The position numbers and the translations under genes were made by a program. The notes beneath the pieces are model-generated. The model was not told the DNA's origin. It saw only the letters and a program-made list of their open reading frames with translations, and made no database searches. A stretch of 64,000 bases of DNA from Nitrospira sp. (GTDB taxonomy: Bacteria; Nitrospirota; Nitrospiria; Nitrospirales; Nitrospiraceae), in assembly GCA_005116745.1 (NCBI GenBank), contig SWDS01000002.1:294919-358918 (forward strand), given 5' to 3'. Numbering within the stretch: position 1 is the stretch's first letter; every line of letters begins with the position of its first letter. This document shows, piece by piece, positions 1-64,000 of this stretch.

Positions 1-154
1 TCACCACGTCATAGGTCTTCTCTCGTATCGCTTCGAGCCCTTCCGTGCCGGTCGAAGCTGCCTGAACCTCGCAGCCGACAGCCTCCAAAGCATCCATCAT
101 GGAAAGACGCATCAAGGGCTCATCGTCGACCAGCAGAACAGTCAACCCTTTCAT
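1..154 (-). CDS. Response regulator receiver domain, partial
   Basis: The first 51 residues of a response regulator are visible; the gene continues past the left edge. The N-terminus has the receiver pattern: a short beta strand followed by the acidic pair in LLVDDEPLMR, which binds Mg2+ next to the phosphoacceptor aspartate. That aspartate should fall near the cut (YDVV). The start ATG at 154 overlaps the stop of the upstream histidine kinase by four bases (ATGA), so the two are translationally coupled and are almost certainly cognate partners. The output domain is outside the window, so the regulated process cannot be read. Confidence 0.85.
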   Translation of the reverse strand, partial: MKGLTVLLVDDEPLMRLSMMDALEAVGCEVQAASTGTEGLEAIREKTYDVV

Positions 155-3100
155 GTTTCCCTCTCCGCAAAGGAACGTTCTCGTGACACGGGCAGGCACA
201 GCGTGAACGTCGTTCCTGTTCCAACTTCGCTCTCGACTAAAATTTTCCCGCCATGCCGCTCCACGATACCAAGGTTGACCGAGAGACCAAGCCCCGTCCC
301 CTCTCCTTCCCCTTTGGTCGTGAAGAAGGGATCAAAGATCCGTGGGAGCACCGAGGCAGGAATGCCAGACCCCGTATCGCTCACCTCGACTCGGCAAATA
401 CCCTCAGCCACGGAAGTCCTGATCGTCAGCACTCCGCCATTTCTCATGGCCTGCACGGCGTTCAAGATCAAATTCATCAAGACTTGCTCGATCATATGCC
501 GATCAACCATCACGCTGGGCAAGTCATGGGTTGGAAATGTTTCCAAATGAATGCGATTGGAGGCAAAGAGATGCGTGGTCAGCCCTAACACTTGGCCGAC
601 GATTCGATTGATATCAGCCGGGCTGAAAGCTGGTTCATGCTGCTGCGAAAAATCGAGCAACTGCCGAACAATCTTTTGAACACGACGGACGCCATGTTCC
701 ATGGAGGTCCAATACTCCTCTTGACGTGCCGGGGAAAGGGTCCCCTTTCGAAGGTTGTAGAGACAATTGAGGATTCCTCCGAGAGGATTGTTGATTTCAT
801 GGGCCACCCCAGCCGCCAGTTGGCCGATTGATGCCAGTTTTTCCGCATGACGAATCTGTCGCTCCAGCTTCTTGGTCTCCGTCATGTCACGCGCGATCCC
901 AAGCACTCCAAGGATCTCCCCGTCGGCCCCTTGAAGGGGAGAGACACTCACCATGACGGCACGCACGTCACCGAGCCGAGTGACGACTTCGACCTCGTAC
1001 ACCTGCTTGGCCCCGATATCCAGTGTACTCTTGAGACGTCGCCCCCGATGACGCCGGGAGAGCAGTGAGAGATACGGCCGTCCGATCAGATCATCCTTGC
1101 GATAGCCCCACGCATTAACCTTACTGTTGACATAGGTAAACTGCTGATCCAGATCGAGCGTATAAATGACATCGTTGGCATTCTCGAGCAAATTTTCCAA
1201 GTACTGCTTGGTCTCTTCGATCTCTCTTGTGCGTTCTCTCACGTTCAGTTCAAGATCTTCTCGGTATGATTGCAGTTGACGCTCGAGCTTTTTCCGATCA
1301 GTAATATCGCGAAGCTGCACCATCACCAGCAATTGTTCAGTCCCATCGACCCGAATCAAGTCCATTTCCACCGGGATCTCATGGCGATCGGCATGGTACA
1401 CCGTCATTTCCTGAGTGGTGACCTGCCGTTGCTCCGTACTGACATCACACAACCAGCCTGTGAAGGCTCGGTGGTGCGCATCCGGGACGATCTCGAGCAC
1501 GTTCTTCCCGATGATCTCCGACTCGGCATAGCCCAAGACGTGTTGTTCTCGTTCATTCACGGCCACGACGGCCCCCGTCGCACTCACCATAAACACCGAA
1601 TCAGCGACGAAATCGAAAAGGGACTTATAGCGGGCTTGCGATGCTGTCAGCTGCTGTGTACGCTCCGACACCGCCTGCTCAAGCCCAACCGTGTACCGCT
1701 GAAGTTCCAGCTCTAACCGGCGCCGTTCCGTCACATCTCGGACGAACGCACGAGAGTGGACCAGTCCCCCTCGTGCTTGATCGAAGAGTGCCGTCGCATG
1801 AATTTCCACGTCGATCGGTCGGTGATCTTTCGCCAACAGCATCGTTTCGATTGCGGCCTGCCCCACACAAGCCAGCTGCTCCAGAAAGTGGGACACCTGT
1901 GATTCCTGTCCGGTCGGCACGAGGTGCAAAAGCTTCATCCCCAACACTTCGTCATGGGTATATCCGAGTTTATCGAGGCCGGTTTTATTGACATGGACCA
2001 GCCGACCATCTCGATCAAATTGACAGATCATTTCCGGCGCATGTTCGATCAAATCCCGATACTTCTCTTCCAACTGTCGAACCTCTATCATCCGCTGTTC
2101 GATCTGCCCGAATGAGCGTTGCAGATTGCTCGCCATGTGATTGAACGCTTGAGCCAATCGTTCAATTTCGTCACCAGTCTTGATCTCCAGTCTTTGCTCT
2201 AAGCGTCCGCTCCCGATCTGCTGGACACCATCATGCAACATCCGGATCGGTCGAACGATTCGGCGGGCGACGATCACTCCTGTGACAGAGAGCACGAGTA
2301 ACACCATCATGCCGAATAACAAGACCTTGACCATCAACTCCCCCAGTGGGGCAAACGTCTCTGATGGATCTTGGCGCACGACCGTAATCCAGCGCTTCCC
2401 ACCAATACTGCCTGTTGCAAGCTGATCGGCAAACCGTACCGGAGCAAACCCGATCAGGGCGCGCTTGTTTCCGTGCGAGTCGTCAGCAGCGACTGCCCAT
2501 CCTGGCTTCGGAGCCCCCAGCGTACTGACCAATTCAGAATCGATCGAGTGGGCTTCTGGCGGAAGCACAGGACAAATCACAACACCCCCGTCCGAGGTGA
2601 ACAACATGGCATGGCCTGTTGCGTCGAACGAACCCTCAGCAATGGACTGAAACAATGTGTCACGTCGAAGAAGAATCGTCACGGCGCCGACCACCATCCG
2701 ATGTTGATCATCCAAAATTGGTGCAGCGACGATGACGACGTGAGTCCCAAACGCTGGATCAAAAGCGATTTCACCCACATAAGGATGCGGGCTGCCGCCT
2801 TTTACCACAGCCTGCCACCAAGCGGTCTTGGCATAGGAATATTCGACCTGAGGAATCGAACTGACCACCAACGCTCCCTGTCCATCGGTTACCAAGATGC
2901 CGACATAGTCTGACTTTCGAATCTCGTGCCATCGAATCAAATAATTGGTGACAATCCGGTTAACGAAGAGGGGGAATTCGCTGCGCTTGTCTCGCTGTCT
3001 CCACCGCTGTTGCCAACCCTGGATAATGTCCGAAATGCTCTGAGCGTCTTTGCCCTCGTACGTTCGGTTGGCTTCCGAAACGGCGGTGCGAAGAAAGGGC

Positions 3101-3330
3101 GCGGTTGCGAGTTGTTGGGCCTCGTTCATGCCCCGCGTCACATGCATTTCGATCCGGCGGGCGGCCTCGACGGCCACTTCTTTGAAGTTCGTCCCCGTTG
3201 ACTCCTGCAGGGCGCGTCGTTCTTCGACATATATGAGGGCAAGCATGAGGGTCAGCGGCAGGAGACCGACCATCACGATCGCCGCGATGGTCTTCTGCTG
3301 GAGACTGTGAGACCGGCTCCAGAGATTCAT
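151..3330 (-). CDS. Membrane-bound PAS sensor histidine kinase
   Basis: A 1059-residue sensor kinase. A transmembrane helix (about 15-34) is followed by a periplasmic Cache-like sensor region (about 40-330), a second helix (about 333-355) and a HAMP linker. Three PAS domains follow (about 425-540, 565-690, 710-830). The HisKA box AHEINNPLGG carries the phosphorylatable His near 844. The ATPase domain has the N box (NLILNAVQAM), G1 (DTGSGIP), the F box (FDPFFTTK) and G2 (GTGLGLS). The HEINNPL type resembles NtrB-like kinases. It probably phosphorylates the response regulator encoded directly downstream in the same operon. The external Cache region suggests a small extracellular ligand and the PAS domains internal redox or ligand input; neither signal can be identified from sequence. 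Confidence 0.93.
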   Translation of the reverse strand: MNLWSRSHSLQQKTIAAIVMVGLLPLTLMLALIYVEERRALQESTGTNFKEVAVEAARRIEMHVTRGMNEAQQLATAPFLRTAVSEANRTYEGKDAQSISDIIQGWQQRWRQRDKRSEFPLFVNRIVTNYLIRWHEIRKSDYVGILVTDGQGALVVSSIPQVEYSYAKTAWWQAVVKGGSPHPYVGEIAFDPAFGTHVVIVAAPILDDQHRMVVGAVTILLRRDTLFQSIAEGSFDATGHAMLFTSDGGVVICPVLPPEAHSIDSELVSTLGAPKPGWAVAADDSHGNKRALIGFAPVRFADQLATGSIGGKRWITVVRQDPSETFAPLGELMVKVLLFGMMVLLVLSVTGVIVARRIVRPIRMLHDGVQQIGSGRLEQRLEIKTGDEIERLAQAFNHMASNLQRSFGQIEQRMIEVRQLEEKYRDLIEHAPEMICQFDRDGRLVHVNKTGLDKLGYTHDEVLGMKLLHLVPTGQESQVSHFLEQLACVGQAAIETMLLAKDHRPIDVEIHATALFDQARGGLVHSRAFVRDVTERRRLELELQRYTVGLEQAVSERTQQLTASQARYKSLFDFVADSVFMVSATGAVVAVNEREQHVLGYAESEIIGKNVLEIVPDAHHRAFTGWLCDVSTEQRQVTTQEMTVYHADRHEIPVEMDLIRVDGTEQLLVMVQLRDITDRKKLERQLQSYREDLELNVRERTREIEETKQYLENLLENANDVIYTLDLDQQFTYVNSKVNAWGYRKDDLIGRPYLSLLSRRHRGRRLKSTLDIGAKQVYEVEVVTRLGDVRAVMVSVSPLQGADGEILGVLGIARDMTETKKLERQIRHAEKLASIGQLAAGVAHEINNPLGGILNCLYNLRKGTLSPARQEEYWTSMEHGVRRVQKIVRQLLDFSQQHEPAFSPADINRIVGQVLGLTTHLFASNRIHLETFPTHDLPSVMVDRHMIEQVLMNLILNAVQAMRNGGVLTIRTSVAEGICRVEVSDTGSGIPASVLPRIFDPFFTTKGEGEGTGLGLSVNLGIVERHGGKILVESEVGTGTTFTLCLPVSRERSFAERET

Positions 3331-3496
3331 ACAGGTGCCTTTGAAGGGCGAGCTACCTCAGCATACTGCGGCTGGATCTCGAAATTCCAGACTGCCAAAC
3401 ATGATCTGGACGAATTTCAGAATCTGTTGATCTGACGAGCTGATGAATACCATCCATTTCCGACAAGTCGACAAATCAACAGATCAACAAATTCGG

Positions 3497-4414
3497 CTAT
3501 GACCGTTTCAAAAGGCGACCCGAGGCTCCCGGCCACAAGAGTAAGAGTGGACTGGCCACGAAGACTGATGAATAGGTGCCGAAAATCACACCCCAGAGCA
3601 GTGCAAGTGAGAAATCGTGCAGCACTTCTCCTCCTGCTAGGGTCAACGGGATTAACACGAGCACGACGGTCAGACTCGTGACGATGGTACGACTCAAGAC
3701 TTGATTGACGGCGGTATTGATCGTCGCTTCTTCGCTTTCCCGACGGCGCGATTTTAAGTTTTCCCTGATCCGGTCGAACACCACCACTGTGTCAGTTAAT
3801 GAATATCCAGCCAGCGTCAAGAGTGCCGTCACAATCAGAAGCGTAATTTCTTTGTCCAGGAGATAGAACGCCCCGATCACAGCCAAGACATCATGAAACG
3901 TCGCCAGCGCGGCCGCAACGCCAAAACGAAGTTCGAATCGTGCCGCAATGTACAGAATAATGCCCACAAATGAGACGACGATCGCGACGAGCGCATCTTC
4001 CTGAAGCTTCTTCCCGATGGTTGGTCCGATCTCAGTGGTGGAATCAACCACGAACTTGTTGTTCGGGAACTCCTTGGAGAAGACTCCCACCACACGTTCG
4101 GCTACCTTTTCTTCGATCGTCGTGGAGGTCTTCACCCGGATGAGGAGCTTGTTATCCTGTCCGAATTCCTGCAGCTCCGCATCACTCAGGCCGTTGGCCT
4201 GCAGGGCCTTACGAGCCTCATCGATCCGGACCATCTGCTCAAACTTGAGCTGGACAGCTGTCCCACCAGAAAAGTCGATGCCCAGATTGGCAGAACCTCG
4301 CGCAATCTGGACCAGTGCGATGAGCCCGAGCAAGACCATCACGCCAGAAAAGAGAAACGCGAACGTGCGCTTGCCCATGAAGTCAAAGTTGGTCTTCCCA
4401 AGAATCTCTAACAT
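3497..4414 (-). CDS. secF: Protein translocase subunit SecF
   Basis: SecF works with SecD in the inner membrane, using the proton motive force to complete export of Sec substrates. The protein shows the family signature GIDFSGGTAVQL after the first membrane helix, a periplasmic domain, then a five-helix block with the conserved DTVVVFDRIREN segment. I place the start at ATG 4414 (MLEILGKTNFDF, about 305 residues), because AAAGGGAG lies at good distance before it. An in-frame start 20 codons upstream would almost touch the secD stop and adds a segment unlike SecF. The gene lies 62 bases behind secD in the order yajC-secD-secF. Confidence 0.95.
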   Translation of the reverse strand: MLEILGKTNFDFMGKRTFAFLFSGVMVLLGLIALVQIARGSANLGIDFSGGTAVQLKFEQMVRIDEARKALQANGLSDAELQEFGQDNKLLIRVKTSTTIEEKVAERVVGVFSKEFPNNKFVVDSTTEIGPTIGKKLQEDALVAIVVSFVGIILYIAARFELRFGVAAALATFHDVLAVIGAFYLLDKEITLLIVTALLTLAGYSLTDTVVVFDRIRENLKSRRRESEEATINTAVNQVLSRTIVTSLTVVLVLIPLTLAGGEVLHDFSLALLWGVIFGTYSSVFVASPLLLLWPGASGRLLKRS

Positions 4415-4476
4415 GCGCACTCCCTTTTGATAACCCTGAGCTTCTCCATGAAGAGTCATCGCTGATGGCTTCATGG

Positions 4477-6114
4477 TTAGATGCTCAACGCCTCGACTTT
4501 TCGTCGATGATACAACAGATCAAAAATGACTTTTGTCCCGATCAATGCCGTGAAGAGATTGATGGCAATCCCTAGGCACAGCGTCACGGCAAATCCCTTG
4601 ATCGGCCCAGTCCCAAAGAGAAACAGGGCGACTCCAGTGATCAGCGTCGTCACGTGCGAATCGATAATCGTCAAGAGCGCCTTGTCGTAACCAGCATCGA
4701 TGGCAGATCGCGCCGCCTTTCCGCCACGCAGCTCTTCTCGAATTCGCTCGAAAATCAAGACATTCGAGTCGACTCCCATTCCAATCGTGAGCACAATGCC
4801 GGCGATTCCTGGCAGGGTCAACGTGGCGGTCACGGCAGAGAGGGCCCCCATCAGGCACACCAAATTCAAGACCAAGGCAAAGTCCGCGATCAACCCGGAC
4901 AGACGGTAGTAGACGATCATGAAAATCACCACCATCGTCCCGGCGATGAGAGTGGCCTTGATCCCTTTATCGATAGAATCTTGGCCGAGGGACGGACCGA
5001 CCGTAAGATCCTGCACGATCTTCAACGGTGCCGGGAGCGCACCGGCCCGGAGAACAATCGCCAAATCATTGGCCTCCTGGGTAGTAAACGTCCCCGTAAT
5101 CTGCGCACGTCCCCCTGAAATACGTTCCTGGATAACCGGCGCCGAGTAGATGGTGTTATCCAGGACGACGGCCATACGCTTCTTGACGTTCTCGCTCGTA
5201 ATCCGTTCGAATTCCTGTCCCCCCTTGGAGTCAAACGTGATGGACACATACGCATCGTTGAATTGACCGATGGAAACACGTGCATCGCTCAGCACGTCAC
5301 CGGTCAACATGACCCGCTTCTTGACGACATAGGGCATGCGAAACTCGACACCCGTGTCCTTGTCGACCATGCGCTCGAATAAAATCTGGTCGCTCTCCGG
5401 CAGTTTGCCGGCAAACTGTTGAAGCACCTCGGCTTCTTTGTCTTTCGGAATACGCACCGGGAGATCGAGGTGGAGGTCTTCGTCCAACATTTTGAATTCG
5501 AGCAGCGCCGTCTCCTTAATCAGACCCTTGGCACGTTTTGGATCCTTGACACCGGGCAACTGCACAATAATTTGCTTCAACCCTTGGCGCTGAACGATCG
5601 GCTCCGCGACGCCGAACTGATCAATGCGGTTCCGGATGGTTTCCAACGCCTGGTTGATAGCAGAATCCTTGATGCGCTTGGTTTCTAGCTCACGAAGCTC
5701 CCACACCATGCTAGTCGTTGACCCCGCCGACTCCTTCTCGACAAACATGGGAAAATCATCGATCAGTTTCTGTGCGGAGGCCTTCGTATCGACATTCTGC
5801 AGCTGAATCACAATCTGCTCATGTCCGGTTCGCTTGACTGAATCGACCGCGAGTTTCTTTTCGGTCATGAGATCCTGCAGCGCGGTGACGGAACGGTCAA
5901 CCGCGATCTCCACGGCGCGATCCTCGTCCACCTCCAGAACCATATGGATGCCGCCCTGCAAATCTAACCCCAAGGTAATCCCTTTGTTCGGGAGCACTGC
6001 CTTCAGCCAGCCCGGCAAAGCTTGATACACCGGCTGATAGGACGGGAGAAAGGCCACCACCGATACCAAGATGACCAGTGTTAATAACCAGAGCCGCCCA
6101 CTTACCTTTTTCAT
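4477..6114 (-). CDS. secD: Protein translocase subunit SecD
   Basis: SecD is the larger partner of SecF. The 545-residue product has an N-terminal membrane helix (about 8-27), the motif GLDLQGGIHMVLEVD shortly after it, a large periplasmic P1 region including the paired IRNRIDQFGV segment, and a C-terminal bundle of five helices carrying GMGVDSNVLIFERIREE. These are the hallmarks of the SecD branch of the RND superfamily. Length fits stand-alone SecD rather than a SecDF fusion. It sits between yajC and secF on the same strand, the usual order. Confidence 0.97.
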   Translation of the reverse strand: MKKVSGRLWLLTLVILVSVVAFLPSYQPVYQALPGWLKAVLPNKGITLGLDLQGGIHMVLEVDEDRAVEIAVDRSVTALQDLMTEKKLAVDSVKRTGHEQIVIQLQNVDTKASAQKLIDDFPMFVEKESAGSTTSMVWELRELETKRIKDSAINQALETIRNRIDQFGVAEPIVQRQGLKQIIVQLPGVKDPKRAKGLIKETALLEFKMLDEDLHLDLPVRIPKDKEAEVLQQFAGKLPESDQILFERMVDKDTGVEFRMPYVVKKRVMLTGDVLSDARVSIGQFNDAYVSITFDSKGGQEFERITSENVKKRMAVVLDNTIYSAPVIQERISGGRAQITGTFTTQEANDLAIVLRAGALPAPLKIVQDLTVGPSLGQDSIDKGIKATLIAGTMVVIFMIVYYRLSGLIADFALVLNLVCLMGALSAVTATLTLPGIAGIVLTIGMGVDSNVLIFERIREELRGGKAARSAIDAGYDKALLTIIDSHVTTLITGVALFLFGTGPIKGFAVTLCLGIAINLFTALIGTKVIFDLLYHRRKVEALSI

Positions 6115-6143
6115 GTCGTCCGTGACCCCTTATCCCGTGTGAA

Positions 6144-6521
6144 CTACGCGTCTTTGTCCTTGTCCTTATCTTTGTCCTTGTCTTTATCTTCCTCATCGCC
6201 ACGCACGCGCGAAACATTCTCGCGCTGCATTTTGACCTTAGTATTATCGGCAATCTGCAAGGTCACCGTCTCTTTCCCGATGTTGGTGATGGTGCCCCAG
6301 ATTCCTGACGTCGTGATCACTTTGTCGCCCTTCTTCAAGGCGTCCAACAAGGACTGCTGCTGCTTTTGCTTCTTCTGTTGAGGCCGGATCAGAAGAAAAT
6401 AAAAAATGACAAAGATCAAGAGGAACGGGAGCAACGATAACATCCCGCTCGCCCCTCCACTCGCAGATGCCCCGGCTCCGCTCGTCCCCTCAGCCCATGC
6501 AATCGATTCCATCAACATCAA
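6144..6521 (-). CDS. yajC: Preprotein translocase subunit YajC
   Basis: YajC is a small single-span protein that associates with SecDF. The 125-residue product has a membrane helix around residues 30-50 (LLPFLLIFVIFYFLLI), then the hallmark RPQQKKQKQ and the Sm-like fold GDKVITTSGIWGTI. The family is usually 85-110 residues; this one is longer because it ends in an alternating Lys-Asp tail encoded by an imperfect hexanucleotide repeat. Two further ATG codons lie at residues 2 and 4, so the exact start is uncertain by a few residues. It is the first gene of the sec set. Confidence 0.95.
   Translation of the reverse strand: MMLMESIAWAEGTSGAGASASGGASGMLSLLPFLLIFVIFYFLLIRPQQKKQKQQQSLLDALKKGDKVITTSGIWGTITNIGKETVTLQIADNTKVKMQRENVSRVRGDEEDKDKDKDKDKDKDA
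6150..6191. repeat. Hexanucleotide repeat encoding a Lys-Asp tail
   Basis: About seven imperfect copies of a six-base unit (AAGGAC or AAAGAC on the coding strand) sit at the 3' end of yajC and encode alternating Lys-Asp. Tracts like this can gain or lose units in frame without disrupting the gene. Confidence 0.75.
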
Positions 6522-6536
6522 GCCAATCCCCTTCTT

Positions 6537-7715
<1,179 letters not shown>

Positions 7716-7732
7716 CTACGGGGTCTGATCCG

Positions 7733-9457
7733 CTACATGTGCTCCGGCGCTGAGATGCCGAGCAAGGTGAGTCCATTTTGAAGAATCTGCTGGACCGCCC
7801 CCATCAAAACCAGTCGCGCCGCCGTCCGTTTGGATGTGAGCACTTCAGTAGAGGCCGACTCCTTGTTCTCTTGATCGAGTTCGGGAGGCAACACACGGTG
7901 TTTGTTATAAAACGTATGGAGAAGCGCCGCCAATTGTTGAAGGTAGTACGTCACACGGTGCGGCTCAAAAGCTAGAGCACTCGCCTGGACGACTTCAGGG
8001 TAAGAGGACAGCTTCTTGATCAACCCTAATTCATCAGGATCCATCAACACTGTCAGGTCTGTGCCCTCCGCAGATGGACGGGCAATCCCCCTGGCGGATG
8101 CGACACGCCACAGGCTGCAAATTCTCGCGTGGGCATATTGAACGTAGTACACCGGATTGTCGGCGGACCGTTGCTTCGCCAACTCCAGATCAAACTCCAA
8201 ATGCGTATTGGAGTCGCGCATGAGAAAATAGAAATTCGCGGCGTCCGCTCCGACCTCATCGAGGACTTCCCGCATGGTAATGAATTCCCCGGTCCGCTTG
8301 GACATCTTCACTTCGACTCCATCTCGCAATAATTTCACCAACTGGACCAGCACGACATGGAGACGATCTTTGGGATGTCCATAGGCCTGCATGACGGCTT
8401 CCATACGCGGGATATACCCATGGTGGTCGGCACCAAAGACATCGACCAGCAGATCGTAGCCACGCCTCAGCTTGTCATGATGGTAGGCGATATCGGAGGC
8501 CAAATACGTATACTCCCCGTCCTGCTTCTTGACGACACGGTCTTTTTCGTCACCATACGTGGATGCCCGAAACCACCAGGCACCATCCTCTTGGAATAGG
8601 AGGTCGCGGGTTTTCAATTCTTCCAGAGCCAACTCGATAGCTTTGGACTCGAGAAGCGACGTTTCGCTGAACCAGGATTGAATCTCGATTCCAAAGGACC
8701 TAAGATCGTCACGGATGAGTCCCAGCAGTTTCTGATAGGCAAGGGATCGGCAGCGAGTTTCAAGGTCAGCAGGAGTCAGTTCACCTGCGACTCGGTCGAG
8801 TTCCTCCTTGAGCTGCTGTGCCAGCGATGTGATGTAGGAACCATGATAGCCATCCTCAGGAAACGCGATCGTCTGCCCTGACAACTCCTGGTAACGGGCA
8901 TACACGGACGCGCCCAACAATTTCATCTGGCGACCGGCGTCGTTGATATAGTACTCGCTGACGGCCTCGTATCCGATCGCATCCAGCAATCGAACGACCG
9001 CCTGCCCGACCGCCGCCCCCCTGCCATGACCAACATGCAACGGCCCGGTTGGATTGGCGCTCACATATTCAACCAACACTCGACGGCCGGCCCCGACAGC
9101 TGTCCGGCCATAACGAGCTCCTTGCAACTCAACTTCACGAAGAACCTCCTGCCAGAGAGCCGGTTTCACCGTCAAATTCAAGAAACCGGGACGAACGATT
9201 TCAACACGATCAAACAGCTGCTCTCGCTGAGGAATGTTGTCTACGATGATCTGGGCAATATCATGAGGGGCCTTGTGCTCAGATGAGGCTAATGACATGG
9301 CGACTGTGGAAGCGAGATCGCCCCATTCTGGCCGTTTGGGCGCATCAAGACTCAGCGTGGGCCACGCCGCCGTCTTCAATTGCCCCTTTTGCCTCGCGCC
9401 ATTGAGAGCGCCAAGTAGGGCCGTTGTGACCCTCTCTTGCACAAATCCTTGAGACAC
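7733..9457 (-). CDS. argS: Arginyl-tRNA synthetase
   Basis: Class I aminoacyl-tRNA synthetase that charges tRNA-Arg. The 574-residue protein has the N-terminal additional domain, the HIGH-type motif HVGHGRG after SANPTGPL (about residue 140), the KMSKR motif in VKMSKRTGEFIT, and the C-terminal DALR anticodon-binding domain ending in a Met, as is typical for this enzyme. It is followed after 20 bases by tgt on the same strand. Nothing unusual is seen. Confidence 0.97.
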   Translation of the reverse strand: MSQGFVQERVTTALLGALNGARQKGQLKTAAWPTLSLDAPKRPEWGDLASTVAMSLASSEHKAPHDIAQIIVDNIPQREQLFDRVEIVRPGFLNLTVKPALWQEVLREVELQGARYGRTAVGAGRRVLVEYVSANPTGPLHVGHGRGAAVGQAVVRLLDAIGYEAVSEYYINDAGRQMKLLGASVYARYQELSGQTIAFPEDGYHGSYITSLAQQLKEELDRVAGELTPADLETRCRSLAYQKLLGLIRDDLRSFGIEIQSWFSETSLLESKAIELALEELKTRDLLFQEDGAWWFRASTYGDEKDRVVKKQDGEYTYLASDIAYHHDKLRRGYDLLVDVFGADHHGYIPRMEAVMQAYGHPKDRLHVVLVQLVKLLRDGVEVKMSKRTGEFITMREVLDEVGADAANFYFLMRDSNTHLEFDLELAKQRSADNPVYYVQYAHARICSLWRVASARGIARPSAEGTDLTVLMDPDELGLIKKLSSYPEVVQASALAFEPHRVTYYLQQLAALLHTFYNKHRVLPPELDQENKESASTEVLTSKRTAARLVLMGAVQQILQNGLTLLGISAPEHM

Positions 9458-9537
9458 AATAATTCCTCTAAGTCCTTACCAAAAAAGGAAATTAGCTTGT
9501 TAATCTATCATATGGAATTGGGCAGAGACAAGGCGGT

Positions 9538-10554
9538 TCACGTGGAATAACGAGGGTTTGCACTACTCGCCCTCCGTATCGCAAGTCCCGATGCTATCAG
9601 AATCTTTTCGATCGGCACTTGAAGACAGGGCTTCCCCTCACACATTTTAACGGTAGCCCACGACTCACAGATACAGGGAGAACCTCGAAGGATCGTCACA
9701 TGATGACCCTGAGGTGCCCAGCGATGGTAATCCGTAGGACCGAATAGAGCGATGGTCGGCACACCCAACAAAGCAGACAAGTGAGTCACACCTGAATCAT
9801 GACCGATATACAAAGCCACCTGCGCAAACACTCCTGCCAGCTGCGACAGATCAAGGCCTCTGAGCACACGGGGTGCCCTACTCACAAAATGCAGTGTCTG
9901 GGCTACGGCATCCTGATCAGCTGGCCCCTCCACGATGAGGGGATACATCCCCTTCTCCCACAACCCTTCAATCAGCGAGGCCATTTTTCTGGATTCAAGG
10001 CGCTTGTGAACGCTTCCACTCCCTGGATGCACAAGAACCAACGATTGCTCCTGGGAGATCCCCAGCGCGTCAAGAGAGTCCTTCCCCCGCTCCAAGAGAT
10101 GCGGGGGAACCTGTACCATTCTCTCCGATACACTATCTCTGGTCGGTTCACCCAGCGTCTCAAGAAAACGGTCGCTCTGATGCGTTGCACGTAGTCCCGT
10201 GGAAAATGGCGACTGAATCTGAACCTTGGCCACACCAAACTCCTGGAAGAAAGCACCAAGCATGCCTTCCTTATCTTCCATCCAGGCCACAGCAAGATCA
10301 CAACGGTTCACGCATGAAGAGAGTTCCCTGGAGATCGATACGGTCCTTGAAAACAGCCTCAGACATACGTGGCCTTCCAATGGAAGGCCATTGCTGATCA
10401 CCCCACATTCTAATAGGAGTCGACTCACCGCGGTAGAAGCTATGAGCACAATTTCATACTGGGGGAACTTCAGTCTCAGACTCTGTATCGCTGGGATAGC
10501 CAGCAGGATATCCCCAAGTGCACCGGGATGAATGATCAGGACGGTCCGTTTCAC
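9538..10554 (-). CDS. Glycosyltransferase family 9 (heptosyltransferase-like)
   Basis: A 338-residue GT-B glycosyltransferase of family 9, the family of lipopolysaccharide heptosyltransferases such as WaaC and WaaF. Visible features are the N-terminal IIHPGALGDILLAIPAI, where the GD precedes the acceptor-site helix, the mid-protein VLVHPGSGSVHKR, and the donor-binding YIGHDSGVTHLSALLGVPTIALFGPTD. It probably adds a sugar to cell-envelope glycolipid in the cytosol. There is no lipopolysaccharide cluster around it, so the precise acceptor and sugar cannot be stated. It is followed upstream in transcription by mobA, 16 bases away. Confidence 0.85.
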   Translation of the reverse strand: MKRTVLIIHPGALGDILLAIPAIQSLRLKFPQYEIVLIASTAVSRLLLECGVISNGLPLEGHVCLRLFSRTVSISRELSSCVNRCDLAVAWMEDKEGMLGAFFQEFGVAKVQIQSPFSTGLRATHQSDRFLETLGEPTRDSVSERMVQVPPHLLERGKDSLDALGISQEQSLVLVHPGSGSVHKRLESRKMASLIEGLWEKGMYPLIVEGPADQDAVAQTLHFVSRAPRVLRGLDLSQLAGVFAQVALYIGHDSGVTHLSALLGVPTIALFGPTDYHRWAPQGHHVTILRGSPCICESWATVKMCEGKPCLQVPIEKILIASGLAIRRASSANPRYST

Positions 10555-10570
10555 CTGTCATCCCTACACA

Positions 10571-11188
10571 CTACGACCCACTCCCCGTACCAGGACCACA
10601 CACTGATCGAGCCTGTTCCACATCCGACGGCGTATTGATGTTGGACATGGAGCGCCCATCGGGATCGATCTGTCTGATCTCCACTTCGGGAACCACACAG
10701 ACGCGAAGGGCAGGATGACCCACCATACTGTGAATTTTCTTATTATGGAGGGTCATCATTTCCTCAATAACTGGAAGGCAGTTTCGGCCATAGACCGCAT
10801 GGGTTGGCTGAAGACGAGTCGCCCACCGACTGATGACAATATCAGCTGAATCCTTCAGTTGAACCATATGCCGTATGACATGTGAGCTGAGAAATGGCAT
10901 ATCACAGGCCACGACGAAGATATGTTGGGTCTCGGCCAGTCGAAGCCCCGTATACAATCCACCAAGGCTCCCACAGTCCGGAATAAGATCACGGACTACC
11001 GGCACGTCCGCCTGCAGGGGCGGACTATCTTGAGCGATGACGACACAGACCGCCTCAAACACTTCACGGAGAACCGTCAAGCTCCGATCAAAGAGAGTCT
11101 CCTGACCGACAAGGATGAATCGCTTGTCTTCTCCCATCCTCCTACTTTTTCCGCCAGCCAGCAGAACACCTGTCACATCAGTGATCAT
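10571..11188 (-). CDS. mobA: Molybdenum cofactor guanylyltransferase MobA
   Basis: MobA attaches GMP to molybdopterin, giving the bis-MGD cofactor used by DMSO-reductase-family enzymes such as nitrite oxidoreductase. The 205-residue protein begins with the nucleotidyltransferase signature LLAGGKSRRMGEDKR and contains VVACDMPFLS, where the aspartate binds metal, and a downstream PxxG-like loop in LIPDCGSLGGLYTGL. Length is normal for MobA without MobB. It lies just past the terminator of the respiratory operon and is probably transcribed separately. In a nitrite oxidiser it would serve molybdoenzymes encoded elsewhere; that link is inference. Confidence 0.93.
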   Translation of the reverse strand: MITDVTGVLLAGGKSRRMGEDKRFILVGQETLFDRSLTVLREVFEAVCVVIAQDSPPLQADVPVVRDLIPDCGSLGGLYTGLRLAETQHIFVVACDMPFLSSHVIRHMVQLKDSADIVISRWATRLQPTHAVYGRNCLPVIEEMMTLHNKKIHSMVGHPALRVCVVPEVEIRQIDPDGRSMSNINTPSDVEQARSVCGPGTGSGS

Positions 11189-11204
11189 AGGAACGTACCC
11201 TGTC

Positions 11205-11240
11205 TAAAAAAAAGAGGAGGCAGGTTTCCCCACCCCCTCC
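11205..11240 (-). terminator. Rho-independent terminator of the respiratory operon
   Basis: Read on the minus strand, a GC-rich stem (GGAGG ... CCTCC with extra inner pairing) is followed directly by C then eight T residues. It lies about 40 bases after the stop of the last cytochrome gene and before mobA, closing the oxidase operon. Confidence 0.75.
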
Positions 11241-11277
11241 ATCTTCTTGCTGCACTGAAGCGCGGCGTGATGAAACG

Positions 11278-13050
11278 CTACAGCGTCTTTCCCTTTTTCC
11301 TGTTTGCGCGACGAGTCAGAACCCAACCCTCCAGCAGTACCACTCCAACAGCGATAACAACTGGATAGATGTACGTTTCCTGAGGAACCGGTGGATTCAT
11401 AAAGGTGTAGTAAAATGCGGACACCGCCATCTTTCGTCCTGCATCACCATTGTGACCATCCCACGCAAAGAAGACAGTGGGAATATATTGACCCACTTCA
11501 AAAAAGGTGTCTTCATCGTAATCCTGGTCTTTTTTATTTCCTACGGGCCGCTGAATCATGACATACCAGCGACCATTCTTCCATTCGCTCTTTACGAGCT
11601 TCATAGCCTCTTCGTAATTATCGCGCTCTTCAAAATCCTTATCCCAGCCTGTACCTTTAAAAGCACGAAGGGAGCCGTCAGCTTCCCACTTCACGATATC
11701 CATAGGGTACTGGTCGTTCGTCCCAAAGAGATAACGAGGCTTAATTGGAGCCGGCAACTCTTTCCACTTCACCGCCGTCTCAATAGCAATTGCGTCATTA
11801 TAGACGGTGTAATTGTTTTGTTTCATCGCGATGGACCCTTCCTCGCCAGTCTTGGGGTCCTGCTCTTTCACATCGATATTAACCTGGGTTGGAGCCCAAG
11901 GGAGCTTCCCTTCGGCGACACTCTTCGTTCGATCATCCCACTCAAGGAGATAGACAATATATTTGTCATTGTAGAGCGACCGAACCCAGATATCATCGAT
12001 TCGATTAACAAAGTTTCTTGGCTTATGGGTGATCTGTCCCCCCATGGCCACAAGCCGCTTTGGAGCCTTTTGCCAAGCCTCATGCTCAATCTCAGCCGGG
12101 ATTTCCCCCTCAACGAGATCTGAGGGGATGACGAAGTTGATCTTAGGCTTATCGGTTAAGGGATCAATGGGCAGTGGATTACCCAATGTATCCCTTTCAC
12201 ACAGCGAACTGACAAAGTTGGCGATATCCCACCGTTCATCGACAGTCGTGTTATCAGCAAACGATGGCATCGGTGTGCCATTTACACCCGTAGAAAAAGT
12301 ACGAAAGATGTTGGCGACATTGTACGGATCTTGACGACTCCCCCTGAAGTTCCAGCACTTATGCCAATTGGCCGGTTGGATCGAGAAACCCCAGTCATCC
12401 TTTAGATTGAAGGCGTTTCCATCGCCACGCCCTTCCATTCCATGACATTCGACACACTTTCTCTCGACGATCAACTCGCTTCCCCGCTTCTTACTTTCGT
12501 CAGTGGCTGGTTTAGGCTTAAGTTCAGCTAGTTGTAAAATCGTCTGTGTTTCTGACTGCTTATCGGTAAACTTTCGGTCTTTCACGAGTTGGGTCGTAAC
12601 AAAAGAGAGGACTTGTAGGCGCTGTTCCTCGCTCAAAATCCCTTCCCAAGGTGGCATGGCAGAACCCGGCAATCCATGCGTGACCGTTTCAAACAGATCA
12701 TTTTGTCCAGCTACAGGTTTCTTAGCATCGAAAAGTGGGAGTTCGCCGCTTGCTGTATGGCGAATTTTGAATGTGCCTTGATTAAAATTCCGCGGGCGTG
12801 GCCAAAGCCGGTCGGCTCCAGGTCCATCACCGGCTCCATCCACTCCATGACACCACACACACTTGGTGAAATAGACTCGCTTCCCTGCTTCAATCATTTC
12901 TGCTGACGGTTCAGGCGCAAGATCACCCTTCTTAAAACCCTCGGGAAGCCCTTGAGCAGAAACCGACGAATACCCAGCACTCGACACTAGAACCACTCCG
13001 AAGGCAGCAGCCGCGATGATCCCGGCCTTCTGAGTTATACTTTCCATCAT
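11278..13050 (-). CDS. Diheme cytochrome c fused to ethylbenzene-dehydrogenase-like heme domain
   Basis: About 590 residues from ATG 13050. A signal sequence is followed by two heme c domains with CVWCHG (about residue 64) and CVECHG (about 199), each with a possible Met ligand region (GSAMPPWEG and GTPMPSF). The rest resembles the heme-b-binding gamma-subunit family of ethylbenzene dehydrogenase and of the nitrite oxidoreductase candidate NxrC. A single C-terminal membrane helix anchors it. It probably carries electrons in the periplasm towards the bd-like oxidase encoded upstream. GAGG lies six bases before 13050; in-frame starts at 13062, 13071 and 13143 exist, the last overlapping the previous gene. 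The domain call is by motif and context, not by alignment. Confidence 0.85.
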   Translation of the reverse strand: MMESITQKAGIIAAAAFGVVLVSSAGYSSVSAQGLPEGFKKGDLAPEPSAEMIEAGKRVYFTKCVWCHGVDGAGDGPGADRLWPRPRNFNQGTFKIRHTASGELPLFDAKKPVAGQNDLFETVTHGLPGSAMPPWEGILSEEQRLQVLSFVTTQLVKDRKFTDKQSETQTILQLAELKPKPATDESKKRGSELIVERKCVECHGMEGRGDGNAFNLKDDWGFSIQPANWHKCWNFRGSRQDPYNVANIFRTFSTGVNGTPMPSFADNTTVDERWDIANFVSSLCERDTLGNPLPIDPLTDKPKINFVIPSDLVEGEIPAEIEHEAWQKAPKRLVAMGGQITHKPRNFVNRIDDIWVRSLYNDKYIVYLLEWDDRTKSVAEGKLPWAPTQVNIDVKEQDPKTGEEGSIAMKQNNYTVYNDAIAIETAVKWKELPAPIKPRYLFGTNDQYPMDIVKWEADGSLRAFKGTGWDKDFEERDNYEEAMKLVKSEWKNGRWYVMIQRPVGNKKDQDYDEDTFFEVGQYIPTVFFAWDGHNGDAGRKMAVSAFYYTFMNPPVPQETYIYPVVIAVGVVLLEGWVLTRRANRKKGKTL

Positions 13051-13106
13051 GTTTGGCCTCATAATCTTCATTATGTCTAGTTTGGCATTCTTAAGGAATA
13101 TGGCGA

Positions 13107-14144
13107 CTAATCCCAGGTTCGCGGATAGTAGCCAGTGTGCCAATATTCAAACAACACAACCTTCCAAATTTCATCAACCGTCAGGTGTTGCTCCCATGGC
13201 GGCATAACTGATGCCCAGGGGAATCCTTCGTTGGGCAACCCAATTCCACCCTTCGAAACACGCCAAAAGATAAATGTTTCTTGCAGCTGTGCGATTGTGC
13301 CAGGATCCGTAAAGTTTGCCGGAATTGGATTGAAGGCAAAGGCGTGGAGCCCTCGACCATTCAAATTATCTCCATGGCAAAAATGGCAGTTCTGAAAGAA
13401 TATCTCACCACCCTCTCGCACATACTTTAGGTAGCCCTGATTCTTATCATCCCACGGGTTGGCATTGGGCTTCATCAAACGCCCCATGCCCTGTTCAACA
13501 ATATTGGCATTCGTGAACTCTTGATCGTATTTCCCTTCTGGATTCACACGATAGGGGTTCTGAGAGGTCTGTAACGTATAGGTCTTCCCGTGGACCTTCG
13601 TACTTGCAGGCGGTGCTGGATGAACCGTTCGTAATTCGATTGGTTCCTCAGACTTTGGCATCATGGCATTAAATGAAAATCCTCCGATGAGGATCGGCAG
13701 GAGCACAAGATACAGATACCGCAAGAGCCGGTTCCCCCCTGTCTGAGCATCAAGAACGTTCATGATGGGTTGCTTAAACTTCTGCCAGTCCTCTTCACTT
13801 GCGGAGACCCACATGAAAACTGCCACCAATGACACTGTGCCATACATGGCTCGCACGCTGAATGGGATAGGCGGGTACATACGGTACTTCAGATAGAGCA
13901 GAAAAAATACCCAGAAACCAATGCCCTGCCAAAACCGTGGAATAGCCATACCCATGGCATTCAACGTATAGCTCAATCCCGTAAAGCCGATCACATAGCA
14001 TGCCACTTCGAGCAGCATTTGAATCGGCATGTAGCCTTCCACCAACCGTATGTAGGTTGAAGGAACGACATCAAGAACCATTCCGCCCAGAAGGAGAAGA
14101 CCAGCCACTCCGATCAGGGCACCGAGCGACATCAACGCTTTCAT
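13107..14144 (-). CDS. Five-helix membrane protein with C-terminal cytochrome c domain
   Basis: A 345-residue protein with about five predicted membrane helices (around 8-28, 46-66, 73-88, 100-118, 144-163), then a periplasmic cytochrome c domain with one heme motif CHFCHG at about residue 253 and a downstream VMPPWEQHLT, which probably supplies the axial Met. Start ATG 14144 is preceded at seven bases by AAAGGGAG; an in-frame TTG six bases upstream leaves no room for that site. It lies between two other cytochrome genes and behind the bd-like oxidase, so it is probably an electron donor or structural subunit of that complex. I do not recognise the membrane part. Confidence 0.88.
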   Translation of the reverse strand: MKALMSLGALIGVAGLLLLGGMVLDVVPSTYIRLVEGYMPIQMLLEVACYVIGFTGLSYTLNAMGMAIPRFWQGIGFWVFFLLYLKYRMYPPIPFSVRAMYGTVSLVAVFMWVSASEEDWQKFKQPIMNVLDAQTGGNRLLRYLYLVLLPILIGGFSFNAMMPKSEEPIELRTVHPAPPASTKVHGKTYTLQTSQNPYRVNPEGKYDQEFTNANIVEQGMGRLMKPNANPWDDKNQGYLKYVREGGEIFFQNCHFCHGDNLNGRGLHAFAFNPIPANFTDPGTIAQLQETFIFWRVSKGGIGLPNEGFPWASVMPPWEQHLTVDEIWKVVLFEYWHTGYYPRTWD

Positions 14145-14189
14145 CGGCAAACTCCCTTTACTCTCCGCATGACAAACACTCGGAGGCTA

Positions 14190-15494
14190 CTATATTTTTG
14201 GTGGAGCCGATCCGGTTTTCACCTGAGATAAATAATCGACAATTTTTTTCAACGCGCCAGCACTCAGCTTTTGTCCAAAGACTTTGGGCATCGTGTTATC
14301 TGGGAACGGCTTCACCACATAGGCACTGGGGTCTACAATAGACTCCATAATGTATTCGGCAGGTGACTTGGCTGTTCCCTTATAAGTAGGATCCTTAATA
14401 CGCTGCGGAGCTGTTGTCCCTTCTTCCAGTTTAGGCCCGATGGTGCCCACCGCTCCTGGGATGCCAGGGATCGTATGACATGAAATGCATTGCCCTTTGG
14501 CAAAAATCTGGTCAATCGGCTCTGTTCCATCGGCCATCAGGGATGTGGCTCCCGCAGGCTTTTCATCGGCCTGCTTAGGACGATCTGCCTCTGGAACAAA
14601 CTTCTCGTACGACTTTACAATCTCTTCAAACGACGGAGCATCTATTCCTTCACGCAAATACATCCAAGTATCCACAGCCGCAAGCTCTGCAAGACTGAGG
14701 GAGATAGGCGGCTTATGAATAGAAGGCATAGGACTCTGCTTGTCATTCGTTCCCTTTACCCCATAACCAGCGACCACATAGCAGCTAGGGCATGCGTGCG
14801 ATTCCGCAATGTACTCTTGCCCATTTTCTGCAGTTCCAGAGCCTGGGAAAGCCTCTTTCACCTCATAATCCCTCTTGGAAGGATTACCCTTGGAATACTT
14901 GGGATCCTCTATTCGTTCTTTCCCTCGTCCAGGGAGCCCTGCTAAGTTTGGTGCTCGTTCACCCAACATACCAGCATGGAATGCATGGCAAAGCGGACAT
15001 TGGCCCTTCCCGATTGCGCCTTGCTCTTTATTCTTCCCAACACCGCCAAAGATAATCTTTTCGCCTTCATCGGCTAGCTGTTGTGGGGTCATCGAATCCC
15101 ACGTCTTCTTTTCCTCTACCGGCGGGAAACCACCCTCGACTTGAGGAAGCCAGTTTCCATAGCCGGATAGAAACGCAGCGACAAAGAACATCAGCCCCCC
15201 GATCTTCAAGAGAGCACTGAGGTTGGTGAAATACAGCGCCATAACAAAGGTGCTTACCGTAATAATCACCAGTGATACTGGCAGAAGCCGATTTTGACCG
15301 TAGAAATTATTCGCATAGTTCGCGATAGCCATAAACAGCAAAAACGTCGCAATAATGCCGATGAATGTTTTGAAAACTGCGCGCTTCTTTGCTGCAGGAT
15401 CGCTGATCGATACCTGAAAATAAACCAATAACCCGGCCAGGATAGCGAACGCCATCCAGCCCATGGAGAGTGCCTCTGCAATCATGTTACCCAA
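14190..15494 (-). CDS. Four-helix membrane protein with two cytochrome c domains
   Basis: A 434-residue protein with about four N-terminal helices (10-28, 43-61, 70-90, 98-112) and two cytochrome c domains. Heme motifs are CPLCH (166-170) and CISCH (336-340). The second domain has DNTMPKVFG as its probable Met ligand region. In the first domain a CPSCY element (235-239) sits where the second domain has VDPSAY, so it is not a heme site but an extra CxxC pair. GGAGGT lies seven bases before TTG 15494 and sixteen before ATG 15485, which favours the TTG start. It directly follows the bd-like oxidase gene and probably delivers electrons to it. Confidence 0.88.
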   Translation of the reverse strand: MGNMIAEALSMGWMAFAILAGLLVYFQVSISDPAAKKRAVFKTFIGIIATFLLFMAIANYANNFYGQNRLLPVSLVIITVSTFVMALYFTNLSALLKIGGLMFFVAAFLSGYGNWLPQVEGGFPPVEEKKTWDSMTPQQLADEGEKIIFGGVGKNKEQGAIGKGQCPLCHAFHAGMLGERAPNLAGLPGRGKERIEDPKYSKGNPSKRDYEVKEAFPGSGTAENGQEYIAESHACPSCYVVAGYGVKGTNDKQSPMPSIHKPPISLSLAELAAVDTWMYLREGIDAPSFEEIVKSYEKFVPEADRPKQADEKPAGATSLMADGTEPIDQIFAKGQCISCHTIPGIPGAVGTIGPKLEEGTTAPQRIKDPTYKGTAKSPAEYIMESIVDPSAYVVKPFPDNTMPKVFGQKLSAGALKKIVDYLSQVKTGSAPPKI

Positions 15495-15569
15495 GGTCTT
15501 GACCTCCTACAGCTACAACGCGTGGACTGAGCCCCCACCATTGAGCCGACTAACAATAACCAACGTCCA

Positions 15570-17486
15570 TTAATGACTGGCTGCCGGCTGCGGGACACCG
15601 CCAGGAATTCCAGCCTTAGATTCAACCGGAACCTTCTTCGCACCCAAGCTGCCAAGCCAGAAGACAAATAGGATCGTGATCCAAAAAAACAAAACATTGA
15701 ATGAAATCATGTTGGCCGCAAATCCCACCGTATGAGTGTACGCCCATGGCGAGTTATCTCTCATGATCTCATTGACGTGCCAGAAGAGCCTGACTGACGA
15801 GCGAATATAACCCATCAAACCCATCATCCAAGTAAAGGCCGTTGCTAACATAATGAGCGCATACTGAGAGCGGGCTGAAATCTTTCCCCACTCAATCGGC
15901 CCTATTTGTTTAGCCCCCTGCATCATCACGCTATTGAGAGCAAACATAAAGAATAGACACGACAGTGTGGTCGCCACCTGAGGAACAGACAAACCAACGC
16001 GAACGTTTGCTGGAATGTAATATCCATATATCGCTAGAAAAATAATATTGAAGTAGGCGGCACCGAAAAATATGCCCATAAAGATATTACCGAATTTCGC
16101 CCACGATACGGTGGAAACTTTGTTTCCCCTCATGTACCAGACGAAACTCAGTACAGTGGTTGTAATAATGACATTGATCCCACCGTTTTTCGCCGACATG
16201 ACTCCATAATTTCCCAAAACGGGATGCTGCTGCCCTCCCATGGCCTTCAATTCAGCCGGGGTCATGACCATGGTGTGAGGGGTAATAAAGACCATGTATC
16301 CGCAGGCAAGGATGAAAACAAGGTACTTAATATAGCGTTGGTACTTTTCGGCACCACGCATGCGGCCCATTGCCTGCCAGAGATAATAGTTCGTGCTCAG
16401 AAACAGAATCCCAATCATCGTAGCTTGGATAATAAACAGCCAGGCAAGCAGACCACCCATCAGCGTGATGCCCATCTGCTGACGATAGGCATACACTTCT
16501 CGCATGAGCCAATAGCCTGCAAATGGCAACGGGATCAAGAATGCCACACCGAGCGCCATGGCAATGTAGCCCATCCAATCATAATGAGCCCGATCCTCAT
16601 CGGTCTTAGATGCCAAAAATTTATAGGCAGCATAGGCAGCGACAACGCCACCGCCGAATGCCATATTGCCAAGAATGCGATGCAGATTGAGAGGGTTCCA
16701 TAAGGCAGTGTGGATCACATGCCAGATATTTCCAAGATACCGCCCCTGCTCATCGACGCCAGCAGGCGACATCATGAAACCAATCCAGGAGTTCGCCAGG
16801 AACATCAGCAATGTGCCGATGATATTCAAGATCACCGACATGCTCAGATGAATCCACTTCAGGAACCCCTCCCTCATCTTGTCCCAGCCGTAATAGTAGA
16901 TGTAAAGAGTTCCGCTCTCGGCCACAAACATCAATGCATAGATATGCATGACGGGACGGAAAATACCTGACAGATAAGAGAAAAACGCTGGATATAAGGT
17001 CAGAAAGGTAAAGATGAGAATACCACCAAGGATAGCCGTGAGAGAGTATGCCGTCAGGCTGATCTTAATGAAGTCATAGGCCAGCTGATCATAGCGCTTG
17101 GCGAGCGCCTTATCCTTCGTCACGACACCCATGAACTCGATGATCATGCAGAAGATCGGCACGGCCAATACGAAGCTGCCATAATATAGATGCTGCTGAT
17201 TGGCAAACCAGAGCAATACACGGCTTTCAAAGTTGTATCGCGGGTAGTCCCTGGGACCATCCACCGTTTTAGGGGCGGGAGCACCGACGACAATGCCCTC
17301 GGTTTTGTAATAGACATCTCGACCCTTTTCAACCTTGTCTCCATCCTTCTTAGCCGCATCGCCAGCAGGAGCCTCTTCACCGATTGCCAGTGAAGGTAAC
17401 GCTACGACGATCGGAAGCAGAAGGAGGCCAACCATCATGCAGAGCGCCATAATCGAAAAGACGCGCTTGCCGGCTAAAAGGCCCAT
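15570..17486 (-). CDS. Cytochrome bd-like oxidase subunit, first copy
   Basis: A 638-residue polytopic membrane protein, much longer than CydA and with about 14 helices. CydA-like landmarks are FANQQHLYYG with His near 99 (high-spin heme region), AESGTLYIYYYGWDKM with Glu near 190 (compare the ES-GWDR segment of CydA), ANSWIGFMMSPAGV, and NPLNLHRILGN with His near 269 (low-spin heme region). Unusually it begins with a signal-like helix and a soluble segment of about 50 residues. Start ATG 17486 has AAGGAGGT five bases before it. No CydB gene is adjacent; three cytochromes c follow instead, so a cytochrome c rather than a quinol may be the donor. Oxygen reduction is inferred from homology. Confidence 0.85.
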   Translation of the reverse strand: MGLLAGKRVFSIMALCMMVGLLLLPIVVALPSLAIGEEAPAGDAAKKDGDKVEKGRDVYYKTEGIVVGAPAPKTVDGPRDYPRYNFESRVLLWFANQQHLYYGSFVLAVPIFCMIIEFMGVVTKDKALAKRYDQLAYDFIKISLTAYSLTAILGGILIFTFLTLYPAFFSYLSGIFRPVMHIYALMFVAESGTLYIYYYGWDKMREGFLKWIHLSMSVILNIIGTLLMFLANSWIGFMMSPAGVDEQGRYLGNIWHVIHTALWNPLNLHRILGNMAFGGGVVAAYAAYKFLASKTDEDRAHYDWMGYIAMALGVAFLIPLPFAGYWLMREVYAYRQQMGITLMGGLLAWLFIIQATMIGILFLSTNYYLWQAMGRMRGAEKYQRYIKYLVFILACGYMVFITPHTMVMTPAELKAMGGQQHPVLGNYGVMSAKNGGINVIITTTVLSFVWYMRGNKVSTVSWAKFGNIFMGIFFGAAYFNIIFLAIYGYYIPANVRVGLSVPQVATTLSCLFFMFALNSVMMQGAKQIGPIEWGKISARSQYALIMLATAFTWMMGLMGYIRSSVRLFWHVNEIMRDNSPWAYTHTVGFAANMISFNVLFFWITILFVFWLGSLGAKKVPVESKAGIPGGVPQPAASH

Positions 17487-17546
17487 GGAATACCTCCTTG
17501 ATACGCTTACGTTAAGATTCACAAGTTACTGATAATGCCAGACCAC

Positions 17547-17560
17547 AACCTCTAGAGGTT
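17547..17560. promoter_or_regulatory. Perfect 14-base palindrome before the oxidase gene
   Basis: AACCTCTAGAGGTT is a perfect palindrome without a spacer. It touches the stop of the 43-residue peptide gene and precedes the oxidase ribosome binding site by about 50 bases. Its function is unknown; a dimeric regulator site or an RNA processing hairpin are both possible. Confidence 0.4.
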
Positions 17561-17691
17561 CAATTCCGGAAGAGGTACCAGAAATCCAACCCCTGCATGT
17601 CCATAAGGTAGTGATCGACAAAAACAAAGTACCCAACCGAGATAATAAGAGAGACAATCACTGCGACAACAGGATTATTCAGCGCACTCAT
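17560..17691 (-). CDS. 43-residue single-span membrane peptide
   Basis: A short gene starting at ATG 17691 (MSALNNPVVAVIV) with GGAG eight bases upstream. It encodes one hydrophobic helix (about residues 7-26) and ends FWYLFRN. It lies 73 bases before the bd-like oxidase gene on the same strand. Small single-span subunits such as CydX and CydH accompany cytochrome bd oxidases; by position this could be an analogous subunit, although I see no sequence match to CydX. A longer in-frame reading from about 17751 lacks a good start and would overlap nothing else. Confidence 0.65.
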   Translation of the reverse strand: MSALNNPVVAVIVSLIISVGYFVFVDHYLMDMQGLDFWYLFRN

Positions 17692-17769
17692 TTCTTTCTT
17701 CTCCTCTGCCACCAAGTCCAGCTGTTGATTAAACTGTACCGCCCCCGGCAACTACACAAGACCTTCAAC

Positions 17770-17892
17770 TCAACAGGGGCACTGGATACCGGCAAACCAA
17801 TAGAAAAACCATAATCCAACAGCACAGGTGATGTAGAAAATCATCTTCCCGATTTTTACTTTAATTTCGCTGTCAGGGGCTGCCGTTGCCAT
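17770..17892 (-). CDS. 40-residue single-span membrane peptide with C-terminal CPC
   Basis: An ORF of 40 codons with ATG at 17892 and GGAG ten bases upstream. It reads as a charged N-terminus (DSEIKVKIGK), one strongly hydrophobic aromatic helix (FYITCAVGLWFFYWF) and a short tail ending IQCPC at the stop. It is the first recognisable gene of the minus-strand oxidase operon, followed by the 43-residue peptide and the oxidase. Base use and tight arrangement suggest a real gene. By context it could be a small oxidase subunit or assembly factor; the CPC end could hold a metal or a disulfide. No function can be assigned from sequence alone. Confidence 0.6.
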   Translation of the reverse strand: MATAAPDSEIKVKIGKMIFYITCAVGLWFFYWFAGIQCPC

Positions 17893-17960
17893 TGTTACCG
17901 TACTCCCGATTAAGATAGTTTTTTATGATAGAAAATCAGAATAGGCGCATTCCGCATTAC

Positions 17961-17989
17961 TTGACAGGTACAAGACCCTGTGTTATCAA
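17961..17989 (+). promoter_or_regulatory. Sigma-70-type promoter for the plus-strand peptide
   Basis: A perfect -35 box TTGACA (17961-17966) and a -10 TATCAA (17984-17989, 4 of 6 consensus bases) are separated by 17 bases. The predicted start, near 17996, gives a leader of about 30 bases before the GTG at 18026. Confidence 0.6.
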
Positions 17990-18025
17990 AATTTCGTCAT
18001 TTCCATTCAGAAAACAGGAGAAACC

Positions 18026-18130
18026 GTGACGAAAAACTCAAAAGTGTTTGACATTATAGTTTTGGTCGGAATGGTTGTCAATATCATTTTGGCCGTGTTT
18101 TTGATCCTCTACCACTTTGATCTTCTGTAA
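18026..18130 (+). CDS. 34-residue membrane peptide, divergent from the oxidase operon
   Basis: A GTG start at 18026 lies five bases behind a strong AGGAG, with a consensus-like promoter upstream. The product is MTKNSK, then one helix of about 22 residues (VFDIIVLVGMVVNIILAVFL) and the tail ILYHFDLL. The last 47 bases overlap the 3' end of the SUMF-domain gene that runs towards it. This is one of few plus-strand genes in the first 28 kb and sits between the two oxidase gene runs. The function is unknown. The evidence for a real gene is the matching promoter, ribosome binding site and clean helix within a very short frame. Confidence 0.6.
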   Translation: MTKNSKVFDIIVLVGMVVNIILAVFLILYHFDLL

Positions 18131-19031
18131 CTTTATCCTGATTGTTCTTTTCTTCTTCTCTCATTCCCGCCTTCGAAATCGCGCAGCGAAATCCGATCGT
18201 CTCATCTCGAAAATCAGGCATCATTTTGCTTCGACTGGTAATTCGAACATCACCTCCGGTCGTCGTATAACCTCCGCCGCGAAGCACCCGATAGGTGCCA
18301 TACTCGGGACTCGGTGGGTTCTGTTCCGGCGAGCGCTTGTAGTATGTCTCATCATACCAATCGTCCACCCACTCAATGGCGTTCCCTGCTCCATCCATCA
18401 CACCATAAGGGCTCGTATCAGACTGAAAGCTCCCCACAGGCGCAGATACCTCATACCCATCCTGCACCCTGGCCCAATTAGCACCACTGGCCTGCTCTTT
18501 GGTCCCCCATGGCCAGAGCCGTTCGTCACCGCCTCGCATCGCCTTTTCCCATTCCGCTTCCGTCGGAAGTCGCTTCCCCTTCCAGCGGCAATACTCCATA
18601 GCATCATCCCACGAGACGTAGACGACCGGCTGATTGGTTCCCTTCACCCTTCCACCGCTCTTGGCGTAACGCGCAGGCAACCCTGGCTTCCGATGGCCGG
18701 TCGCCGAGATGAACTGCTGATAGTAATGATTCGTCACTTCGTACCGATCAATAGAAAACGCGTCCAAGTGGATAGTTCGCTGCGGCCCCTCATCGAACCC
18801 CCCACTCTCGGTGCCACGAACAAACGGCCCCGCCGGAATCGTCACCATCTCATCCGCAATAGGCTCCTCGCCGGGAACACTCTCGGGTGCCGACTCAACG
18901 TCAGCATTGGCTCCAGGCATCGGCGCTTCATAGGGAGTCGAAATCGTACCACGCATAATGGCGACGATTGGCATGGCAGCACAAGCCAGTACCACGAGCA
19001 GAAAGACGAATTTAAATTTCGATTCCAGCAT
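18084..19031 (-). CDS. Membrane-anchored SUMF-domain protein, copy 2
   Basis: A 315-residue protein with an N-terminal signal anchor (about 8-26), a linker rich in Pro and Glu, and a formylglycine-generating-enzyme-like (SUMF1) domain. Typical segments are VTIPAGPFVRGT, VSWDDAMEYCRWKGKRLPTEAEWEKA, YGVMDGAGNAIEWVDDWY and the closing IGFRCA. The two closely spaced catalytic cysteines that bind copper in true formylglycine-generating enzyme are not seen in the RGGGY...SRSK region, so that activity is unlikely. The C-terminal tail is charged. It lies 14 bases behind a related gene (19045-19956) and is the last gene of the second oxidase run. A periplasmic scaffold or assembly role is possible but unproven. 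Confidence 0.85.
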   Translation of the reverse strand: MLESKFKFVFLLVVLACAAMPIVAIMRGTISTPYEAPMPGANADVESAPESVPGEEPIADEMVTIPAGPFVRGTESGGFDEGPQRTIHLDAFSIDRYEVTNHYYQQFISATGHRKPGLPARYAKSGGRVKGTNQPVVYVSWDDAMEYCRWKGKRLPTEAEWEKAMRGGDERLWPWGTKEQASGANWARVQDGYEVSAPVGSFQSDTSPYGVMDGAGNAIEWVDDWYDETYYKRSPEQNPPSPEYGTYRVLRGGGYTTTGGDVRITSRSKMMPDFRDETIGFRCAISKAGMREEEKNNQDKVTEDQSGRGSKTRPK

Positions 19032-19044
19032 GCCGGTCTAAGAC

Positions 19045-19956
19045 TCAGGAGCCCCCTCCTACTAGATCAAGATCGCTTGCACAGCGAATACCAATCGTGA
19101 CATCCGTCCGCCAATGTTTCGCGGTAAACCGCTTTGACAGTCTTGCATTATGTTCTGTTTCTCGCCATGAGCCGCCGCGCACAACTTTGAGATCAGCATT
19201 CTCCGGTCCCTTAGGGTCTCTAAATGGTGACTTCTTGTAGTAGTGTTCGTCATAGGAGTCCTCGACCCATTCAGCGACATTGCCTGTCATGTCGTAGAGG
19301 CCGTAGGGGCTTCGTCCCCCGTCGAACGACCCAGGCGGAGCGATGTATTTATATCCGTCCTCGCTGCCGTCGACATTGGCAGCAGCCGTAACAAACTTCT
19401 CCCCCCACGGATATTTTCGCTTGCTCTCGCCACGCCCAGCCTTCTCCCACTCAGCTTCCGTGGGCAATCGCTTGCCGGCCCACTTGCAGTAGGCTACCGC
19501 TTCGTCCCACGAGACACTCATCACCGCAAACTCCGGTTTCAAAACCTTCGACTGATCATCATCGAATACCTCGATTCTCGGCATCGCTCGCTTGGTCATC
19601 TTCGCGAACCGCGTATACTCCTCTTGTGTGACTTCTTTTCGGTCGAGGTAGAATCCCTTCAGGTAGACCTGATGCTCTGGCACCTCGTCCGGATCACCAT
19701 CATGACTCCCCATCGTAAACGGACCTTCCGGGATCTGAACCATCTCCCGGCCCTCATCTCCTATTTTCGTCTTATACATCGAGAAATCCTGAGAAGGCAG
19801 ACCGCTCGCCGTCGGTCGAGCTTCTGACTTCACTGATGCCGCGAGCTGTTTCATCTGCTTTGCCTTATAGGACTCATAGGCCAGCAGGCCAATCATGAGA
19901 AAGAACGATGTAAATACAAAGACGATGGACCCGACTAAGACACCCTTGTTTTCCAC
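19045..19956 (-). CDS. Membrane-anchored SUMF-domain protein, copy 1
   Basis: A 303-residue relative of the next gene. It has an N-terminal signal anchor (about 8-27) and a SUMF1 domain with VQIPEGPFTMGS, VSWDEAVAYCKWAGKRLPTEAEWEKA, YGLYDMTGNVAEWVEDSY, VVRGGSWRE and IGIRCASD. As in its neighbour, the paired active-site cysteines of formylglycine-generating enzyme are not visible; the segment after RGGSWRE continues to ARLSKRF instead. The pair probably arose by tandem duplication. It is exported and anchored, facing the periplasm, and follows the DUF3047 and glycine-rich membrane protein genes in what looks like one operon with the second bd-like oxidase. Confidence 0.86.
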   Translation of the reverse strand: MENKGVLVGSIVFVFTSFFLMIGLLAYESYKAKQMKQLAASVKSEARPTASGLPSQDFSMYKTKIGDEGREMVQIPEGPFTMGSHDGDPDEVPEHQVYLKGFYLDRKEVTQEEYTRFAKMTKRAMPRIEVFDDDQSKVLKPEFAVMSVSWDEAVAYCKWAGKRLPTEAEWEKAGRGESKRKYPWGEKFVTAAANVDGSEDGYKYIAPPGSFDGGRSPYGLYDMTGNVAEWVEDSYDEHYYKKSPFRDPKGPENADLKVVRGGSWRETEHNARLSKRFTAKHWRTDVTIGIRCASDLDLVGGGS

Positions 19957-19980
19957 GAATACCTCTTTAATCCAACGGAC

Positions 19981-20343
19981 CTACCGATAGGATGGCGACG
20001 TTTCAGCTTGTTCCGACGCCGCCTTCTTCGCAGCACGCACGTCGAGCAACATTGAAATCTGGACACCCAGAAACCCACCCATGGCAGCTCCTGCTCCGGC
20101 GCCAACCCAGATCCACTCGACACCGGCCAACACCCAGGCTAACGCACCACCAGATACAGTGCCGACCAGGATACTGACAAGAAATCTACGCCCACCCAGA
20201 AAGCCAATCACCGCACCAAGGGTAATCCCAATAGCGATGGCGACTGGCATCAGCCCGCCACCCATGGTCATACCGATCAGAGTCCCGACGGTACCCATCA
20301 CGACGATCCCGAGCGCAATATCGAACACCTTGCTTGTCGCCAT
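19981..20343 (-). CDS. Glycine-rich small membrane protein
   Basis: About 120 residues beginning [14 protein letters not shown]. Several glycine-rich hydrophobic stretches ([51 protein letters not shown]) resemble glycine-zipper membrane segments, with a charged C-terminus. I prefer ATG 20343, which has GAGG nine bases upstream, over the in-frame ATG five codons earlier. It sits between the DUF3047 gene and the SUMF pair in the second oxidase run. I do not recognise a family; a small channel-like or structural membrane protein would fit the glycine pattern. Confidence 0.7.
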
Positions 20344-20376
20344 TACGCTGGTCCTCATAGACCGAGAGGCAGACCG

Positions 20377-21030
20377 CTACTTAGCTGGAGCGGCAATCAG
20401 CGGGCCAAAATCGATTTCAACTCCAGGCGCCGCGATGATGGAAATCCCCCATGCCTTCTCCGCCGGCTCATGTTTATGAATCCGTTTAAAATCCTCGTAG
20501 ACATTCACCCGCTCCTCAAACCATTGCCCGATCTCCTTCGTTCCAGTCTGGACAACGATCTCGGAGCCACTAAACATGCCCCCTTCCGTCACGGTGCCAT
20601 CCGGCTTCGACTCGCTCCACACATACTTCGTGAACACCGGGATAAAGAGAAGATCCGTATCGAGTGATGCATAGACTGCGGCCAGCGGCTCAGTTCCAGT
20701 CGCTGCCTTATTGAGACGCCACCGCCAGGTCAAAATTGGATAGGCCTTGGGATCCCAATCTATTTTCTTTTTCTTAATTCGCTGCCCTGCGTCTTTGGCC
20801 GACAGAAAGTTCGCGCCGCTCTCCGATTGCACCTTATAGGCATCACGGCCTTTCGATTGACTCCGTTGATTTTCGTGATCCCACAGAGAAGGGAACCCGT
20901 CCGCTTCCTTTGCTTGGAAATCTTCCAGTACCAGAACCTGCCCGTAGGCACCGCCAGGAACCTGCCACATCAACATGCCCATGAGGAGACTGAGAACAAC
21001 GGTTGCACACTTCGACCCACGGCGCTCCAT
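20377..21030 (-). CDS. Exported DUF3047 family protein
   Basis: A secreted protein of about 217 residues with a signal peptide ending near GGAYGQ, then the pattern of DUF3047: VLVLEDFQAKEADGFPSLW, YPILTWRWRLNKA, AVYASLDTD and GVEIDFGPLIA. The start is ATG 21030, preceded by AAGGGAG; an upstream in-frame start would add a Cys- and Arg-rich stretch overlapping the oxidase gene. DUF3047 proteins are periplasmic beta-rich proteins of unknown function. Here it lies 16 bases behind the second bd-like oxidase and ahead of the glycine-rich and SUMF genes, so a role tied to that oxidase or its periplasmic partners is plausible. Confidence 0.8.
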   Translation of the reverse strand: MERRGSKCATVVLSLLMGMLMWQVPGGAYGQVLVLEDFQAKEADGFPSLWDHENQRSQSKGRDAYKVQSESGANFLSAKDAGQRIKKKKIDWDPKAYPILTWRWRLNKAATGTEPLAAVYASLDTDLLFIPVFTKYVWSESKPDGTVTEGGMFSGSEIVVQTGTKEIGQWFEERVNVYEDFKRIHKHEPAEKAWGISIIAAPGVEIDFGPLIAAPAK

Positions 21031-21046
21031 AGACTCCCTTCCCTTT

Positions 21047-22924
21047 CTATGTTTCCTGCGAGGGAACCGGTGACAACAAGGGCACCTGCTGCTCCTCGAA
21101 TTCCTCACCCATCACTGGCCGCTGCCCCCGTTCACACATCCAGAACAAGACAAGTACAGCGGCCCAGAAGACCACCATGTTGAGCGTCACCATTTTTGTG
21201 GCATATTGAAGGTCCGGGGTAAAGGCCCAGGGCGAGACATCCGCCATCAACTCACTCACATGCCAGGACAGTCGCCCTGATGAACGAATATACCCCATCA
21301 AGCCCATCACCCAACTGAAGGACGCCGCTAACCCAAACAATCCCACCATGCCACGCAGCGGAATTTTCCCCCACTGAATCGGGCCGTGCACCACCGCGCC
21401 TCGAAGCATGAGGCGGTTCATCACCACACCGAGTACGATGACTGTGAACGTCGTGAACGCCTGGGGGGCGGATAGGCCGACGCGAACCTTCGCAGGCAAG
21501 TAAAACCCGTAGATCGACAGCCAGATGATATTGAGCGCCCCGACCACGTACAACACCGTGAGGAGCGTATTCCCGGTCTTGATCCAGGAAATGGTCATCG
21601 TCCGATTCGCCCGACGATAGTACAAAAAGCTCAACGCCGTGACGAGAATCAGGATATTCACTGCTCCGTTCTTGGCCGACATCACTCCATAGTTGCCAAT
21701 CACGGGATGCTGAGCACCGCCCATCGCCTTGACTTCACTGGCAGACGTAAGCAGCGTGTGAGGCGTCAGCCAGACGAAGAGCGCCAGCATCAACACCCCC
21801 AATAGGAATTGATAATAGGGCTGATAGCGCTCACCACCTTTGATCCGCCCCATGCTCTGCCATAGATAGTAGTTAATCCCCAAAAACAGGACGCCGATCA
21901 AGAGTGCCTGAACCACAAACAGCCAGGTGAGCAAGCCACCCATCATCGTGACACCCATGGTCTGGCGAAACACGAACACCGACTTCATCAGCCAGTAGCC
22001 GGCAAACGGCATGGGAATCAGTGCAAACACTGTCACAAACAGAAAGATATAGCCGACCCAATCGAAATAGGCCCGCTCCTCATCCGTCTTGCTGGTGAAA
22101 AACCGATAACAGGCATAGGCCAATACCACCGCGCCACCAGACATAATGTCCGCAAGGAAGCGATGGACGTTCAGCGGGTTCCAGAGCGCGGAGTGCAGCA
22201 GATGCCAGGCATTTCCCAGAAACCGCCCCTGCGCATCCACCCCAGCGGGTGACATCATGAAGGCCGACCAGGCATTGGCCATCATCAATAACGCGGTTCC
22301 CACAATATTGGTCAGAATCCCGATCGCGGCGTGAATCCACTTCATGCCCCGACCCGTCATCCGATTCCATCCGTAGTAATAGACGATCAGGAGCAGCGAT
22401 TCTCCCACAAATACAGCCGCGTAGGCGGGCATGAACCCTTTGAAAGTTCCGCCCATATACTTCATGAAACTGGGATACAGCGTGATGAACATCGTCAGCA
22501 TCAGGCTCCCGATAAGCGCGGTCACCGACATAGCCAACACCGCCACCTTGGCAAGATCTCGTGCCAATCCGTCATAGCGCAGCGCCAAGGCTGGTTTTTT
22601 GGTGATCAATCCAAGGAATTCGAGCAGTGCACAAAACAAGGGCAGTGCAAGGACAAATCCACCAAAATAGGTATGTTGCTGTGTGATGAACCACACCACC
22701 AACCGACTGTCTAACGAACCGATTCTCGGATAGACCGTTTCATCAGGAGCAGGAGCTGCTGGTCCCTGCGGAGTCCCCTCCGTGCCGAAGTACACATCCG
22801 TCGATGATTCCGCGAATGACAGATCGGGTCCATTCCACGCAAGCCCAATGACGATCGCAACCATCGCAATACCCATCGCAACGGCAATCGAGGAACGTGT
22901 CATCATCAAGAATCCTCGGCCCAT
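21047..22924 (-). CDS. Cytochrome bd-like oxidase subunit, second copy
   Basis: A 625-residue paralog of the oxidase at 15570-17486, sharing its length, the leading signal-like helix and the same landmarks: FITQQHTYFGG (His near 84), VGESLLLIVYYYGWNRM (Glu near 175), ANAWSAFMMSPAGV, NPLNVHRFLAD (His near 254) and AMGGAQHPVIGNYGVMSAKNG. It differs where the first copy has RPVMHIYALMFVAES; here the His is replaced (MPAYAAVFVGES). No cytochrome c gene follows; instead DUF3047, a glycine-rich protein and two SUMF proteins follow and an unknown membrane protein precedes. ATG 22924 has AGGGG upstream; an ATG at 22906 is also possible. Whether it reduces oxygen is uncertain. Confidence 0.83.
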   Translation of the reverse strand: MGRGFLMMTRSSIAVAMGIAMVAIVIGLAWNGPDLSFAESSTDVYFGTEGTPQGPAAPAPDETVYPRIGSLDSRLVVWFITQQHTYFGGFVLALPLFCALLEFLGLITKKPALALRYDGLARDLAKVAVLAMSVTALIGSLMLTMFITLYPSFMKYMGGTFKGFMPAYAAVFVGESLLLIVYYYGWNRMTGRGMKWIHAAIGILTNIVGTALLMMANAWSAFMMSPAGVDAQGRFLGNAWHLLHSALWNPLNVHRFLADIMSGGAVVLAYACYRFFTSKTDEERAYFDWVGYIFLFVTVFALIPMPFAGYWLMKSVFVFRQTMGVTMMGGLLTWLFVVQALLIGVLFLGINYYLWQSMGRIKGGERYQPYYQFLLGVLMLALFVWLTPHTLLTSASEVKAMGGAQHPVIGNYGVMSAKNGAVNILILVTALSFLYYRRANRTMTISWIKTGNTLLTVLYVVGALNIIWLSIYGFYLPAKVRVGLSAPQAFTTFTVIVLGVVMNRLMLRGAVVHGPIQWGKIPLRGMVGLFGLAASFSWVMGLMGYIRSSGRLSWHVSELMADVSPWAFTPDLQYATKMVTLNMVVFWAAVLVLFWMCERGQRPVMGEEFEEQQVPLLSPVPSQET

Positions 22925-22928
22925 ATCT

Positions 22929-23996
22929 CTACCCCTTCGGTCCAGTCTTACCAAGCGCGAAGCCCCCAGCCGCACCGTCAGCACCAATCGATTTTCCAAG
23001 AATTCCCATCATAAACGGGCACCGTAACATGCCAGACGACAATTGTGGCGCCTGCTCATCCTCGACATGACGCCGATCACCGAGATAGTACCCATACACC
23101 GCCATCATCGCCGTCACCAGCGCACCCATCACTGCCGTGGCACCCACCGTCATAGTCGGCTGACGGACGACAAACAACAGCACACCCATCGCCACCAAAT
23201 AATAGGTCGATGCAAAGGCCATCCCAGGCCACCACCAATACTTCAGCAGTTCACCCGGCACAGTCTGCCGGAGCGAGTGCAGCCACGAACTGGCGGGATA
23301 GAGTCCTCCAAAATACGCACAGAGTGCAAGGCCTCCCCCGAGAAGCGTCACGGTCACCAGTTGTGCCAAAGCTGCACCCTGCTCATCCGCAATCACCAGC
23401 CCAGGCAACGATGTCAACGCACCAACACCCAGCCCTACGAGAGCCCACGGTCCTAATTGCCATGCCCGGCGTTGCACCAGCACACGTAGCTGCTCCCCAT
23501 CCGGGAATGTCAAAAATGGACGCCCCAGCACTGATAACTTGCGTACATGGCCAATCTCAAACGCATCCCGCGCAACAGATGTGCAGGAGATGATGATCGC
23601 CATCATAGCCGGCCCATCGGGATGCTCGAGATAACTGTAGTGCATGATCCATAACAGGGTAAGCACCAATAGGGATAGTTGAACGCCATATACGGCTCCG
23701 ATCCAGCCGCCCAGCCAGCTCAGAATCTTTAGACCATCCTGTCGAGCAATGACAGACCAGGATGCGGCGCGCCCCACTCGATAGGCCAAGAGTGCCGTCA
23801 CCATTGCGACGAGACTGCTAACCGCCAGCAAGACCACGGGCTCAGTGATCGGCACAAGATGTTTCGCCAGCCGATACACCCCGAAGGCGATCAGTCCTGG
23901 CACAAACATGACAACTCGCTTTGTCCGACGGACGGCATCTTCCGTCACCGCCAGGCTCAAGCTAGGAATCACGCGCAAGGCCATTCGATGCAGCAT
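22929..23996 (-). CDS. Polytopic membrane protein of unknown family
   Basis: A 355-residue protein with about eight hydrophobic segments, among them VVMFVPGLIAFGVYRLA, VVLLAVSSLVAMVTALLAY, GAVYGVQLSLLVLTLLWIM, PWALVGLGVGALTSLPGLV and YYLVAMGVLLFVV. Between them lies a soluble stretch with ARDAFEIGHVRKL and RPFLTFPDGEQLRVLV. I do not recognise it. It is the gene directly before the second bd-like oxidase, with a gap of only four bases, and therefore is probably a partner subunit or assembly factor, perhaps in place of the missing CydB. Several histidines in or near helices (HYSYLEHPDG) could bind cofactors, but this is speculation. Confidence 0.7.
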   Translation of the reverse strand: MLHRMALRVIPSLSLAVTEDAVRRTKRVVMFVPGLIAFGVYRLAKHLVPITEPVVLLAVSSLVAMVTALLAYRVGRAASWSVIARQDGLKILSWLGGWIGAVYGVQLSLLVLTLLWIMHYSYLEHPDGPAMMAIIISCTSVARDAFEIGHVRKLSVLGRPFLTFPDGEQLRVLVQRRAWQLGPWALVGLGVGALTSLPGLVIADEQGAALAQLVTVTLLGGGLALCAYFGGLYPASSWLHSLRQTVPGELLKYWWWPGMAFASTYYLVAMGVLLFVVRQPTMTVGATAVMGALVTAMMAVYGYYLGDRRHVEDEQAPQLSSGMLRCPFMMGILGKSIGADGAAGGFALGKTGPKG

Positions 23997-24002
23997 AATG
24001 TT

Positions 24003-24093
24003 CAGAACTGAGCCAGCAGGACTGAGGACCGAACTTGGAGAGGAGATTGTTGCATTGCTCCTCTCCTTCTCAGCACTCAGTCCTCAGCACTCG
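24003..24093. repeat. Intergenic dyad repeat, copy A
   Basis: Outer arms are built from GAGTGCTGAG and CTGAGGACTGAG-type units on one side and CTCAGTCC-type units on the other. Inside, a perfect nine-base stem GGAGAGGAG / CTCCTCTCC (24037-24045 and 24058-24066) closes a 12-base loop. A related element lies at 24598-24674, so the pair flanks the PCP_red gene. Confidence 0.55.
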
Positions 24094-24096
24094 TGA

Positions 24097-24588
24097 CTAT
24101 TTTGAAGCGGCCATCCCAAAATACTTCGCTTTGATCTCTTCCATCAGCGACACGGTGATGCGAGACAGTCCGCGGTCGGCTGCGGTACGCTCAAGTTCAA
24201 TCCGTGCCATGGCACGAACCGCCGCCGGCACTCGATCTAACCGCAGTTTCGCCTCCGGGTCCCATTCAATACGTTCCCCAGTTCGGGGACGGAGCAGCGT
24301 CTCATATGTGACCACCCGCTCGCCTTGACGACGAATATCCTGCTCCACTTCTTCTCGAACCAGCCCAGCCACATACGGCGGCATACGCTCCAATTGATGC
24401 AAGGCCTCATCAGTCCAGAGCAACCGATCAACGAGGCCGTGGGCCTGTTCTTCCCGCACATCGACACCGACTTTCAGCCCACAGCCACGGCATTCCGAAC
24501 GGATAAACCATAACAGCAGACCGGTCTCTCCACCTCGCTCCTCAATCCCCTCCGTATGCATCCATCGACCACAGCCACAGGTCAGCAT
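24097..24588 (-). CDS. Protein with cysteine motif and two PCP_red domains
   Basis: About 163 residues from ATG 24588 (MLTCGCGRWM), which has GGAG eight bases upstream. The N-terminal part has CGCG and ECRGCG, a likely zinc or iron-sulfur knuckle. Two copies of the PCP_red domain follow, a helical unit known from the C-terminus of protochlorophyllide reductase subunit ChlB: WTDEALHQLERMPPYVAGLV and WDPEAKLRLDRVPAAVRAMA, the second ending in the usual AKYFG. The organism shows no sign of phototrophy here, so the domain is used for something else. Stand-alone PCP_red proteins occur widely without known function. The gene lies between the oxidase run and a DUF420 gene. Confidence 0.78.
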   Translation of the reverse strand: MLTCGCGRWMHTEGIEERGGETGLLLWFIRSECRGCGLKVGVDVREEQAHGLVDRLLWTDEALHQLERMPPYVAGLVREEVEQDIRRQGERVVTYETLLRPRTGERIEWDPEAKLRLDRVPAAVRAMARIELERTAADRGLSRITVSLMEEIKAKYFGMAASK

Positions 24589-24597
24589 TGCCGATAC

Positions 24598-24674
24598 TCC
24601 AAGACTGAGCAATGAGGACTGAGTGAATAGCCGAGGGATGCCTTTCCCAAAACTCCTCTACCCTCAGCACTCAT
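24598..24674. repeat. Intergenic dyad repeat, copy B
   Basis: On the minus strand it begins GAGTGCTGAGGG and ends CTCAGTCCTCATTGCTCAG, matching the arms of the copy at 24003-24093 but with a different, longer centre. The arms are complementary to each other, as in REP-type repeats. Confidence 0.5.
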
Positions 24675-24679
24675 GCCAT

Positions 24680-25396
24680 TCATCCGATCTTCCCTGGATA
24701 CAGGATGTACAACATCGTGTACGTGAAGCTACCCGTGACGAACAGCACACAGTAAATAACCATCGTAAATCGGCCGAGCGCGCGATGCCGCCGCGCGCCA
24801 TCTGGCCAAATCCGTTGAATCGTCATCTCAATCGCAAACACAAAAGCCACGATGGCGAGAAAGATCACATACACTTCCAGCTTCCGCATCGAAAACCCTG
24901 CCGTGGCGACACGCGAAAAAAACAACCCAAGCACGACCATGGCAATTCCGCCAAAGATGAGGCCGATCTTCTTCCACGTCGTGAGCAGCCGTGATTCCCG
25001 TAAGGATCGGACTCCGTCGAGGAACTGCTGAGAGCGAAACCCCAACACAATCATATACACCGCCATGATCAGCCCAATCATGACGAGAATGATATGGAGC
25101 GTCAGGACGGGGATGAAGACATAATCATAGAGCGACTGCGAGCCACCAAACCCTTCCTTACCTTCAAACGCCAGGACCCCCAGCTGCCGAAACAGATAAT
25201 ACGCGATAAAGAAGCTGAGCATGGCAATCATGCCACCCAACATCAACCAATGGTGTGCATCGGCCTTTCGCCGACGAGCTTGGAACCATCCCATGATGAA
25301 CAGCCCGGTGAAGAGCGTCGCCATCAGCTGACTGAGGTCCGCACCCGCCGTCGCATACGTTCCAAAGAAGCCTGGTTCCCGTAACCAATCCAGCAT
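24680..25396 (-). CDS. DUF420 family membrane protein (CtaM/YozB-like)
   Basis: A 238-residue protein with about six helices. It has the DUF420 pattern: ADAHHWLMLGGMIAMLSFFI, AYYLFRQLG, YDYVFIPVLTLHIILV with conserved histidines, and a C-terminal GRFTMVIYCVLFVTGSFTY. Members of this family (CtaM in Staphylococcus, YozB in Bacillus) are needed for maturation of some heme-copper oxidases. The first about 25 residues and the region 130-175 are extensions. Its place near two bd-like oxidases fits a role in oxidase or heme handling, though it is separated from them by the PCP_red gene and two dyad repeats. Function is inferred. Confidence 0.75.
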   Translation of the reverse strand: MLDWLREPGFFGTYATAGADLSQLMATLFTGLFIMGWFQARRRKADAHHWLMLGGMIAMLSFFIAYYLFRQLGVLAFEGKEGFGGSQSLYDYVFIPVLTLHIILVMIGLIMAVYMIVLGFRSQQFLDGVRSLRESRLLTTWKKIGLIFGGIAMVVLGLFFSRVATAGFSMRKLEVYVIFLAIVAFVFAIEMTIQRIWPDGARRHRALGRFTMVIYCVLFVTGSFTYTMLYILYPGKIG

Positions 25397-25468
25397 CAGA
25401 CCCTGCCCCTACTTCCTCGTTTCTCACACCTACGCGAACACTCTCGCGTTCGATACCACGCATGTTTT

Positions 25469-26455
25469 CTACAGCTTCGTGCCTTGCGCCACTGCCGTCT
25501 TCTCCAACTCCACAACAGAGACAAACCCGGCGGCTTGGAGCCATTGCATGGCCTCGCCGGCCCGATAGCAGCTGCCCTGCTGAGTGTTGACAAGGATATG
25601 GACCGCGAACGCGGTCGTCCATGCTGGGCCAGTCCCAGCTTCATCTAGAAATCGATCTTTAATCACCAACCGCCCGCCCGGCGCCAACGATCCGAAGCTC
25701 TTTTTAACCAGATCCTGATTCATCTGAAACGTTTGATAGTGCAAGATATCGGACATCAAGACCACATCGTATGGTCCCCCAAGTTGGTCTCGATTGAAAT
25801 CACCGGGATGCAGGGCGACTCGTGCTTCCAACCCGGCGTCCTTGACCGTTTTTTCCGCCAACTTCAACGTCGCCGGGAGATCAAAAACCGTCGCGTGCAG
25901 TTCTGGATACACCTGGCAAAACGCAATGGCGTTGGTCCCAGCGCCACCACCAAGATCGAGCAACCGCTCGCGGCCACCCAGCTTCAGTCGCTTGGCTAAA
26001 TCAGGACCGCTTTGTTGGCCAATCCGATTGAGCACCGCTAGCACGTTGCTTCCCAACTCGGGATCGGTCTCAAAGACATGGCGATCGACCGCCCGTTTCC
26101 CTGTCCGAATCGTCTCTTCCAGCTTTCCCCAGTTATTCCACTCCGCATCGTGCAGAAGGAGCAAGTGGCCAACATACTTTGGTGACTGCCGAACGAGGTG
26201 TGTCAGCGCCGTCGGCGAGTTGCCATACAGGTCCCCCTCCTTCGTCAGCAACTTCATTGCCACGAGGGCGTTCAAGAGAATATTCAGTGTGTGAGGATCG
26301 GCCTGAAGTCGACCCGCAATGTCCTGGACTGCCTTCGGTCGCTCACTGATGGCAGAAAAAACGTCCAGCTTCACGGCCGTCAGGAGGACTTTGGTCTCCC
26401 AGTAGTAGCCAAGCTGAAAGATTTCTGCGAGTGAGAGCTCTCGTGACACACCCAT
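25469..26455 (-). CDS. SAM-dependent O-methyltransferase with dimerisation domain
   Basis: A 328-residue class I methyltransferase of the plant-type O-methyltransferase family. The N-terminal winged-helix dimerisation domain (LDVFSAISERPKAVQDIAG, LLNALVAMKLL) is followed by the SAM site LLDLGGGAGTNAIAFC, then ATVFDLPATL and DVVLMSDILHYQ, and the late motif LAPGGRLVIKDRFL. These enzymes methylate hydroxyl groups on small aromatic or isoprenoid substrates, or demethylate in a few cases. The substrate is not evident. A second family member lies at 57319-58386. It stands alone, 73 bases before the DUF420 gene. Confidence 0.88.
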   Translation of the reverse strand: MGVSRELSLAEIFQLGYYWETKVLLTAVKLDVFSAISERPKAVQDIAGRLQADPHTLNILLNALVAMKLLTKEGDLYGNSPTALTHLVRQSPKYVGHLLLLHDAEWNNWGKLEETIRTGKRAVDRHVFETDPELGSNVLAVLNRIGQQSGPDLAKRLKLGGRERLLDLGGGAGTNAIAFCQVYPELHATVFDLPATLKLAEKTVKDAGLEARVALHPGDFNRDQLGGPYDVVLMSDILHYQTFQMNQDLVKKSFGSLAPGGRLVIKDRFLDEAGTGPAWTTAFAVHILVNTQQGSCYRAGEAMQWLQAAGFVSVVELEKTAVAQGTKL

Positions 26456-26633
26456 TCCCTTGGCTAATAGCTTTCAAACGTAAGATCTTACCTAGATCAG
26501 AAAGTAAAAGACAAGGCGGTGAATGCCACGCTTTGGGGTTGAAAGAGCCGCATCGAAGACATCTTGGAGACTGGCCAGAGGACTGACTCCGACCGAGTGG
26601 CTGTGGAAGGAGGCGACGAGAACAGACTTCCGT

Positions 26634-27365
26634 TCACGCTTCTTCCAGTTGAATCACTTCTACATGCACCCTGGCGGTGCCCTGGCCGACAAATCCCAGT
26701 TGTTCGGCAGCGCCCCGGCTGAGGTCGATGATGCGTTTCCCGGAATCCGGGTTGTGATCACTAGGGAAGGGGCCGCGGTCATTTACTCGGACGATGATCG
26801 ACTTGCCGTTTTCCAGGTTCGTCACCTGGACGTGGATCGGCAGCGGCAGATACTTGTGCGCCGCCGTCAACCCGTTGGGGTTGAACAGCTCACCGTTGGC
26901 CGTCATGTGGCCTCCGGGTAAACGCCTGGTTTCCTCTCCATACCACGAGGCGAGGCCCGTCTCTTCGTACGTCCGTGCACTGGCAAGGCTCATCGGCACA
27001 TAATGCTGACCCTTGACAGTGTACGGAGCGGCTTTGACTCGCCCAAGCCTGATTGCCTCTTTAACTGGGAGCCCATCGATGGTCTGAATATCGTCCCGGA
27101 TCAATGGATACTCCAATGGAGCCTGGACTATCTCAAAGGTAAACTTCCCAATGCGATAGGCCAGCTTGGTGGCCCCCTTCGTCAATTCATAGGTGCCGCG
27201 CACGACCCAGATCGTGCCTTTGACCGTTTTTTTGGCGACGCGATAGGTGGTCTTGATCGATGAGAAGACCCCGTCAATGACCGAACAGGACACAAGCGTC
27301 GGCAGGATGGGGAGCAAGAGCAGTGGAATGATGTTTGATTTCTTGCAGCAGAAATATAAAGACAC
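26634..27365 (-). CDS. rlpA: RlpA family lipoprotein
   Basis: A 243-residue protein with an N-terminal lipoprotein signal (lipobox LVSC near residue 27) and a C-terminal double-psi beta-barrel of the RlpA type: GLASWYGEE, the central TANGELFNPNGLTAAHKYLP, VTNLENGKSIIVRVNDRGP, and the catalytic aspartate region NDRGPF. RlpA proteins cleave denuded peptidoglycan or help septal ring remodelling at the outer membrane. The middle section (about 30-110) is a helical linker without a recognised domain, and there is no SPOR domain. Start is GTG. It precedes the methyltransferase by about 180 bases. Confidence 0.88.
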   Translation of the reverse strand: MSLYFCCKKSNIIPLLLLPILPTLVSCSVIDGVFSSIKTTYRVAKKTVKGTIWVVRGTYELTKGATKLAYRIGKFTFEIVQAPLEYPLIRDDIQTIDGLPVKEAIRLGRVKAAPYTVKGQHYVPMSLASARTYEETGLASWYGEETRRLPGGHMTANGELFNPNGLTAAHKYLPLPIHVQVTNLENGKSIIVRVNDRGPFPSDHNPDSGKRIIDLSRGAAEQLGFVGQGTARVHVEVIQLEEA

Positions 27366-27394
27366 GGCGATGAACTTGGCATGAAAACAGGATA

Positions 27395-27430
27395 AAAACA
27401 GGAAGGGCAGCGGAGACTCCGCTGCCCTTC
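27395..27430 (-). terminator. Terminator after the cupredoxin-like exported protein
   Basis: A perfect 12-base GC-rich stem (GAAGGGCAGCGG at 27402-27413 pairing with 27419-27430) with a five-base loop is followed on the minus strand by CTGTTTTTATCC. It begins about 25 bases after the stop at 27455. Confidence 0.85.
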
Positions 27431-27454
27431 AACAACACATCCACAAAACGAGGC

Positions 27455-28249
27455 TTACTTGATTTCAGCCTTGAGGTTGGCGGAACCACCATCGGCCACT
27501 TCCACCTCAAACTCGATTTTCTTACCCTTGCCAGCGAATGGATGCCAAGCTACCACCTTGTGCTTGCCAGCAGGAACATCCTTAATCTCAAAGGATCCAT
27601 CCTCCTTGGCAACCGCGAAATGCGGGCTCGACACTGGGAGGAAGAACCCTTGCATAAACTCATGCTGGTCACATTGTAACCGATAGTACCCTTCCTTTTC
27701 GGCACCACCACGGAAAGTCACCGGCTTGTCCAGCTTGTCACCCTTCTTCGCAAGACCAATGTTGAAACCGGTTGCCGAGGATGTACCCTTCACCGTGAAA
27801 CTGTGGGGATTGTGAAGCACACCCAGAGTAGACTTGGGATCTTCAGCGTCTGCATCGGTATTTTCGACCTTGAAGGGCCGAGTATTCACAACGATCCCCG
27901 TGAACGGTTGGAAGTCACAGAACGCCGCCACCACTTCCGTGCCGGTATAGCCGTCCATCCAGGCCTTGTCTTCGATGTCGACTACCGCCACCACTGCGCC
28001 CTTCAACCCACCATCCTTGCTCACTTCGATCTGCTTCAAGAACCGCTTGTCGCCATCCATCTTGCTCTTGTCGGGAATCTGGGGACAAAACTTTGGATTG
28101 GGGAACTTTGAAAAGAGAAATTCCTTATTCTCCGCCTTCCCCGCAAACGTGACCTTCCCACTGATCGTTCCGCCCGCATACGAGGTGAGAGGCGCCGCAA
28201 CCAACGCGACGGCTGCTACACCAAACATGACTGATAACGCACTCTTCAT
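27455..28249 (-). CDS. Exported cupredoxin-like protein
   Basis: A 264-residue secreted protein (signal peptide ending SYAGG). A beta-rich middle part has LHNPHSFTV (His146, His149) and LQCDQHEFM (Cys193, His196, Met199), the spacing of a type 1 copper site (His, then Cys-x2-His-x2-Met). The C-terminus, FEIKDVPAGKHKVVAWHP, is a carboxypeptidase-regulatory-like beta sandwich. A strong AAGGAGG site precedes the ATG and a strong terminator ends the gene, suggesting a well-expressed single gene. It could be a periplasmic electron carrier or copper chaperone. Copper binding is inferred from the residues only. Confidence 0.8.
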   Translation of the reverse strand: MKSALSVMFGVAAVALVAAPLTSYAGGTISGKVTFAGKAENKEFLFSKFPNPKFCPQIPDKSKMDGDKRFLKQIEVSKDGGLKGAVVAVVDIEDKAWMDGYTGTEVVAAFCDFQPFTGIVVNTRPFKVENTDADAEDPKSTLGVLHNPHSFTVKGTSSATGFNIGLAKKGDKLDKPVTFRGGAEKEGYYRLQCDQHEFMQGFFLPVSSPHFAVAKEDGSFEIKDVPAGKHKVVAWHPFAGKGKKIEFEVEVADGGSANLKAEIK

Positions 28250-28573
28250 TGGACTGCCTCCTTAGTGATAGACCAACCAGCCTGTTTCTGACTTTCTCTC
28301 TCCACCCTATTTCACATCGGTCGCGATGAAAACTTCGGACCAACGTCCGTTACAGTGGACACATTCACACCACCGCTGGCGAGCTTGACTCAGACCGAGT
28401 ATGTATATGAAATCTTACAGCCTGCTGTCAATGTGAAACAAGAGGCTTGTATTAGACTACTATTCGGCCTTTCTGACAGTAGATTTTTTGCCTTTAGTCC
28501 TGGTAAAGTTACAACTGCATGCCTGATTCCTCAGGCCTGATTATCTGCAAGAGACTCTGCTTCATATGAAGAT
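28250..28573. other. Divergent intergenic region
   Basis: This stretch separates the exported cupredoxin-like gene (minus) from the desaturase gene (plus) and must hold both promoters. I see AAGGAGG before the minus gene and a short dyad CGGAC-CAAC-GTCCG at 28336-28349. No confident -35/-10 pair was found for either direction and no small gene. Confidence 0.5.
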
Positions 28574-29479
28574 ATGCTCTTTCCCCCAGTAGTGAGTATT
28601 ATGGTAACACCCGTACAATCCGCCGTCACGCTCAGGCGTACCTATCCCCTCTCCGTCACAATAGTACTGTTCACTCTTGTTGTGGGGAGCGCACTCATCG
28701 GGGTGCCCGCTTTCGCAGTTGTCTATGGATATACCTGGCTGGACTGGACCATGTTTGGGCTCCTATACATGATTACCGGGCTCGGCATTACGGTTGGCTA
28801 CCATCGGCTGATTTCGCACAGGAGTTTCCTGTGTCCCGATTGGGTCAAGACCGGATTACTGATCGCCGGCGGATGGGCACTGCAAAACTCTGCCCTGAAG
28901 TGGGGAGCTGATCACATCCGCCACCATGCCGCGTGCGACCAAGATGCCGATCCGTACAACGCTCAGCGAGGATTCTGGCATAGCCATTGCGGATGGCTCT
29001 TCTCCGACGGGCGATACTCGGATGAAAAATATGCCACACGGCTCAAGCAAGATCCGGTTATCATGTGGCAACATCGGTACTATGGGCTCATCTTTCTCTC
29101 AGGATTGGCACTCCCGTTCGTGGTGGGCTTTCTCTACGGCGGTTGGGTCGGCGGCTTCGGCTGTTTTATGCTCGCCGGCGTCGGTCGGACATTTGCCGTG
29201 CTAAATTCGACCTTTTGTATCAATTCAGTGTGCCATTTGTGGGGAAGCCAGCCCCATGGCCAAGCCGATTCAAGCCGCGACAGCTGGTTCGTCTCGCTCC
29301 TGACGTTTGGGGAGGGGTATCACAACTATCATCACACTTACCAAAGCGACTACCGAAACGGTCCCCGCTGGTATAATTTTGACCCATCGAAATGGCTGAT
29401 TTTCACACTGTCGCTGCTCGGATTAGCCTGGTCACTCCGCACCGCTTCCGCCGCTGAGGGCAAAGTTTCAAACCTCTAA
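28574..29479 (+). CDS. Acyl-CoA/acyl-lipid desaturase (delta-9 type)
   Basis: A 301-residue membrane di-iron desaturase that introduces a cis double bond into fatty acyl chains. All three histidine clusters are present: HRLISHRS, HIRHHAACD and HNYHHTYQSDYRNG, with the additional NSVCHLWG. Four helices occur in pairs (about 22-65 and 155-200). Length fits bacterial delta-9 desaturases. A second in-frame ATG at 28601 (MVTPVQSAV) is an equally possible start since neither has a clear ribosome binding site. It is a single gene between two minus-strand blocks; electrons would come from ferredoxin or cytochrome b5-like donors encoded elsewhere. Confidence 0.93.
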   Translation: MLFPPVVSIMVTPVQSAVTLRRTYPLSVTIVLFTLVVGSALIGVPAFAVVYGYTWLDWTMFGLLYMITGLGITVGYHRLISHRSFLCPDWVKTGLLIAGGWALQNSALKWGADHIRHHAACDQDADPYNAQRGFWHSHCGWLFSDGRYSDEKYATRLKQDPVIMWQHRYYGLIFLSGLALPFVVGFLYGGWVGGFGCFMLAGVGRTFAVLNSTFCINSVCHLWGSQPHGQADSSRDSWFVSLLTFGEGYHNYHHTYQSDYRNGPRWYNFDPSKWLIFTLSLLGLAWSLRTASAAEGKVSNL

Positions 29480-29531
29480 CTGTTCCCGACCTTCAGCACC
29501 ACTATTTGCAACAGGTAAATGAGCGGTGTGC

Positions 29532-30491
29532 TTAGTACTTGCGCAAAGACACCGGCGGGAGATTCAATAACCCTTCACGCACGGCTGCCCATAACGCATC
29601 GAGCATCGCGGTGAGGTCAGGGGCCGTTTGAGCCAGTATCTTGACGGCAAGCCCCGGGACAGGTCCAACAGACACACCTCCCAAGACTTCCCCTGGACGA
29701 GTGTCCAAGATCGTGGCGATTTTTGACTCCAATTCGTTCCACACCTCTGATGGCGTACTATCGTTCACCACATAAAGCGAAGCCACATAGTTCCATTCTT
29801 CCACCAAACCAACACGTCCTAAGTCCGTAGATGGATCAAGAACATATCGCTCAAGCAGCGTACTGCCGGACGCCATCGTAATTCGAATATCGTTCTCCAG
29901 ATCCGTAAATGCCCATCGCTCTCCACTGGCGATACGGCCAGATGCGACAGCATCCCATAGCAAGAGTGTTGCGCCAGGCGCCAGAGTGGCCTGGAGAGTC
30001 TGCCGAAATCGAGAACCGGCAAAAGGGATCGTATGTTCAGGGAACCACTCGAGCACCGCGCCAGAGCCGACCGTGATATTGACGTGCTGTTCGGACACCT
30101 TTCCCTCCGTCCGATAGACACGGTTGGCAGAAGGGGCAGAAATCAGGACATGCGCATCCTGCTCCACCTTCATGTCAATGGACAGATGATCACCGCCAAC
30201 AAGACCGCCGGAGGGGTTCACCAGAAGTGTATAGGCGGCTCCCGTGTCATCAAGATAGATGGGGGGGAGCAGTTTCCAAGGTGTGGTGAAATATGAGTGC
30301 GAGATAATAGTCTGGTGATCACACTTCGTGTAGGTGAGCTTAAGCTCGCCGACCCGTCCGACCAATTCCGTCACAAACCATCCTGGAGCCTTCTTTTTCA
30401 AGGAAGGCTTTCCTTTCCCAGAAGGTATTCTTTTTGAGGATGTACCGGTTTCCCGAGACGTCCTCTTGTGCTGTCCCTCCCGAGTCGGCAT
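29532..30491 (-). CDS. ureD: Urease accessory protein UreD
   Basis: UreD (UreH) forms the activation complex with UreF and UreG that inserts nickel into urease. The 319-residue protein shows the UreD pattern: LVNPSGGLVGGDHLSIDMKV, LISAPSANRVYRTEGKVSEQ, LEWFPEHTIPFAGSRFRQ and LLLWDAVASGRIASGE. A Lys- and Ser-rich N-terminus of about 35 residues precedes the domain. It is the last gene of ureA-B-C-F-G-D, with its start just two bases after the ureG stop. No other nickel chaperone of the UreE type follows. Confidence 0.94.
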   Translation of the reverse strand: MPTREGQHKRTSRETGTSSKRIPSGKGKPSLKKKAPGWFVTELVGRVGELKLTYTKCDHQTIISHSYFTTPWKLLPPIYLDDTGAAYTLLVNPSGGLVGGDHLSIDMKVEQDAHVLISAPSANRVYRTEGKVSEQHVNITVGSGAVLEWFPEHTIPFAGSRFRQTLQATLAPGATLLLWDAVASGRIASGERWAFTDLENDIRITMASGSTLLERYVLDPSTDLGRVGLVEEWNYVASLYVVNDSTPSEVWNELESKIATILDTRPGEVLGGVSVGPVPGLAVKILAQTAPDLTAMLDALWAAVREGLLNLPPVSLRKY

Positions 30492-30493
30492 GG

Positions 30494-31171
30494 TTAGGAA
30501 CGCCTGGCTCGTTGCGGGATGCGCTCCTCCACCCAGGCCACTACGGCATCCATGCCCTCGCCGGAAAGAATATTCGTGAACGCGAACGGCAGATCCCCGC
30601 GCATTTTGCGGGTATCCCGATTCATGACGGACAGATCCGCGCGCACATGCGGCGCCAGATCCATCTTATTGATGACAAGAAAATCTGATCGAGTGATCCC
30701 TGGTCCACCTTTTCGTGGGATCTTGTCACCACCCGCCACATCAATCACATAGATGACGTGATCGACGAGCTCAGGGCTAAAGGTCGCGGCCAAGTTGTCG
30801 CCCCCGCTTTCCAGAAAGATCAATTCAACATCCGGATGGCGACGAAGCAGATCGTCAATGGCTTCCTGGTTATGCGAGGCATCTTCCCGGATCGCCGTAT
30901 GTGGACACCCCCCCGTTTCAACACCAAGAATCCGGTCAACCGGCAAAGCACCGCGCGTAGTCAGGATTTCCGCGTCGATTTTCGTGAAAATATCGTTCGT
31001 CACGGCGGCAAGGCTGAATCGATCGCGCAACCGCTGACACAGCGCTTCGACAAGCGCTGTCTTCCCTGATCCAACGGGACCTCCAATACCAATGACCGGA
31101 ATGCCTTGTTTCCGCGCTTGAGTCGGAGTCCAATTGTGACTGTGCTCACGATTTAGATCATGCATGGTCAT
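30494..31171 (-). CDS. ureG: Urease accessory GTPase UreG
   Basis: UreG is the SIMIBI-class GTPase that carries nickel to the urease apoprotein. The 225-residue protein has the P-loop [17 protein letters not shown], the nickel-binding CPH in [32 protein letters not shown], and the guanine motif [11 protein letters not shown]. The N-terminus [13 protein letters not shown] contains three histidines that may help hold nickel, a feature of some UreG proteins and of interest here as no ureE is present. It sits between ureF and ureD. Confidence 0.97.
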
Positions 31172-31255
31172 CCCACGAGCGGACCGTTGAGACCGAAGGC
31201 CCTCAACGGCCGTTCTGTTCCTTTCTATGCGTCACGCATGCTCGCTGACTCACGA

Positions 31256-31942
31256 TTAAGACCGAAAGAGTCTCCATTCCAGAGCACCATGCCGCATGGC
31301 ATAAATGTCTTGAATCGGCGACCACGAGCTCATTGCGCTCTCTGAGTCAACGTCTCGACTGATCCGCTCAATCAATGGCAGCCATTCGCCCAAGATGCGC
31401 TGCCCTTCATGTTGTCCAAGAGGGCTGAGTCGCATGGCCGCGGAGATAAACCCGACCGCAGCTTGATACAGGAAGGCAGCCGCCGTGTCCTCTTGGCTCC
31501 AACCTGCTGCACCGAGCGTGAGTCCGAACGTGATCGCTAAATGGCCAGGAGCGCGCGCGGCCTCGACCTCGTCACAATATGCCGCAAGAATCGGTTTCCC
31601 TCGGATTTGATCCGCCGCAACTCGGATGACTTGCCGCCCCATTTGACGGCTGGCCAACCGCGATGCTCGACTGAGCTTCGCCGCCTCGAGCATTCGATCG
31701 ATAGCCAGCGCCATCGAAATTTGTCCGGCAGCTCCTGCTCGATTGGCTCTTTTCGTGGCCAGGGCGTCTCGTCGGCTCATGCCACCTCGGAGCAAATCCT
31801 CGATGTACCCGGCAAGTTGATCGGAGGTTTTTACAGCACCACCTTGAACGGCAGCTTCCAAACCCGACGAAAATGCGTACCCGCCAGACGGGAAAAACGT
31901 ATCAACAAACCGCAACCCTTCAAGCAATGCAGACGTATTCAT
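31256..31942 (-). CDS. ureF: Urease accessory protein UreF
   Basis: UreF is the all-helical partner that bridges UreD and UreG during nickel insertion. The 228-residue protein shows the typical start LLEGLRFVDTFFPSGGYAFSSGLEAAVQ and GRPVxxG-like helical core, with LAITFGLTLGAAGWSQEDTA and AAMRLSPLGQHEGQRIL near the end. Length matches the family. It follows ureC by about 80 bases and precedes ureG by 85 bases in the urease operon. Confidence 0.94.
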   Translation of the reverse strand: MNTSALLEGLRFVDTFFPSGGYAFSSGLEAAVQGGAVKTSDQLAGYIEDLLRGGMSRRDALATKRANRAGAAGQISMALAIDRMLEAAKLSRASRLASRQMGRQVIRVAADQIRGKPILAAYCDEVEAARAPGHLAITFGLTLGAAGWSQEDTAAAFLYQAAVGFISAAMRLSPLGQHEGQRILGEWLPLIERISRDVDSESAMSSWSPIQDIYAMRHGALEWRLFRS

Positions 31943-32024
31943 GGGGCATGAAGAAACAAAAACAGCCAGTCAGCGACCTTCACACTACATCCGCTACAGG
32001 TAGCCGAGCCAGCCGTCATTTTCG

Positions 32025-33749
32025 TCAAAACAAGAAATACCGCTGCGCCATCGGGAGCACGACGGCTGGCTCACAGGTCAGTCGCACCCCGTCGGCTGTC
32101 ACGACGTACGTCTCCGAATCAACCTCGATTTTGGGAAGGTAGTCGTTCAGCTTGAGGTCCCGTTTTTTGATATTCCGGCAATTCTTGACCACAGCCACAC
32201 GCTTCTGCAATCCAAGCTTCGTTGGGATCCCTCGATCTAGTCCTGCCTGCGACAGGAAGGTCAGACTGGTGCTGGACAGCGCCCTCCCAAAGGCACCGAA
32301 CATGGGCCGGCTAATAATCGGCTCCGGTGTGGGGATTGACGCGTTCGGATCGCCCATCTGTGCCTGAGCGATAAACCCGCCTTTCAGCACCATTTCCGGC
32401 TTGACTCCGAAGAACGCCGGCTTCCAAAGCACCAGGTCGGCGAACTTCCCGACCTCCACGGACCCAACCTCATGGGCAATCCCATGCGTGATAGCAGGAT
32501 TGATCGTGTACTTGGCCACATACCGCTTGGCGCGGAAGTTATCATTCTGCGACGAGTCTGTCCCCTCATTCGGCGACAGATGGCCCCGCTGGACCTTCAT
32601 CTTATGCGCGTTTTGCCAGGTCCGGATGATGACTTCTCCGATGCGACCCATGGCTTGCGAGTCAGAGGACATGATACTGATCGCGCCTAAATCATGGAGG
32701 ATGTCTTCCGCCGCGATGGTTTCTCGCCGGATTCTGGACTCGGCAAAGGCCACGTCTTCCGGAATTCTTGGATTGAGGTGATGGCATACCATCAACATAT
32801 CCAGATGCTCGTCCATTGTGTTGGTCGTAAACGGCATCGTGGGGTTCGTCGACGAGGGAAGCACGTTCGGCTCGCCGCACACTTTAATGATATCCGGTGC
32901 ATGACCGCCCCCGGCGCCTTCCGTATGGAACGTATGGATCGTTCGGCCCTTGAACGCCTTGATCGTGTCCTCGACAAACCCTGCCTCATTCAACGTATCG
33001 GTATGAATCGCAACCTGCACATCGTAACGCTCCGCCACGCTCAGACAGGTGTCGATCGCTGCCGGGGTCGTCCCCCAATCTTCGTGCAGCTTGAGACCTA
33101 TGGCGCCGGCCTCAACCTGCTCATTCAATCCATCGGGATGGGACGAGTTGCCTTTACCCAGAAATCCAAGATTGATAGGAATACCCTCGGATGCCTCCAG
33201 CATGCGATGGATATTCCATGGTCCTGGCGTACAGGTCGTCGCGTTGGTACCCGTCGCAGGACCAGTGCCCCCGCCGATCATCGTGGTAATGCCAGCCGAT
33301 AGCGCGTCCCAATATTGTTGCGGACAGATGAAATGGATGTGGGTATCAATGCCGCCGGCCGTCACAATATGTCCTTCTCCTGCGATCACTTCCGTTCCGG
33401 CACCAATCTCCATTCCCTTGGTCACATTCGGCATCAGATCAGAATTGCCTGCCTTCCCGATACCAACGATCCGCCCGTCTTTGATCCCGATATCCGCCTT
33501 CACTATCCCGGTGTAGTCGAGAATGAGGGCATTGGTGATGACCGTATCGAGTGCACCGTTCGCGTTCGTCACCCGCGGCGACTGGCCCATCCCGTCTCGA
33601 ATCACTTTCCCGCCGCCGAACACCGCTTCTTCTCCGTACGTCGTAAAGTCTTGCTCGACTTCGATAAGCAGTTCCGTATCCGCTAGCCGGACACGATCAC
33701 CAGTGGTGGGGCCGTAGAGTGAGGCATATTGCCTTCTTGGAATTTTCAC
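32025..33749 (-). CDS. ureC: Urease subunit alpha (catalytic)
   Basis: UreC holds the di-nickel centre that hydrolyses urea to ammonia and carbamate. The 574-residue protein has the first nickel ligands in [14 protein letters not shown], the carbamylated lysine in [12 protein letters not shown], the His ligand in [17 protein letters not shown], the flap His in [13 protein letters not shown], and the aspartate ligand in [12 protein letters not shown]. All catalytic residues are in place, so the enzyme should be active. Its start overlaps the ureB stop by four bases. Confidence 0.98.
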
Positions 33750-34243
33750 CGGACGCCTCCTTTTCCAGAAAATCCGCGGGTACCCGCGAGCGACAGCGCG
33801 CGACCCTTGACCTGCGCATCATCGAGTGATCCTTCCGTCAATCCATTGATGCCATAGGCAACCCGCTTCCCGGCTAAGGCCACAACCGTCACTCGCTTGT
33901 CCTCGCCCGGCTCGAACCGAACCGCCGTGCCGGCGGGGATACAGAGCCGAAATCCGAACGCTTGTGCACGGTCGAATGTGAGGGCATGATTGGATTCGAA
34001 GAAGTGGCAGTGGGAACCAACTTGGATAGGTCGATCCGCGACATTCTTGACGGTCAGCTCCCTTGTTTCACGCCCGTTGAACGCCTCGACCTCGCCGGCG
34101 GCGGTCAGAATCTCCCCTGGAATAACCGGCTTCCCCAGCTCAGCTTTGATCACGTCGGCAAGCGACCTCACGGTTTTCTTTGGCGACTGCTGACGCTTCG
34201 CCGAACTTCGCTTCGCCGAACTTCGCTTCGTCTTCTTCGGCAT
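33746..34243 (-). CDS. ureB: Urease subunit beta with basic N-terminal extension
   Basis: UreB is the small structural subunit that packs on UreC. The core runs from about residue 40: [69 protein letters not shown]. The family is usually about 100-125 residues; this protein has 165, with about 30 extra N-terminal residues rich in Lys, Arg and Ser ([18 protein letters not shown]), partly from a 15-base tandem repeat. The gene overlaps ureC by four bases and follows ureA by about 50 bases. Confidence 0.96.
34196..34230. repeat. 15-base tandem repeat in ureB
   Basis: Two perfect copies of CTTCGCCGAACTTCG (plus strand) are followed by a partial third. They encode the repeated RSSAK in the basic N-terminal extension of UreB. 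Confidence 0.8.
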
Positions 34244-34291
34244 GGCTCCCTCCTACAGGGATACAGATGGGTGGTTGGGCACGAGTTGCGC

Positions 34292-34594
34292 TTATCGAAT
34301 TGGATTGTGGACGGTCACCAGTTTGGTCCCATCAGGAAAGGTCCCTTCGACTTGAAATTCATGAATCATCTCCGGCACACCAGGCATCACATCTTTCCGC
34401 TTGAGGAGCGTCGTGCCGTACGTCATCAACTCGGCGACGGTTTTTCCGTCACGAATACCTTCCAGGACAGCGGCAGTGAGATACGCAACGGATTCTGGAT
34501 GATTGAGTTTGAGGCCTCGCTTCTTGCGATCAGCGGCCAGTTGTCCCGCAACATAAATAAGTAACTTTTCCTGTTCTCTCGGGGTCAGATGCAT
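34292..34594 (-). CDS. ureA: Urease subunit gamma
   Basis: UreA is the 100-residue gamma subunit of the cytoplasmic urease. The whole protein matches the family: [60 protein letters not shown] and the end [12 protein letters not shown]. It is the first gene of the operon, which is separated from the urea transporter genes by about 200 bases. Length is exactly that of stand-alone UreA. Confidence 0.97.
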
Positions 34595-34794
34595 GAGCTT
34601 CCCTCCCTAGCGCAATGACTCTCCCATTTCTTGGCAAGAACACTCGATGCGGGCAAGAGCATCCTCTCTCTTAGCGAAATCTAAGCATTCCTACTGTAGA
34701 GTTGCAATCCCTGTCTAGACGATTGGCAATCCCGATAGTTCATCGAGGCAAGTCCAAACAAACAAGAGGCAGGAGATACCTTCCATCGCACCCA

Positions 34795-35535
34795 CTACAC
34801 CGTGAGATGTTGCCGCACCATGTCGGCATTCAACTCCGTGCTCTTGCCCTGAGCCATCACGGCTCCTTTGGCCATAACCACGTACTTCTCCGCCAGCCGG
34901 GCGGCGAAGTGGAGGCCTTGTTCCACCAACAGAATCGCGAACCGGCGCGACTGCTTAAAGCCGATAATGACATCCTCAATCTGATCGACGATCGAGGGCT
35001 GAATCCCTTCGGTCGGTTCATCCAATAACAGGAGCTTCGGACTGGAGAGAATGGCGCGGCCGATTGCCAACTGCTGTTGTTCCCCACCACTTAAGACCCC
35101 ACCCGGACGATGAAGAATCTGCGTCAACTTTGGAAACAGGTGATAGACCTCATCGAAAGCCTCGCGTTCAGAGACATCACCCGTGATGGACGGGCGGTTC
35201 CAGTACCCGAGCAAGAGATTTTGGTGCACGGTCAAGTGCGGGATAATCTCGCGCCCTTGCGGCACGTACGCCAGCCCTCGCTTAGCCCTGAGATCCGTGC
35301 GATCCTGCGTGATATCTCGCCCATCAAACGTAATGGTGCCGGACCGAGCCGGCAGCAAGCCCGTCAGCGTCTTCAACGTGGTCGTCTTCCCCATCCCGTT
35401 TCGGCCCATCAGACACACCACTTCCCCCGCCTCAATGGTGAACGAGACATTCCGCAGAATATGGCTCTCGCCGTAGTACGCGTTGATATTCTCGAGCGCT
35501 AGAGTCATCCGTGGTGTTTCGTGTGCCATATGCAA
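34795..35535 (-). CDS. urtE: Urea ABC transporter ATP-binding protein UrtE
   Basis: One of two ATPases of the high-affinity urea transporter, related to LivF. The 246-residue protein has Walker A GRNGMGKTTTLK, the Q loop in VPQGREIIPHLTV, the signature LSGGEQQQLAIGRA, and Walker B LLLLDEPTEGIQPSI. The phrase DEPTEGIQPSIV is typical of UrtE within the branched-chain amino acid transporter group. It is last in urtA-B-C-D-E and lies upstream of ureA on the same strand. Confidence 0.95.
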   Translation of the reverse strand: MHMAHETPRMTLALENINAYYGESHILRNVSFTIEAGEVVCLMGRNGMGKTTTLKTLTGLLPARSGTITFDGRDITQDRTDLRAKRGLAYVPQGREIIPHLTVHQNLLLGYWNRPSITGDVSEREAFDEVYHLFPKLTQILHRPGGVLSGGEQQQLAIGRAILSSPKLLLLDEPTEGIQPSIVDQIEDVIIGFKQSRRFAILLVEQGLHFAARLAEKYVVMAKGAVMAQGKSTELNADMVRQHLTV

Positions 35536-35553
35536 CGCAGCTCCGTCTTGTCC

Positions 35554-36318
35554 CTAATGGGCCACCTTGGCCCGGCCAAGGTAGATTTCTCGAACATGGT
35601 CATCCGCTTGGACGGCTTCGACCGTACCTTCGCAGATGACGGTCCCCTCAGCGAGCACCGTCACGATCTTTGCAATCTGCCGGACAAAGTCCATATCATG
35701 CTCGATCACGACGATCGCCTGCTTTTCCGATAAGGACGTCAGCAAGCGTCCGGTCTGCTCCGTTTCCTTATCACTCATCCCAGCCACGGGCTCATCGACC
35801 AAGAGCAACGAGGGGTCCTGCAAAATCACCATGCCGATCTCCAGCCATTGCTTTTGGCCGTGAGACAAAGCCCCGGCCCGATCATGAGCATGATTCGATA
35901 AGCCGATGGTCTCCAACGTCTCCTCAATGCGCGCGCGCTCCGCCGCCGACGACCGGCCCATCAAGGTCGGAAAGACGCCCTTACTCGGGCGCTTGACCGA
36001 CAGATCCAGGTTCTGCCAGACCGACAAGTTGCCATAGACCGACGGCGCCTGAAACTTCCGGCCCACGCCCAGCTTCGTAATGTCTTCAGCATTCTTCCCA
36101 ACTAAATTGGCCCCCTTGCCGAACAGGATCTTCCCAGAGGTGGGTCTGGTCTTGCCACAGATCACATCCAAGAGCGTTGTCTTGCCAGCTCCGTTCGGAC
36201 CGATGACGACACGCAACTCGTTATAATGAACACTAAAGTTACAGTTGTTCAACGCCTTGAATCCGTCGTAGTCCATAACGACGTTTTCGCAGTTGAGAAT
36301 CAGGTCTCCGTCGGTCAC
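35554..36318 (-). CDS. urtD: Urea ABC transporter ATP-binding protein UrtD
   Basis: The second urea transporter ATPase, related to LivG, 254 residues from a GTG start at 36318 that overlaps the urtC stop (GTGA). Features: Walker A GPNGAGKTTLLDVICG, VGRKFQAPSVYGNL as the Q-loop region, signature LSHGQKQWLEIG, Walker B LLLVDEPVAGMSDKE, and the LivG-type C-terminus with GxxIxEG-like VICEGTVEAV. A long in-frame extension upstream of the GTG reads through the 3' end of urtC in another frame and has no coding signal of its own, so it is rejected. Confidence 0.95.
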   Translation of the reverse strand: MTDGDLILNCENVVMDYDGFKALNNCNFSVHYNELRVVIGPNGAGKTTLLDVICGKTRPTSGKILFGKGANLVGKNAEDITKLGVGRKFQAPSVYGNLSVWQNLDLSVKRPSKGVFPTLMGRSSAAERARIEETLETIGLSNHAHDRAGALSHGQKQWLEIGMVILQDPSLLLVDEPVAGMSDKETEQTGRLLTSLSEKQAIVVIEHDMDFVRQIAKIVTVLAEGTVICEGTVEAVQADDHVREIYLGRAKVAH

Positions 36319-37448
36319 GCCACGGTCCCCCCTTCTGCCTTGATCGCCGGCGCCGGGGTTTCCTTGCGTGCCGTCGCTTTCCGAATCATCCCCAGCAGTC
36401 CATCCGGAAACATCGTCACCACGACCACAAAGAGTCCGCCAAGGATAAAGGGCCAGGCCTCCGGAAAGTAGTTGGTCAACACGCTGCGGCCATAGTTCAC
36501 AGCCACCGCCCCCAAGACCGCGCCGATTAACGTGCCCCGCCCGCCGACCGCCACCCAGATGACCACCTCCAGCGACGGCAACACCCCAATCTGCGCAGGG
36601 GTAATAATCCCCACCTGCGGCACATATAGCATGCCCGCTAATCCTGCCAGCCCTGCAGAGACCACGAAGACAAAGAGCTTGTACTTCCAAGGCGTGTAGC
36701 CCGAAAACGTGACGCGGGATTCACTGTCGCGGATCGCAATGAGGACATTGCCCGCGCGTGAGGCCACAATCCACCGACAGAAGAGATACGCCGCCACGAG
36801 CGCGAGAACCGTGATGATATACAGTCCTCGTTGGGTCGACGGGTCTGAGAGCCTGAACCCGAGGAGCTGTTTAAAATCCGTCAACCCATTCGTGCCACCT
36901 AGCCGCGTCTCGTTCCGATTGAACACCAGCCATGCCGCAAAGGCTAAGGCCTGGGTGATGATGGCAAAATAGACGCCCTTGATGCGGCTGCGAAACGCCA
37001 GAAACCCGAAGAGCGTCGCGAAGAGGACCGGCACGAGAATGGCGCCGAGGAACCCGCCCACAAAGCTCTTGAACGGGTACCAGAACAGCGGCAGCTCTTT
37101 GACCTGCGTCCACACCATAAAGTCAGGCAGTTCGCTGCCATACACACTTTCCGCCCCGATCTGCAGCGCCAGGTACATTCCCATGCAGTAGGCGCCTAAT
37201 CCGAAAAAGACCCCCTGGCCCATGCTGAGCACACCGCAATAGCCCCAGATCAGGTCCAATCCCAGCGCGAGGATGCCAAACGCCAAGAACTTGCCGAATT
37301 GATTCAACCGAAAGTCAGAAAGATGCAGCCAGGAGTCGTCGGCTGGCAGCACATTCAGCAGCGGGAGGAGAACGAGTAATACCAGTCCGACCAGGGACAA
37401 CGAGACAGTCTCGCGGCTATCGGGACGAGCAACCGTTTGTTCAGGCAT
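36315..37448 (-). CDS. urtC: Urea ABC transporter permease UrtC
   Basis: Membrane permease related to LivM, about 377 residues from ATG 37448. About ten helices are visible, with FLAFGILALGLDLIWGYCGVLSMGQGVFFGLGAY, the conserved family signature region near residue 55-85, and VWVAVGGRGTLIGAVLGAV near the end. The start ATG lies inside the last codons of urtB (eight-base overlap ATGCCTGA); an in-frame TTG eight codons earlier is less likely. It pairs with UrtB to form the channel for urea. Confidence 0.95.
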   Translation of the reverse strand: MPEQTVARPDSRETVSLSLVGLVLLVLLPLLNVLPADDSWLHLSDFRLNQFGKFLAFGILALGLDLIWGYCGVLSMGQGVFFGLGAYCMGMYLALQIGAESVYGSELPDFMVWTQVKELPLFWYPFKSFVGGFLGAILVPVLFATLFGFLAFRSRIKGVYFAIITQALAFAAWLVFNRNETRLGGTNGLTDFKQLLGFRLSDPSTQRGLYIITVLALVAAYLFCRWIVASRAGNVLIAIRDSESRVTFSGYTPWKYKLFVFVVSAGLAGLAGMLYVPQVGIITPAQIGVLPSLEVVIWVAVGGRGTLIGAVLGAVAVNYGRSVLTNYFPEAWPFILGGLFVVVVTMFPDGLLGMIRKATARKETPAPAIKAEGGTVA

Positions 37449-39003
37449 CGGCGTTGCGTCCTTTCGCGGCAAACAGGCCCTGTGGCCGCCACTGCAGGAA
37501 GAGAATCACCCCGACCAGGATAAAGACCTTCCCATAGACTGCCCCGCTGACGGGCTCGATCAGCTTGTTCAGCCCACCAATGCCGAGCGAGGCCCAGATC
37601 GTCCCGGCGAGTTTTCCGACTCCACCGGTCACCACGACCATGAAGGCATCAACGATATAGTTCTGCCCGAGTCCGGGATCAACATTGCCCACCATGGTCA
37701 GCGCCCAGCCTGCGATCCCAGCCAGCCCGGAGGCGAAGGCAAAGGTATAGGAGTCCACCTTGCGGGTCGGGATCCCAAGACAGGCGCTCATATTGCGGTT
37801 TTGCGTAACGGACCGGACCCGAATGCCGAGGTTGGATCGGAACAATAAGAAATAAATCCCAAGCACGCACACGATCGAGAGCAGGATGATGAAAATCCGA
37901 TTGTACGGCAAATAGACGCCGACCATCACTTGCGCCCCGCCGCGCAAGGCTTGCGGCGCAATGACCGCCGTCAGGTCGCCGAAGTATACCCGCGCCGCCT
38001 GCATGAGGATTAAGCTCACGCCCCACGTCGCCAGCAGGGTCTCCAACAGTCGCCCATAGAGAAAGCGAATCACGGTCGCCTCCAGCACCCAGCCAAAGGC
38101 GGCGGCCGAACAAAAGGCAACCGGCAAGGCCACGGGGAAATACCAATCGAAGACCTCGGGAGACAACCAGCTAACGAACGCCTGTTGTGTGACGAACGTG
38201 GCATAGGCGCCCACCATCATCAACTCGCCGTGCGCCATGTTGATGACCCCCATCAAGCCGAAGACGATCGCCAGGCCCAGAGACATCATCAACAAAATAG
38301 AACTGAGGCTGAGGCCTCGAAAGAATGTCTCGATGGCATCCGCCCACCAGAACCATGCGTCAATCTGCCCGATCGACGCATGCGCCGCATCCGCCAACGC
38401 GCGCTGCTCGTCCGTGGCTCCACTCTGGGTACCGGCTTCAAGCAATTCTTTGAGCGCAGACAGCCCGTTCTGGCTTCTGAGCTCCCCAAGCTTCTTGACA
38501 GCGACTACTCGGACCGCGTGATCCTCAGCACGAAGCCGGAGCAGCTGTGCGGATTCCTCCATCGTGTACTTGACCCACCAGACAGGCTCCTTTGTGGCAG
38601 CCTCTTCAAGCCAGACAATGGCTTCCGACCGGCCGGTGCCGACCAGATCGGCGGCGGCTGACCGTCGGGTATCCGACTGGGCATTGGTGAGATTGGCATG
38701 GTTCTTCAGCAGATCGATCACGGGCTTGAGGGCTTGCCGGGTTGCCCGATCCGCCTCGGCACGGATTGCATCGAGCTTGGGAAGCAGACTCGCATCACCC
38801 TGCGCAATGAGGAGCGCCGCCGCCGTGCTCCGGACCGCCGCATCCTCACTCGTGATGTCGAGAAGGGCCTGTTCGATCGGAGAGCTGGCTCCTGCAGCAA
38901 CCTCCGAGGCCAACGGTTGCTCTGCCACTGCCGTTCCTTGTGAAATGATCAGGAGAAAAAGAGCAACAACAATTTTGGAGAATAGAACAAATCCTCTACG
39001 CAT
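37441..39003 (-). CDS. urtB: Urea ABC transporter permease UrtB with HEAT-like N-terminal domain
   Basis: About 520 residues from ATG 39003 (MRRGFVLFSK). A signal peptide is followed by about 200 residues of helical repeats (DAAVRSTAALL..., AVRVVAVKKLGELRSQNGL) resembling HEAT repeats, then the LivH-like permease with about eight helices: LMSLGLAIVFGLMGVINMAH, FVTQQAFVSWLSPEV, and the end VILFLQWRPQGLFAAKGR. Long UrtB proteins of this form are known in proteobacteria; the exported repeat region may contact UrtA. An upstream GTG start at 39036 is possible. Confidence 0.94.
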   Translation of the reverse strand: MRRGFVLFSKIVVALFLLIISQGTAVAEQPLASEVAAGASSPIEQALLDITSEDAAVRSTAAALLIAQGDASLLPKLDAIRAEADRATRQALKPVIDLLKNHANLTNAQSDTRRSAAADLVGTGRSEAIVWLEEAATKEPVWWVKYTMEESAQLLRLRAEDHAVRVVAVKKLGELRSQNGLSALKELLEAGTQSGATDEQRALADAAHASIGQIDAWFWWADAIETFFRGLSLSSILLMMSLGLAIVFGLMGVINMAHGELMMVGAYATFVTQQAFVSWLSPEVFDWYFPVALPVAFCSAAAFGWVLEATVIRFLYGRLLETLLATWGVSLILMQAARVYFGDLTAVIAPQALRGGAQVMVGVYLPYNRIFIILLSIVCVLGIYFLLFRSNLGIRVRSVTQNRNMSACLGIPTRKVDSYTFAFASGLAGIAGWALTMVGNVDPGLGQNYIVDAFMVVVTGGVGKLAGTIWASLGIGGLNKLIEPVSGAVYGKVFILVGVILFLQWRPQGLFAAKGRNADA

Positions 39004-39575
39004 GGATCTCCATTTTGGTGATACTGGCCGACTCACAATCAGTCAGGCGCTTCCGCGCCGTTCTTCACCGAATACAAGGGATCAGACATAGACCACCCGG
39101 CAAAGTCTGAAACGCAGTCCACATTCGCAATTGAACCCGCCCTATCGCTACTTCTTGATTGATGCAGTAATCATTCTACCCATGTTGCGGCTCAAGATAT
39201 CTCACAAAAGACAGTGTAGACCTATCGGGGAAATCCTGAAAGATCGGTGGGAGATCCCCTAGGGAAGTGGAGCCGTCCAATTTACTGCAGGGGCCCAATC
39301 GTCGCACTGTGGAGAGCTGCGTCCTCGCTCTTGAGCTTGATACGCGCAGGTTTGATCGAGCTGCCAGCGAATCCCACACAAGCGATGCACATATGCATGT
39401 GGAGCGGGCCAGGCTCATTACCAAGATAACCTCCGTGCATAAACGTCAGCAGCAGACAGCCTCAAGCAGGAGGGGCTGGAATCTTCGTCACGAACGATTC
39501 CAGCCCCTCCCCGACAGACGTTGGACCCAGTATCGGAACGGCCGGTGAGCCGGCAAACCGGCTTGCGTCCCGCTC
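39004..39575. other. urtA-urtB intergenic region
   Basis: About 570 bases between the urtA stop and the urtB start on the minus strand. Apart from the perfect stem-loop at 39469-39510 I see no gene; short frames here lack ribosome binding sites. A separate promoter for urtBCDE may lie here but no convincing -35/-10 pair was found. Confidence 0.5.
39469..39510 (-). terminator. Stem-loop behind urtA
   Basis: A perfect 15-base stem (39469-39483 with 39496-39510, beginning GGAGGGGCTGG) and a 12-base loop lie 65 bases behind the urtA stop. No T tract follows on the minus strand, so it may act as a partial terminator or as a 3' end stabiliser that raises urtA message over urtBCDE. Confidence 0.6.
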
Positions 39576-40946
39576 CTATTTCTTTTGATACGTCCCTTGA
39601 TGATTAATCCAGTCGCACCCCTTCTCGGGGTTGGTGTACTCACTCCACGGCTCAGGCTTCACCAGGCCTTTGGAACGATGCACGACCTTGAATTGACCAT
39701 TCTTGAGAATTTCAGCGATCAGCACCGGCTTATGGGTGTGCTGGTTGGCCTCATCCATCATGATCTGGCCACCCGGCGCCAGGAACTTCTGTCCGTAGAC
39801 CGCCTTGCGCACGGCGTCCACTTCAATGGACCCTGCCTTTTCCACCGCCTGCTTCCACACATAGACGCCGAAATAGGCGGCCTCAATCGGATCGTCGGTG
39901 ACCCGGTTTTCACCGTCCGGCAGATTGTTCCGCTTGCAATAGGCCTTGAAGGCTGCCACGAACTTCTTATTTTGCGGCGTCTCCACGCTCTGATAATAGT
40001 TCCACGCCGCCAAGTGCCCGACCAGCGCGCTCGTATCCATGCCGCGCAGTTCGTCTTCGGCCACGCTGAACGCCATGATCGGTGCGTCTTCAGCGCGCAT
40101 GCCCTGATTGCCAAATTCTTTATAGAATGGCACGTTGCTGTCCCCGTTGATGGTACTGATCACCGCCGCCCCGCCGCCGGCCGCAAACTTCTTCAGCTTC
40201 CCGCAGATGGTTTGATAGTCCTGGTGATGGAACGGCGTATATTCTTCCTCGATGTTGGACGCCGGCACCCCCTTCGCCAATAACATGGCCCGCAGAATCT
40301 TGTTGGTCGTGCGGGGATAGACATAGTCGGTCCCGAGGAGATAAAACTTCTTGAAGCCGCCGCCTTCGGCGCTCATGAGGTATTCCACCGCCGGGGCCGC
40401 CTGTTGATTGACCGCCGCACCGGTATAGAACACGTTGCGGGAACACTCTTCGCCTTCGTACTGCACGGGATAGAAGAGCAAGCCGTTATTCTTTTCGAAG
40501 ACCGGCAGCACGGATTTCCGGCTCACCGAGGTCCAGCAGCCGAACACCACTGACACTTTGTCTTCCAACAGCAGCTGCTTGGCCTTCTCGGCAAACAGGT
40601 CCCAATTCGACGCTGGATCGACGATCTTCGCCTCGATCTGCCGCCCCATGACGCCGCCGGCTTTGTTGATTTCCTCGACGGCCATCAGCACGACATCGCG
40701 CAAGGATACTTCGCTGATCGCCATCGTGCCGCTCAGCGAATGGAGGATTCCAATCTTGATCGGTGGGCCGCCCGCCCCATACGACAGAGCGTACTGGCCG
40801 AGGTTGCCCAGGAGTGCCGCCACGCCGACGCCGGCCGCCACGCGCCCGCTCTGGCCGAGAAATTCTCGTCGCGACGACCCCGGGTGTTCAGTAGGGGCAA
40901 TCGATTCCTTCACGTCCTGTAAATCCTGCGGGGTGTTCTTGTCCAT
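39576..40946 (-). CDS. urtA: Urea ABC transporter substrate-binding protein UrtA
   Basis: Periplasmic urea-binding protein, 456 residues, type I fold as in amide-binding FmdD/UrtA. The N-terminus has a twin-arginine signal (SSRREFLGQSG, then a hydrophobic AAGVGVAALLG). Mature features are IKIGILHSLSGTMAISEVSL, LVFGCWTSVSRKSVLPVFE, LLFYPVQYEGEECSRNVFY and GDSNVPFYKEFGNQG, all strongly typical of UrtA. Start ATG 40946 has AAGGAG nine bases upstream. Tat export would mean folding in the cytoplasm before transport. It is the first gene of the urea transport set. Confidence 0.97.
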   Translation of the reverse strand: MDKNTPQDLQDVKESIAPTEHPGSSRREFLGQSGRVAAGVGVAALLGNLGQYALSYGAGGPPIKIGILHSLSGTMAISEVSLRDVVLMAVEEINKAGGVMGRQIEAKIVDPASNWDLFAEKAKQLLLEDKVSVVFGCWTSVSRKSVLPVFEKNNGLLFYPVQYEGEECSRNVFYTGAAVNQQAAPAVEYLMSAEGGGFKKFYLLGTDYVYPRTTNKILRAMLLAKGVPASNIEEEYTPFHHQDYQTICGKLKKFAAGGGAAVISTINGDSNVPFYKEFGNQGMRAEDAPIMAFSVAEDELRGMDTSALVGHLAAWNYYQSVETPQNKKFVAAFKAYCKRNNLPDGENRVTDDPIEAAYFGVYVWKQAVEKAGSIEVDAVRKAVYGQKFLAPGGQIMMDEANQHTHKPVLIAEILKNGQFKVVHRSKGLVKPEPWSEYTNPEKGCDWINHQGTYQKK

Positions 40947-41006
40947 CGTGCATCACTCCTTATGTGTCTGCCGTGAGTTGCCAACTGCCGGTCCCTGCTG
41001 CTTCCG

Positions 41007-41111
41007 CTAAGCACCGCTCTCCAAAACGATCGGCCACCTGGCATAAGCCTCTCGCGCAAAAGTTCTTCGAGCGGGCCACTGTACAGCCTTACACCGAGCT
41101 ACCTGGCTCAT
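41007..41111 (-). CDS. Possible 34-residue leader peptide upstream of urtA
   Basis: An ATG at 41111 lies seven bases behind a long purine block (AGGAGGGAGAGGAG), the strongest ribosome binding site near urtA. The frame (MSQVARCKAVQWPARRTFAR...) ends at 41007, about 60 bases before urtA. The product is basic and shows no helix or domain. It could be a leader ORF whose translation controls urtA, or chance; the support is the ribosome binding site only. Confidence 0.25.
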   Translation of the reverse strand: MSQVARCKAVQWPARRTFAREAYARWPIVLESGA

Positions 41112-41309
41112 AAATAGACTCCTCTCCCTCCTTTCTTTTGGAACGTTCAGGGAGCCAGTGGAAACTATCGGAACTACCTAAAGGGGGCCACCGAGAGTGG
41201 ATGTTGACGTGTAACGTGCGTTGTATGGAATGGGCGTTGCTACGTGATTGACAGCTTCGCTTGCGCCTCATGAGCATTTAAACTCGTTCTCCTCCGTGGG
41301 GCGACAGGA

Positions 41310-41319
41310 TTGTATACAA
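41310..41319. promoter_or_regulatory. Palindrome TTGTATACAA, GntR-type operator candidate
   Basis: A perfect ten-base palindrome with the TGTATACA core common to operators of GntR-family regulators. It sits about 365 bases before urtA and about 295 before the divergent lipoprotein gene. No GntR gene is present in the window, so the assignment is tentative. Confidence 0.25.
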
Positions 41320-41612
41320 AATGTTCTCGCCCCGTCAAGGTCGCTGTCCGCTCATCAATGCACGTGATTCGTCCGCAAACCAAGAGAGGAAGCCATCCCC
41401 GGCTGAATGCTCTATACCTTTCTGCGTCGTGAGGCAAACCCCATCTGACTCACTTGCTCACTCAGCAGAAGGATCACCCTGAATATCGACCTTACAGCTA
41501 CTATCCTCCAGGATCACACGACCTGATACAAGCTGGCTACTGGTGTTTTGTTTTTAACGGATGTTCCTGTTACACTGCATCCCGCTTGAACTCAACCAAG
41601 CAACACAACATC

Positions 41613-42530
41613 ATGAATGTCACGCAACGCTTCTCTTCGATATTTCGCCTCAGCCTGCTCATGCTAAGTTGTTTGGCAATTGGTTGCGCCGGACCTCGCC
41701 CTACCACACTTATTCACGAGGCCCCTCTCGGCACAGTGTTCCTTGAGGATGTCTCCAGTAACTCGTCCCAGGCGGCACATCCCATCAAATTGTCCGAAAC
41801 GACCGTCGCAGATATCTTGCGCGGAGTACACACGAAGGAAAAAAGCGGACTCTTGCTGCTGCTCGGCAAAGCCTTGAAGACAACGAACCTGAACGATATT
41901 CGGACATTCTCCGAGGATGACATCGCATTCTTGACTCCACATATTGCCACCGCCCTTGCGCGAGCGACGCCCAATCAACGAGTGGGTTTTCATATCTATT
42001 CCACACCGCAGCTATCACAGGCTCCAACGGCCAATCAAAATAGAGAGACGACCTCGGGGCATCTCTTCGCTGACGGTCTCTCGCTACATTTCACGTTGAC
42101 TCACTACCGATACTATCCAGGGAAAAAACCCACCGCGAGCCAAAAGGAGCCACGTCCACTCCCGGATACGGATGGCCTGCGCGACCGTGAAGTGACCTTC
42201 CTGCCAGAAGCCGCCCTCCGACCGGACGCATATGACCGATCGAGCTGGATTGGAAAGTCGGAAGATCGATCACTCGCCATTGATTATCAACTGCTGGCGA
42301 GAGTCCTTGCCACACCTCCACCTTCGCCCCCTGTTGCGCAGCCGGCCCCCACGGTCGCAGCGCCCATTCCACAACAGCCCCCATCGATTCCAGTGCAAGC
42401 CGCACCAAGTGAGAGGAATGAGGCCGACTTGCAGGCGTTTAAGGAAGAGCTGAAAGCGCTCCAGAAAAAGGTGGACGAACAGAGCGCCGAACTCCAGCGA
42501 CTCAAGAGCCCACCACCCAAGAAAAAGTAA
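41613..42530 (+). CDS. Lipoprotein with C-terminal coiled coil, unknown function
   Basis: About 305 residues from ATG 41613 (MNVTQRFSS). A lipoprotein signal ends at LAIGCAG, so the mature protein is lipid-anchored. The middle region (about 30-215) is mixed alpha/beta without a recognised domain; it includes TLTHYRYYPGKKP and REVTFLPEAALRP. A Pro- and Ala-rich linker (about 225-260) leads to a coiled coil of about 35 residues (FKEELKALQKKVDEQSAELQ) and a basic end PPPKKK. An in-frame start about 50 codons upstream lacks a signal sequence and is less likely. I do not recognise the family; similar lipoproteins are common in Nitrospira-like genomes by impression only. Confidence 0.75.
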   Translation: MNVTQRFSSIFRLSLLMLSCLAIGCAGPRPTTLIHEAPLGTVFLEDVSSNSSQAAHPIKLSETTVADILRGVHTKEKSGLLLLLGKALKTTNLNDIRTFSEDDIAFLTPHIATALARATPNQRVGFHIYSTPQLSQAPTANQNRETTSGHLFADGLSLHFTLTHYRYYPGKKPTASQKEPRPLPDTDGLRDREVTFLPEAALRPDAYDRSSWIGKSEDRSLAIDYQLLARVLATPPPSPPVAQPAPTVAAPIPQQPPSIPVQAAPSERNEADLQAFKEELKALQKKVDEQSAELQRLKSPPPKKK

Positions 42531-42635
42531 CGCCCTCACGACGGAAGCTGACGGACGCGAAGGGTCTGGTGACGGTTCGAAGACTCATCCCCACACACCG
42601 GCCTTCGCCTGAGCTCCCGACGATCTGTTCGTTGA

Positions 42636-43433
42636 CTATTGAGCGGCAGGAAGGGGATCCAGCATTTCATCGAGAGGAGCAGACGTTTGAAGATCATCGC
42701 TCACTGAGGGCTCCACACTTGACTCGATCGTCTCAATCGATCCCTCCTCAGACAACACCTCTCCACCGTCCATCGGAAGGAATGCTTGCTCCGCCTCACC
42801 AAGCTCCTTGAATTCACGAAGAGGTGGCAGCTGCGAGAGGTCGCTCAAACCAAAATGTTCAAGAAAGAATTTGGTCGTCCCGTACATGATCGGACGACCG
42901 GGGACTTCTTTGCGTCCGACGATTCGCACCAGTTTTCGCTCCAACAGCGTGCGCAAGACGCCGGACGTCTCCACTCCACGGATTTCTTCGACCTCCGACC
43001 GCACCAACGGCTGTTTGTAGGCAATAATTGCCAATGACTCCAGCGCGGACCGGGACAGCTTCGCCGATGTCTTGGCCTTGTCCAGCCGTTTGATCCAGGG
43101 CGCATAGTCCAACTTCGTCACGAGACGGTATCCGCCGGCGACGACAGCCAGTCGCACCCCGCGCCCATCTTGATCGAGCGCTTGGCCAAGATGTCGCAGC
43201 GCCTCTTCCACATCAATCTTCGGCACATTCCCCATCACGGTCACAAGGCGAGCCACAGACAACGGTTCGGAAGAAACAAAGAGCAGTGCTTCCAGAATCG
43301 CTTGGAGTTCCCCCAATCCTTGCACCTGAGGGCCATTGATACTCTGATCAGACGGCGATCCATTCGCCTCTTCGCTATTCACCGTACTCGTCTCCGGCAT
43401 CTCATGAACCAGATCCGCCGTCAGTAGCGTCAT
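42636..43433 (-). CDS. scpB: Segregation and condensation protein ScpB
   Basis: ScpB dimer binds ScpA and SMC to form the bacterial condensin. About 265 residues: an acidic N-terminus, the winged-helix core LGELQAILEALLFVSSEPLS, LVTVMGNVPKIDVEEALRHL, LSRSALESLAIIAYKQPLVR, IRGVETSGVLRTLLERKLV, GRPIMYGTTKFFLEHFGL, and an acidic tail of about 60 residues. The start ATG 43433 overlaps the scpA stop by four bases and has GGAGG five bases upstream, better than the ATG four codons earlier. Confidence 0.95.
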   Translation of the reverse strand: MTLLTADLVHEMPETSTVNSEEANGSPSDQSINGPQVQGLGELQAILEALLFVSSEPLSVARLVTVMGNVPKIDVEEALRHLGQALDQDGRGVRLAVVAGGYRLVTKLDYAPWIKRLDKAKTSAKLSRSALESLAIIAYKQPLVRSEVEEIRGVETSGVLRTLLERKLVRIVGRKEVPGRPIMYGTTKFFLEHFGLSDLSQLPPLREFKELGEAEQAFLPMDGGEVLSEEGSIETIESSVEPSVSDDLQTSAPLDEMLDPLPAAQ

Positions 43434-44239
43434 GTCCCCCTCCATTCCATATCGACATCGTCAAGTTCTGCCGGATCAGGCACCAAGGAGAACATCCGTG
43501 AGACTAAAATCGGTCCGAATGTTTCCACTTGGAATACACGAGCCACCCGCAGTCTCATCAACTCAAGTAAGGCCAAGAACGTCACGACGACCACCAGCCG
43601 ATGACTCGATCCCTCAAACAGCGCAGCAAATGAGACCGAGTCTTTGCCTCCAAGTATTTCCAAAATGAGATTCATTCGCTCGCGTACCGTGAGATTGTCA
43701 GGCGCAATCTCAATGAGCTTGCTGCCAGGATTCCGCTCAAGCACTCCCTTGAGCGCATCGACCAGATCAAACAGCGAGACATTCTCCAGCGAAAGATCCT
43801 CCTCAACCGCTGCGTCTACTGAAAGCGCTTGCTCACGCCAAAAGATCTCATTCCACATCTTTTCCTGGTCGTCGAGCTGACGGGCCGCTTCTTTGAAACC
43901 CTTATATTCCAGCAGCCGTCGAACGAGCTCTTCCCGAGGGTCCGGCCCTTCCTCGTCATCGTCGGACGTCTCATCAACCGGCAACAGCATTTTGGATTTG
44001 ATCTGCAAGAGCGTCGCCGCCATGACCAAAAAATCCCCTGCCACATTGAGATTGAGTTCTTCCATCGCTTCCAGATACTCGAGGTATTGTCGGGCAATCA
44101 TCGCAACGGGGATATCGTAGATGTTGATCTCATTCTTCTTGATGAGGTGCAGCAAGAGATCCAGTGGTCCCTCGAAATTTTCGATACGGACCTGGTACGG
44201 AAGCTCTGGTTGCTCAAAATCTTCTGCCTGAGAGTCCAC
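43430..44239 (-). CDS. scpA: Segregation and condensation protein ScpA
   Basis: ScpA is the kleisin subunit of SMC-ScpAB. The 269-residue protein shows the conserved N-terminal helical domain YQVRIENFEGPLDLLLHLIKKNEINIYDIPVA shortened here as ENFEGPLDLLLHLI, then DFLVMAATLLQIKSKMLLP, an acidic linker DETSDDDEEGPDPREEL, and the C-terminal winged helix with LVVVVTFLALLELMRLRVAR. It is followed by overlapping scpB. Both are single-copy housekeeping genes. Confidence 0.95.
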   Translation of the reverse strand: MDSQAEDFEQPELPYQVRIENFEGPLDLLLHLIKKNEINIYDIPVAMIARQYLEYLEAMEELNLNVAGDFLVMAATLLQIKSKMLLPVDETSDDDEEGPDPREELVRRLLEYKGFKEAARQLDDQEKMWNEIFWREQALSVDAAVEEDLSLENVSLFDLVDALKGVLERNPGSKLIEIAPDNLTVRERMNLILEILGGKDSVSFAALFEGSSHRLVVVVTFLALLELMRLRVARVFQVETFGPILVSRMFSLVPDPAELDDVDMEWRGT

Positions 44240-44310
44240 GGCGTCGTTATATCAACTTATGGGGTGACGGGCAAGCCTGATCCTATATGTTGGGGATGAT
44301 CGAGTGCTCT

Positions 44311-45399
44311 TCATTTGAGCTTTGCGGCATACGCCACGAGCAAAGCGGCCACGATGAGAAACATCACAGTGAGCGCATACTGTCCATTACTGGTTTGAAG
44401 AAGGCCGCCAGGCTGAGCTGATTCACGTCGTTTTGCTTGGTCTAATAGAGGCGGGTGATCGAACCGTGCCTTTACCAGATCGTCTTGTTGCCGGAACTCA
44501 GCATGGGAGAAGTCAGCTGATCCTAAAAACTGGGCACCCGCAAAGACCGCTTCGCCCTCAAAGGCCGCAAAGCCAAAGAACGTCTCGCGGCTGAAAATCG
44601 CTTCACTGAAGCTGACCCGCCCCTTGAAGCGACTCCCTGAAAATCCTGTCCCCAGGCCGAACCTCGACCGCTCAAATACCGCTGGTTGCTCGAACGTCAC
44701 TTCTAGGAATTCCGCCATACCGTCGAAGAGCGCGCTGGTACAGTCCACCGAACCTCGAAATGTAGATTGGTGAAATCTGGTGCTGGGGCCAAACTTGGTC
44801 TCCCGACACCCCACCGGCATGGTGAACTGTCCCTGGACAAAATAGGCTTCTTTTTCGAATGTGGCTCGTGAGAGCTCGACCGGCTTGTGGAACACCGACC
44901 GAGAGAGATCCACACCTTCCTTGAAATGGGACCCAGAAAAGTCGACAGGTCCTTCAAACCGAAGCGTGCTGTCGGTTGCCCGATGGCGCACTGCGCCCAC
45001 CACCACGGAATCTCGCAGGCTCAGTGCCTCACGAACAATTCGCTGCCCGTTGCCGCCGACATGATCCTCGAGGTTCGCTCTCTCCGAGGTACGCCCTGGT
45101 GAGCCTCCCGTCGTCTGTACGGCTAGGCGATCGAAGATCAGGTCCCCGCGCACCAATACACCAAGGAGATCCACGGAACGCCCCTTGGCGATCGCATCCA
45201 TAATCACTTCGCCACGCACGGCATGGCTCTCCCGCTCCGCCTGCGTGCAGCTGGGCGAGAGATGGATCACGAGCCCCGCGTCAATTCCAGTTGCAGCTGT
45301 CTCGGCAACGCAACCAGCATTGGCCTCTCGTGAACAAGTCACCATGGCACAGAGAAGCACCAGCGCCAGGCACCAGGGAGACCGTCTCGTTTTCAGCAT
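44311..45399 (-). CDS. Exported pentapeptide-like repeat protein with C-terminal membrane helix
   Basis: About 362 residues. A signal peptide (CLALVLLCAMVTCSREANA) is followed by a region with GEVIMDAIAKGRSVDLLGV and VRGDLIFDRL, then a long stretch (about 150-320) of degenerate pentapeptide-type repeats: VDFSGSHFKEGVDLSRSVF, FRGSVDCTSALFDGMAEFL, FSGSRFKGRVSFSEAIF, FAGAQFLGSADFSHAEF. These fold as a right-handed beta helix. One helix (LTVMFLIVAALLVAYAA) ends the protein, so the repeat domain faces the periplasm. Start chosen at ATG 45399; a GTG at 45447 is also possible. Function unknown. Confidence 0.78.
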   Translation of the reverse strand: MLKTRRSPWCLALVLLCAMVTCSREANAGCVAETAATGIDAGLVIHLSPSCTQAERESHAVRGEVIMDAIAKGRSVDLLGVLVRGDLIFDRLAVQTTGGSPGRTSERANLEDHVGGNGQRIVREALSLRDSVVVGAVRHRATDSTLRFEGPVDFSGSHFKEGVDLSRSVFHKPVELSRATFEKEAYFVQGQFTMPVGCRETKFGPSTRFHQSTFRGSVDCTSALFDGMAEFLEVTFEQPAVFERSRFGLGTGFSGSRFKGRVSFSEAIFSRETFFGFAAFEGEAVFAGAQFLGSADFSHAEFRQQDDLVKARFDHPPLLDQAKRRESAQPGGLLQTSNGQYALTVMFLIVAALLVAYAAKLK

Positions 45400-45494
45400 G
45401 GCAGTGAGTGAACGATCGAAGCGGCGATGGAACAAGGTGCTGGCCACATTATTTCATGGAGGAGAGAGACGAAACATTCAGAAGATAACGAGAC

Positions 45495-45528
45495 ACCGCC
45501 GCTGGAACCGATCAGTTCCAGCGGCGGT
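45495..45528 (-). terminator. Terminator-like hairpin after the histone-like gene
   Basis: A perfect 14-base stem (ACCGCCGCTGGAAC at 45495-45508, partner at 45515-45528) with a six-base loop lies about 110 bases behind the stop at 45640. The following minus-strand bases are GTCTCGTTATCTTCT, only moderately T-rich. Confidence 0.6.
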
Positions 45529-45639
45529 CAGTGAACACACTGAGCGACTCCAACCTGAGAACCCTCGCTCTTGCACAAGAGTTTACATCGAACAGAAGAT
45601 ACGAGGGACCTAGCCAGAAGTCCCAGAGGCCATGAGATA

Positions 45640-46104
45640 TCAGTTATTTCGATAGTCGTCGTCCAATAAGTCTTCAGATTTATTGATTAACCCGTCCCTG
45701 TCATCATCGGCATCAAGATCGAGCTCCTCTTGGGCGTCATCTTCCTCGACCTCGTCCTCCATCCCCAGCTCATCACTGTCCATTTCATCTTCATCGTCAA
45801 GATCAGCCTCGTCCGGCTCCATAGGTATCGCTGGTTTCGTCACTACGGGCTTGCGTGGCGCTACATCCGGCTCCGCCACGAATTTCTTCGCGGGTGCGCT
45901 CGGTGGGCTGACCTTGGGTGCAGCCTTTTTCGCAGGTTTGCCAGCCGCTTTCTTGACGGTCTTTTTCTTCAAGGCCGACTTGGATGCCTTGACGGCCGCC
46001 CGCTTCTTCACTGTCTTCTTGACAGCCTTCTTCTTCGGCAACGGTGCAGTCTTTTTCGTCCGCGACGATTTTTTCGTGACGGCTTTCTTCTTCTTGTTCG
46101 CCAT
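45640..46104 (-). CDS. Charge-split histone H1-like protein
   Basis: A 154-residue low-complexity protein in two halves. Residues 1-75 are Lys/Ala/Pro-rich with KKxVKK repeats (KKKAVKKTVKKRAAVKA, KKKTVKKAAGKPAKK), as in bacterial histone H1-like proteins such as HctB and AlgP. Residues 95-154 are extremely Asp/Glu-rich (DEADLDDEDEMDSDELG, EVEEDDAQEELDLDADDD) with DADDDRDGLINKSEDLL resembling an EF-hand-like calcium loop. AGGAGGGAT precedes the ATG. It probably binds DNA through the basic half; the acidic tail could tune that or bind calcium. No folded domain is seen. Confidence 0.8.
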   Translation of the reverse strand: MANKKKKAVTKKSSRTKKTAPLPKKKAVKKTVKKRAAVKASKSALKKKTVKKAAGKPAKKAAPKVSPPSAPAKKFVAEPDVAPRKPVVTKPAIPMEPDEADLDDEDEMDSDELGMEDEVEEDDAQEELDLDADDDRDGLINKSEDLLDDDYRNN

Positions 46105-46416
46105 TCCGATCCCTCCTCTTCATTTCAGCCAGGCGCAACGGCCTCCATCTAGCATGAACGAACAACCTCTTGCAACCACCCCGCTTCTTGGCCTCCATCG
46201 ATTGGCTCGTTCGCCCGTTCTTAGGATTTCATGGAGAACGATTCTGGCATCCTACGAGGTGCGGTACGGTGGGCAGATGGCAGGGCACCACCCCCAAGCG
46301 ATCCGGCTCAATCGCATGCTATTATGACGAGGCGCCTCGAGCACGAGCCTGAATCCTCTCTTTTACTTCCGGCTCTTATGAAGAAACCGCCTTATTGAGC
46401 ATGGAGTAACGCCGAC
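46105..46416. other. Divergent intergenic region without recognised genes
   Basis: About 310 bases between the histone-like gene (minus) and the cupredoxin gene (plus). It must contain both promoters. I found the ribosome binding site AGGAGGGAT for the minus gene and GGAG for the plus gene, but no convincing -35/-10 boxes, repeats or small genes. Confidence 0.45.
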
Positions 46417-46794
46417 GTGAACCGCTTACGCATCATAACGATTGCCCTAGGGATCGGAACCGCCACAGGTGGACCCGCCCTGGACCTCTCCCCTGCCACA
46501 CAGATCCTGATGGAGAACGGATCGCCCTATTACATTCCTGCCACCGCCACCGTGGCGAGCGGCATGCCCATTCGCTGGAATAACCCGACACCAACCCACC
46601 ATACCGTCACCCACAGTGACTGCGTGAAGGAAGAAGGTCCCTGCCTGTTCGATTCTGGGACAGTGGCACCAGGAGGACACTTTACGGTGACGGGCTTGCC
46701 GGCCGGCCGGTACCCCTATCACTGCAGTATCCATCCCATCATGCGAGGCCAGCTGGTCGTGACTGACAATCCCTCAACACCGTCGCAGCTGTAA
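46417..46794 (+). CDS. Plastocyanin-like cupredoxin
   Basis: A 125-residue exported blue copper protein. After a short signal sequence comes a single cupredoxin domain with NNPTPTHHTVTHSDC (His61 or His62 as ligand) and YPYHCSIHPIMRGQLVV with Cys103, His106 and Met109, the complete type 1 copper site. Cys69 and Cys76 may form a disulfide (SDCVKEEGPC). The start is GTG, with GGAG ten bases upstream. Likely a soluble periplasmic electron carrier; in Nitrospira such carriers could serve between periplasmic dehydrogenases and oxidases, which is inference. Confidence 0.9.
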   Translation: MNRLRIITIALGIGTATGGPALDLSPATQILMENGSPYYIPATATVASGMPIRWNNPTPTHHTVTHSDCVKEEGPCLFDSGTVAPGGHFTVTGLPAGRYPYHCSIHPIMRGQLVVTDNPSTPSQL

Positions 46795-46814
46795 CACATC
46801 GATCATCTTGCAGG

Positions 46815-48359
46815 ATGGCTGATCGCTCCTGTAGGCTGCCGATGCTTAGCACGAAAAAACTGCTCGTTATGAAACCCGCTGCCGCTATCCATCCACCCTG
46901 GAGCTTGACTGGAGAGGCCCTAAGCCTCCTGGCCTGGCACATGCCCGACCTCGTCGCGTATCACTCTCACCTCGACGAATGGTGGTTTGCTCCGCTCGAT
47001 GACAACCTGCCGCTCATCCGACTGAACCGCACCGGCCTGGACCTGCTCAAGGCGATGAACGGCCATGCGACGGTCGGTATGCTCCTTGAACAATACGGCG
47101 CGACAATCTGTGGGCCGGACGGGCAACCAGGGTCCTGGCATCTTGAACGATGGGCCACGCCCAACTATTCCCTCTGCTATTTCGGAACGGACCCACCAGG
47201 AGGCCATCGACACAACGCCAAGTGGGATATCCTACTCCAACAGATCCGTGAAGGTTGGTCGGGCCAGGATGGGTTCGAGGGCGAAGAGCATTTGGAATCA
47301 TTCCATCATCACGAGCTTGCCCAAAGCAAAGAAGATGACAGCCACTTTGACCTGATCGAAACCACCGTCTCTCATCTCTTCCGTGAACCGAGCGAAGCCC
47401 TGAGCGGCTTGACCTACGGGCGGCTCCTCATGCGGCAACTGCGTCGACTCGGCTGGTTCAACCCCAAGCCGAAGGTTCTCCTGGAAATCGGTGGAGGACT
47501 GGGCTACCTTGCGCAAGAACTTGGCAAGGATCTGTTGCCCTTTGAAAAGCAAGGCATCACATACTTGTCACTCGACATCACGCAACCGTTCCTCACACTC
47601 CAAGTCACTCGAGCCAAAGTCGGCGGATGGCAGGTCTCCGGCACCAGGGCCAATGCCGAATCGCTTCCGTTTGCCGATCACTCCATCGATCTCGTGATCG
47701 ACAACGAGAACATGGCAGACATGACACCGGTGCAACTGAGCAGAAACGAGCTGACGTGTGGGGTCGGAGAGACAGCACAACATCAAGAAGCCCTGGATTG
47801 GATCAGGCGGCTTCGCCTTCCAATCGAACAGAACCCGCCTGAATCAGTGATCTTTAACCTAGGACCGATTCGCTTCGTCGCTGAATTGTGGCGAGTGCTC
47901 AAGCCGGGTGGCCGAGTCTTTCTCACCGAGTTCGGCATTGAAACTGGTTGGCCCGCGCCCGTGAAGCTGCCGGGACATACAGAATACGAGGTCCAATACA
48001 ACCACCTGCGGCAAGCAGTCCGTTGGCTCGGCTTTCAGGAGCGGTATCTGTCCCTTCCACAATTCCTAGGACTGAAACCGGACACAAAAGTCCTCTGCAC
48101 CGGCGCCACCTACACCATCCAGCGGTTCTGTCAGGCCACCAATAAATCCTTTGCCGTGCGCGCCTATACAGAAAAGGAATTACAGCAAGCTCTAGGTGAT
48201 ATGCTTCCCAAACTCCAGGGCCTCCACTATCACGACCTCGCCGATCCCGCGTGGTTCGGCCTCCAAGACTTCAAAGTGCTGTTGTTGGAAAAACCAGGAG
48301 GCGCACCAAAAGCCCAGTTCACTGAACAACATGGCTATCGGTGGTATTCGCAGAAGTAG
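46815..48359 (+). CDS. SAM-dependent methyltransferase with PqqD-like N-terminus
   Basis: About 514 residues. The N-terminal 110 residues contain PLIRLNRTGLDLLKAMNGH and VGMLLEQYGA, resembling the PqqD peptide-binding fold. A class I methyltransferase follows with KVLLEIGGGLGYLAQELG (SAM motif I, about residue 220), SLDITQPFLTLQ, ADHSIDLVIDNENMADM (motif IV region) and LKPGGRVFLTEFG. A long C-terminal part includes RWLGFQERYLSLPQFLGL. PqqD-like plus methyltransferase suggests a peptide or protein substrate. Alternative starts at 46842 (with AGG six bases upstream) and 46869 exist. A broken copy of its last about 35 codons lies at 49190-49304. Confidence 0.82.
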   Translation: MADRSCRLPMLSTKKLLVMKPAAAIHPPWSLTGEALSLLAWHMPDLVAYHSHLDEWWFAPLDDNLPLIRLNRTGLDLLKAMNGHATVGMLLEQYGATICGPDGQPGSWHLERWATPNYSLCYFGTDPPGGHRHNAKWDILLQQIREGWSGQDGFEGEEHLESFHHHELAQSKEDDSHFDLIETTVSHLFREPSEALSGLTYGRLLMRQLRRLGWFNPKPKVLLEIGGGLGYLAQELGKDLLPFEKQGITYLSLDITQPFLTLQVTRAKVGGWQVSGTRANAESLPFADHSIDLVIDNENMADMTPVQLSRNELTCGVGETAQHQEALDWIRRLRLPIEQNPPESVIFNLGPIRFVAELWRVLKPGGRVFLTEFGIETGWPAPVKLPGHTEYEVQYNHLRQAVRWLGFQERYLSLPQFLGLKPDTKVLCTGATYTIQRFCQATNKSFAVRAYTEKELQQALGDMLPKLQGLHYHDLADPAWFGLQDFKVLLLEKPGGAPKAQFTEQHGYRWYSQK

Positions 48360-48364
48360 AGGGC

Positions 48365-48487
48365 TTGAGGGTAGCCTGGTTAGTTCCCCGTGCTCGCCGA
48401 CCGCGCACACAAGAATTACCAAATTCTCAGATCAAGGGCGATGCTCGGTCAATGCGCGCAGTAGGGAACCAACCAAGCTGCCCTCAA
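48365..48487. repeat. 123-base near-palindromic element (MITE-like)
   Basis: Terminal inverted arms of 24 bases (48365-48388 and 48464-48487) match at 21 positions. Inside, TGCTCGCCGACCGCGCA pairs imperfectly with the right-hand side, and AGAATT-ACCA-AATTCT (48412-48427) forms the tip, so the element can fold end to end. No target duplication is obvious. It could be a miniature transposable element or a large terminator of the methyltransferase gene. Confidence 0.55.
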
Positions 48488-48533
48488 CAGAGTGGGTGAT
48501 AGAAGGAAACGTCCTCGGTTCAGGCAGCTCTCA

Positions 48534-48818
48534 TTACGCTGCAAACTCGACTCGAACAGTACGGCCCAAACGGGCTTCCAGCGTGATGAGCATTTCTAGG
48601 CTGAACTTGTCCCATTTGCCCCGCACGAGGTCAGAGACGCGCGATTGTGCAATGCCAAGGCGCTTGGCCGCTTGGGATTGGGTCAGCTTGTGCTTTTCGA
48701 TATACAAGCGAAGATCGCTCATCAAGTTGGAACGCATGTGAAGCACAGCCGCTTCAGCCGGATCGAACCCAAGGTCGGCAAACACATTGCCGCTCGATTT
48801 CGTCGTGTTCTTTTTCAT
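48534..48818 (-). CDS. HTH antitoxin, HigA/XRE type
   Basis: A 94-residue XRE-family regulator. The C-terminal half contains the helix-turn-helix YIEKHKLTQSQAAKRLGIAQ and SRVSDLVRGKWDKFSLEML; the N-terminal half would contact the toxin. Its ATG overlaps the stop of the upstream toxin gene by four bases. The order toxin then antitoxin is that of higBA modules. It should repress the promoter upstream of the toxin and neutralise the toxin protein. Confidence 0.88.
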   Translation of the reverse strand: MKKNTTKSSGNVFADLGFDPAEAAVLHMRSNLMSDLRLYIEKHKLTQSQAAKRLGIAQSRVSDLVRGKWDKFSLEMLITLEARLGRTVRVEFAA

Positions 48819-49135
48819 GATCGACCTCCAATCTGACGATACCGTTTCCGCGCCAACTCAATGTCTTCTCTTCTGGTCTTCCGTGTCTTCTTCTGGAACA
48901 CATGCAGCACGTAAATAGCCTTGCCAAATTGGGCTACATAGAGCACCCGCCATTCTCCCAAGACATGGATGCGAATCTCCCGCACCCCAGCACCCACCTC
49001 ACTCATGGACCTCCAGTCAGAAGGGTCTAGCCCTCGCTGAATGAAGCCCAACTCAAACCCAGCCGCCCGCCTGGCTTCCGCAGGAAAACTCCTGAGATCA
49101 TCACGACTCGACCCAACGAACTCCAAGGATTTCAT
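48815..49135 (-). CDS. RelE/HigB-type toxin (Gp49 family)
   Basis: A 106-residue toxin of the phage-derived Gp49-like branch of the RelE superfamily. Typical segments: VGSSRDDLRSFPAEARRAAGFELG, MSEVGAGVREIRIHVLGEWRVLYVAQFGKAIYVLHVFQKKTRKT shortened to GVREIRIHVLGEWRVLYVA and VLHVFQKKTRKT, with catalytic basic and aromatic residues in the usual places. Such toxins cut mRNA on the ribosome. I choose ATG 49135 because the ATG at 49144 is part of the -10 box. The promoter so close makes the message nearly leaderless. Confidence 0.87.
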   Translation of the reverse strand: MKSLEFVGSSRDDLRSFPAEARRAAGFELGFIQRGLDPSDWRSMSEVGAGVREIRIHVLGEWRVLYVAQFGKAIYVLHVFQKKTRKTRREDIELARKRYRQIGGRS

Positions 49136-49142
49136 CGAGAGC

Positions 49143-49172
49143 ATTATATAAGTTTAATGATAACAGGATCAA
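49143..49172 (-). promoter_or_regulatory. Promoter of the toxin-antitoxin pair
   Basis: On the minus strand a perfect -10 TATAAT (49143-49148) lies 18 bases after a -35 TTGATC (49167-49172; 4 of 6 consensus). Transcription should start near 49136, immediately at the toxin ATG (49135), so little or no leader is made. Confidence 0.7.
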
Positions 49173-49189
49173 CAGATATGGAGGGTCGC

Positions 49190-49304
49190 ATTCTGGCTTG
49201 TCCGGCCACCTCGACTTCAAGAGACTGTTATTCAAAAGCCCGACGGCGCGCCGAACATCCAGTTGATCAAGACCAAGGTTTACCAGTCGGATTCACAGAA
49301 GTAG
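49190..49304 (+). pseudogene. Decayed copy of the methyltransferase 3' end
   Basis: Read on the plus strand, GACTTCAAGAGACTGTT gives DFKRLLF, matching DFKVLLL near the end of the methyltransferase at 46815-48359. After a one-base frameshift the frame continues KPDGAPNIQL...SQK and stops, against KPGGAPKAQF...SQK and stop in the intact gene. Only about the last 35 codons remain. It lies behind the toxin-antitoxin promoter, on the opposite strand, about 830 bases beyond the intact gene end. Confidence 0.7.
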
Positions 49305-49486
49305 GACGTGAAACCTAATAGGTGGCAGCCAGCATACAGGCTTCCCCTTACTACCTCATCGCCACTTCAAAATGAAACGAGCTACCCCGCCAAGTACAAA
49401 TTCCAGGAACGCCCCCTGTTATGATCGAGTTAAATTGTTCAGGTGAGAAGTGTCGACTGCCATGTTATTTCTACTTTCCAGGGCAC

Positions 49487-50233
49487 TCATGCAATATCTG
49501 CAAGACTTCCAAGATCATGAGCAAGATGATCGAGATCCGGAAATAAATATGAGTCTCGTATGCCCACAATCTTCAGGGCATCGAGAAGGTTGTTTTTCAT
49601 TCCTCCTAAAACTTCGAATTCAAGAAGAAATTGATTTCGTTGTGGATGTTCATTGAGTGCGATTGTGGTCCCATGAATGGTAAAGGCTGCGGATTGAACC
49701 AAATGTCGCACATCGAAGTGATCCCCTATAACGGATAGTATTCTCGCATCCGGATTGTGGGCCTTGACAAATGCTTCTTGGCAGAGAAAGTGAGCTTCCT
49801 CCATCTGAGGCAATGCAATTCCGTTGACGTCGTGGAGAAGATTAAGCTTGTACGGTTGCAGGCACCAAATCCTCCCGTTCTTTTCCTGACATGCAGTTTC
49901 TTTCACTGCGAAATACAATGCGATTAAGGGCGATTCACTCCAATCGAGCAACCGCGTCGGAAGTCCATAGTGTTGCATGAGGAAAAGCCAGCTTGGCCAC
50001 TCGTCAGATCCTGTAGGACATTTTTCGTATCTGACCTTCGCACGATTCATAAAATGAAATGCCAAGGAGGCTTCATTGTGCTCCTTGCGATAGACTTTTG
50101 GCTTCAGTTTCCAAGCGTCGTCAATAATACCCTCTCCACGCCACCAGCAATGTCCTTCTCCAAAGTGCTTATTGGCCAGTGCGGCGGCTTTGATCAGATC
50201 GCCAAGATCTGCTATTTGAATTTTGTCAGTCAT
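49487..50233 (-). CDS. FRG domain protein
   Basis: About 248 residues from ATG 50233 (MTDKIQIADL), which has AAGGAG four bases upstream; a longer in-frame start at 50317 runs into the next gene. The FRG domain is named after its Phe/Trp-Arg-Gly motif, here HCWWRGEG, and continues with LKPKVYRKE, MQHYGLPTRLLDWSESPLIALYFAV and a C-terminal IHGTTIALNEHP. Catalytic activity of FRG domains is unknown; they occur in accessory genome regions and defence islands. The gene adjoins the toxin-antitoxin pair and the palindromic element, supporting an accessory origin. Confidence 0.85.
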   Translation of the reverse strand: MTDKIQIADLGDLIKAAALANKHFGEGHCWWRGEGIIDDAWKLKPKVYRKEHNEASLAFHFMNRAKVRYEKCPTGSDEWPSWLFLMQHYGLPTRLLDWSESPLIALYFAVKETACQEKNGRIWCLQPYKLNLLHDVNGIALPQMEEAHFLCQEAFVKAHNPDARILSVIGDHFDVRHLVQSAAFTIHGTTIALNEHPQRNQFLLEFEVLGGMKNNLLDALKIVGIRDSYLFPDLDHLAHDLGSLADIA

Positions 50234-50267
50234 AAACTCCTTACTCCCGGGCAAGGACATATTTGGG

Positions 50268-51242
50268 CTACTGCCTTCTATCACAAGCGCTTTGCTGCTT
50301 CCGCACCGCCAAATCAATCAGCACCCCTTCTCGCAATCCTAGATCACTCACCAGACATTCCCGTAGACCCAGCGCGTCCATGATTGTTCGGACGATGATC
50401 GTCCCGGCGGCGATGACTTCTTCGCGGTTTTTCTCAAGACCAGGTAGACCGACCCGTTCAGTTTTCGTTCTGCTGAGCAGTCTCTGCTCCAATTCACGGA
50501 TGGTTTCCAGCTTCAACCGATAGTTATGGATGCGAGCCGGCTCATAAGTAGAAAGCTTCTGGGCCATAGCGGCGAGGCTGGTAATCGTACCGGCTGTACC
50601 AACGAACGTCGCCTGCCGATAGTCAGCCATACCAGCAACGGCGGCTTTGGTTTCTCGAATCACCCACTCACGCGCCTGTCGCACTTCCTCATCAGTCGGA
50701 GGATCATGGTGCAGCACCCGCTCGCAGAGGCGGACAACGCCAATATTGATTGAGCGGACAATCGGCTTATCTCCTGGCCGATCAAGGATGAATTCCGTAC
50801 TGCCGCCGCCAATGTCCAGAGCCAGAATGTCGGTCACCCCTGTAGGAAGTCCTGACCGAATGCCGAGCAGCGTCCGACGCGCTTCTTCCTCGCCCGAAAT
50901 CACTTCGACATCGAATCCAGCTTCTCGCTTGACCCGTTCAAAAAACTCATCTCGGTTCACGGCGTCTCGAACAGCGCTCGTTGCCACCACCGAGGACTGC
51001 TCGACCTGATAGCCATCGATAACATTCCGCCACTCTTGGAGACAGGCAATAACCCGATCCATTGCGACTGGACTCAGTCGTTTAGTCTGATCGACGCCTT
51101 CACCCAACCGGAGAATGCGCCGTTCTGATCGAAGTTCTGTGAGGGGATGCCCAGGGGCTAGATCCGCAATCAACAAGCGACAGGTGAGGGTGCCAATATC
51201 GATGCCGGCGAATCGTCGCCGGTGCTGACGCGGCTCGATCAT
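50268..51242 (-). CDS. Exopolyphosphatase / pppGpp phosphohydrolase
   Basis: A 324-residue member of the Ppx/GppA family in the ASKHA ATPase fold. It has phosphate loop 1 GIDIGTLTCRLLIAD, VVATSAVRDAVNRDEF, the catalytic-glutamate region VISGEEEARRTLLGI, phosphate loop 2 LALDIGGGSTEFIL, and VGTAGTITSLAAM. It removes terminal phosphates from polyphosphate or pppGpp. Only the short form (about 320 residues, without the C-terminal helical domain) is present, as in many bacteria. It overlaps the coiled-coil gene stop by four bases. Confidence 0.92.
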   Translation of the reverse strand: MIEPRQHRRRFAGIDIGTLTCRLLIADLAPGHPLTELRSERRILRLGEGVDQTKRLSPVAMDRVIACLQEWRNVIDGYQVEQSSVVATSAVRDAVNRDEFFERVKREAGFDVEVISGEEEARRTLLGIRSGLPTGVTDILALDIGGGSTEFILDRPGDKPIVRSINIGVVRLCERVLHHDPPTDEEVRQAREWVIRETKAAVAGMADYRQATFVGTAGTITSLAAMAQKLSTYEPARIHNYRLKLETIRELEQRLLSRTKTERVGLPGLEKNREEVIAAGTIIVRTIMDALGLRECLVSDLGLREGVLIDLAVRKQQSACDRRQ

Positions 51243-51562
51243 TGCTCGTTCCGAATGTCTTCCATGTCGGCTTCCAATTTCTTCTGCGACGCTTTGAGCC
51301 CCTCAACCTCCTTGACGAGACGCACAATTTCGGCGTCGTACACCACCCGCTCTGCCGTTTCGCCCCGCTCCTTCATATCGATGGCCCGCTCGCCAATGTC
51401 TTTGTACAGATCGGACAACTGTTGTTCGAGCTTGCGGAGCTCCAGCCTCATGCGGAGCAGTTCCGTCTCTTCCAGAGCACGTCCTGCCGCATGGACGGTC
51501 CCCAGGCGCAGGGTAGCAATCCCGGCTCGCAAGTCATCTTTCATCCGCTGCAACAAACCCAT
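51239..51562 (-). CDS. Coiled-coil protein of unknown function
   Basis: About 107 residues from ATG 51562 (MGLLQRMKDDL), with AGGAG four bases before it. The product is nearly all alpha-helical with heptad patterns: ALEETELLRMRLELRKLEQQL, LYKDIGERAIDMKERG and VRLVKEVEGLKASQKKLEA. No catalytic motif or membrane segment. It lies between recG and the ppx/gppA gene, overlapping the latter by four bases, so it is co-translated with it. Partner and role unknown. Confidence 0.75.
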   Translation of the reverse strand: MGLLQRMKDDLRAGIATLRLGTVHAAGRALEETELLRMRLELRKLEQQLSDLYKDIGERAIDMKERGETAERVVYDAEIVRLVKEVEGLKASQKKLEADMEDIRNEQ

Positions 51563-51652
51563 ACGACTCCTGGCCGACAGGGTACCATGTGTCACGCTAA
51601 TAGCGACAATTCTATCGTGTCAGCCTGCACTTCTGTCAGCGTATCAGTTCAG

Positions 51653-54193
51653 TCAACTGATTGAACCCAACTCCAACTTTTTCTCCCATTTCCGCAACAT
51701 CGCCGCTCGCAATTCCTGATGGGCCGGCTCTTTCAATCCTGGATCAGATTTCAGCAGTGAAAAGGCCTCCTGCCTGGCCTGCTGCAATAGATCAGCGTCG
51801 CTCACCAGATTCGCCACACGAAACTCCGGCATCCCCCATTGGCGCAACCCAAAGAACTCTCCAGGGCCTCTGATCCGCAAATCATCTTCGGCAATCACAA
51901 ATCCATCGTGTGACCGGACCAGCGCCTCCAGCCGTTCTCTTGCCGTAGACACCGACCCCTCACTTCCCATCGCACGTCCGCCCGACTGCGCCCTTCCTCG
52001 TCCCAGATGCTGGGCCATCAAGAGGCAATAGGCTTGCTGGTTGCCCCGCCCGACCCGTCCGCGCAATTGATGTAATTGTGCAAGGCCAAACCGCTCGGCA
52101 TGTTCGATCAAGATGACGGTCGCATTCGCCACATCGACTCCGACTTCAATCACTGTCGTCGCGACCAACACCTGAATTCTTCCGGCCTTAAAGCCGGCCA
52201 TCACCGCTTCTTTTTCAGCCGCTTTCATGCGCCCATGCAGTAGGCCGACACGGAATTCCGACAATTCCCCGTTCTGCAACTGCTCGGCTCCCTGAATCGC
52301 TGCTTGAAGATCGATCTTTTCCGATTCGTCCACCAGCGGATAGACCACATACGCTTGCCGTTCGGCGCGCAACTCATCGCGCACAATCTGATAGGCACGC
52401 CGTCGCTGCGCGTCCTGAAAAAGAAATGTTCGCACCGGCTTTCGTCCAGGCGGCAGGACATCAATCACCGAGACATCAAGGTCACCATAGACCGTCATAG
52501 CCAATGTCCGGGGAATGGGCGTGGCCGTCAAGACAAGCACATCCGGCTTGTAGCCCTTGTCGATCAGAGTCTTTCGCTGCAGCACACCGAACTTATGCTG
52601 CTCATCGACCACCGCCAATCCCAAATTCTTGAATTGTACTCCCTGCTGAAGGAGGGCATGCGTTCCGATCGCCACATGAATCTCACCCGATGCCAGTTGC
52701 TCAGCCTGTATCTTCTTCACCGAGGATTTCTCTCCCCCACGCACGAGAGTCGTCTGAAGCCCGAGGGCCTGCAGCATTCCTGACAGGTTCCGATAGTGTT
52801 GCTCTGCTAGAATCTCGGTCGGTGCCATCAATGCAGCCTGATAGCCTGAACCACCAGCCAGCACCAGCGCATGCAAGGCGACCGCCGTTTTTCCGGATCC
52901 CACATCGCCTTGCACCAAACGATTCATGGGACGCGGCGAAATCATGTCCTGAAATATTTCGCGAATGACCCGATCCTGTGCGGCTGTGAGGCAAAATGGC
53001 AAGAGTCGACCAAGCTTTTCTAAGAGAGGTGTCTTCGCGTTGAACCGCAAGTCCTTCGGCTCTTCGTGCACCGCTCGATGCCTGCTCGCCAAAGCCAATT
53101 GGAGCAAGAGGAGTTCTTCGAACGCCAAACGCCGGTGCGCCGGCGTCTTCCCTCGTTCCAGAAGCTGAAGATCCGTGCCGGTCTTGGGGAAATGGACATC
53201 TTGCAGCGCGTCATGGATCGAGATCAGCCGCTGCCGCGCTCGAAGAGACATGGGCAGAGGGTCTACAACCTCACGCCCATGGTCTTCCAACAGATTCCTC
53301 ACCAACACCCGCATCTGACGAGAGGTCCATCCCTTGGTCTCATGATAGATCGGGACGATTCGTCCGACATGCAGCATCGACTCCGTGTCTTCTCCAATAA
53401 CTTCGTATTGCGCCACATCCATGCGCGGGACCATCCCTCCCTGTCGATCAGCTATCACTCGACCGCTCATCATCACGCGAGTCCCAGCCGTCAGCATCTC
53501 CTCCAAATACGGTTGATTGAAGAAGACCACCTGCATTCGCCCAGACTGATCTTCAACGCCGACTTCCACGAGACTCAACCGTCGATTCCTTGTTCGTTTT
53601 GCCTCGCATGATCCGATCACCCCACAAATCGAGACACTCATCCCCGGAACGAGATTTCCGATCGGTGTCATGACCGATCGGTCCTCATAGCGCCACGGGA
53701 TGGTCCAGAGCGCATCTTCCACCGTCGCGATCTGCAATCGTTGCAAAACATTGGTGCGCTTCGGCCCGACGCCTCTGACGAACCGGACAGAAAGATTCCA
53801 GAGATCGGATCTGCCGGCGCCTGCCACTTTGGAATGACTGGACGCCTGCATTGGCAAATCTTTTTGGGGAATGAGATTCTCTTGATCAAGAGCTCGAAGC
53901 GCCTTAATAAGCAACGTTGCCGCCTGCAATCGTCGACGTTGCTCATCCAAAGGAAGCGCTGGCTGAAAATCTACGAAGAGGTCTCGCAATGAAATCAGAC
54001 GGGCTTCAATGGCCTTGGAGTACACGTCTTGACGGAGAGCCGACAAAACTTGTGACGAGATAAATGAACTGAGATTTGTGACAACGCCTAGGTGAGCACC
54101 AGCATCTCGGCTCGCAAACTCAATCGGGCGCGCGATGCGGTCCAACCACCCCTGAAGCGGCGTGTGCGGACTCGATTCAGTGGGAGCCGACAT
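51653..54193 (-). CDS. recG: ATP-dependent DNA helicase RecG
   Basis: RecG regresses stalled replication forks and branch-migrates Holliday junctions. About 846 residues from ATG 54193. It has an N-terminal segment of about 110 residues not typical of short RecG, the wedge OB-fold (VRFVGVGPKR region RFVRGVGPKRTNVLQRLQI), helicase motif I GDVGSGKTAVALHA, the DEQH box VVDEQHKFGVLQRK, LTATPIPRTLAM (motif III), VATTVIEVGVDVANATVI, QLHQLRGRVGRG (motif VI), and the C-terminal GPGEFFGLRQWGMPEFRVAN. Longer readings upstream of 54193 overlap the promoter of the divergent gene and are unlikely. Confidence 0.96.
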   Translation of the reverse strand: MSAPTESSPHTPLQGWLDRIARPIEFASRDAGAHLGVVTNLSSFISSQVLSALRQDVYSKAIEARLISLRDLFVDFQPALPLDEQRRRLQAATLLIKALRALDQENLIPQKDLPMQASSHSKVAGAGRSDLWNLSVRFVRGVGPKRTNVLQRLQIATVEDALWTIPWRYEDRSVMTPIGNLVPGMSVSICGVIGSCEAKRTRNRRLSLVEVGVEDQSGRMQVVFFNQPYLEEMLTAGTRVMMSGRVIADRQGGMVPRMDVAQYEVIGEDTESMLHVGRIVPIYHETKGWTSRQMRVLVRNLLEDHGREVVDPLPMSLRARQRLISIHDALQDVHFPKTGTDLQLLERGKTPAHRRLAFEELLLLQLALASRHRAVHEEPKDLRFNAKTPLLEKLGRLLPFCLTAAQDRVIREIFQDMISPRPMNRLVQGDVGSGKTAVALHALVLAGGSGYQAALMAPTEILAEQHYRNLSGMLQALGLQTTLVRGGEKSSVKKIQAEQLASGEIHVAIGTHALLQQGVQFKNLGLAVVDEQHKFGVLQRKTLIDKGYKPDVLVLTATPIPRTLAMTVYGDLDVSVIDVLPPGRKPVRTFLFQDAQRRRAYQIVRDELRAERQAYVVYPLVDESEKIDLQAAIQGAEQLQNGELSEFRVGLLHGRMKAAEKEAVMAGFKAGRIQVLVATTVIEVGVDVANATVILIEHAERFGLAQLHQLRGRVGRGNQQAYCLLMAQHLGRGRAQSGGRAMGSEGSVSTARERLEALVRSHDGFVIAEDDLRIRGPGEFFGLRQWGMPEFRVANLVSDADLLQQARQEAFSLLKSDPGLKEPAHQELRAAMLRKWEKKLELGSIS

Positions 54194-54284
54194 ACGGGAG
54201 AGGATCGTAACACAGCAACCCTCAGCGCTCAATGAACCAGCTACACGACGTATCAGAATCCATCGACTGTTTTCACTCGATTGC

Positions 54285-54313
54285 TTGGTCGCTTTTCCGT
54301 AGGGTGCTACACT
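54285..54313 (+). promoter_or_regulatory. Possible promoter of the TPR peptidase gene
   Basis: TTGGTC (54285-54290) and TACACT (54308-54313) are spaced 17 bases apart, with the gene's ATG only 16 bases after the -10. Boxes are 3 of 6 and 4 of 6 consensus bases, so this is weak support. Confidence 0.35.
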
Positions 54314-54328
54314 CGATTTTAATAATTC

Positions 54329-55741
54329 ATGTATCGCCGCAACATCAAACATATCCTGATCCCACTTGCAGCCGGCCTGGCTCTGGTGATTGGCTACAAC
54401 CTCTTTCTCAAGCCCATCCTGCCGCCGATGATGCAGCGCACAGAAACTGTCGAACCGGTCGCGCCTCCTCCCGCTCCGCCACGAAGCGGGTCACCAGAAA
54501 GTGAGGACAAATCGGTTCGCGTACTTGATTACAGCGTGGTTCCGCCTACCCCCCATGAGGGCCTGCTGGAAGCCATTCGCGATGAAATTGAAAAACATAA
54601 CTTATCGCTCGCCGAAACGAAGCTGAAAGAGCTCCCTTCGACTGTCCTGTCAAACGCAAAGTCCAAGCCCTTCATCGCAATCCTGTGGAACAATCTCGGA
54701 CTGCAGCAGGAACGACTCAATGGCACTCGGGTTTCGGTCAAAGCGTTCAAGCGAGCGGCGGATTTCGACGACTCGAATTCCGTGATCCTTATGAATCTGG
54801 CCCATGCCTATTGGGAACAGCGGGACCGCGCGTTAAATGCGGAATTCCTGATGAAATTGATGAAGGTGGCCCCAGAAGAACCATTCCCGCATTTGGCTAT
54901 GGCCGACTTGTTACAAGAACAGGATGACCTACAGGAAGCCGCAAGACACTTGGACCAGGCAGCTGACCGAGCACGACACGATCCAGGATTGCGCTCCTAT
55001 CTCGCCGCTGTCACGGAAAAAGTTCGCCGCACGCAGTCGGTTGAATCCCGCATGACTGCAAAAAGTAGCACACACTTTGTCGTGAAGTTCGACGGTGAGG
55101 AAGACCTGAATACTTGGATCTCAGCGCTGGAGATTCTGGAAGAAGCCTATCGAGAGATTGGACAGAAGTTCAGTCATTTCCCCACGAAGCCGATCATGGT
55201 CGTCCTCCACGCCAAAGATTCGTTTCAAGGGGCGACCGGAAGCCCGGCTTGGGCCGATGGCCTCTATGACCCCACTCTTGGGCGCATTCAGATTCCCACT
55301 CAAGGGGCGACCACGGATCGAAAGTGGTTGGCGAGCGTACTTCGTCACGAATATGTCCACGCCCTACTCCATGATCGCTTCGGAGCAAGCAGCGGCGCGT
55401 TGCCAACCTGGCTAAATGAAGGCCTGGCCATGCAATTGGCCGGAGATGCATGGCCTGAGCTTGATCAGGCCATGAGCGGAGATTTTACGGTCACTCCCTT
55501 AACGTATTTAGAAGGCTCTTGGGGCGCACTGCCGGCGAGTGCGGCGATAGTGGCCTATGCAGAAGCGAATTCGGCAACACGCTACTTGATTGAGCGATGG
55601 GGAATGGCCCGCGTCGATGAACTGCTTAATGCCTTGCAAGCGAAGTCATCCGTAGCCGATGCGATTCAGAACAAACTATCTGTCTCCTACGAACAGTTCC
55701 ACCGGCAGTGGCTCGAAAGCTTCGAAGCGAGCCAGCCGTAA
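54329..55741 (+). CDS. Membrane-anchored TPR protein with HExxH metallopeptidase domain
   Basis: A 470-residue protein with an N-terminal signal anchor (about 6-26), a Pro-rich linker, TPR repeats (about 75-220: PFIAILWNNLGLQQERL, SVILMNLAHAYWEQRDRAL, PFPHLAMADLLQEQDDLQEA) and a gluzincin-type zinc peptidase domain of the MA clan. The zinc motif is LRHEYVHALLHDRFG (HExxH near 340) with the third ligand probably in LPTWLNEGLAMQLAG, the Glu of NEG. Similar TPR-peptidase proteins are common in Nitrospira-like and deltaproteobacterial genomes. Substrate unknown; the domain faces the periplasm. Confidence 0.87.
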   Translation: MYRRNIKHILIPLAAGLALVIGYNLFLKPILPPMMQRTETVEPVAPPPAPPRSGSPESEDKSVRVLDYSVVPPTPHEGLLEAIRDEIEKHNLSLAETKLKELPSTVLSNAKSKPFIAILWNNLGLQQERLNGTRVSVKAFKRAADFDDSNSVILMNLAHAYWEQRDRALNAEFLMKLMKVAPEEPFPHLAMADLLQEQDDLQEAARHLDQAADRARHDPGLRSYLAAVTEKVRRTQSVESRMTAKSSTHFVVKFDGEEDLNTWISALEILEEAYREIGQKFSHFPTKPIMVVLHAKDSFQGATGSPAWADGLYDPTLGRIQIPTQGATTDRKWLASVLRHEYVHALLHDRFGASSGALPTWLNEGLAMQLAGDAWPELDQAMSGDFTVTPLTYLEGSWGALPASAAIVAYAEANSATRYLIERWGMARVDELLNALQAKSSVADAIQNKLSVSYEQFHRQWLESFEASQP

Positions 55742-55775
55742 CGTCACTCGACTTGCTTGCTAGTCGAGTGACGTT
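55740..55775. terminator. Bidirectional terminator between convergent genes
   Basis: A perfect 14-base stem (AACGTCACTCGACT at 55740-55753 with its partner at 55762-55775) and an eight-base loop begin at the stop codon of the TPR peptidase gene and lie 22 bases from the stop of the convergent gene. No T tract on either side. Confidence 0.6.
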
Positions 55776-55796
55776 AGATACGAGATACTCACGCTG

Positions 55797-56660
55797 CTAG
55801 ATCGATCCTGCAACAAACTCTTCCTGCGGGAAGTCAGGCCAAGAGGGAAGGAGATCAGCCTGATCGCTGTGCGACGGCTCTGGCTCTTCATCGGACTCCC
55901 GCTGAGAGAGCTGATCCGCCCACAACACTTTCTTTCCGCTTGGATCATACATGCGAATACTGAAGTCAAAGATATGAGCGTTCGTGGATGGACTGCTCTC
56001 CGGCTGGAGCGATGGGCCTGTAATCAGCTGGGCTCGCGGAATTCTCACTCTGACAGTCGTAAACTCATCCTCCCATACAAGCATGCCCGTCGCCAGGTCC
56101 ATTGCACGCAGTAAAAATACCGGCTCGTCGTTAGTCGCTTCGACCATCTGTACCTTCGTGATGAGTGCTTGCCTCGGCAGCACGGTTGATACGAGCTTCC
56201 CTTCTGCCTTCCCGTCAGGCTGCACCAAATTGAGTCGCCCTTCCCATTGGAACACTCCGGTATTGGCATCGTATACCCGCAATACAAAATTAGAGAGATC
56301 TGTCGCGCCAAGCCCAACTCCACCAGCAAAAATACGCGGCCCGCGACTCGACCTCACCCCATCGCTTTCCTTGACGGCTAGCTCGTAGACTTCATCAGAC
56401 AAGATGTTGCCCGATTCAGCGTCATAGACCTTCACTGCGATCGTCGAGACGGTACCGATTTGATACCCAAACCCTGCCGCCACAATTGTCTTTTTCCCCT
56501 CTGCGCCGGTTTCTCCCCAAGCCTGACCAATGGAGGATGAGAGACACAAGGCGACTGCGACTACCCAGCTCAGAACCCTCGAAGGGGCATAGTACGCTTC
56601 ACCCCGCGGCTGATCAGTCAGATCAGAACAACTCGCCGACACAACCCATGTATGCAACAT
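55797..56660 (-). CDS. Exported beta-rich protein of unknown function
   Basis: About 287 residues from ATG 56660. The signal-anchor region is VVAVALCLSSSIGQAWGE around residues 35-52. The mature part has four similar beta units built around VYDAESGNILSDEVYELAV, VYDANTGVFQWEGRLNLV, AMDLATGMLVWEDEFTTVR and MYDPSGKKVLWADQLSQ, reminiscent of PQQ-type blade repeats. The end is acidic. It appears to be a periplasmic beta-sandwich or partial propeller without recognisable active site. No close neighbours share its direction, so no operon clue. Confidence 0.7.
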   Translation of the reverse strand: MLHTWVVSASCSDLTDQPRGEAYYAPSRVLSWVVAVALCLSSSIGQAWGETGAEGKKTIVAAGFGYQIGTVSTIAVKVYDAESGNILSDEVYELAVKESDGVRSSRGPRIFAGGVGLGATDLSNFVLRVYDANTGVFQWEGRLNLVQPDGKAEGKLVSTVLPRQALITKVQMVEATNDEPVFLLRAMDLATGMLVWEDEFTTVRVRIPRAQLITGPSLQPESSPSTNAHIFDFSIRMYDPSGKKVLWADQLSQRESDEEPEPSHSDQADLLPSWPDFPQEEFVAGSI

Positions 56661-57032
56661 ATATCTACCCTCCAAACAACTGTGTGCATTCTGAAAGAGG
56701 GTAGGTCGTTCGTAAATTCCTCGCTGTTAGGAAGAAGCCCCTCGAAAGGGGGGCTTGGAGAAGAAAATGACCCGCTTCGTCAGTTTTGTCGACTGAGGGG
56801 CTTGGCTTCGCCAAACCATTGATACTGATGGCGTGTAAGCATGCGATAGCTCCATTCGGCCAACCACTTTGCGGAAGGAAACCCTAACCACCACAGCAGA
56901 AGACAGGTTGCCCGGGTAAATGGCTATCCGCTAACTGATCGTTACCCATAGTAGAAAAAGGCTAACACTGAGATATCCACGACGACAAGGCACCTATTGC
57001 CGAACTTTTCTCCGACAGTCTATAGTCACCGG
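56661..57032. other. Intergenic region with GNRA-loop hairpin
   Basis: About 370 bases between two divergently placed genes. A nine-base stem (AAGCCCCTC, 56735-56743, with its partner at 56748-56756) is closed by a GAAA tetraloop. A second copy of GGGGCTTGG-type sequence lies about 50 bases on. No gene, promoter or T tract was recognised. Confidence 0.4.
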
Positions 57033-57434
57033 ATGCAACAGCGCCCCTTGCTCGCTCTCGTACTCAGCACCCTCATCGTTGAGACAGGGTTTCTCTTCGT
57101 ACAGAATGGCGCCTCCATCCCGCTCGTCATGGATTGGAAGATCAACTTTTTTATCCTCATACCTCTTGGACTCGCTCTATTGATTTGGTTCCAGTTTCGA
57201 TGGGCATCAGCAATTTGTGTCTTTTACGCTACGGTTGGGTTGGCAATGGACGTCGCAACGATCGTTCAGACACCGGCAAAAGATTCAGAAGGAATTGTCT
57301 CTATGGTGGGAAGCGGAATCAGCGGGCTTTTCTATTTCTGTTTGATCGTGTTCGGCGGACGGTCGTTTCTAGGCGTGACCCAGGGACCGACGCCTCCAGA
57401 ATCCCTTCCTCCCAGTCCTCCGTCCCTTTCTTGA
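57033..57434 (+). CDS. Small membrane protein of unknown function
   Basis: About 133 residues from ATG 57033 (MQQRPLLALVLS). Four predicted helices: ALVLSTLIVETGFLFV, FFILIPLGLALLIWFQF, WASAICVFYATVGLAMDVA and GSGISGLFYFCLIVFGG. The C-terminus is Pro/Ser-rich (TPPESLPPSPPSLS). The 3' end overlaps the convergent methyltransferase gene by about 115 bases, which is unusual; the last about 38 residues are thus constrained by both frames. No family recognised. Confidence 0.6.
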   Translation: MQQRPLLALVLSTLIVETGFLFVQNGASIPLVMDWKINFFILIPLGLALLIWFQFRWASAICVFYATVGLAMDVATIVQTPAKDSEGIVSMVGSGISGLFYFCLIVFGGRSFLGVTQGPTPPESLPPSPPSLS

Positions 57435-58386
57435 GTGGGAGCTGTTTGACACCGACGAATCCGGCTTCTTTCAGCCATCTCGAAGTTTCCGGTACGGAAT
57501 AGGTATTTCCACCTTGCGTGAACAACAGCATCGACACAGCAAACAGACTTGCTTCTACTGGATACAAACCTTTGCGATCATGCAGAAACGCGTCTTGGAT
57601 GATGAGTCGTCCCCCCGGCCTCAGTGCCGCTCCCACTCGGCGGAAAATAGCCTGGTTCTCTTCGGGCGAGTATATGTGCAGTACGTTCGAATACCAGATC
57701 ACATCATAGGTCCCAGGGATGGGTTCGCGGGAGAAATCAAGCGGGAGATAGGAGAGTCGCCGCCTCACTTTATGCGTGCAGGCGATTTCTTTAGCGACCT
57801 CAAGCGCGGCCTCTCGATCACAAACGGTGGCGCGAAGCATTGAGTGCTTGGCGAGAAATGCCATGGCGTAGGTGCCTGGCCCTCCGCCGAGATCCAGCAG
57901 TGTTGTAGAACCAGCTAAAGGGATCTGGGCCGCAATGGCCGGGGCAATTTCCAAGGTCCTGTGGTGCATAGCCCAGGTGAATTGCCGACGGTAGTCCGGA
58001 CTGTCTGGAGTATCATGGTCGATCGGCAAGCCACTCCGCACAGATTCCAACAGCCGTATCCAGTCCGCCCAATGGTTCTTAATCAAATTCAAATAGCCCC
58101 CTCGATAGGCTCGATGGTGGGCATTCAGCGCTGTTGCTCCCAACCGGCTATTCTTATAGCTGGCTCCTTTTTTCTGTACTATCCCGACCGCAGCGAGATT
58201 ACGACACAGGATGCTTAAACCCCGTTCGCTGACCTTGAGCTCCTTGGCAAGGTCAGGAATGGTCCACAATCGGTCGCCGACGGTCGTAAAGAGATCCAGT
58301 TCCAGCGCAACCAGCAACACACGTGGCAATCGATATGCTGAGACGGCGTCCCGAAATTCGTCGAAGGTTGTGATGCGTTGAGTCAC
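57319..58386 (-). CDS. SAM-dependent O-methyltransferase
   Basis: About 355 residues, the same family as the methyltransferase at 25469-26455. The dimerisation domain has YRLPRVLLVALELDLFTTV and LSILCRNLAAVGIVQ; the SAM site is LLDLGGGPGTYAMAFLA, followed by DVIWYSNVLHIYSPEENQAI and LRPGGRLIIQDAFL. A GTG at 58386 overlaps the stop of the previous gene by four bases (GTGA) and is chosen; an ATG at 58416 would overlap by 34. It is the last gene of a four-gene operon. The C-terminal about 40 residues, rich in Arg and Thr, overlap the convergent small membrane protein gene. Confidence 0.85.
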   Translation of the reverse strand: MTQRITTFDEFRDAVSAYRLPRVLLVALELDLFTTVGDRLWTIPDLAKELKVSERGLSILCRNLAAVGIVQKKGASYKNSRLGATALNAHHRAYRGGYLNLIKNHWADWIRLLESVRSGLPIDHDTPDSPDYRRQFTWAMHHRTLEIAPAIAAQIPLAGSTTLLDLGGGPGTYAMAFLAKHSMLRATVCDREAALEVAKEIACTHKVRRRLSYLPLDFSREPIPGTYDVIWYSNVLHIYSPEENQAIFRRVGAALRPGGRLIIQDAFLHDRKGLYPVEASLFAVSMLLFTQGGNTYSVPETSRWLKEAGFVGVKQLPLKKGTEDWEEGILEASVPGSRLETTVRRTRSNRNRKAR

Positions 58387-58820
58387 GATGCGCGTCCGAT
58401 TTGCCTGCAACACCATCGGAGCAGATCTTCCAGCTTAGCTCGATTCTGCAAATCCGCATCTCGCGCAAATGTGATTGCTACAAACTCGTCCGTCATCTCG
58501 GTCTCCTCTACAAACCCAGATTGGAGGAGAAGCGCCCGGTATTTGACGACAGCCGGCTGGAGAAAGTATTTGGCCTGTTTCGCAACTTCATCAGTTCCTA
58601 AGTCCTCCGGCGTACCTTCCGACATGAGCACCATAACCTCATCCATCGCCATCCCATACTGGCAAAGGACTCTCCCGTCCGGTCTGACTTCTAGGAGCCA
58701 GCCGTCTCCACCAAGATCCATGACGAGCGGACCGTTAGGCTCCAATTCGTAGAACTTGGGGAAAGACCGCATCAGGTCGGCACGAACCTGCGTCCAATCT
58801 TGGGAAGCCGCCTCGGTCAT
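58383..58820 (-). CDS. Small protein of unknown function in the TPR operon
   Basis: About 145 residues from ATG 58820 (MTEAASQDWTQVRADL), which overlaps the stop of the TPR gene by four bases; a longer reading upstream lies inside the TPR gene. The product is mixed alpha/beta: FYELEPNGPLVMDLGGDGW, LLEVRPDGRVLCQYGMAM, VAKQAKYFLQPAVVKYRALL and a C-terminal CCRQ. No domain recognised. It is overlapped in turn by the methyltransferase gene, so all four genes of this set are translationally coupled. Confidence 0.72.
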   Translation of the reverse strand: MTEAASQDWTQVRADLMRSFPKFYELEPNGPLVMDLGGDGWLLEVRPDGRVLCQYGMAMDEVMVLMSEGTPEDLGTDEVAKQAKYFLQPAVVKYRALLLQSGFVEETEMTDEFVAITFARDADLQNRAKLEDLLRWCCRQIGRAS

Positions 58821-59641
58821 GCCTGCATCCCTCGATGAGGCCGCGACTGATATGGATCGGCGAGGCGGGCGCGAAGTGCGCGCAGGCGTTGCGTGTTTTC
58901 TTCCAATTTCGGCAGGCAATACTTGCGATCCATGTATACCACTTGTTCGAGCAGATCGGCGGCGTCCTGCACACGCCCCATGTCCTCATAACATTGAGCC
59001 AGCACGTATCGGGCGCCACCGACACGAAGCTCATCGCCTAATCGCTCGGCGACCGACTGACTGGTTTGGCAACAAGCGGTGGCCTCATTGTAGCGTTTTT
59101 GTATCAAGAATGTGCGGCCTATCATGCGCCAGGCGTCCGCCACACCGCCCAGATTCCCCAACCGGCGCATCAACTCCAACGATCGTTCGTACAACTGAAT
59201 AGCCTCCTCAAAGTGACCGGTTTCACGAGCCACCAAACCAAGGTCCGAGAACAGGACGGCTTGGGCCGACTCATCATGTGTTTTGGTCATGAGATCGAGT
59301 GCCTCCAGATAATACGCCCGTGCCCGATCCCATTCGCCAGCATCAGCCCGAAGGTTCCCCAGGTTGGCCAGCGTCGTCCCGATGCCCTTTTCATCACCGA
59401 GGACTTTTTGCAATTCCAAGACCTCCTGATAATTCGCCTGGGCGGCATCACGCCGTCCGCTGACTGCGCAGATATTCCCCAAGTTACCCAGTGTGGCAAC
59501 CAGGGCACGTTGATCACCGGTGAGCCGATCATACTCTAACGCCTTGGCGTAACAGGTATAGGCCTCCGTGTAGAACCCTCGTGAGAAATGCTCGTTACCT
59601 TGTCGATTCAATTCTTCGGAGAGGCTGTGACGCCCTGTCAT
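58817..59641 (-). CDS. TPR repeat protein
   Basis: A 274-residue protein made of about six tetratricopeptide repeats: LNRQGNEHFSRGFYTEAYTC, TLGNLGNICAVSGRRDAAQ, TLANLGNLRADAGEWDRARA, LFSDLGLVARETGHFEEAIQ, AWRMIGRTFLIQKRYNEATA, YVLAQCYEDMGRVQDAADLL. The pattern, with seven-residue spacing of G and A, resembles the TPR_12 type. No signal or membrane segment, so it is cytoplasmic and probably mediates protein contacts. It overlaps the preceding and following genes by four bases each. Confidence 0.88.
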   Translation of the reverse strand: MTGRHSLSEELNRQGNEHFSRGFYTEAYTCYAKALEYDRLTGDQRALVATLGNLGNICAVSGRRDAAQANYQEVLELQKVLGDEKGIGTTLANLGNLRADAGEWDRARAYYLEALDLMTKTHDESAQAVLFSDLGLVARETGHFEEAIQLYERSLELMRRLGNLGGVADAWRMIGRTFLIQKRYNEATACCQTSQSVAERLGDELRVGGARYVLAQCYEDMGRVQDAADLLEQVVYMDRKYCLPKLEENTQRLRALRARLADPYQSRPHRGMQA

Positions 59642-60240
59642 GACGTCACTGACAAGAGCTGTTCCACTTGCTGTTTCCCGCCGACAAGGATAGAGGCACC
59701 GTCTCCGACAAGCAGGCTATCGAAGTTGTACTTCAGGAGACGGCAGAGTCCATCCTTGGCCTTTTGAATGTCCACATACTTTTCGGCAGGAAGCAGACGT
59801 ACGGAACCGGACGGTTTGCCGATCAGCGCATCCCCTACGATCAACACACCTCGCCCCCGCTCGATAAACAACGCTGATTCTCCTGGAGACTTCTGATCCT
59901 TCAGATGGATTGCCCAGATCCCGCCGGGTAATAGCTCACCATCCTTGTAGGTCTTCGTTGGCGTCACATCCATCTGCGCAGCATCGGCTTCCGGCACTCG
60001 CAGCTGACACCTGAGATCTGCTTGATAGACCGCAGCCTCTCGGATGTGATCTCGGTTCGTGATGATGATGTAGTCAATCGGCTCATGTCGGCGGACGACC
60101 GTTCTCGCCTCGGCCGTCATCGGGGGTGGGTCTACTAGGATCTTATGTTCACCGATCATCAGAAACAGCCCATTGAAGTCGAGCTGCTTCTCCTCAGAAA
60201 ACCACGACCATTGCCAGATATCGGGCAGGATTTGTTTCAT
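59638..60240 (-). CDS. Degenerate metallo-beta-lactamase fold protein
   Basis: A 200-residue protein resembling the metallo-beta-lactamase fold: an N-terminal strand block (FNGLFLMIGEHKILVDPPP), DYIIITNRDHIREAAVYQ at the place of the HxHxDH metal motif, and ALFIERGRGVLIVGDALIG with the usual D of the third metal site. The first histidines of the motif are replaced by Asn and Arg, leaving only DH, so metal binding is doubtful. It begins the operon and overlaps the TPR gene by four bases. Confidence 0.7.
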   Translation of the reverse strand: MKQILPDIWQWSWFSEEKQLDFNGLFLMIGEHKILVDPPPMTAEARTVVRRHEPIDYIIITNRDHIREAAVYQADLRCQLRVPEADAAQMDVTPTKTYKDGELLPGGIWAIHLKDQKSPGESALFIERGRGVLIVGDALIGKPSGSVRLLPAEKYVDIQKAKDGLCRLLKYNFDSLLVGDGASILVGGKQQVEQLLSVTS

Positions 60241-60290
60241 AGCAAGATATGGCGACTTATTATCATTGGGGATTCATGACATCACAGAAC

Positions 60291-60530
60291 TCACAGGGCT
60301 GCGATGGCGTCCTTGACCGTCTTGGTGACTTTCGTCCGGATACTTGCTTCGTGAGGCAAATCGATAATGTCGTCTTCGGGGACGGTGATAAATTTACGAT
60401 TCGGCCCTTTCGTCAGCGAGATCAAGAACATACTGTTGGAAGGAGTGACAGGAATCACGACTTGGACAGACCCGTCAATTCCCTGTACCACTTCTAGAAA
60501 CTTTTGTTTCCCCTCCTCCATCTCATCCAT
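60291..60530 (-). CDS. Small protein of unknown function
   Basis: A 79-residue protein from ATG 60530 (MDEMEEGKQKFLE), preceded by AAAAGGA. It reads as a compact alpha/beta unit: FLEVVQGIDGSVQVVIPVT, NSMFLISLTKGPNRKFITV, and a C-terminal helix TKVTKTVKDAIAAL. No family recognised and no signal or membrane segment. A gap of about 50 bases separates it from the degenerate metallo-beta-lactamase gene that follows in the same direction. Confidence 0.65.
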   Translation of the reverse strand: MDEMEEGKQKFLEVVQGIDGSVQVVIPVTPSNSMFLISLTKGPNRKFITVPEDDIIDLPHEASIRTKVTKTVKDAIAAL

Positions 60531-60605
60531 CGTTTCCTTTTCTCCTCTCTGCACTGTTATTATCGCGCGCGAAGAGGGGCTGATGCTTCTCTGGCGCTTC
60601 CGGGT

Positions 60606-60731
60606 TCAGCATAGGTAGAGATCAAGCCCTCCCCACTGGAAGTAGATCGCCGTTTTGAAGTGCTCGATGTTGCGGAACCCGCAGGCCATGCGCTTGATCT
60701 TCTGGATCTGGCTGTTGAGCCCCTCGCTCAT
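60606..60731 (-). pseudogene. ISL3-family transposase C-terminal fragment
   Basis: A 41-residue frame reads EGLNSQIQKIKRMACGFRN and HFKTAIYFQWGGLDLY before a stop, matching the end of ISL3-type (IS204/IS1001/IS1165) transposases. The rest of the transposase, including the DDE residues, is missing upstream, and no terminal repeats were found. It sits between a small unknown gene and the PilZ gene in about 370 bases otherwise empty. Confidence 0.75.
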
Positions 60732-60902
60732 TGCGACCTCCCTTTCGAGAAGAGCGCCGAGCCTCGTGATCAAGAGACCATGATCCTATGCTGCTCCAGT
60801 GCCTCACCAGAAGACCCTTGCATCTTCGGAGGTCATCGGCGCCTAAGAGATGTATCCTATCATGGCAATTTTTGGAGGGGCAACCGCAGCGTAGAGTAGA
60901 AA

Positions 60903-61271
60903 CTAATCTTGGGCAGGACCTTCGCGCTGGTTCAGCATATCCTTGAGCTGGTCCTTGGCCGTCCCCTCAAATCGAACAAACTCGATTCCGAATCGATCAC
61001 CTTGCTTCCATCGGACGATGGCAAGAGTGATGATGATCGGAGGCCGAGCACCTGGAGGCTGCACGTGAAGACACACACGCGCTCCGATAGGAAGCTGGAT
61101 CTGACTGTCAACCTCACCGCCGGCGAGTGTCAGGTTCCTCACCATCCCATGGCCTGCCCCTTCGTCTCCGGTGAATTGGACGGGATAGTCGACCGGCACT
61201 CGTGGTCGACCTCTTGGTTGCAGCTCTTTTTCGTCGTCTTGTTCAGGCGGCATCATATCGTAGGAGTCCAC
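60903..61271 (-). CDS. PilZ domain protein
   Basis: A 122-residue PilZ domain, the c-di-GMP-binding fold. The N-terminal RGRPRVPVDYPVQF matches the RxxxR motif and MVRNLTLAGGEV matches the (D/N)xSxxG motif, here NxTxxG. The barrel continues LPIGARVCLHVQPPG and FGIEFVRFEGTAKDQL. An acidic N-terminal 20 residues precede it. The GTG start lies directly after the purF stop, so it is co-transcribed with purF, an odd partner. It probably binds c-di-GMP and regulates an unknown target. Confidence 0.88.
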   Translation of the reverse strand: MDSYDMMPPEQDDEKELQPRGRPRVPVDYPVQFTGDEGAGHGMVRNLTLAGGEVDSQIQLPIGARVCLHVQPPGARPPIIITLAIVRWKQGDRFGIEFVRFEGTAKDQLKDMLNQREGPAQD

Positions 61272-62702
61272 TCAGCGCGCTGATTCGAATAGGCCAAGCT
61301 GAAGCTCTTCCGCACGGGTAAACGGGAGGGGATAGCGTTCCGTGAAACAGGCCGTACAGTATTGATCAGGTGTCTTTGGTGCAGACTTGAGCATCCCATC
61401 AAGGCTGAGATAGGCCAAGCTGTCCGCAGTGATGTATTTGCGGATTTCTTCGGTTGAGTGATCAGAGGCGATCAGCTCTTTTTTCGTCGGAGTATCGATT
61501 CCATAGAAACAGGGCGAGATGATCGGCGGTGAGCTAATTCGCATGTGGACTTCTTTCGCCCCGGCTTGTCGGATCATCTTGACGATCTTGCGACTCGTCG
61601 TGCCACGAACTAACGAATCGTCAATGACAACAACCCGCTTCCCCTCCAACACCTCCGGCACAGCATTCAGCTTAACCTTGACCCCGAAGTGACGAATCGA
61701 CTGTTCGGGTTCAATGAATGTCCGCCCAACGTAGTGGTTACGGATCAAACCGGTTTCAAAGCGAATCCCAGCCCCTTCGGCATAACCAAGCGCCGCCGGG
61801 ACACCGGAGTCTGGAACAGGAATGACGATATCTGCCGGTACCCCCGCCTCCTGAGCCAACTGCCGTCCCAGCGCCTTACGCGTGGTATAAACGGTGTTTC
61901 CCCCGAAGATTTTACTATCAGGCCTGGCAAAATACACATACTCGAACACACACATGGCTGGATGCTGTTTGGGAAACGGATGATGACTATCGAGCCCTTG
62001 GTCGGTGATCACGATCAGCTCACCCGGTTCCACCTCTCGAATATACTCGGCATCAAGCAAGTCCAATGCACAGGTCTCCGACGCCACAATCCAGCCACCA
62101 CGAAGACGCCCGATACAGAGCGGTCTGAGTCCGTACGGATCACGCGCGGCGATGAGCCCATTGTCGGTCATCAAAACAACAGAAAATGCGCCGCGCACCT
62201 GACTCAGCGCATCGACGATACGCGCGAGAAAGGAATCTGCGCGTGAATGGGCGATGAGGTGGATAATGACCTCACTATCCGATGTGGACTGGAAGATCGC
62301 CCCGTAGGCTTCCAGTTCGTGTCGGAGCATCTGGGCATTGATGAGATTGCCATTATGCGCCAACGCCAAATTGCCCAGCGCAAAATTCACGGTCAATGGC
62401 TGCACATTCTTAAAGTCGTTGCCGCCGGTCGTGGAATAGCGATTGTGTCCGACGGCCATATGGCCGGGCAATTTCTCCAGCACTGACTTGTGAAAAATGT
62501 CGGCGACAAGACCCATGCCTTTCTGCACGAACACTTGCTCCCCATCCCCCGCGACAATTCCGGATGCCTCTTGCCCGCGATGCTGCAGCGCGTACAGACC
62601 CAAGTACGTCAGATTGGCTGCTTCTTCGTGGCCGAAGACGCCGAAGACGGCGCATTCGTCGTGGAACTTATCTGGCGAGACGATCGGCAGTTCTTTGTGC
62701 AT
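61272..62702 (-). CDS. purF: Amidophosphoribosyltransferase
   Basis: PurF makes phosphoribosylamine from PRPP and glutamine, the first step of purine synthesis. About 476 residues from ATG 62702, which has AAGGA before it. After a short propeptide (ending DKFHDE) comes the Ntn nucleophile Cys in [15 protein letters not shown]. The PRPP motif is [17 protein letters not shown]. Cysteines in [16 protein letters not shown] and [12 protein letters not shown] match the four ligands of the 4Fe-4S type known from Bacillus PurF. It follows purL by 21 bases. Confidence 0.97.
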
Positions 62703-62723
62703 GATCCTTAACAATTCACGAGG

Positions 62724-64000
62724 CTAGGAATGGTTCAACGTTTGCTCCAAGGAACACGCCCACCGATCATATAGTGTCGCCACCGGCTGATCGATCACCT
62801 GTTCCATCGAACCGTCCTCTCCCACAGACACGACCAGCCGTTCACCGGAAACGGCCCCGATCACTTCCACCGGCACACCAAAGCGCCTCGCCTCGGAAAG
62901 TATCGTCTGTCGATCGACCGGCTTTGCGGAGACCACCACCCGCGATTGACTTTCGCCAAAGAGAACGGCGTCTTTTCGAAGCCGACCTCTGTTCAAGCTT
63001 ACTACGGCACCGAAAGTCCGCTCTGGTCCAGAGATGCAGCTTTCCGTCAATGCGACAACAACACCGCCTTCCGAACAATCATGGGCGGATCGTAAGAAAC
63101 CATTCTGAATCAGGGACAGCACGCAATCATGGAGCGCCTTTTCCGCAGTCAGACTGAGATAGGGCGGCGACCCCTGTTCACGAGCATGCACGACCTTGAG
63201 ATACTCCGTTCCACCCAAATCCTCACGAGAAGAGCCAAGCAAGAGGATCTCGTCGCCTTCCTGCTTGAACCACTGAGTCATCGACCGTTCCACATCATCG
63301 ATCAACCCAACCATACCCAGCATGGGGGTTGGGTAAATGGAAAGTTCATTCGTTTCATTATAAAAGCTGACATTCCCGCTCACGATGGGAATCTGAAAAT
63401 GCTCGCAGGCGTCTTTCATGCCTTCGATTGCCATCACGAACTGCCACATGATCTCCGGTCGTTCCGGATTACCGAAATTGAGACAATCCGTCAAACCAAT
63501 CGGTACCGCCCCGGAGCAGACGAGATTCCTCGCCGCCTCAGCCACGGCCAGCCTGGCCCCTTCATAGGGATTCAACAGGCAATACCGGCTGTTGCAATCG
63601 ACTGTCATGGCCACAGCTTTGTTCGTGCCTTTGATCCGCACCACCGCGGCATCGGATCCAGGACGAACCGTCGTATTCGTCCGCACCATGTGATCATACT
63701 GTTCGTAGACCCATCGCTTGCTGGCAATGGTCGGCGACTCCAACAAGGCCAACAGGGCCACATTTGCGTCTTTCACATCTGGAAGGACGTCATAATTCAG
63801 GTTCGTCAGCATATCCTGATACGCTGGTGGCTGATAAGGCCGTTCATACCGAGGTCCGTCGTCGGCCAACGATTTGGCAGGAATTTCCGCCACGACCTTG
63901 CCCTGATCTTTCACACGCAAGATACCGTCTGCCGTCACCGTTCCGACTACAGCCACATCCAAATCCCACTTCCTGCAAATGGCGATACAGTCCTCTTCTT
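62724..64000 (-). CDS. purL: Phosphoribosylformylglycinamidine synthase PurL, partial
   Basis: The C-terminal about 425 residues of the large single-chain or small-type PurL; the frame runs past the right edge, with upstream codons reading EEDCIAICRKWD before LDVAVVGTV. It converts FGAR to FGAM. Visible family features are GSDAAVVRIKGTNKAVAMTV, NPYEGARLAVAEAARNLVC, ALTDCLNFGNP-type LTDCLNFGNPERPEIMW, PIVSGNVSFYNET and DCSEGGVVVALTES. As PurL without a fused glutaminase would be about 740 residues, the rest lies outside the window. Confidence 0.95.
   Translation of the reverse strand, partial: EEDCIAICRKWDLDVAVVGTVTADGILRVKDQGKVVAEIPAKSLADDGPRYERPYQPPAYQDMLTNLNYDVLPDVKDANVALLALLESPTIASKRWVYEQYDHMVRTNTTVRPGSDAAVVRIKGTNKAVAMTVDCNSRYCLLNPYEGARLAVAEAARNLVCSGAVPIGLTDCLNFGNPERPEIMWQFVMAIEGMKDACEHFQIPIVSGNVSFYNETNELSIYPTPMLGMVGLIDDVERSMTQWFKQEGDEILLLGSSREDLGGTEYLKVVHAREQGSPPYLSLTAEKALHDCVLSLIQNGFLRSAHDCSEGGVVVALTESCISGPERTFGAVVSLNRGRLRKDAVLFGESQSRVVVSAKPVDRQTILSEARRFGVPVEVIGAVSGERLVVSVGEDGSMEQVIDQPVATLYDRWACSLEQTLNHS

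Follow-up and report, generated by a model that had tools for sequence, protein, structure and literature searches.

A minus-strand operon in a 64,000-nucleotide stretch of a Nitrospira sp. genome (hereafter the window) encodes a bd-like oxidase homologue, three membrane cytochromes c and micropeptides, and the likeliest reading, to which we give about an even chance, is that its product is an O2 reductase dependent on cytochrome c. Earlier papers already cover the four large genes; new are the micropeptides, the spread of the module and its link to tetrapyrrole genes. Passages of earlier papers describe the bd-like_3/alt_NxrC_2 cluster of N. moscoviensis, which shares all four large genes and has a duplicate, bd-like_4, within a few genes' distance, and report the cluster also from Nitrospina and anammox bacteria (PMC6606698, PMC3578206, PMC8026999). 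The gene order in the window and in Nitrospirales loci is that of this cluster. The operon bears on the question of how electrons from nitrite get to O2 in Nitrospira, which lacks a heme-copper oxidase.

The original prediction of a single minus-strand run closed by a terminator holds, with the four large ORFs and two micropeptides separated by intergenic gaps of 45-80 nt and a terminator just beyond the last gene (Table 1). The promoter-like site upstream is a pattern match only and overlaps the ORF of a third micropeptide.

Table 1. Features of the operon and its surroundings (positions in the window)
Feature	Position	Strand	Basis or remark
Intrinsic terminator	11213-11240	-	12-pair stem, T-run
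alt_NxrC-like protein, 590 aa: two c hemes, EB_dh heme-b domain, C-terminal TM	11278-13050	-	
Membrane monoheme cytochrome c, 345 aa	13107-14144	-	CHFCH at 253; Cytochrome_CBB3
Membrane diheme cytochrome c, 434 aa	14190-15494	-	Pfam Cytochrom_C; kept in relatives
bd-like_3, CydA-fold membrane protein, 638 aa	15570-17486	-	Pfam, AlphaFold model, VIA-align
Micropeptide 2, 43 aa, one TM	17560-17691	-	motif D-x-x-LM-x-x-QGL
Micropeptide 1, 40 aa, one TM	17770-17892	-	motif K-x-GK-x-IFY...WFFYWF...CPC
Micropeptide 3, 34 aa, GTG start, divergent from operon	18026-18130	+	motif D-I-I/V-x-x-x-G-M-V-x-N
Sigma-70 promoter-like site, TTGACA-17-TATAAT	18053-18081	-	consensus scan, 12/12 match
FGE/SUMF1-like anchored protein	18084-19031	-	PF03781
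Second FGE/SUMF1-like protein	19045-19956	-	PF03781; syntenic
bd-like_4, paralogue (~50% identical)	21047-22906	-	
Protein with two PCP_red (protochlorophyllide reductase) domains	24097-24612	-	PF08369, E 3e-22
DUF420 (CtaM-like) protein	24680-25396	-	PF04238, E 3e-19
BchU-like methyltransferase homologue	25469-26455	-	TIGR02716, E 8e-24, below cut-off
Secreted protein	27455-28249	-	family also flanks module in other phyla

The 638-residue protein had been called CydA-like with a signal-like helix and a further N-terminal segment, and it bears both out. Pfam Cyt_bd_oxida_I (PF01654) matches residues 88-335 with 72.7 bits, and the AlphaFold model (pLDDT 83, pTM 0.85) has a helix at 4-29 followed by a low-confidence stretch at 31-57. 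Structural comparison by VIA-align gave the CydA fold (Z 30-34, ~350 residues, rmsd 3.3-3.8), the match spanning residues 77-618 with extra helices in the C-terminal half. The protein does not belong to the heme-copper COX1 family; PF00115 has no match anywhere in the genome, which lacks heme-copper oxidase subunit I. In our own tree all bd-like proteins separate from CydA, and the tree does not name subfamilies. As predicted, there is no CydB gene in the operon; the single PF02322 (CydB) match of the genome lies on another contig beside a canonical CydA, as its one canonical CydAB. A CydB-like function for part of the chain was rejected, as the whole chain aligns to CydA and CydB gives only partial matches (Foldseek E 0.02-0.5).

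The equivalents of CydA H19, E107 and H186 are H99, E190 and H269, all invariant in 71 relatives. However, CydA E99 and E445 are replaced by Y183 and L557, which are likewise invariant in 71 sequences, and three bd-like paralogues also have Tyr and Leu there. The profile-profile alignment to CydA reached no further than residue 296, so MAFFT alignments, together with a conserved W-x5-G spacing, are the basis of the E445 assignment. Since both replacements are found in all relatives, these proteins cannot assemble the canonical heme d/b595 site in the way E. coli does. The quinol loop, for which alignment to CydA had been proposed as a check, is gone: the Pfam match stops at residue 335, and GYIRSS stands where GRQPW would be. 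The likeness to canonical cytochrome bd (CydAB/CydX) lies in the fold, the three kept residues and the small single-helix companions, whereas the lack of CydB, Q-loop and GRQPW, the two replaced glutamates, the extra helices and the three cytochromes c set the complex apart.

All three predicted membrane cytochromes c were found, each with TM-like stretches and with two (434-aa), one (345-aa) and two (590-aa) CxxCH motifs. Those of the 434-aa protein are at 166 and 336, and a third, degenerate CxxC-Y/F site (CPSCY) is conserved in its relatives. Overlooked at first was the NxrC-like nature of the third cytochrome, an EB_dh protein (PF09459, 38.9 bits against a cut-off of 33.3; TIGR03477, E 8e-15, below the model cut-off). 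The cytochromes c and the NxrC-like subunit travel with the bd-like gene across phyla almost everywhere. Together with the missing quinol site, this co-travel indicates that electron input is probably from cytochrome c, so that part of the original prediction is plausible; passages in print had already proposed such input for these bd-like proteins (PMC10839748, PMC8026999). As a CydA homologue that has no quinol site and is accompanied by cytochromes c, the protein also fits the OR-N family, a branch of the cytochrome bd superfamily (Murali, Gennis and Hemp 2021, via passages of PMC10839748, PMC12342949), which has a presumed cytochrome c donor and is found in Nitrospirota and Nitrospinota. 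It differs in that the presumed Nitrospira terminal oxidase is an OR-N1/OR-N2 pair at another locus.

We infer that the operon would encode one multi-subunit respiratory complex, bd-like of the OR-N type. Periplasmic electrons, from NXR here and from other donors elsewhere, would enter at the NxrC-like subunit, via its c-type hemes and heme-b domain, and move on by way of the monoheme and the diheme membrane cytochrome to b-type hemes of the CydA-fold subunit, which would reduce O2. Ligation of the O2-binding heme would differ from that of heme d/b595, and the heme itself may be a purpose-made tetrapyrrole. Micropeptides 1 and 2, perhaps also 3, would be small subunits with a role in structure or assembly, like CydX in cytochrome bd.

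Oxygen as the acceptor is favored by the CydA fold with its kept H19, E107 and H186, by the absence of a heme-copper oxidase from the genome and by oxidase-type copper maturation genes nearby, namely DUF420/CtaM in the window (for the CtaM role see PMC13344008) and SCO in several proteobacterial clusters. According to a passage of PMC6606698, N. moscoviensis expresses bd-like_3 strongly and canonical CydAB weakly. Additionally, neither PF00115 nor CydB is present in eight of the ten class-level carriers tested, and in one of these class-level carriers, G162, the bd-like_3 relative is the only bd-like protein at E 1e-40. Against this, the published favorite for the terminal oxidase is encoded at another place in the genome, the OR-N1/OR-N2 pair (PMC12342949), several carriers outside the class also have heme-copper oxidases, and the cluster is reported from anaerobic anammox bacteria (in part of PMC3578206), where O2 reduction makes little sense. 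O2 reduction by OR-N proteins with a cytochrome c donor is itself called unconfirmed in a passage of PMC10839748. The electrons may reach O2, as originally predicted; two canonical O2-site Glu ligands are replaced, however, and reverse flow has been proposed instead (PMC6606698, PMC3578206).

In that proposal, made for this cluster in parts of both papers, the complex would be a cytochrome c:quinone oxidoreductase driven by PMF that lifts high-potential electrons, taken from NXR or other periplasmic enzymes, onto quinone, like alternative complex III run backwards. Besides the lost Glu ligands and the report from anammox bacteria that do not respire O2, it draws on carriers in lineages named after sulfur and iron oxidisers, which need reverse flow (judged by organism names), and on a fold resemblance to ActF/ActC of alternative complex III (Z ~20). 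We consider it rather unlikely, though the main rival: all known quinol-site residues are missing, neither copper chaperones nor a special heme would be expected for a quinone reductase, and the resemblance to ActF/ActC, a shared fold only, falls far short of the match to CydA.

The module is present in Alpha-, Beta-, Gamma- and Zetaproteobacteria, Nitrospinota and Nitrospirota. There is no NXR near it in the proteobacterial loci; a search for NxrA at E 1e-100 gave no match in the 11 class-level carriers, and the operon is there in nine class-level relatives without detectable NxrA. Its presence in lineages without NXR means that it is not specific to nitrite oxidation, and an NXR-specific function is made unlikely by this distribution. 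The predicted tie to nitrite is therefore weaker than claimed. That the operon is the specific membrane anchor and outlet of nitrite oxidoreductase, with the NxrC-like protein as its gamma subunit, is improbable on the same evidence, although the EB_dh/type II heme-b domain is there, the gene is published as alt_NxrC_2, and NxrA-like genes (~41% identical) adjoin a bd-like gene in two other Nitrospirota genomes. The 590-aa protein resembles NXR gamma and the heme-b subunit of type II DMSO reductases in its EB_dh domain; unlike these, it adds two c hemes and a C-terminal anchor, and neither NxrA nor other NXR genes are in this locus. In gammaproteobacteria and on one Nitrospinota contig the module has diheme peroxidase-like and arsenite-oxidase/iodate-reductase-like genes at its flanks, which, with the anaerobes of the literature, could point to detoxification by reduction of something besides O2 and quinone (e.g., NO, peroxide or an oxyanion intermediate). 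We hold this very improbable, as the sequence gives it no direct support and strong expression in nitrite-grown N. moscoviensis (a passage of PMC6606698) suggests a central role. No anammox loci were among the best 80 relatives, so the anammox link comes from the papers, and no plasmid record carries a relative. With a range far wider than the nitrite oxidisers, the module can be studied in organisms with other donors.

In Nitrospirota, NirJ2/AhbD-like radical SAM and Usp-PCP_red proteins are found in 106 of 109 carriers and in 5 of 137 non-carriers, and they also sit beside the module in 39 of 80 other loci. This co-occurrence suggests a dedicated modified heme, which these genes look able to make for the complex. 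It is a tentative idea, and we would not bet on it, that bd-like complexes carry such a heme in place of heme d, from an undescribed pathway, with three dedicated micropeptide subunits built in. The pathway would comprise the radical SAM protein with its PCP_red domain, the Usp-PCP_red protein and a protoporphyrinogen-oxidase homologue, in Nitrospira perhaps also the BchU-like methyltransferase homologue, and the modified heme would be matched by the Tyr/Leu replacements at the canonical heme d/b595 ligands. If true, the module, common to nitrite oxidisers and many other lithotroph lineages, would hold a chemically new type of respiratory heme centre; the gene set can be tested directly for making the heme. 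Our literature search found no link between PCP_red proteins and cytochrome bd, and the available portions of PMC6606698, PMC3578206 and PMC8026999 mention neither the radical SAM/PCP_red link nor the spread to proteobacteria without NXR.

The two micropeptides of the original prediction, each with one TM, are conserved. Of 96 loci, 75 have micropeptide 1 upstream, in every case on the strand of the operon (pN/pS 0.22), and 87 have micropeptide 2 upstream (pN/pS 0.40). Micropeptide 3, which the original prediction had overlooked, has HMM matches in 64 of the 96 loci with sufficient upstream DNA, on the opposite strand in 50 of the 64 (pN/pS 0.13). All are under purifying selection and restricted to this site. 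Micropeptides 1 and 2, perhaps also 3, may be subunits of the complex. All three appear to be undescribed; the portions of the same three papers available make no mention of the three. Naming them matters, as purification or expression attempts could otherwise miss them. A C-terminal metal site in micropeptide 1 (CPC, or His in relatives) was rejected as a general feature because alphaproteobacterial versions end without Cys/His. A conserved 'MILTTIPAKTIMSN' small ORF upstream on the operon strand is accounted for by the conserved promoter and the opposite-strand micropeptide 3.

Beyond the operon, the first FGE/SUMF1-like gene is directly upstream and syntenic in Nitrospirales and most class-level relatives. 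The bd-like_4 paralogue was also overlooked at first; a passage of PMC6606698 describes it as a duplicate. For the family of the secreted protein, phmmer finds matches close to the module in both gammaproteobacteria and Nitrospinota.

The window copy is a further member of an already published cluster, and the minus-strand operon described in the original prediction was confirmed, with its CydA-like gene, three cytochromes, two micropeptides and terminator. In the published passages covered, the N. moscoviensis counterpart is named bd-like_3 with alt_NxrC_2, is among the 40 most transcribed genes during nitrite oxidation, and has a duplicate, bd-like_4, close by (PMC6606698). The cluster is reportedly conserved in Nitrospina and anammox bacteria, its bd-like proteins keeping heme b ligands and missing quinol ligands (PMC3578206; PMC8026999), and cytochrome c is the presumed, unproven donor of OR-N type bd-like proteins (PMC10839748; PMC12342949). 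These passages mention neither the micropeptides (three, including the one added here), nor the occurrence of the module across phyla, nor its link with tetrapyrrole genes; such absence does not prove novelty.

Features of the bd-like_3 operon and its surroundings (window positions)
Feature	Position	Strand	Remark
Terminator	11240-11213	minus	12-pair stem
NxrC-like protein	11278-13050	minus	590 aa; two CxxCH, ethylbenzene-dehydrogenase-type heme-b domain
Membrane monoheme cytochrome c	13107-14144	minus	
Membrane diheme cytochrome c	14190-15494	minus	434 aa
CydA-like protein	15570-17486	minus	638 aa
Micropeptide 2	17560-17691	minus	single helix
Micropeptide 1	17770-17892	minus	single helix
Micropeptide 3, predicted	18026-18130	plus	opposite to operon
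Sigma-70 promoter pattern	18081-18053	minus	perfect consensus pattern match
FGE/SUMF1-like anchored proteins	18084-19956	minus	two genes
bd-like_4	21047-22906		paralogue of the CydA-like gene, ~50% identity

The last operon protein is NxrC-like by sequence, scoring above the Pfam cut-off for PF09459 and matching TIGR03477 (type II DMSO reductase heme-b model) below that model's cut-off. In the 434-aa cytochrome, the middle CxxC motif closes with Tyr or Phe, not His, class-wide, a conserved and apparently lost or altered heme site. Both FGE/SUMF1-like proteins precede the module in all complete loci of the order and possibly have a role in its assembly.

An AlphaFold model of the CydA-like protein (71 relatives; pLDDT 83, pTM 0.85) matched CydA best in VIA-align (Z 30-34), followed by ActF/ActC of alternative complex III (Z ~18-22). 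CydA H19, E107 and H186 correspond to H99, E190 and H269, which are invariant among the 71 relatives. E99 and E445 are heme d/b595 ligands of E. coli CydA; at these positions the bd-like protein has Tyr (Y183) and Leu (L557), both equally invariant, and the canonical heme d/b595 site is therefore not conserved. An identical swap is seen in the genome's other three bd-like proteins. By itself it does not exclude O2 chemistry, because no heme-copper oxidase subunit I was found in this Nitrospira genome and the presumed OR-N1/OR-N2 oxidase carries it too. Neither PF00115 nor CydB was found in eight class-level genomes (G151, G162, G168, G185, G187, G200, G210, G261), leaving bd-like proteins as the sole candidates for an oxidase found there.

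The original prediction was that the complex may be fed by cytochrome c, so that nitrite electrons could reach oxygen. Its first half gains from the alignment to CydA, which indicates that the quinol site has been lost; the nitrite tie is weaker than predicted, as the 11 class-level carriers yielded no NxrA at E 1e-100 and the operon is thus not tied to nitrite oxidation. The sequence shows each heme-binding module, and our best reading, at about even confidence, is a cytochrome c-dependent O2 reductase. Periplasmic electrons would enter the c hemes and heme-b domain, pass to the b hemes of the CydA-fold subunit and there reduce O2, with direction, acceptor and coupling all inferred. The main rival, reverse electron flow in which cytochrome c passes its electrons to quinone, seems less likely to us; it is backed by published proposals and by the cluster's reported anammox occurrence, and no anammox loci were among the best 80 of 555 candidates in our genome-collection scan.

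Bd-like relatives (E 1e-100 or better) occur in 109 of 246 Nitrospirota genomes: 78 in two sampled families of the order, 11 in the rest of the class and 20 in the rest of the phylum. Twenty loci of Nitrospirales share the gene order FGE, micropeptides, bd, cytochrome, cytochrome, NxrC-like; nine class-level loci retain its core, mostly together with an FGE-like gene. Those best 80 of 555 candidates place the same module in Alpha-, Beta-, Gamma- and Zetaproteobacteria, Nitrospinota and 'Deltaproteobacteria'; many gammaproteobacteria have the last two cytochromes fused. Alphaproteobacteria and some gammaproteobacteria carry, in tandem upstream of the module, another bd-like gene that is longer (~720 aa) and accompanied by cytochromes and an NxrC-like gene of its own (for example L097:467-6261 and L102:66-5792). 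An NxrA-like gene (~41% identity), a bd-like gene and a radical SAM gene adjoin in two other Nitrospirota genomes (G203:C86:28258-36554; G145:C8:10114-19439). In one Nitrospinota contig and several gammaproteobacteria (L132:1-5210, L135:12811-16724, L139:14076-17836), a pair of diheme peroxidase-like genes adjoins the module, together with genes for a Rieske-type subunit and for a large subunit resembling arsenite oxidase/iodate reductase (TIGR02693 above cut-off at L132); the arrangement resembles idrABP1P2.

Putative tetrapyrrole genes accompany the module. In other phyla it adjoins a radical SAM protein (NirJ2 312-324 bits, AhbD 301-317 bits, below the cut-off of 500 for both; the copy run against Pfam carries a PCP_red domain), along with a Usp-PCP_red protein and a homologue of protoporphyrinogen oxidase; by hand count, 39 of the best 80 of 555 candidates have a radical SAM or Usp-PCP_red gene (E < 1e-50). 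In this genome the pair sits side by side, unlinked to the module (contig C6, 625.8-629.4 kb). One or both genes occur in 106/109 bd-like carriers vs 5/137 non-carriers (246 Nitrospirota genomes; Fisher p 4e-59) and, by genus outside the order, in 21/22 with bd-like vs 3/78 without (p 2e-17), p-values inflated by shared ancestry, from tables tallied by hand, with radical SAM matches in one group (f28 and kin) close to threshold. A link to a special heme is an association, not proof; peptide modification is another role of radical SAM/SPASM proteins, and ordinary heme b is what AhbD-like enzymes produce. In the window, bd-like_4 keeps its synteny across the order with genes for a two-PCP_red protein, a BchU-like methyltransferase homologue and a protein of the DUF420 family. 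DUF420/CtaM and SCO are connected with copper handling for oxidases in Bacillus, in the passages covered (PMC13344008). Several proteobacteria have SCO genes inside or beside the module, and the SCO match in this genome is weak, yet over cut-off.

The micropeptides are putative small proteins, known here from their genes. All small ORFs were searched with profiles seeded from 12-13 loci (peptides 1 and 2) or three (peptide 3). Of the 96 loci having 1 kb or more of upstream DNA, peptides 1, 2 and 3 were found in 75, 87 and 64, counts not independent where they come from the seed loci, which were picked by eye; off-site matches in these loci at E 0.05 numbered only 1, 1 and 4. A named set mostly independent of the seeds gave 45/63, 57/63 and 36/63. 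Peptide 3 diverges from the operon in 50 of its 64 loci, and in the window its ORF shares DNA with the promoter pattern and with the FGE-like gene's 3' end. Within the order pN/pS is 0.22, 0.40 and 0.13, the last possibly affected by overlap with other constrained DNA. Elsewhere in the window, an Rfam 5_ureB_sRNA match (105 bits; 33310-33599, plus strand) lies antisense to ureC and is probably due to conservation of the urease coding sequence.
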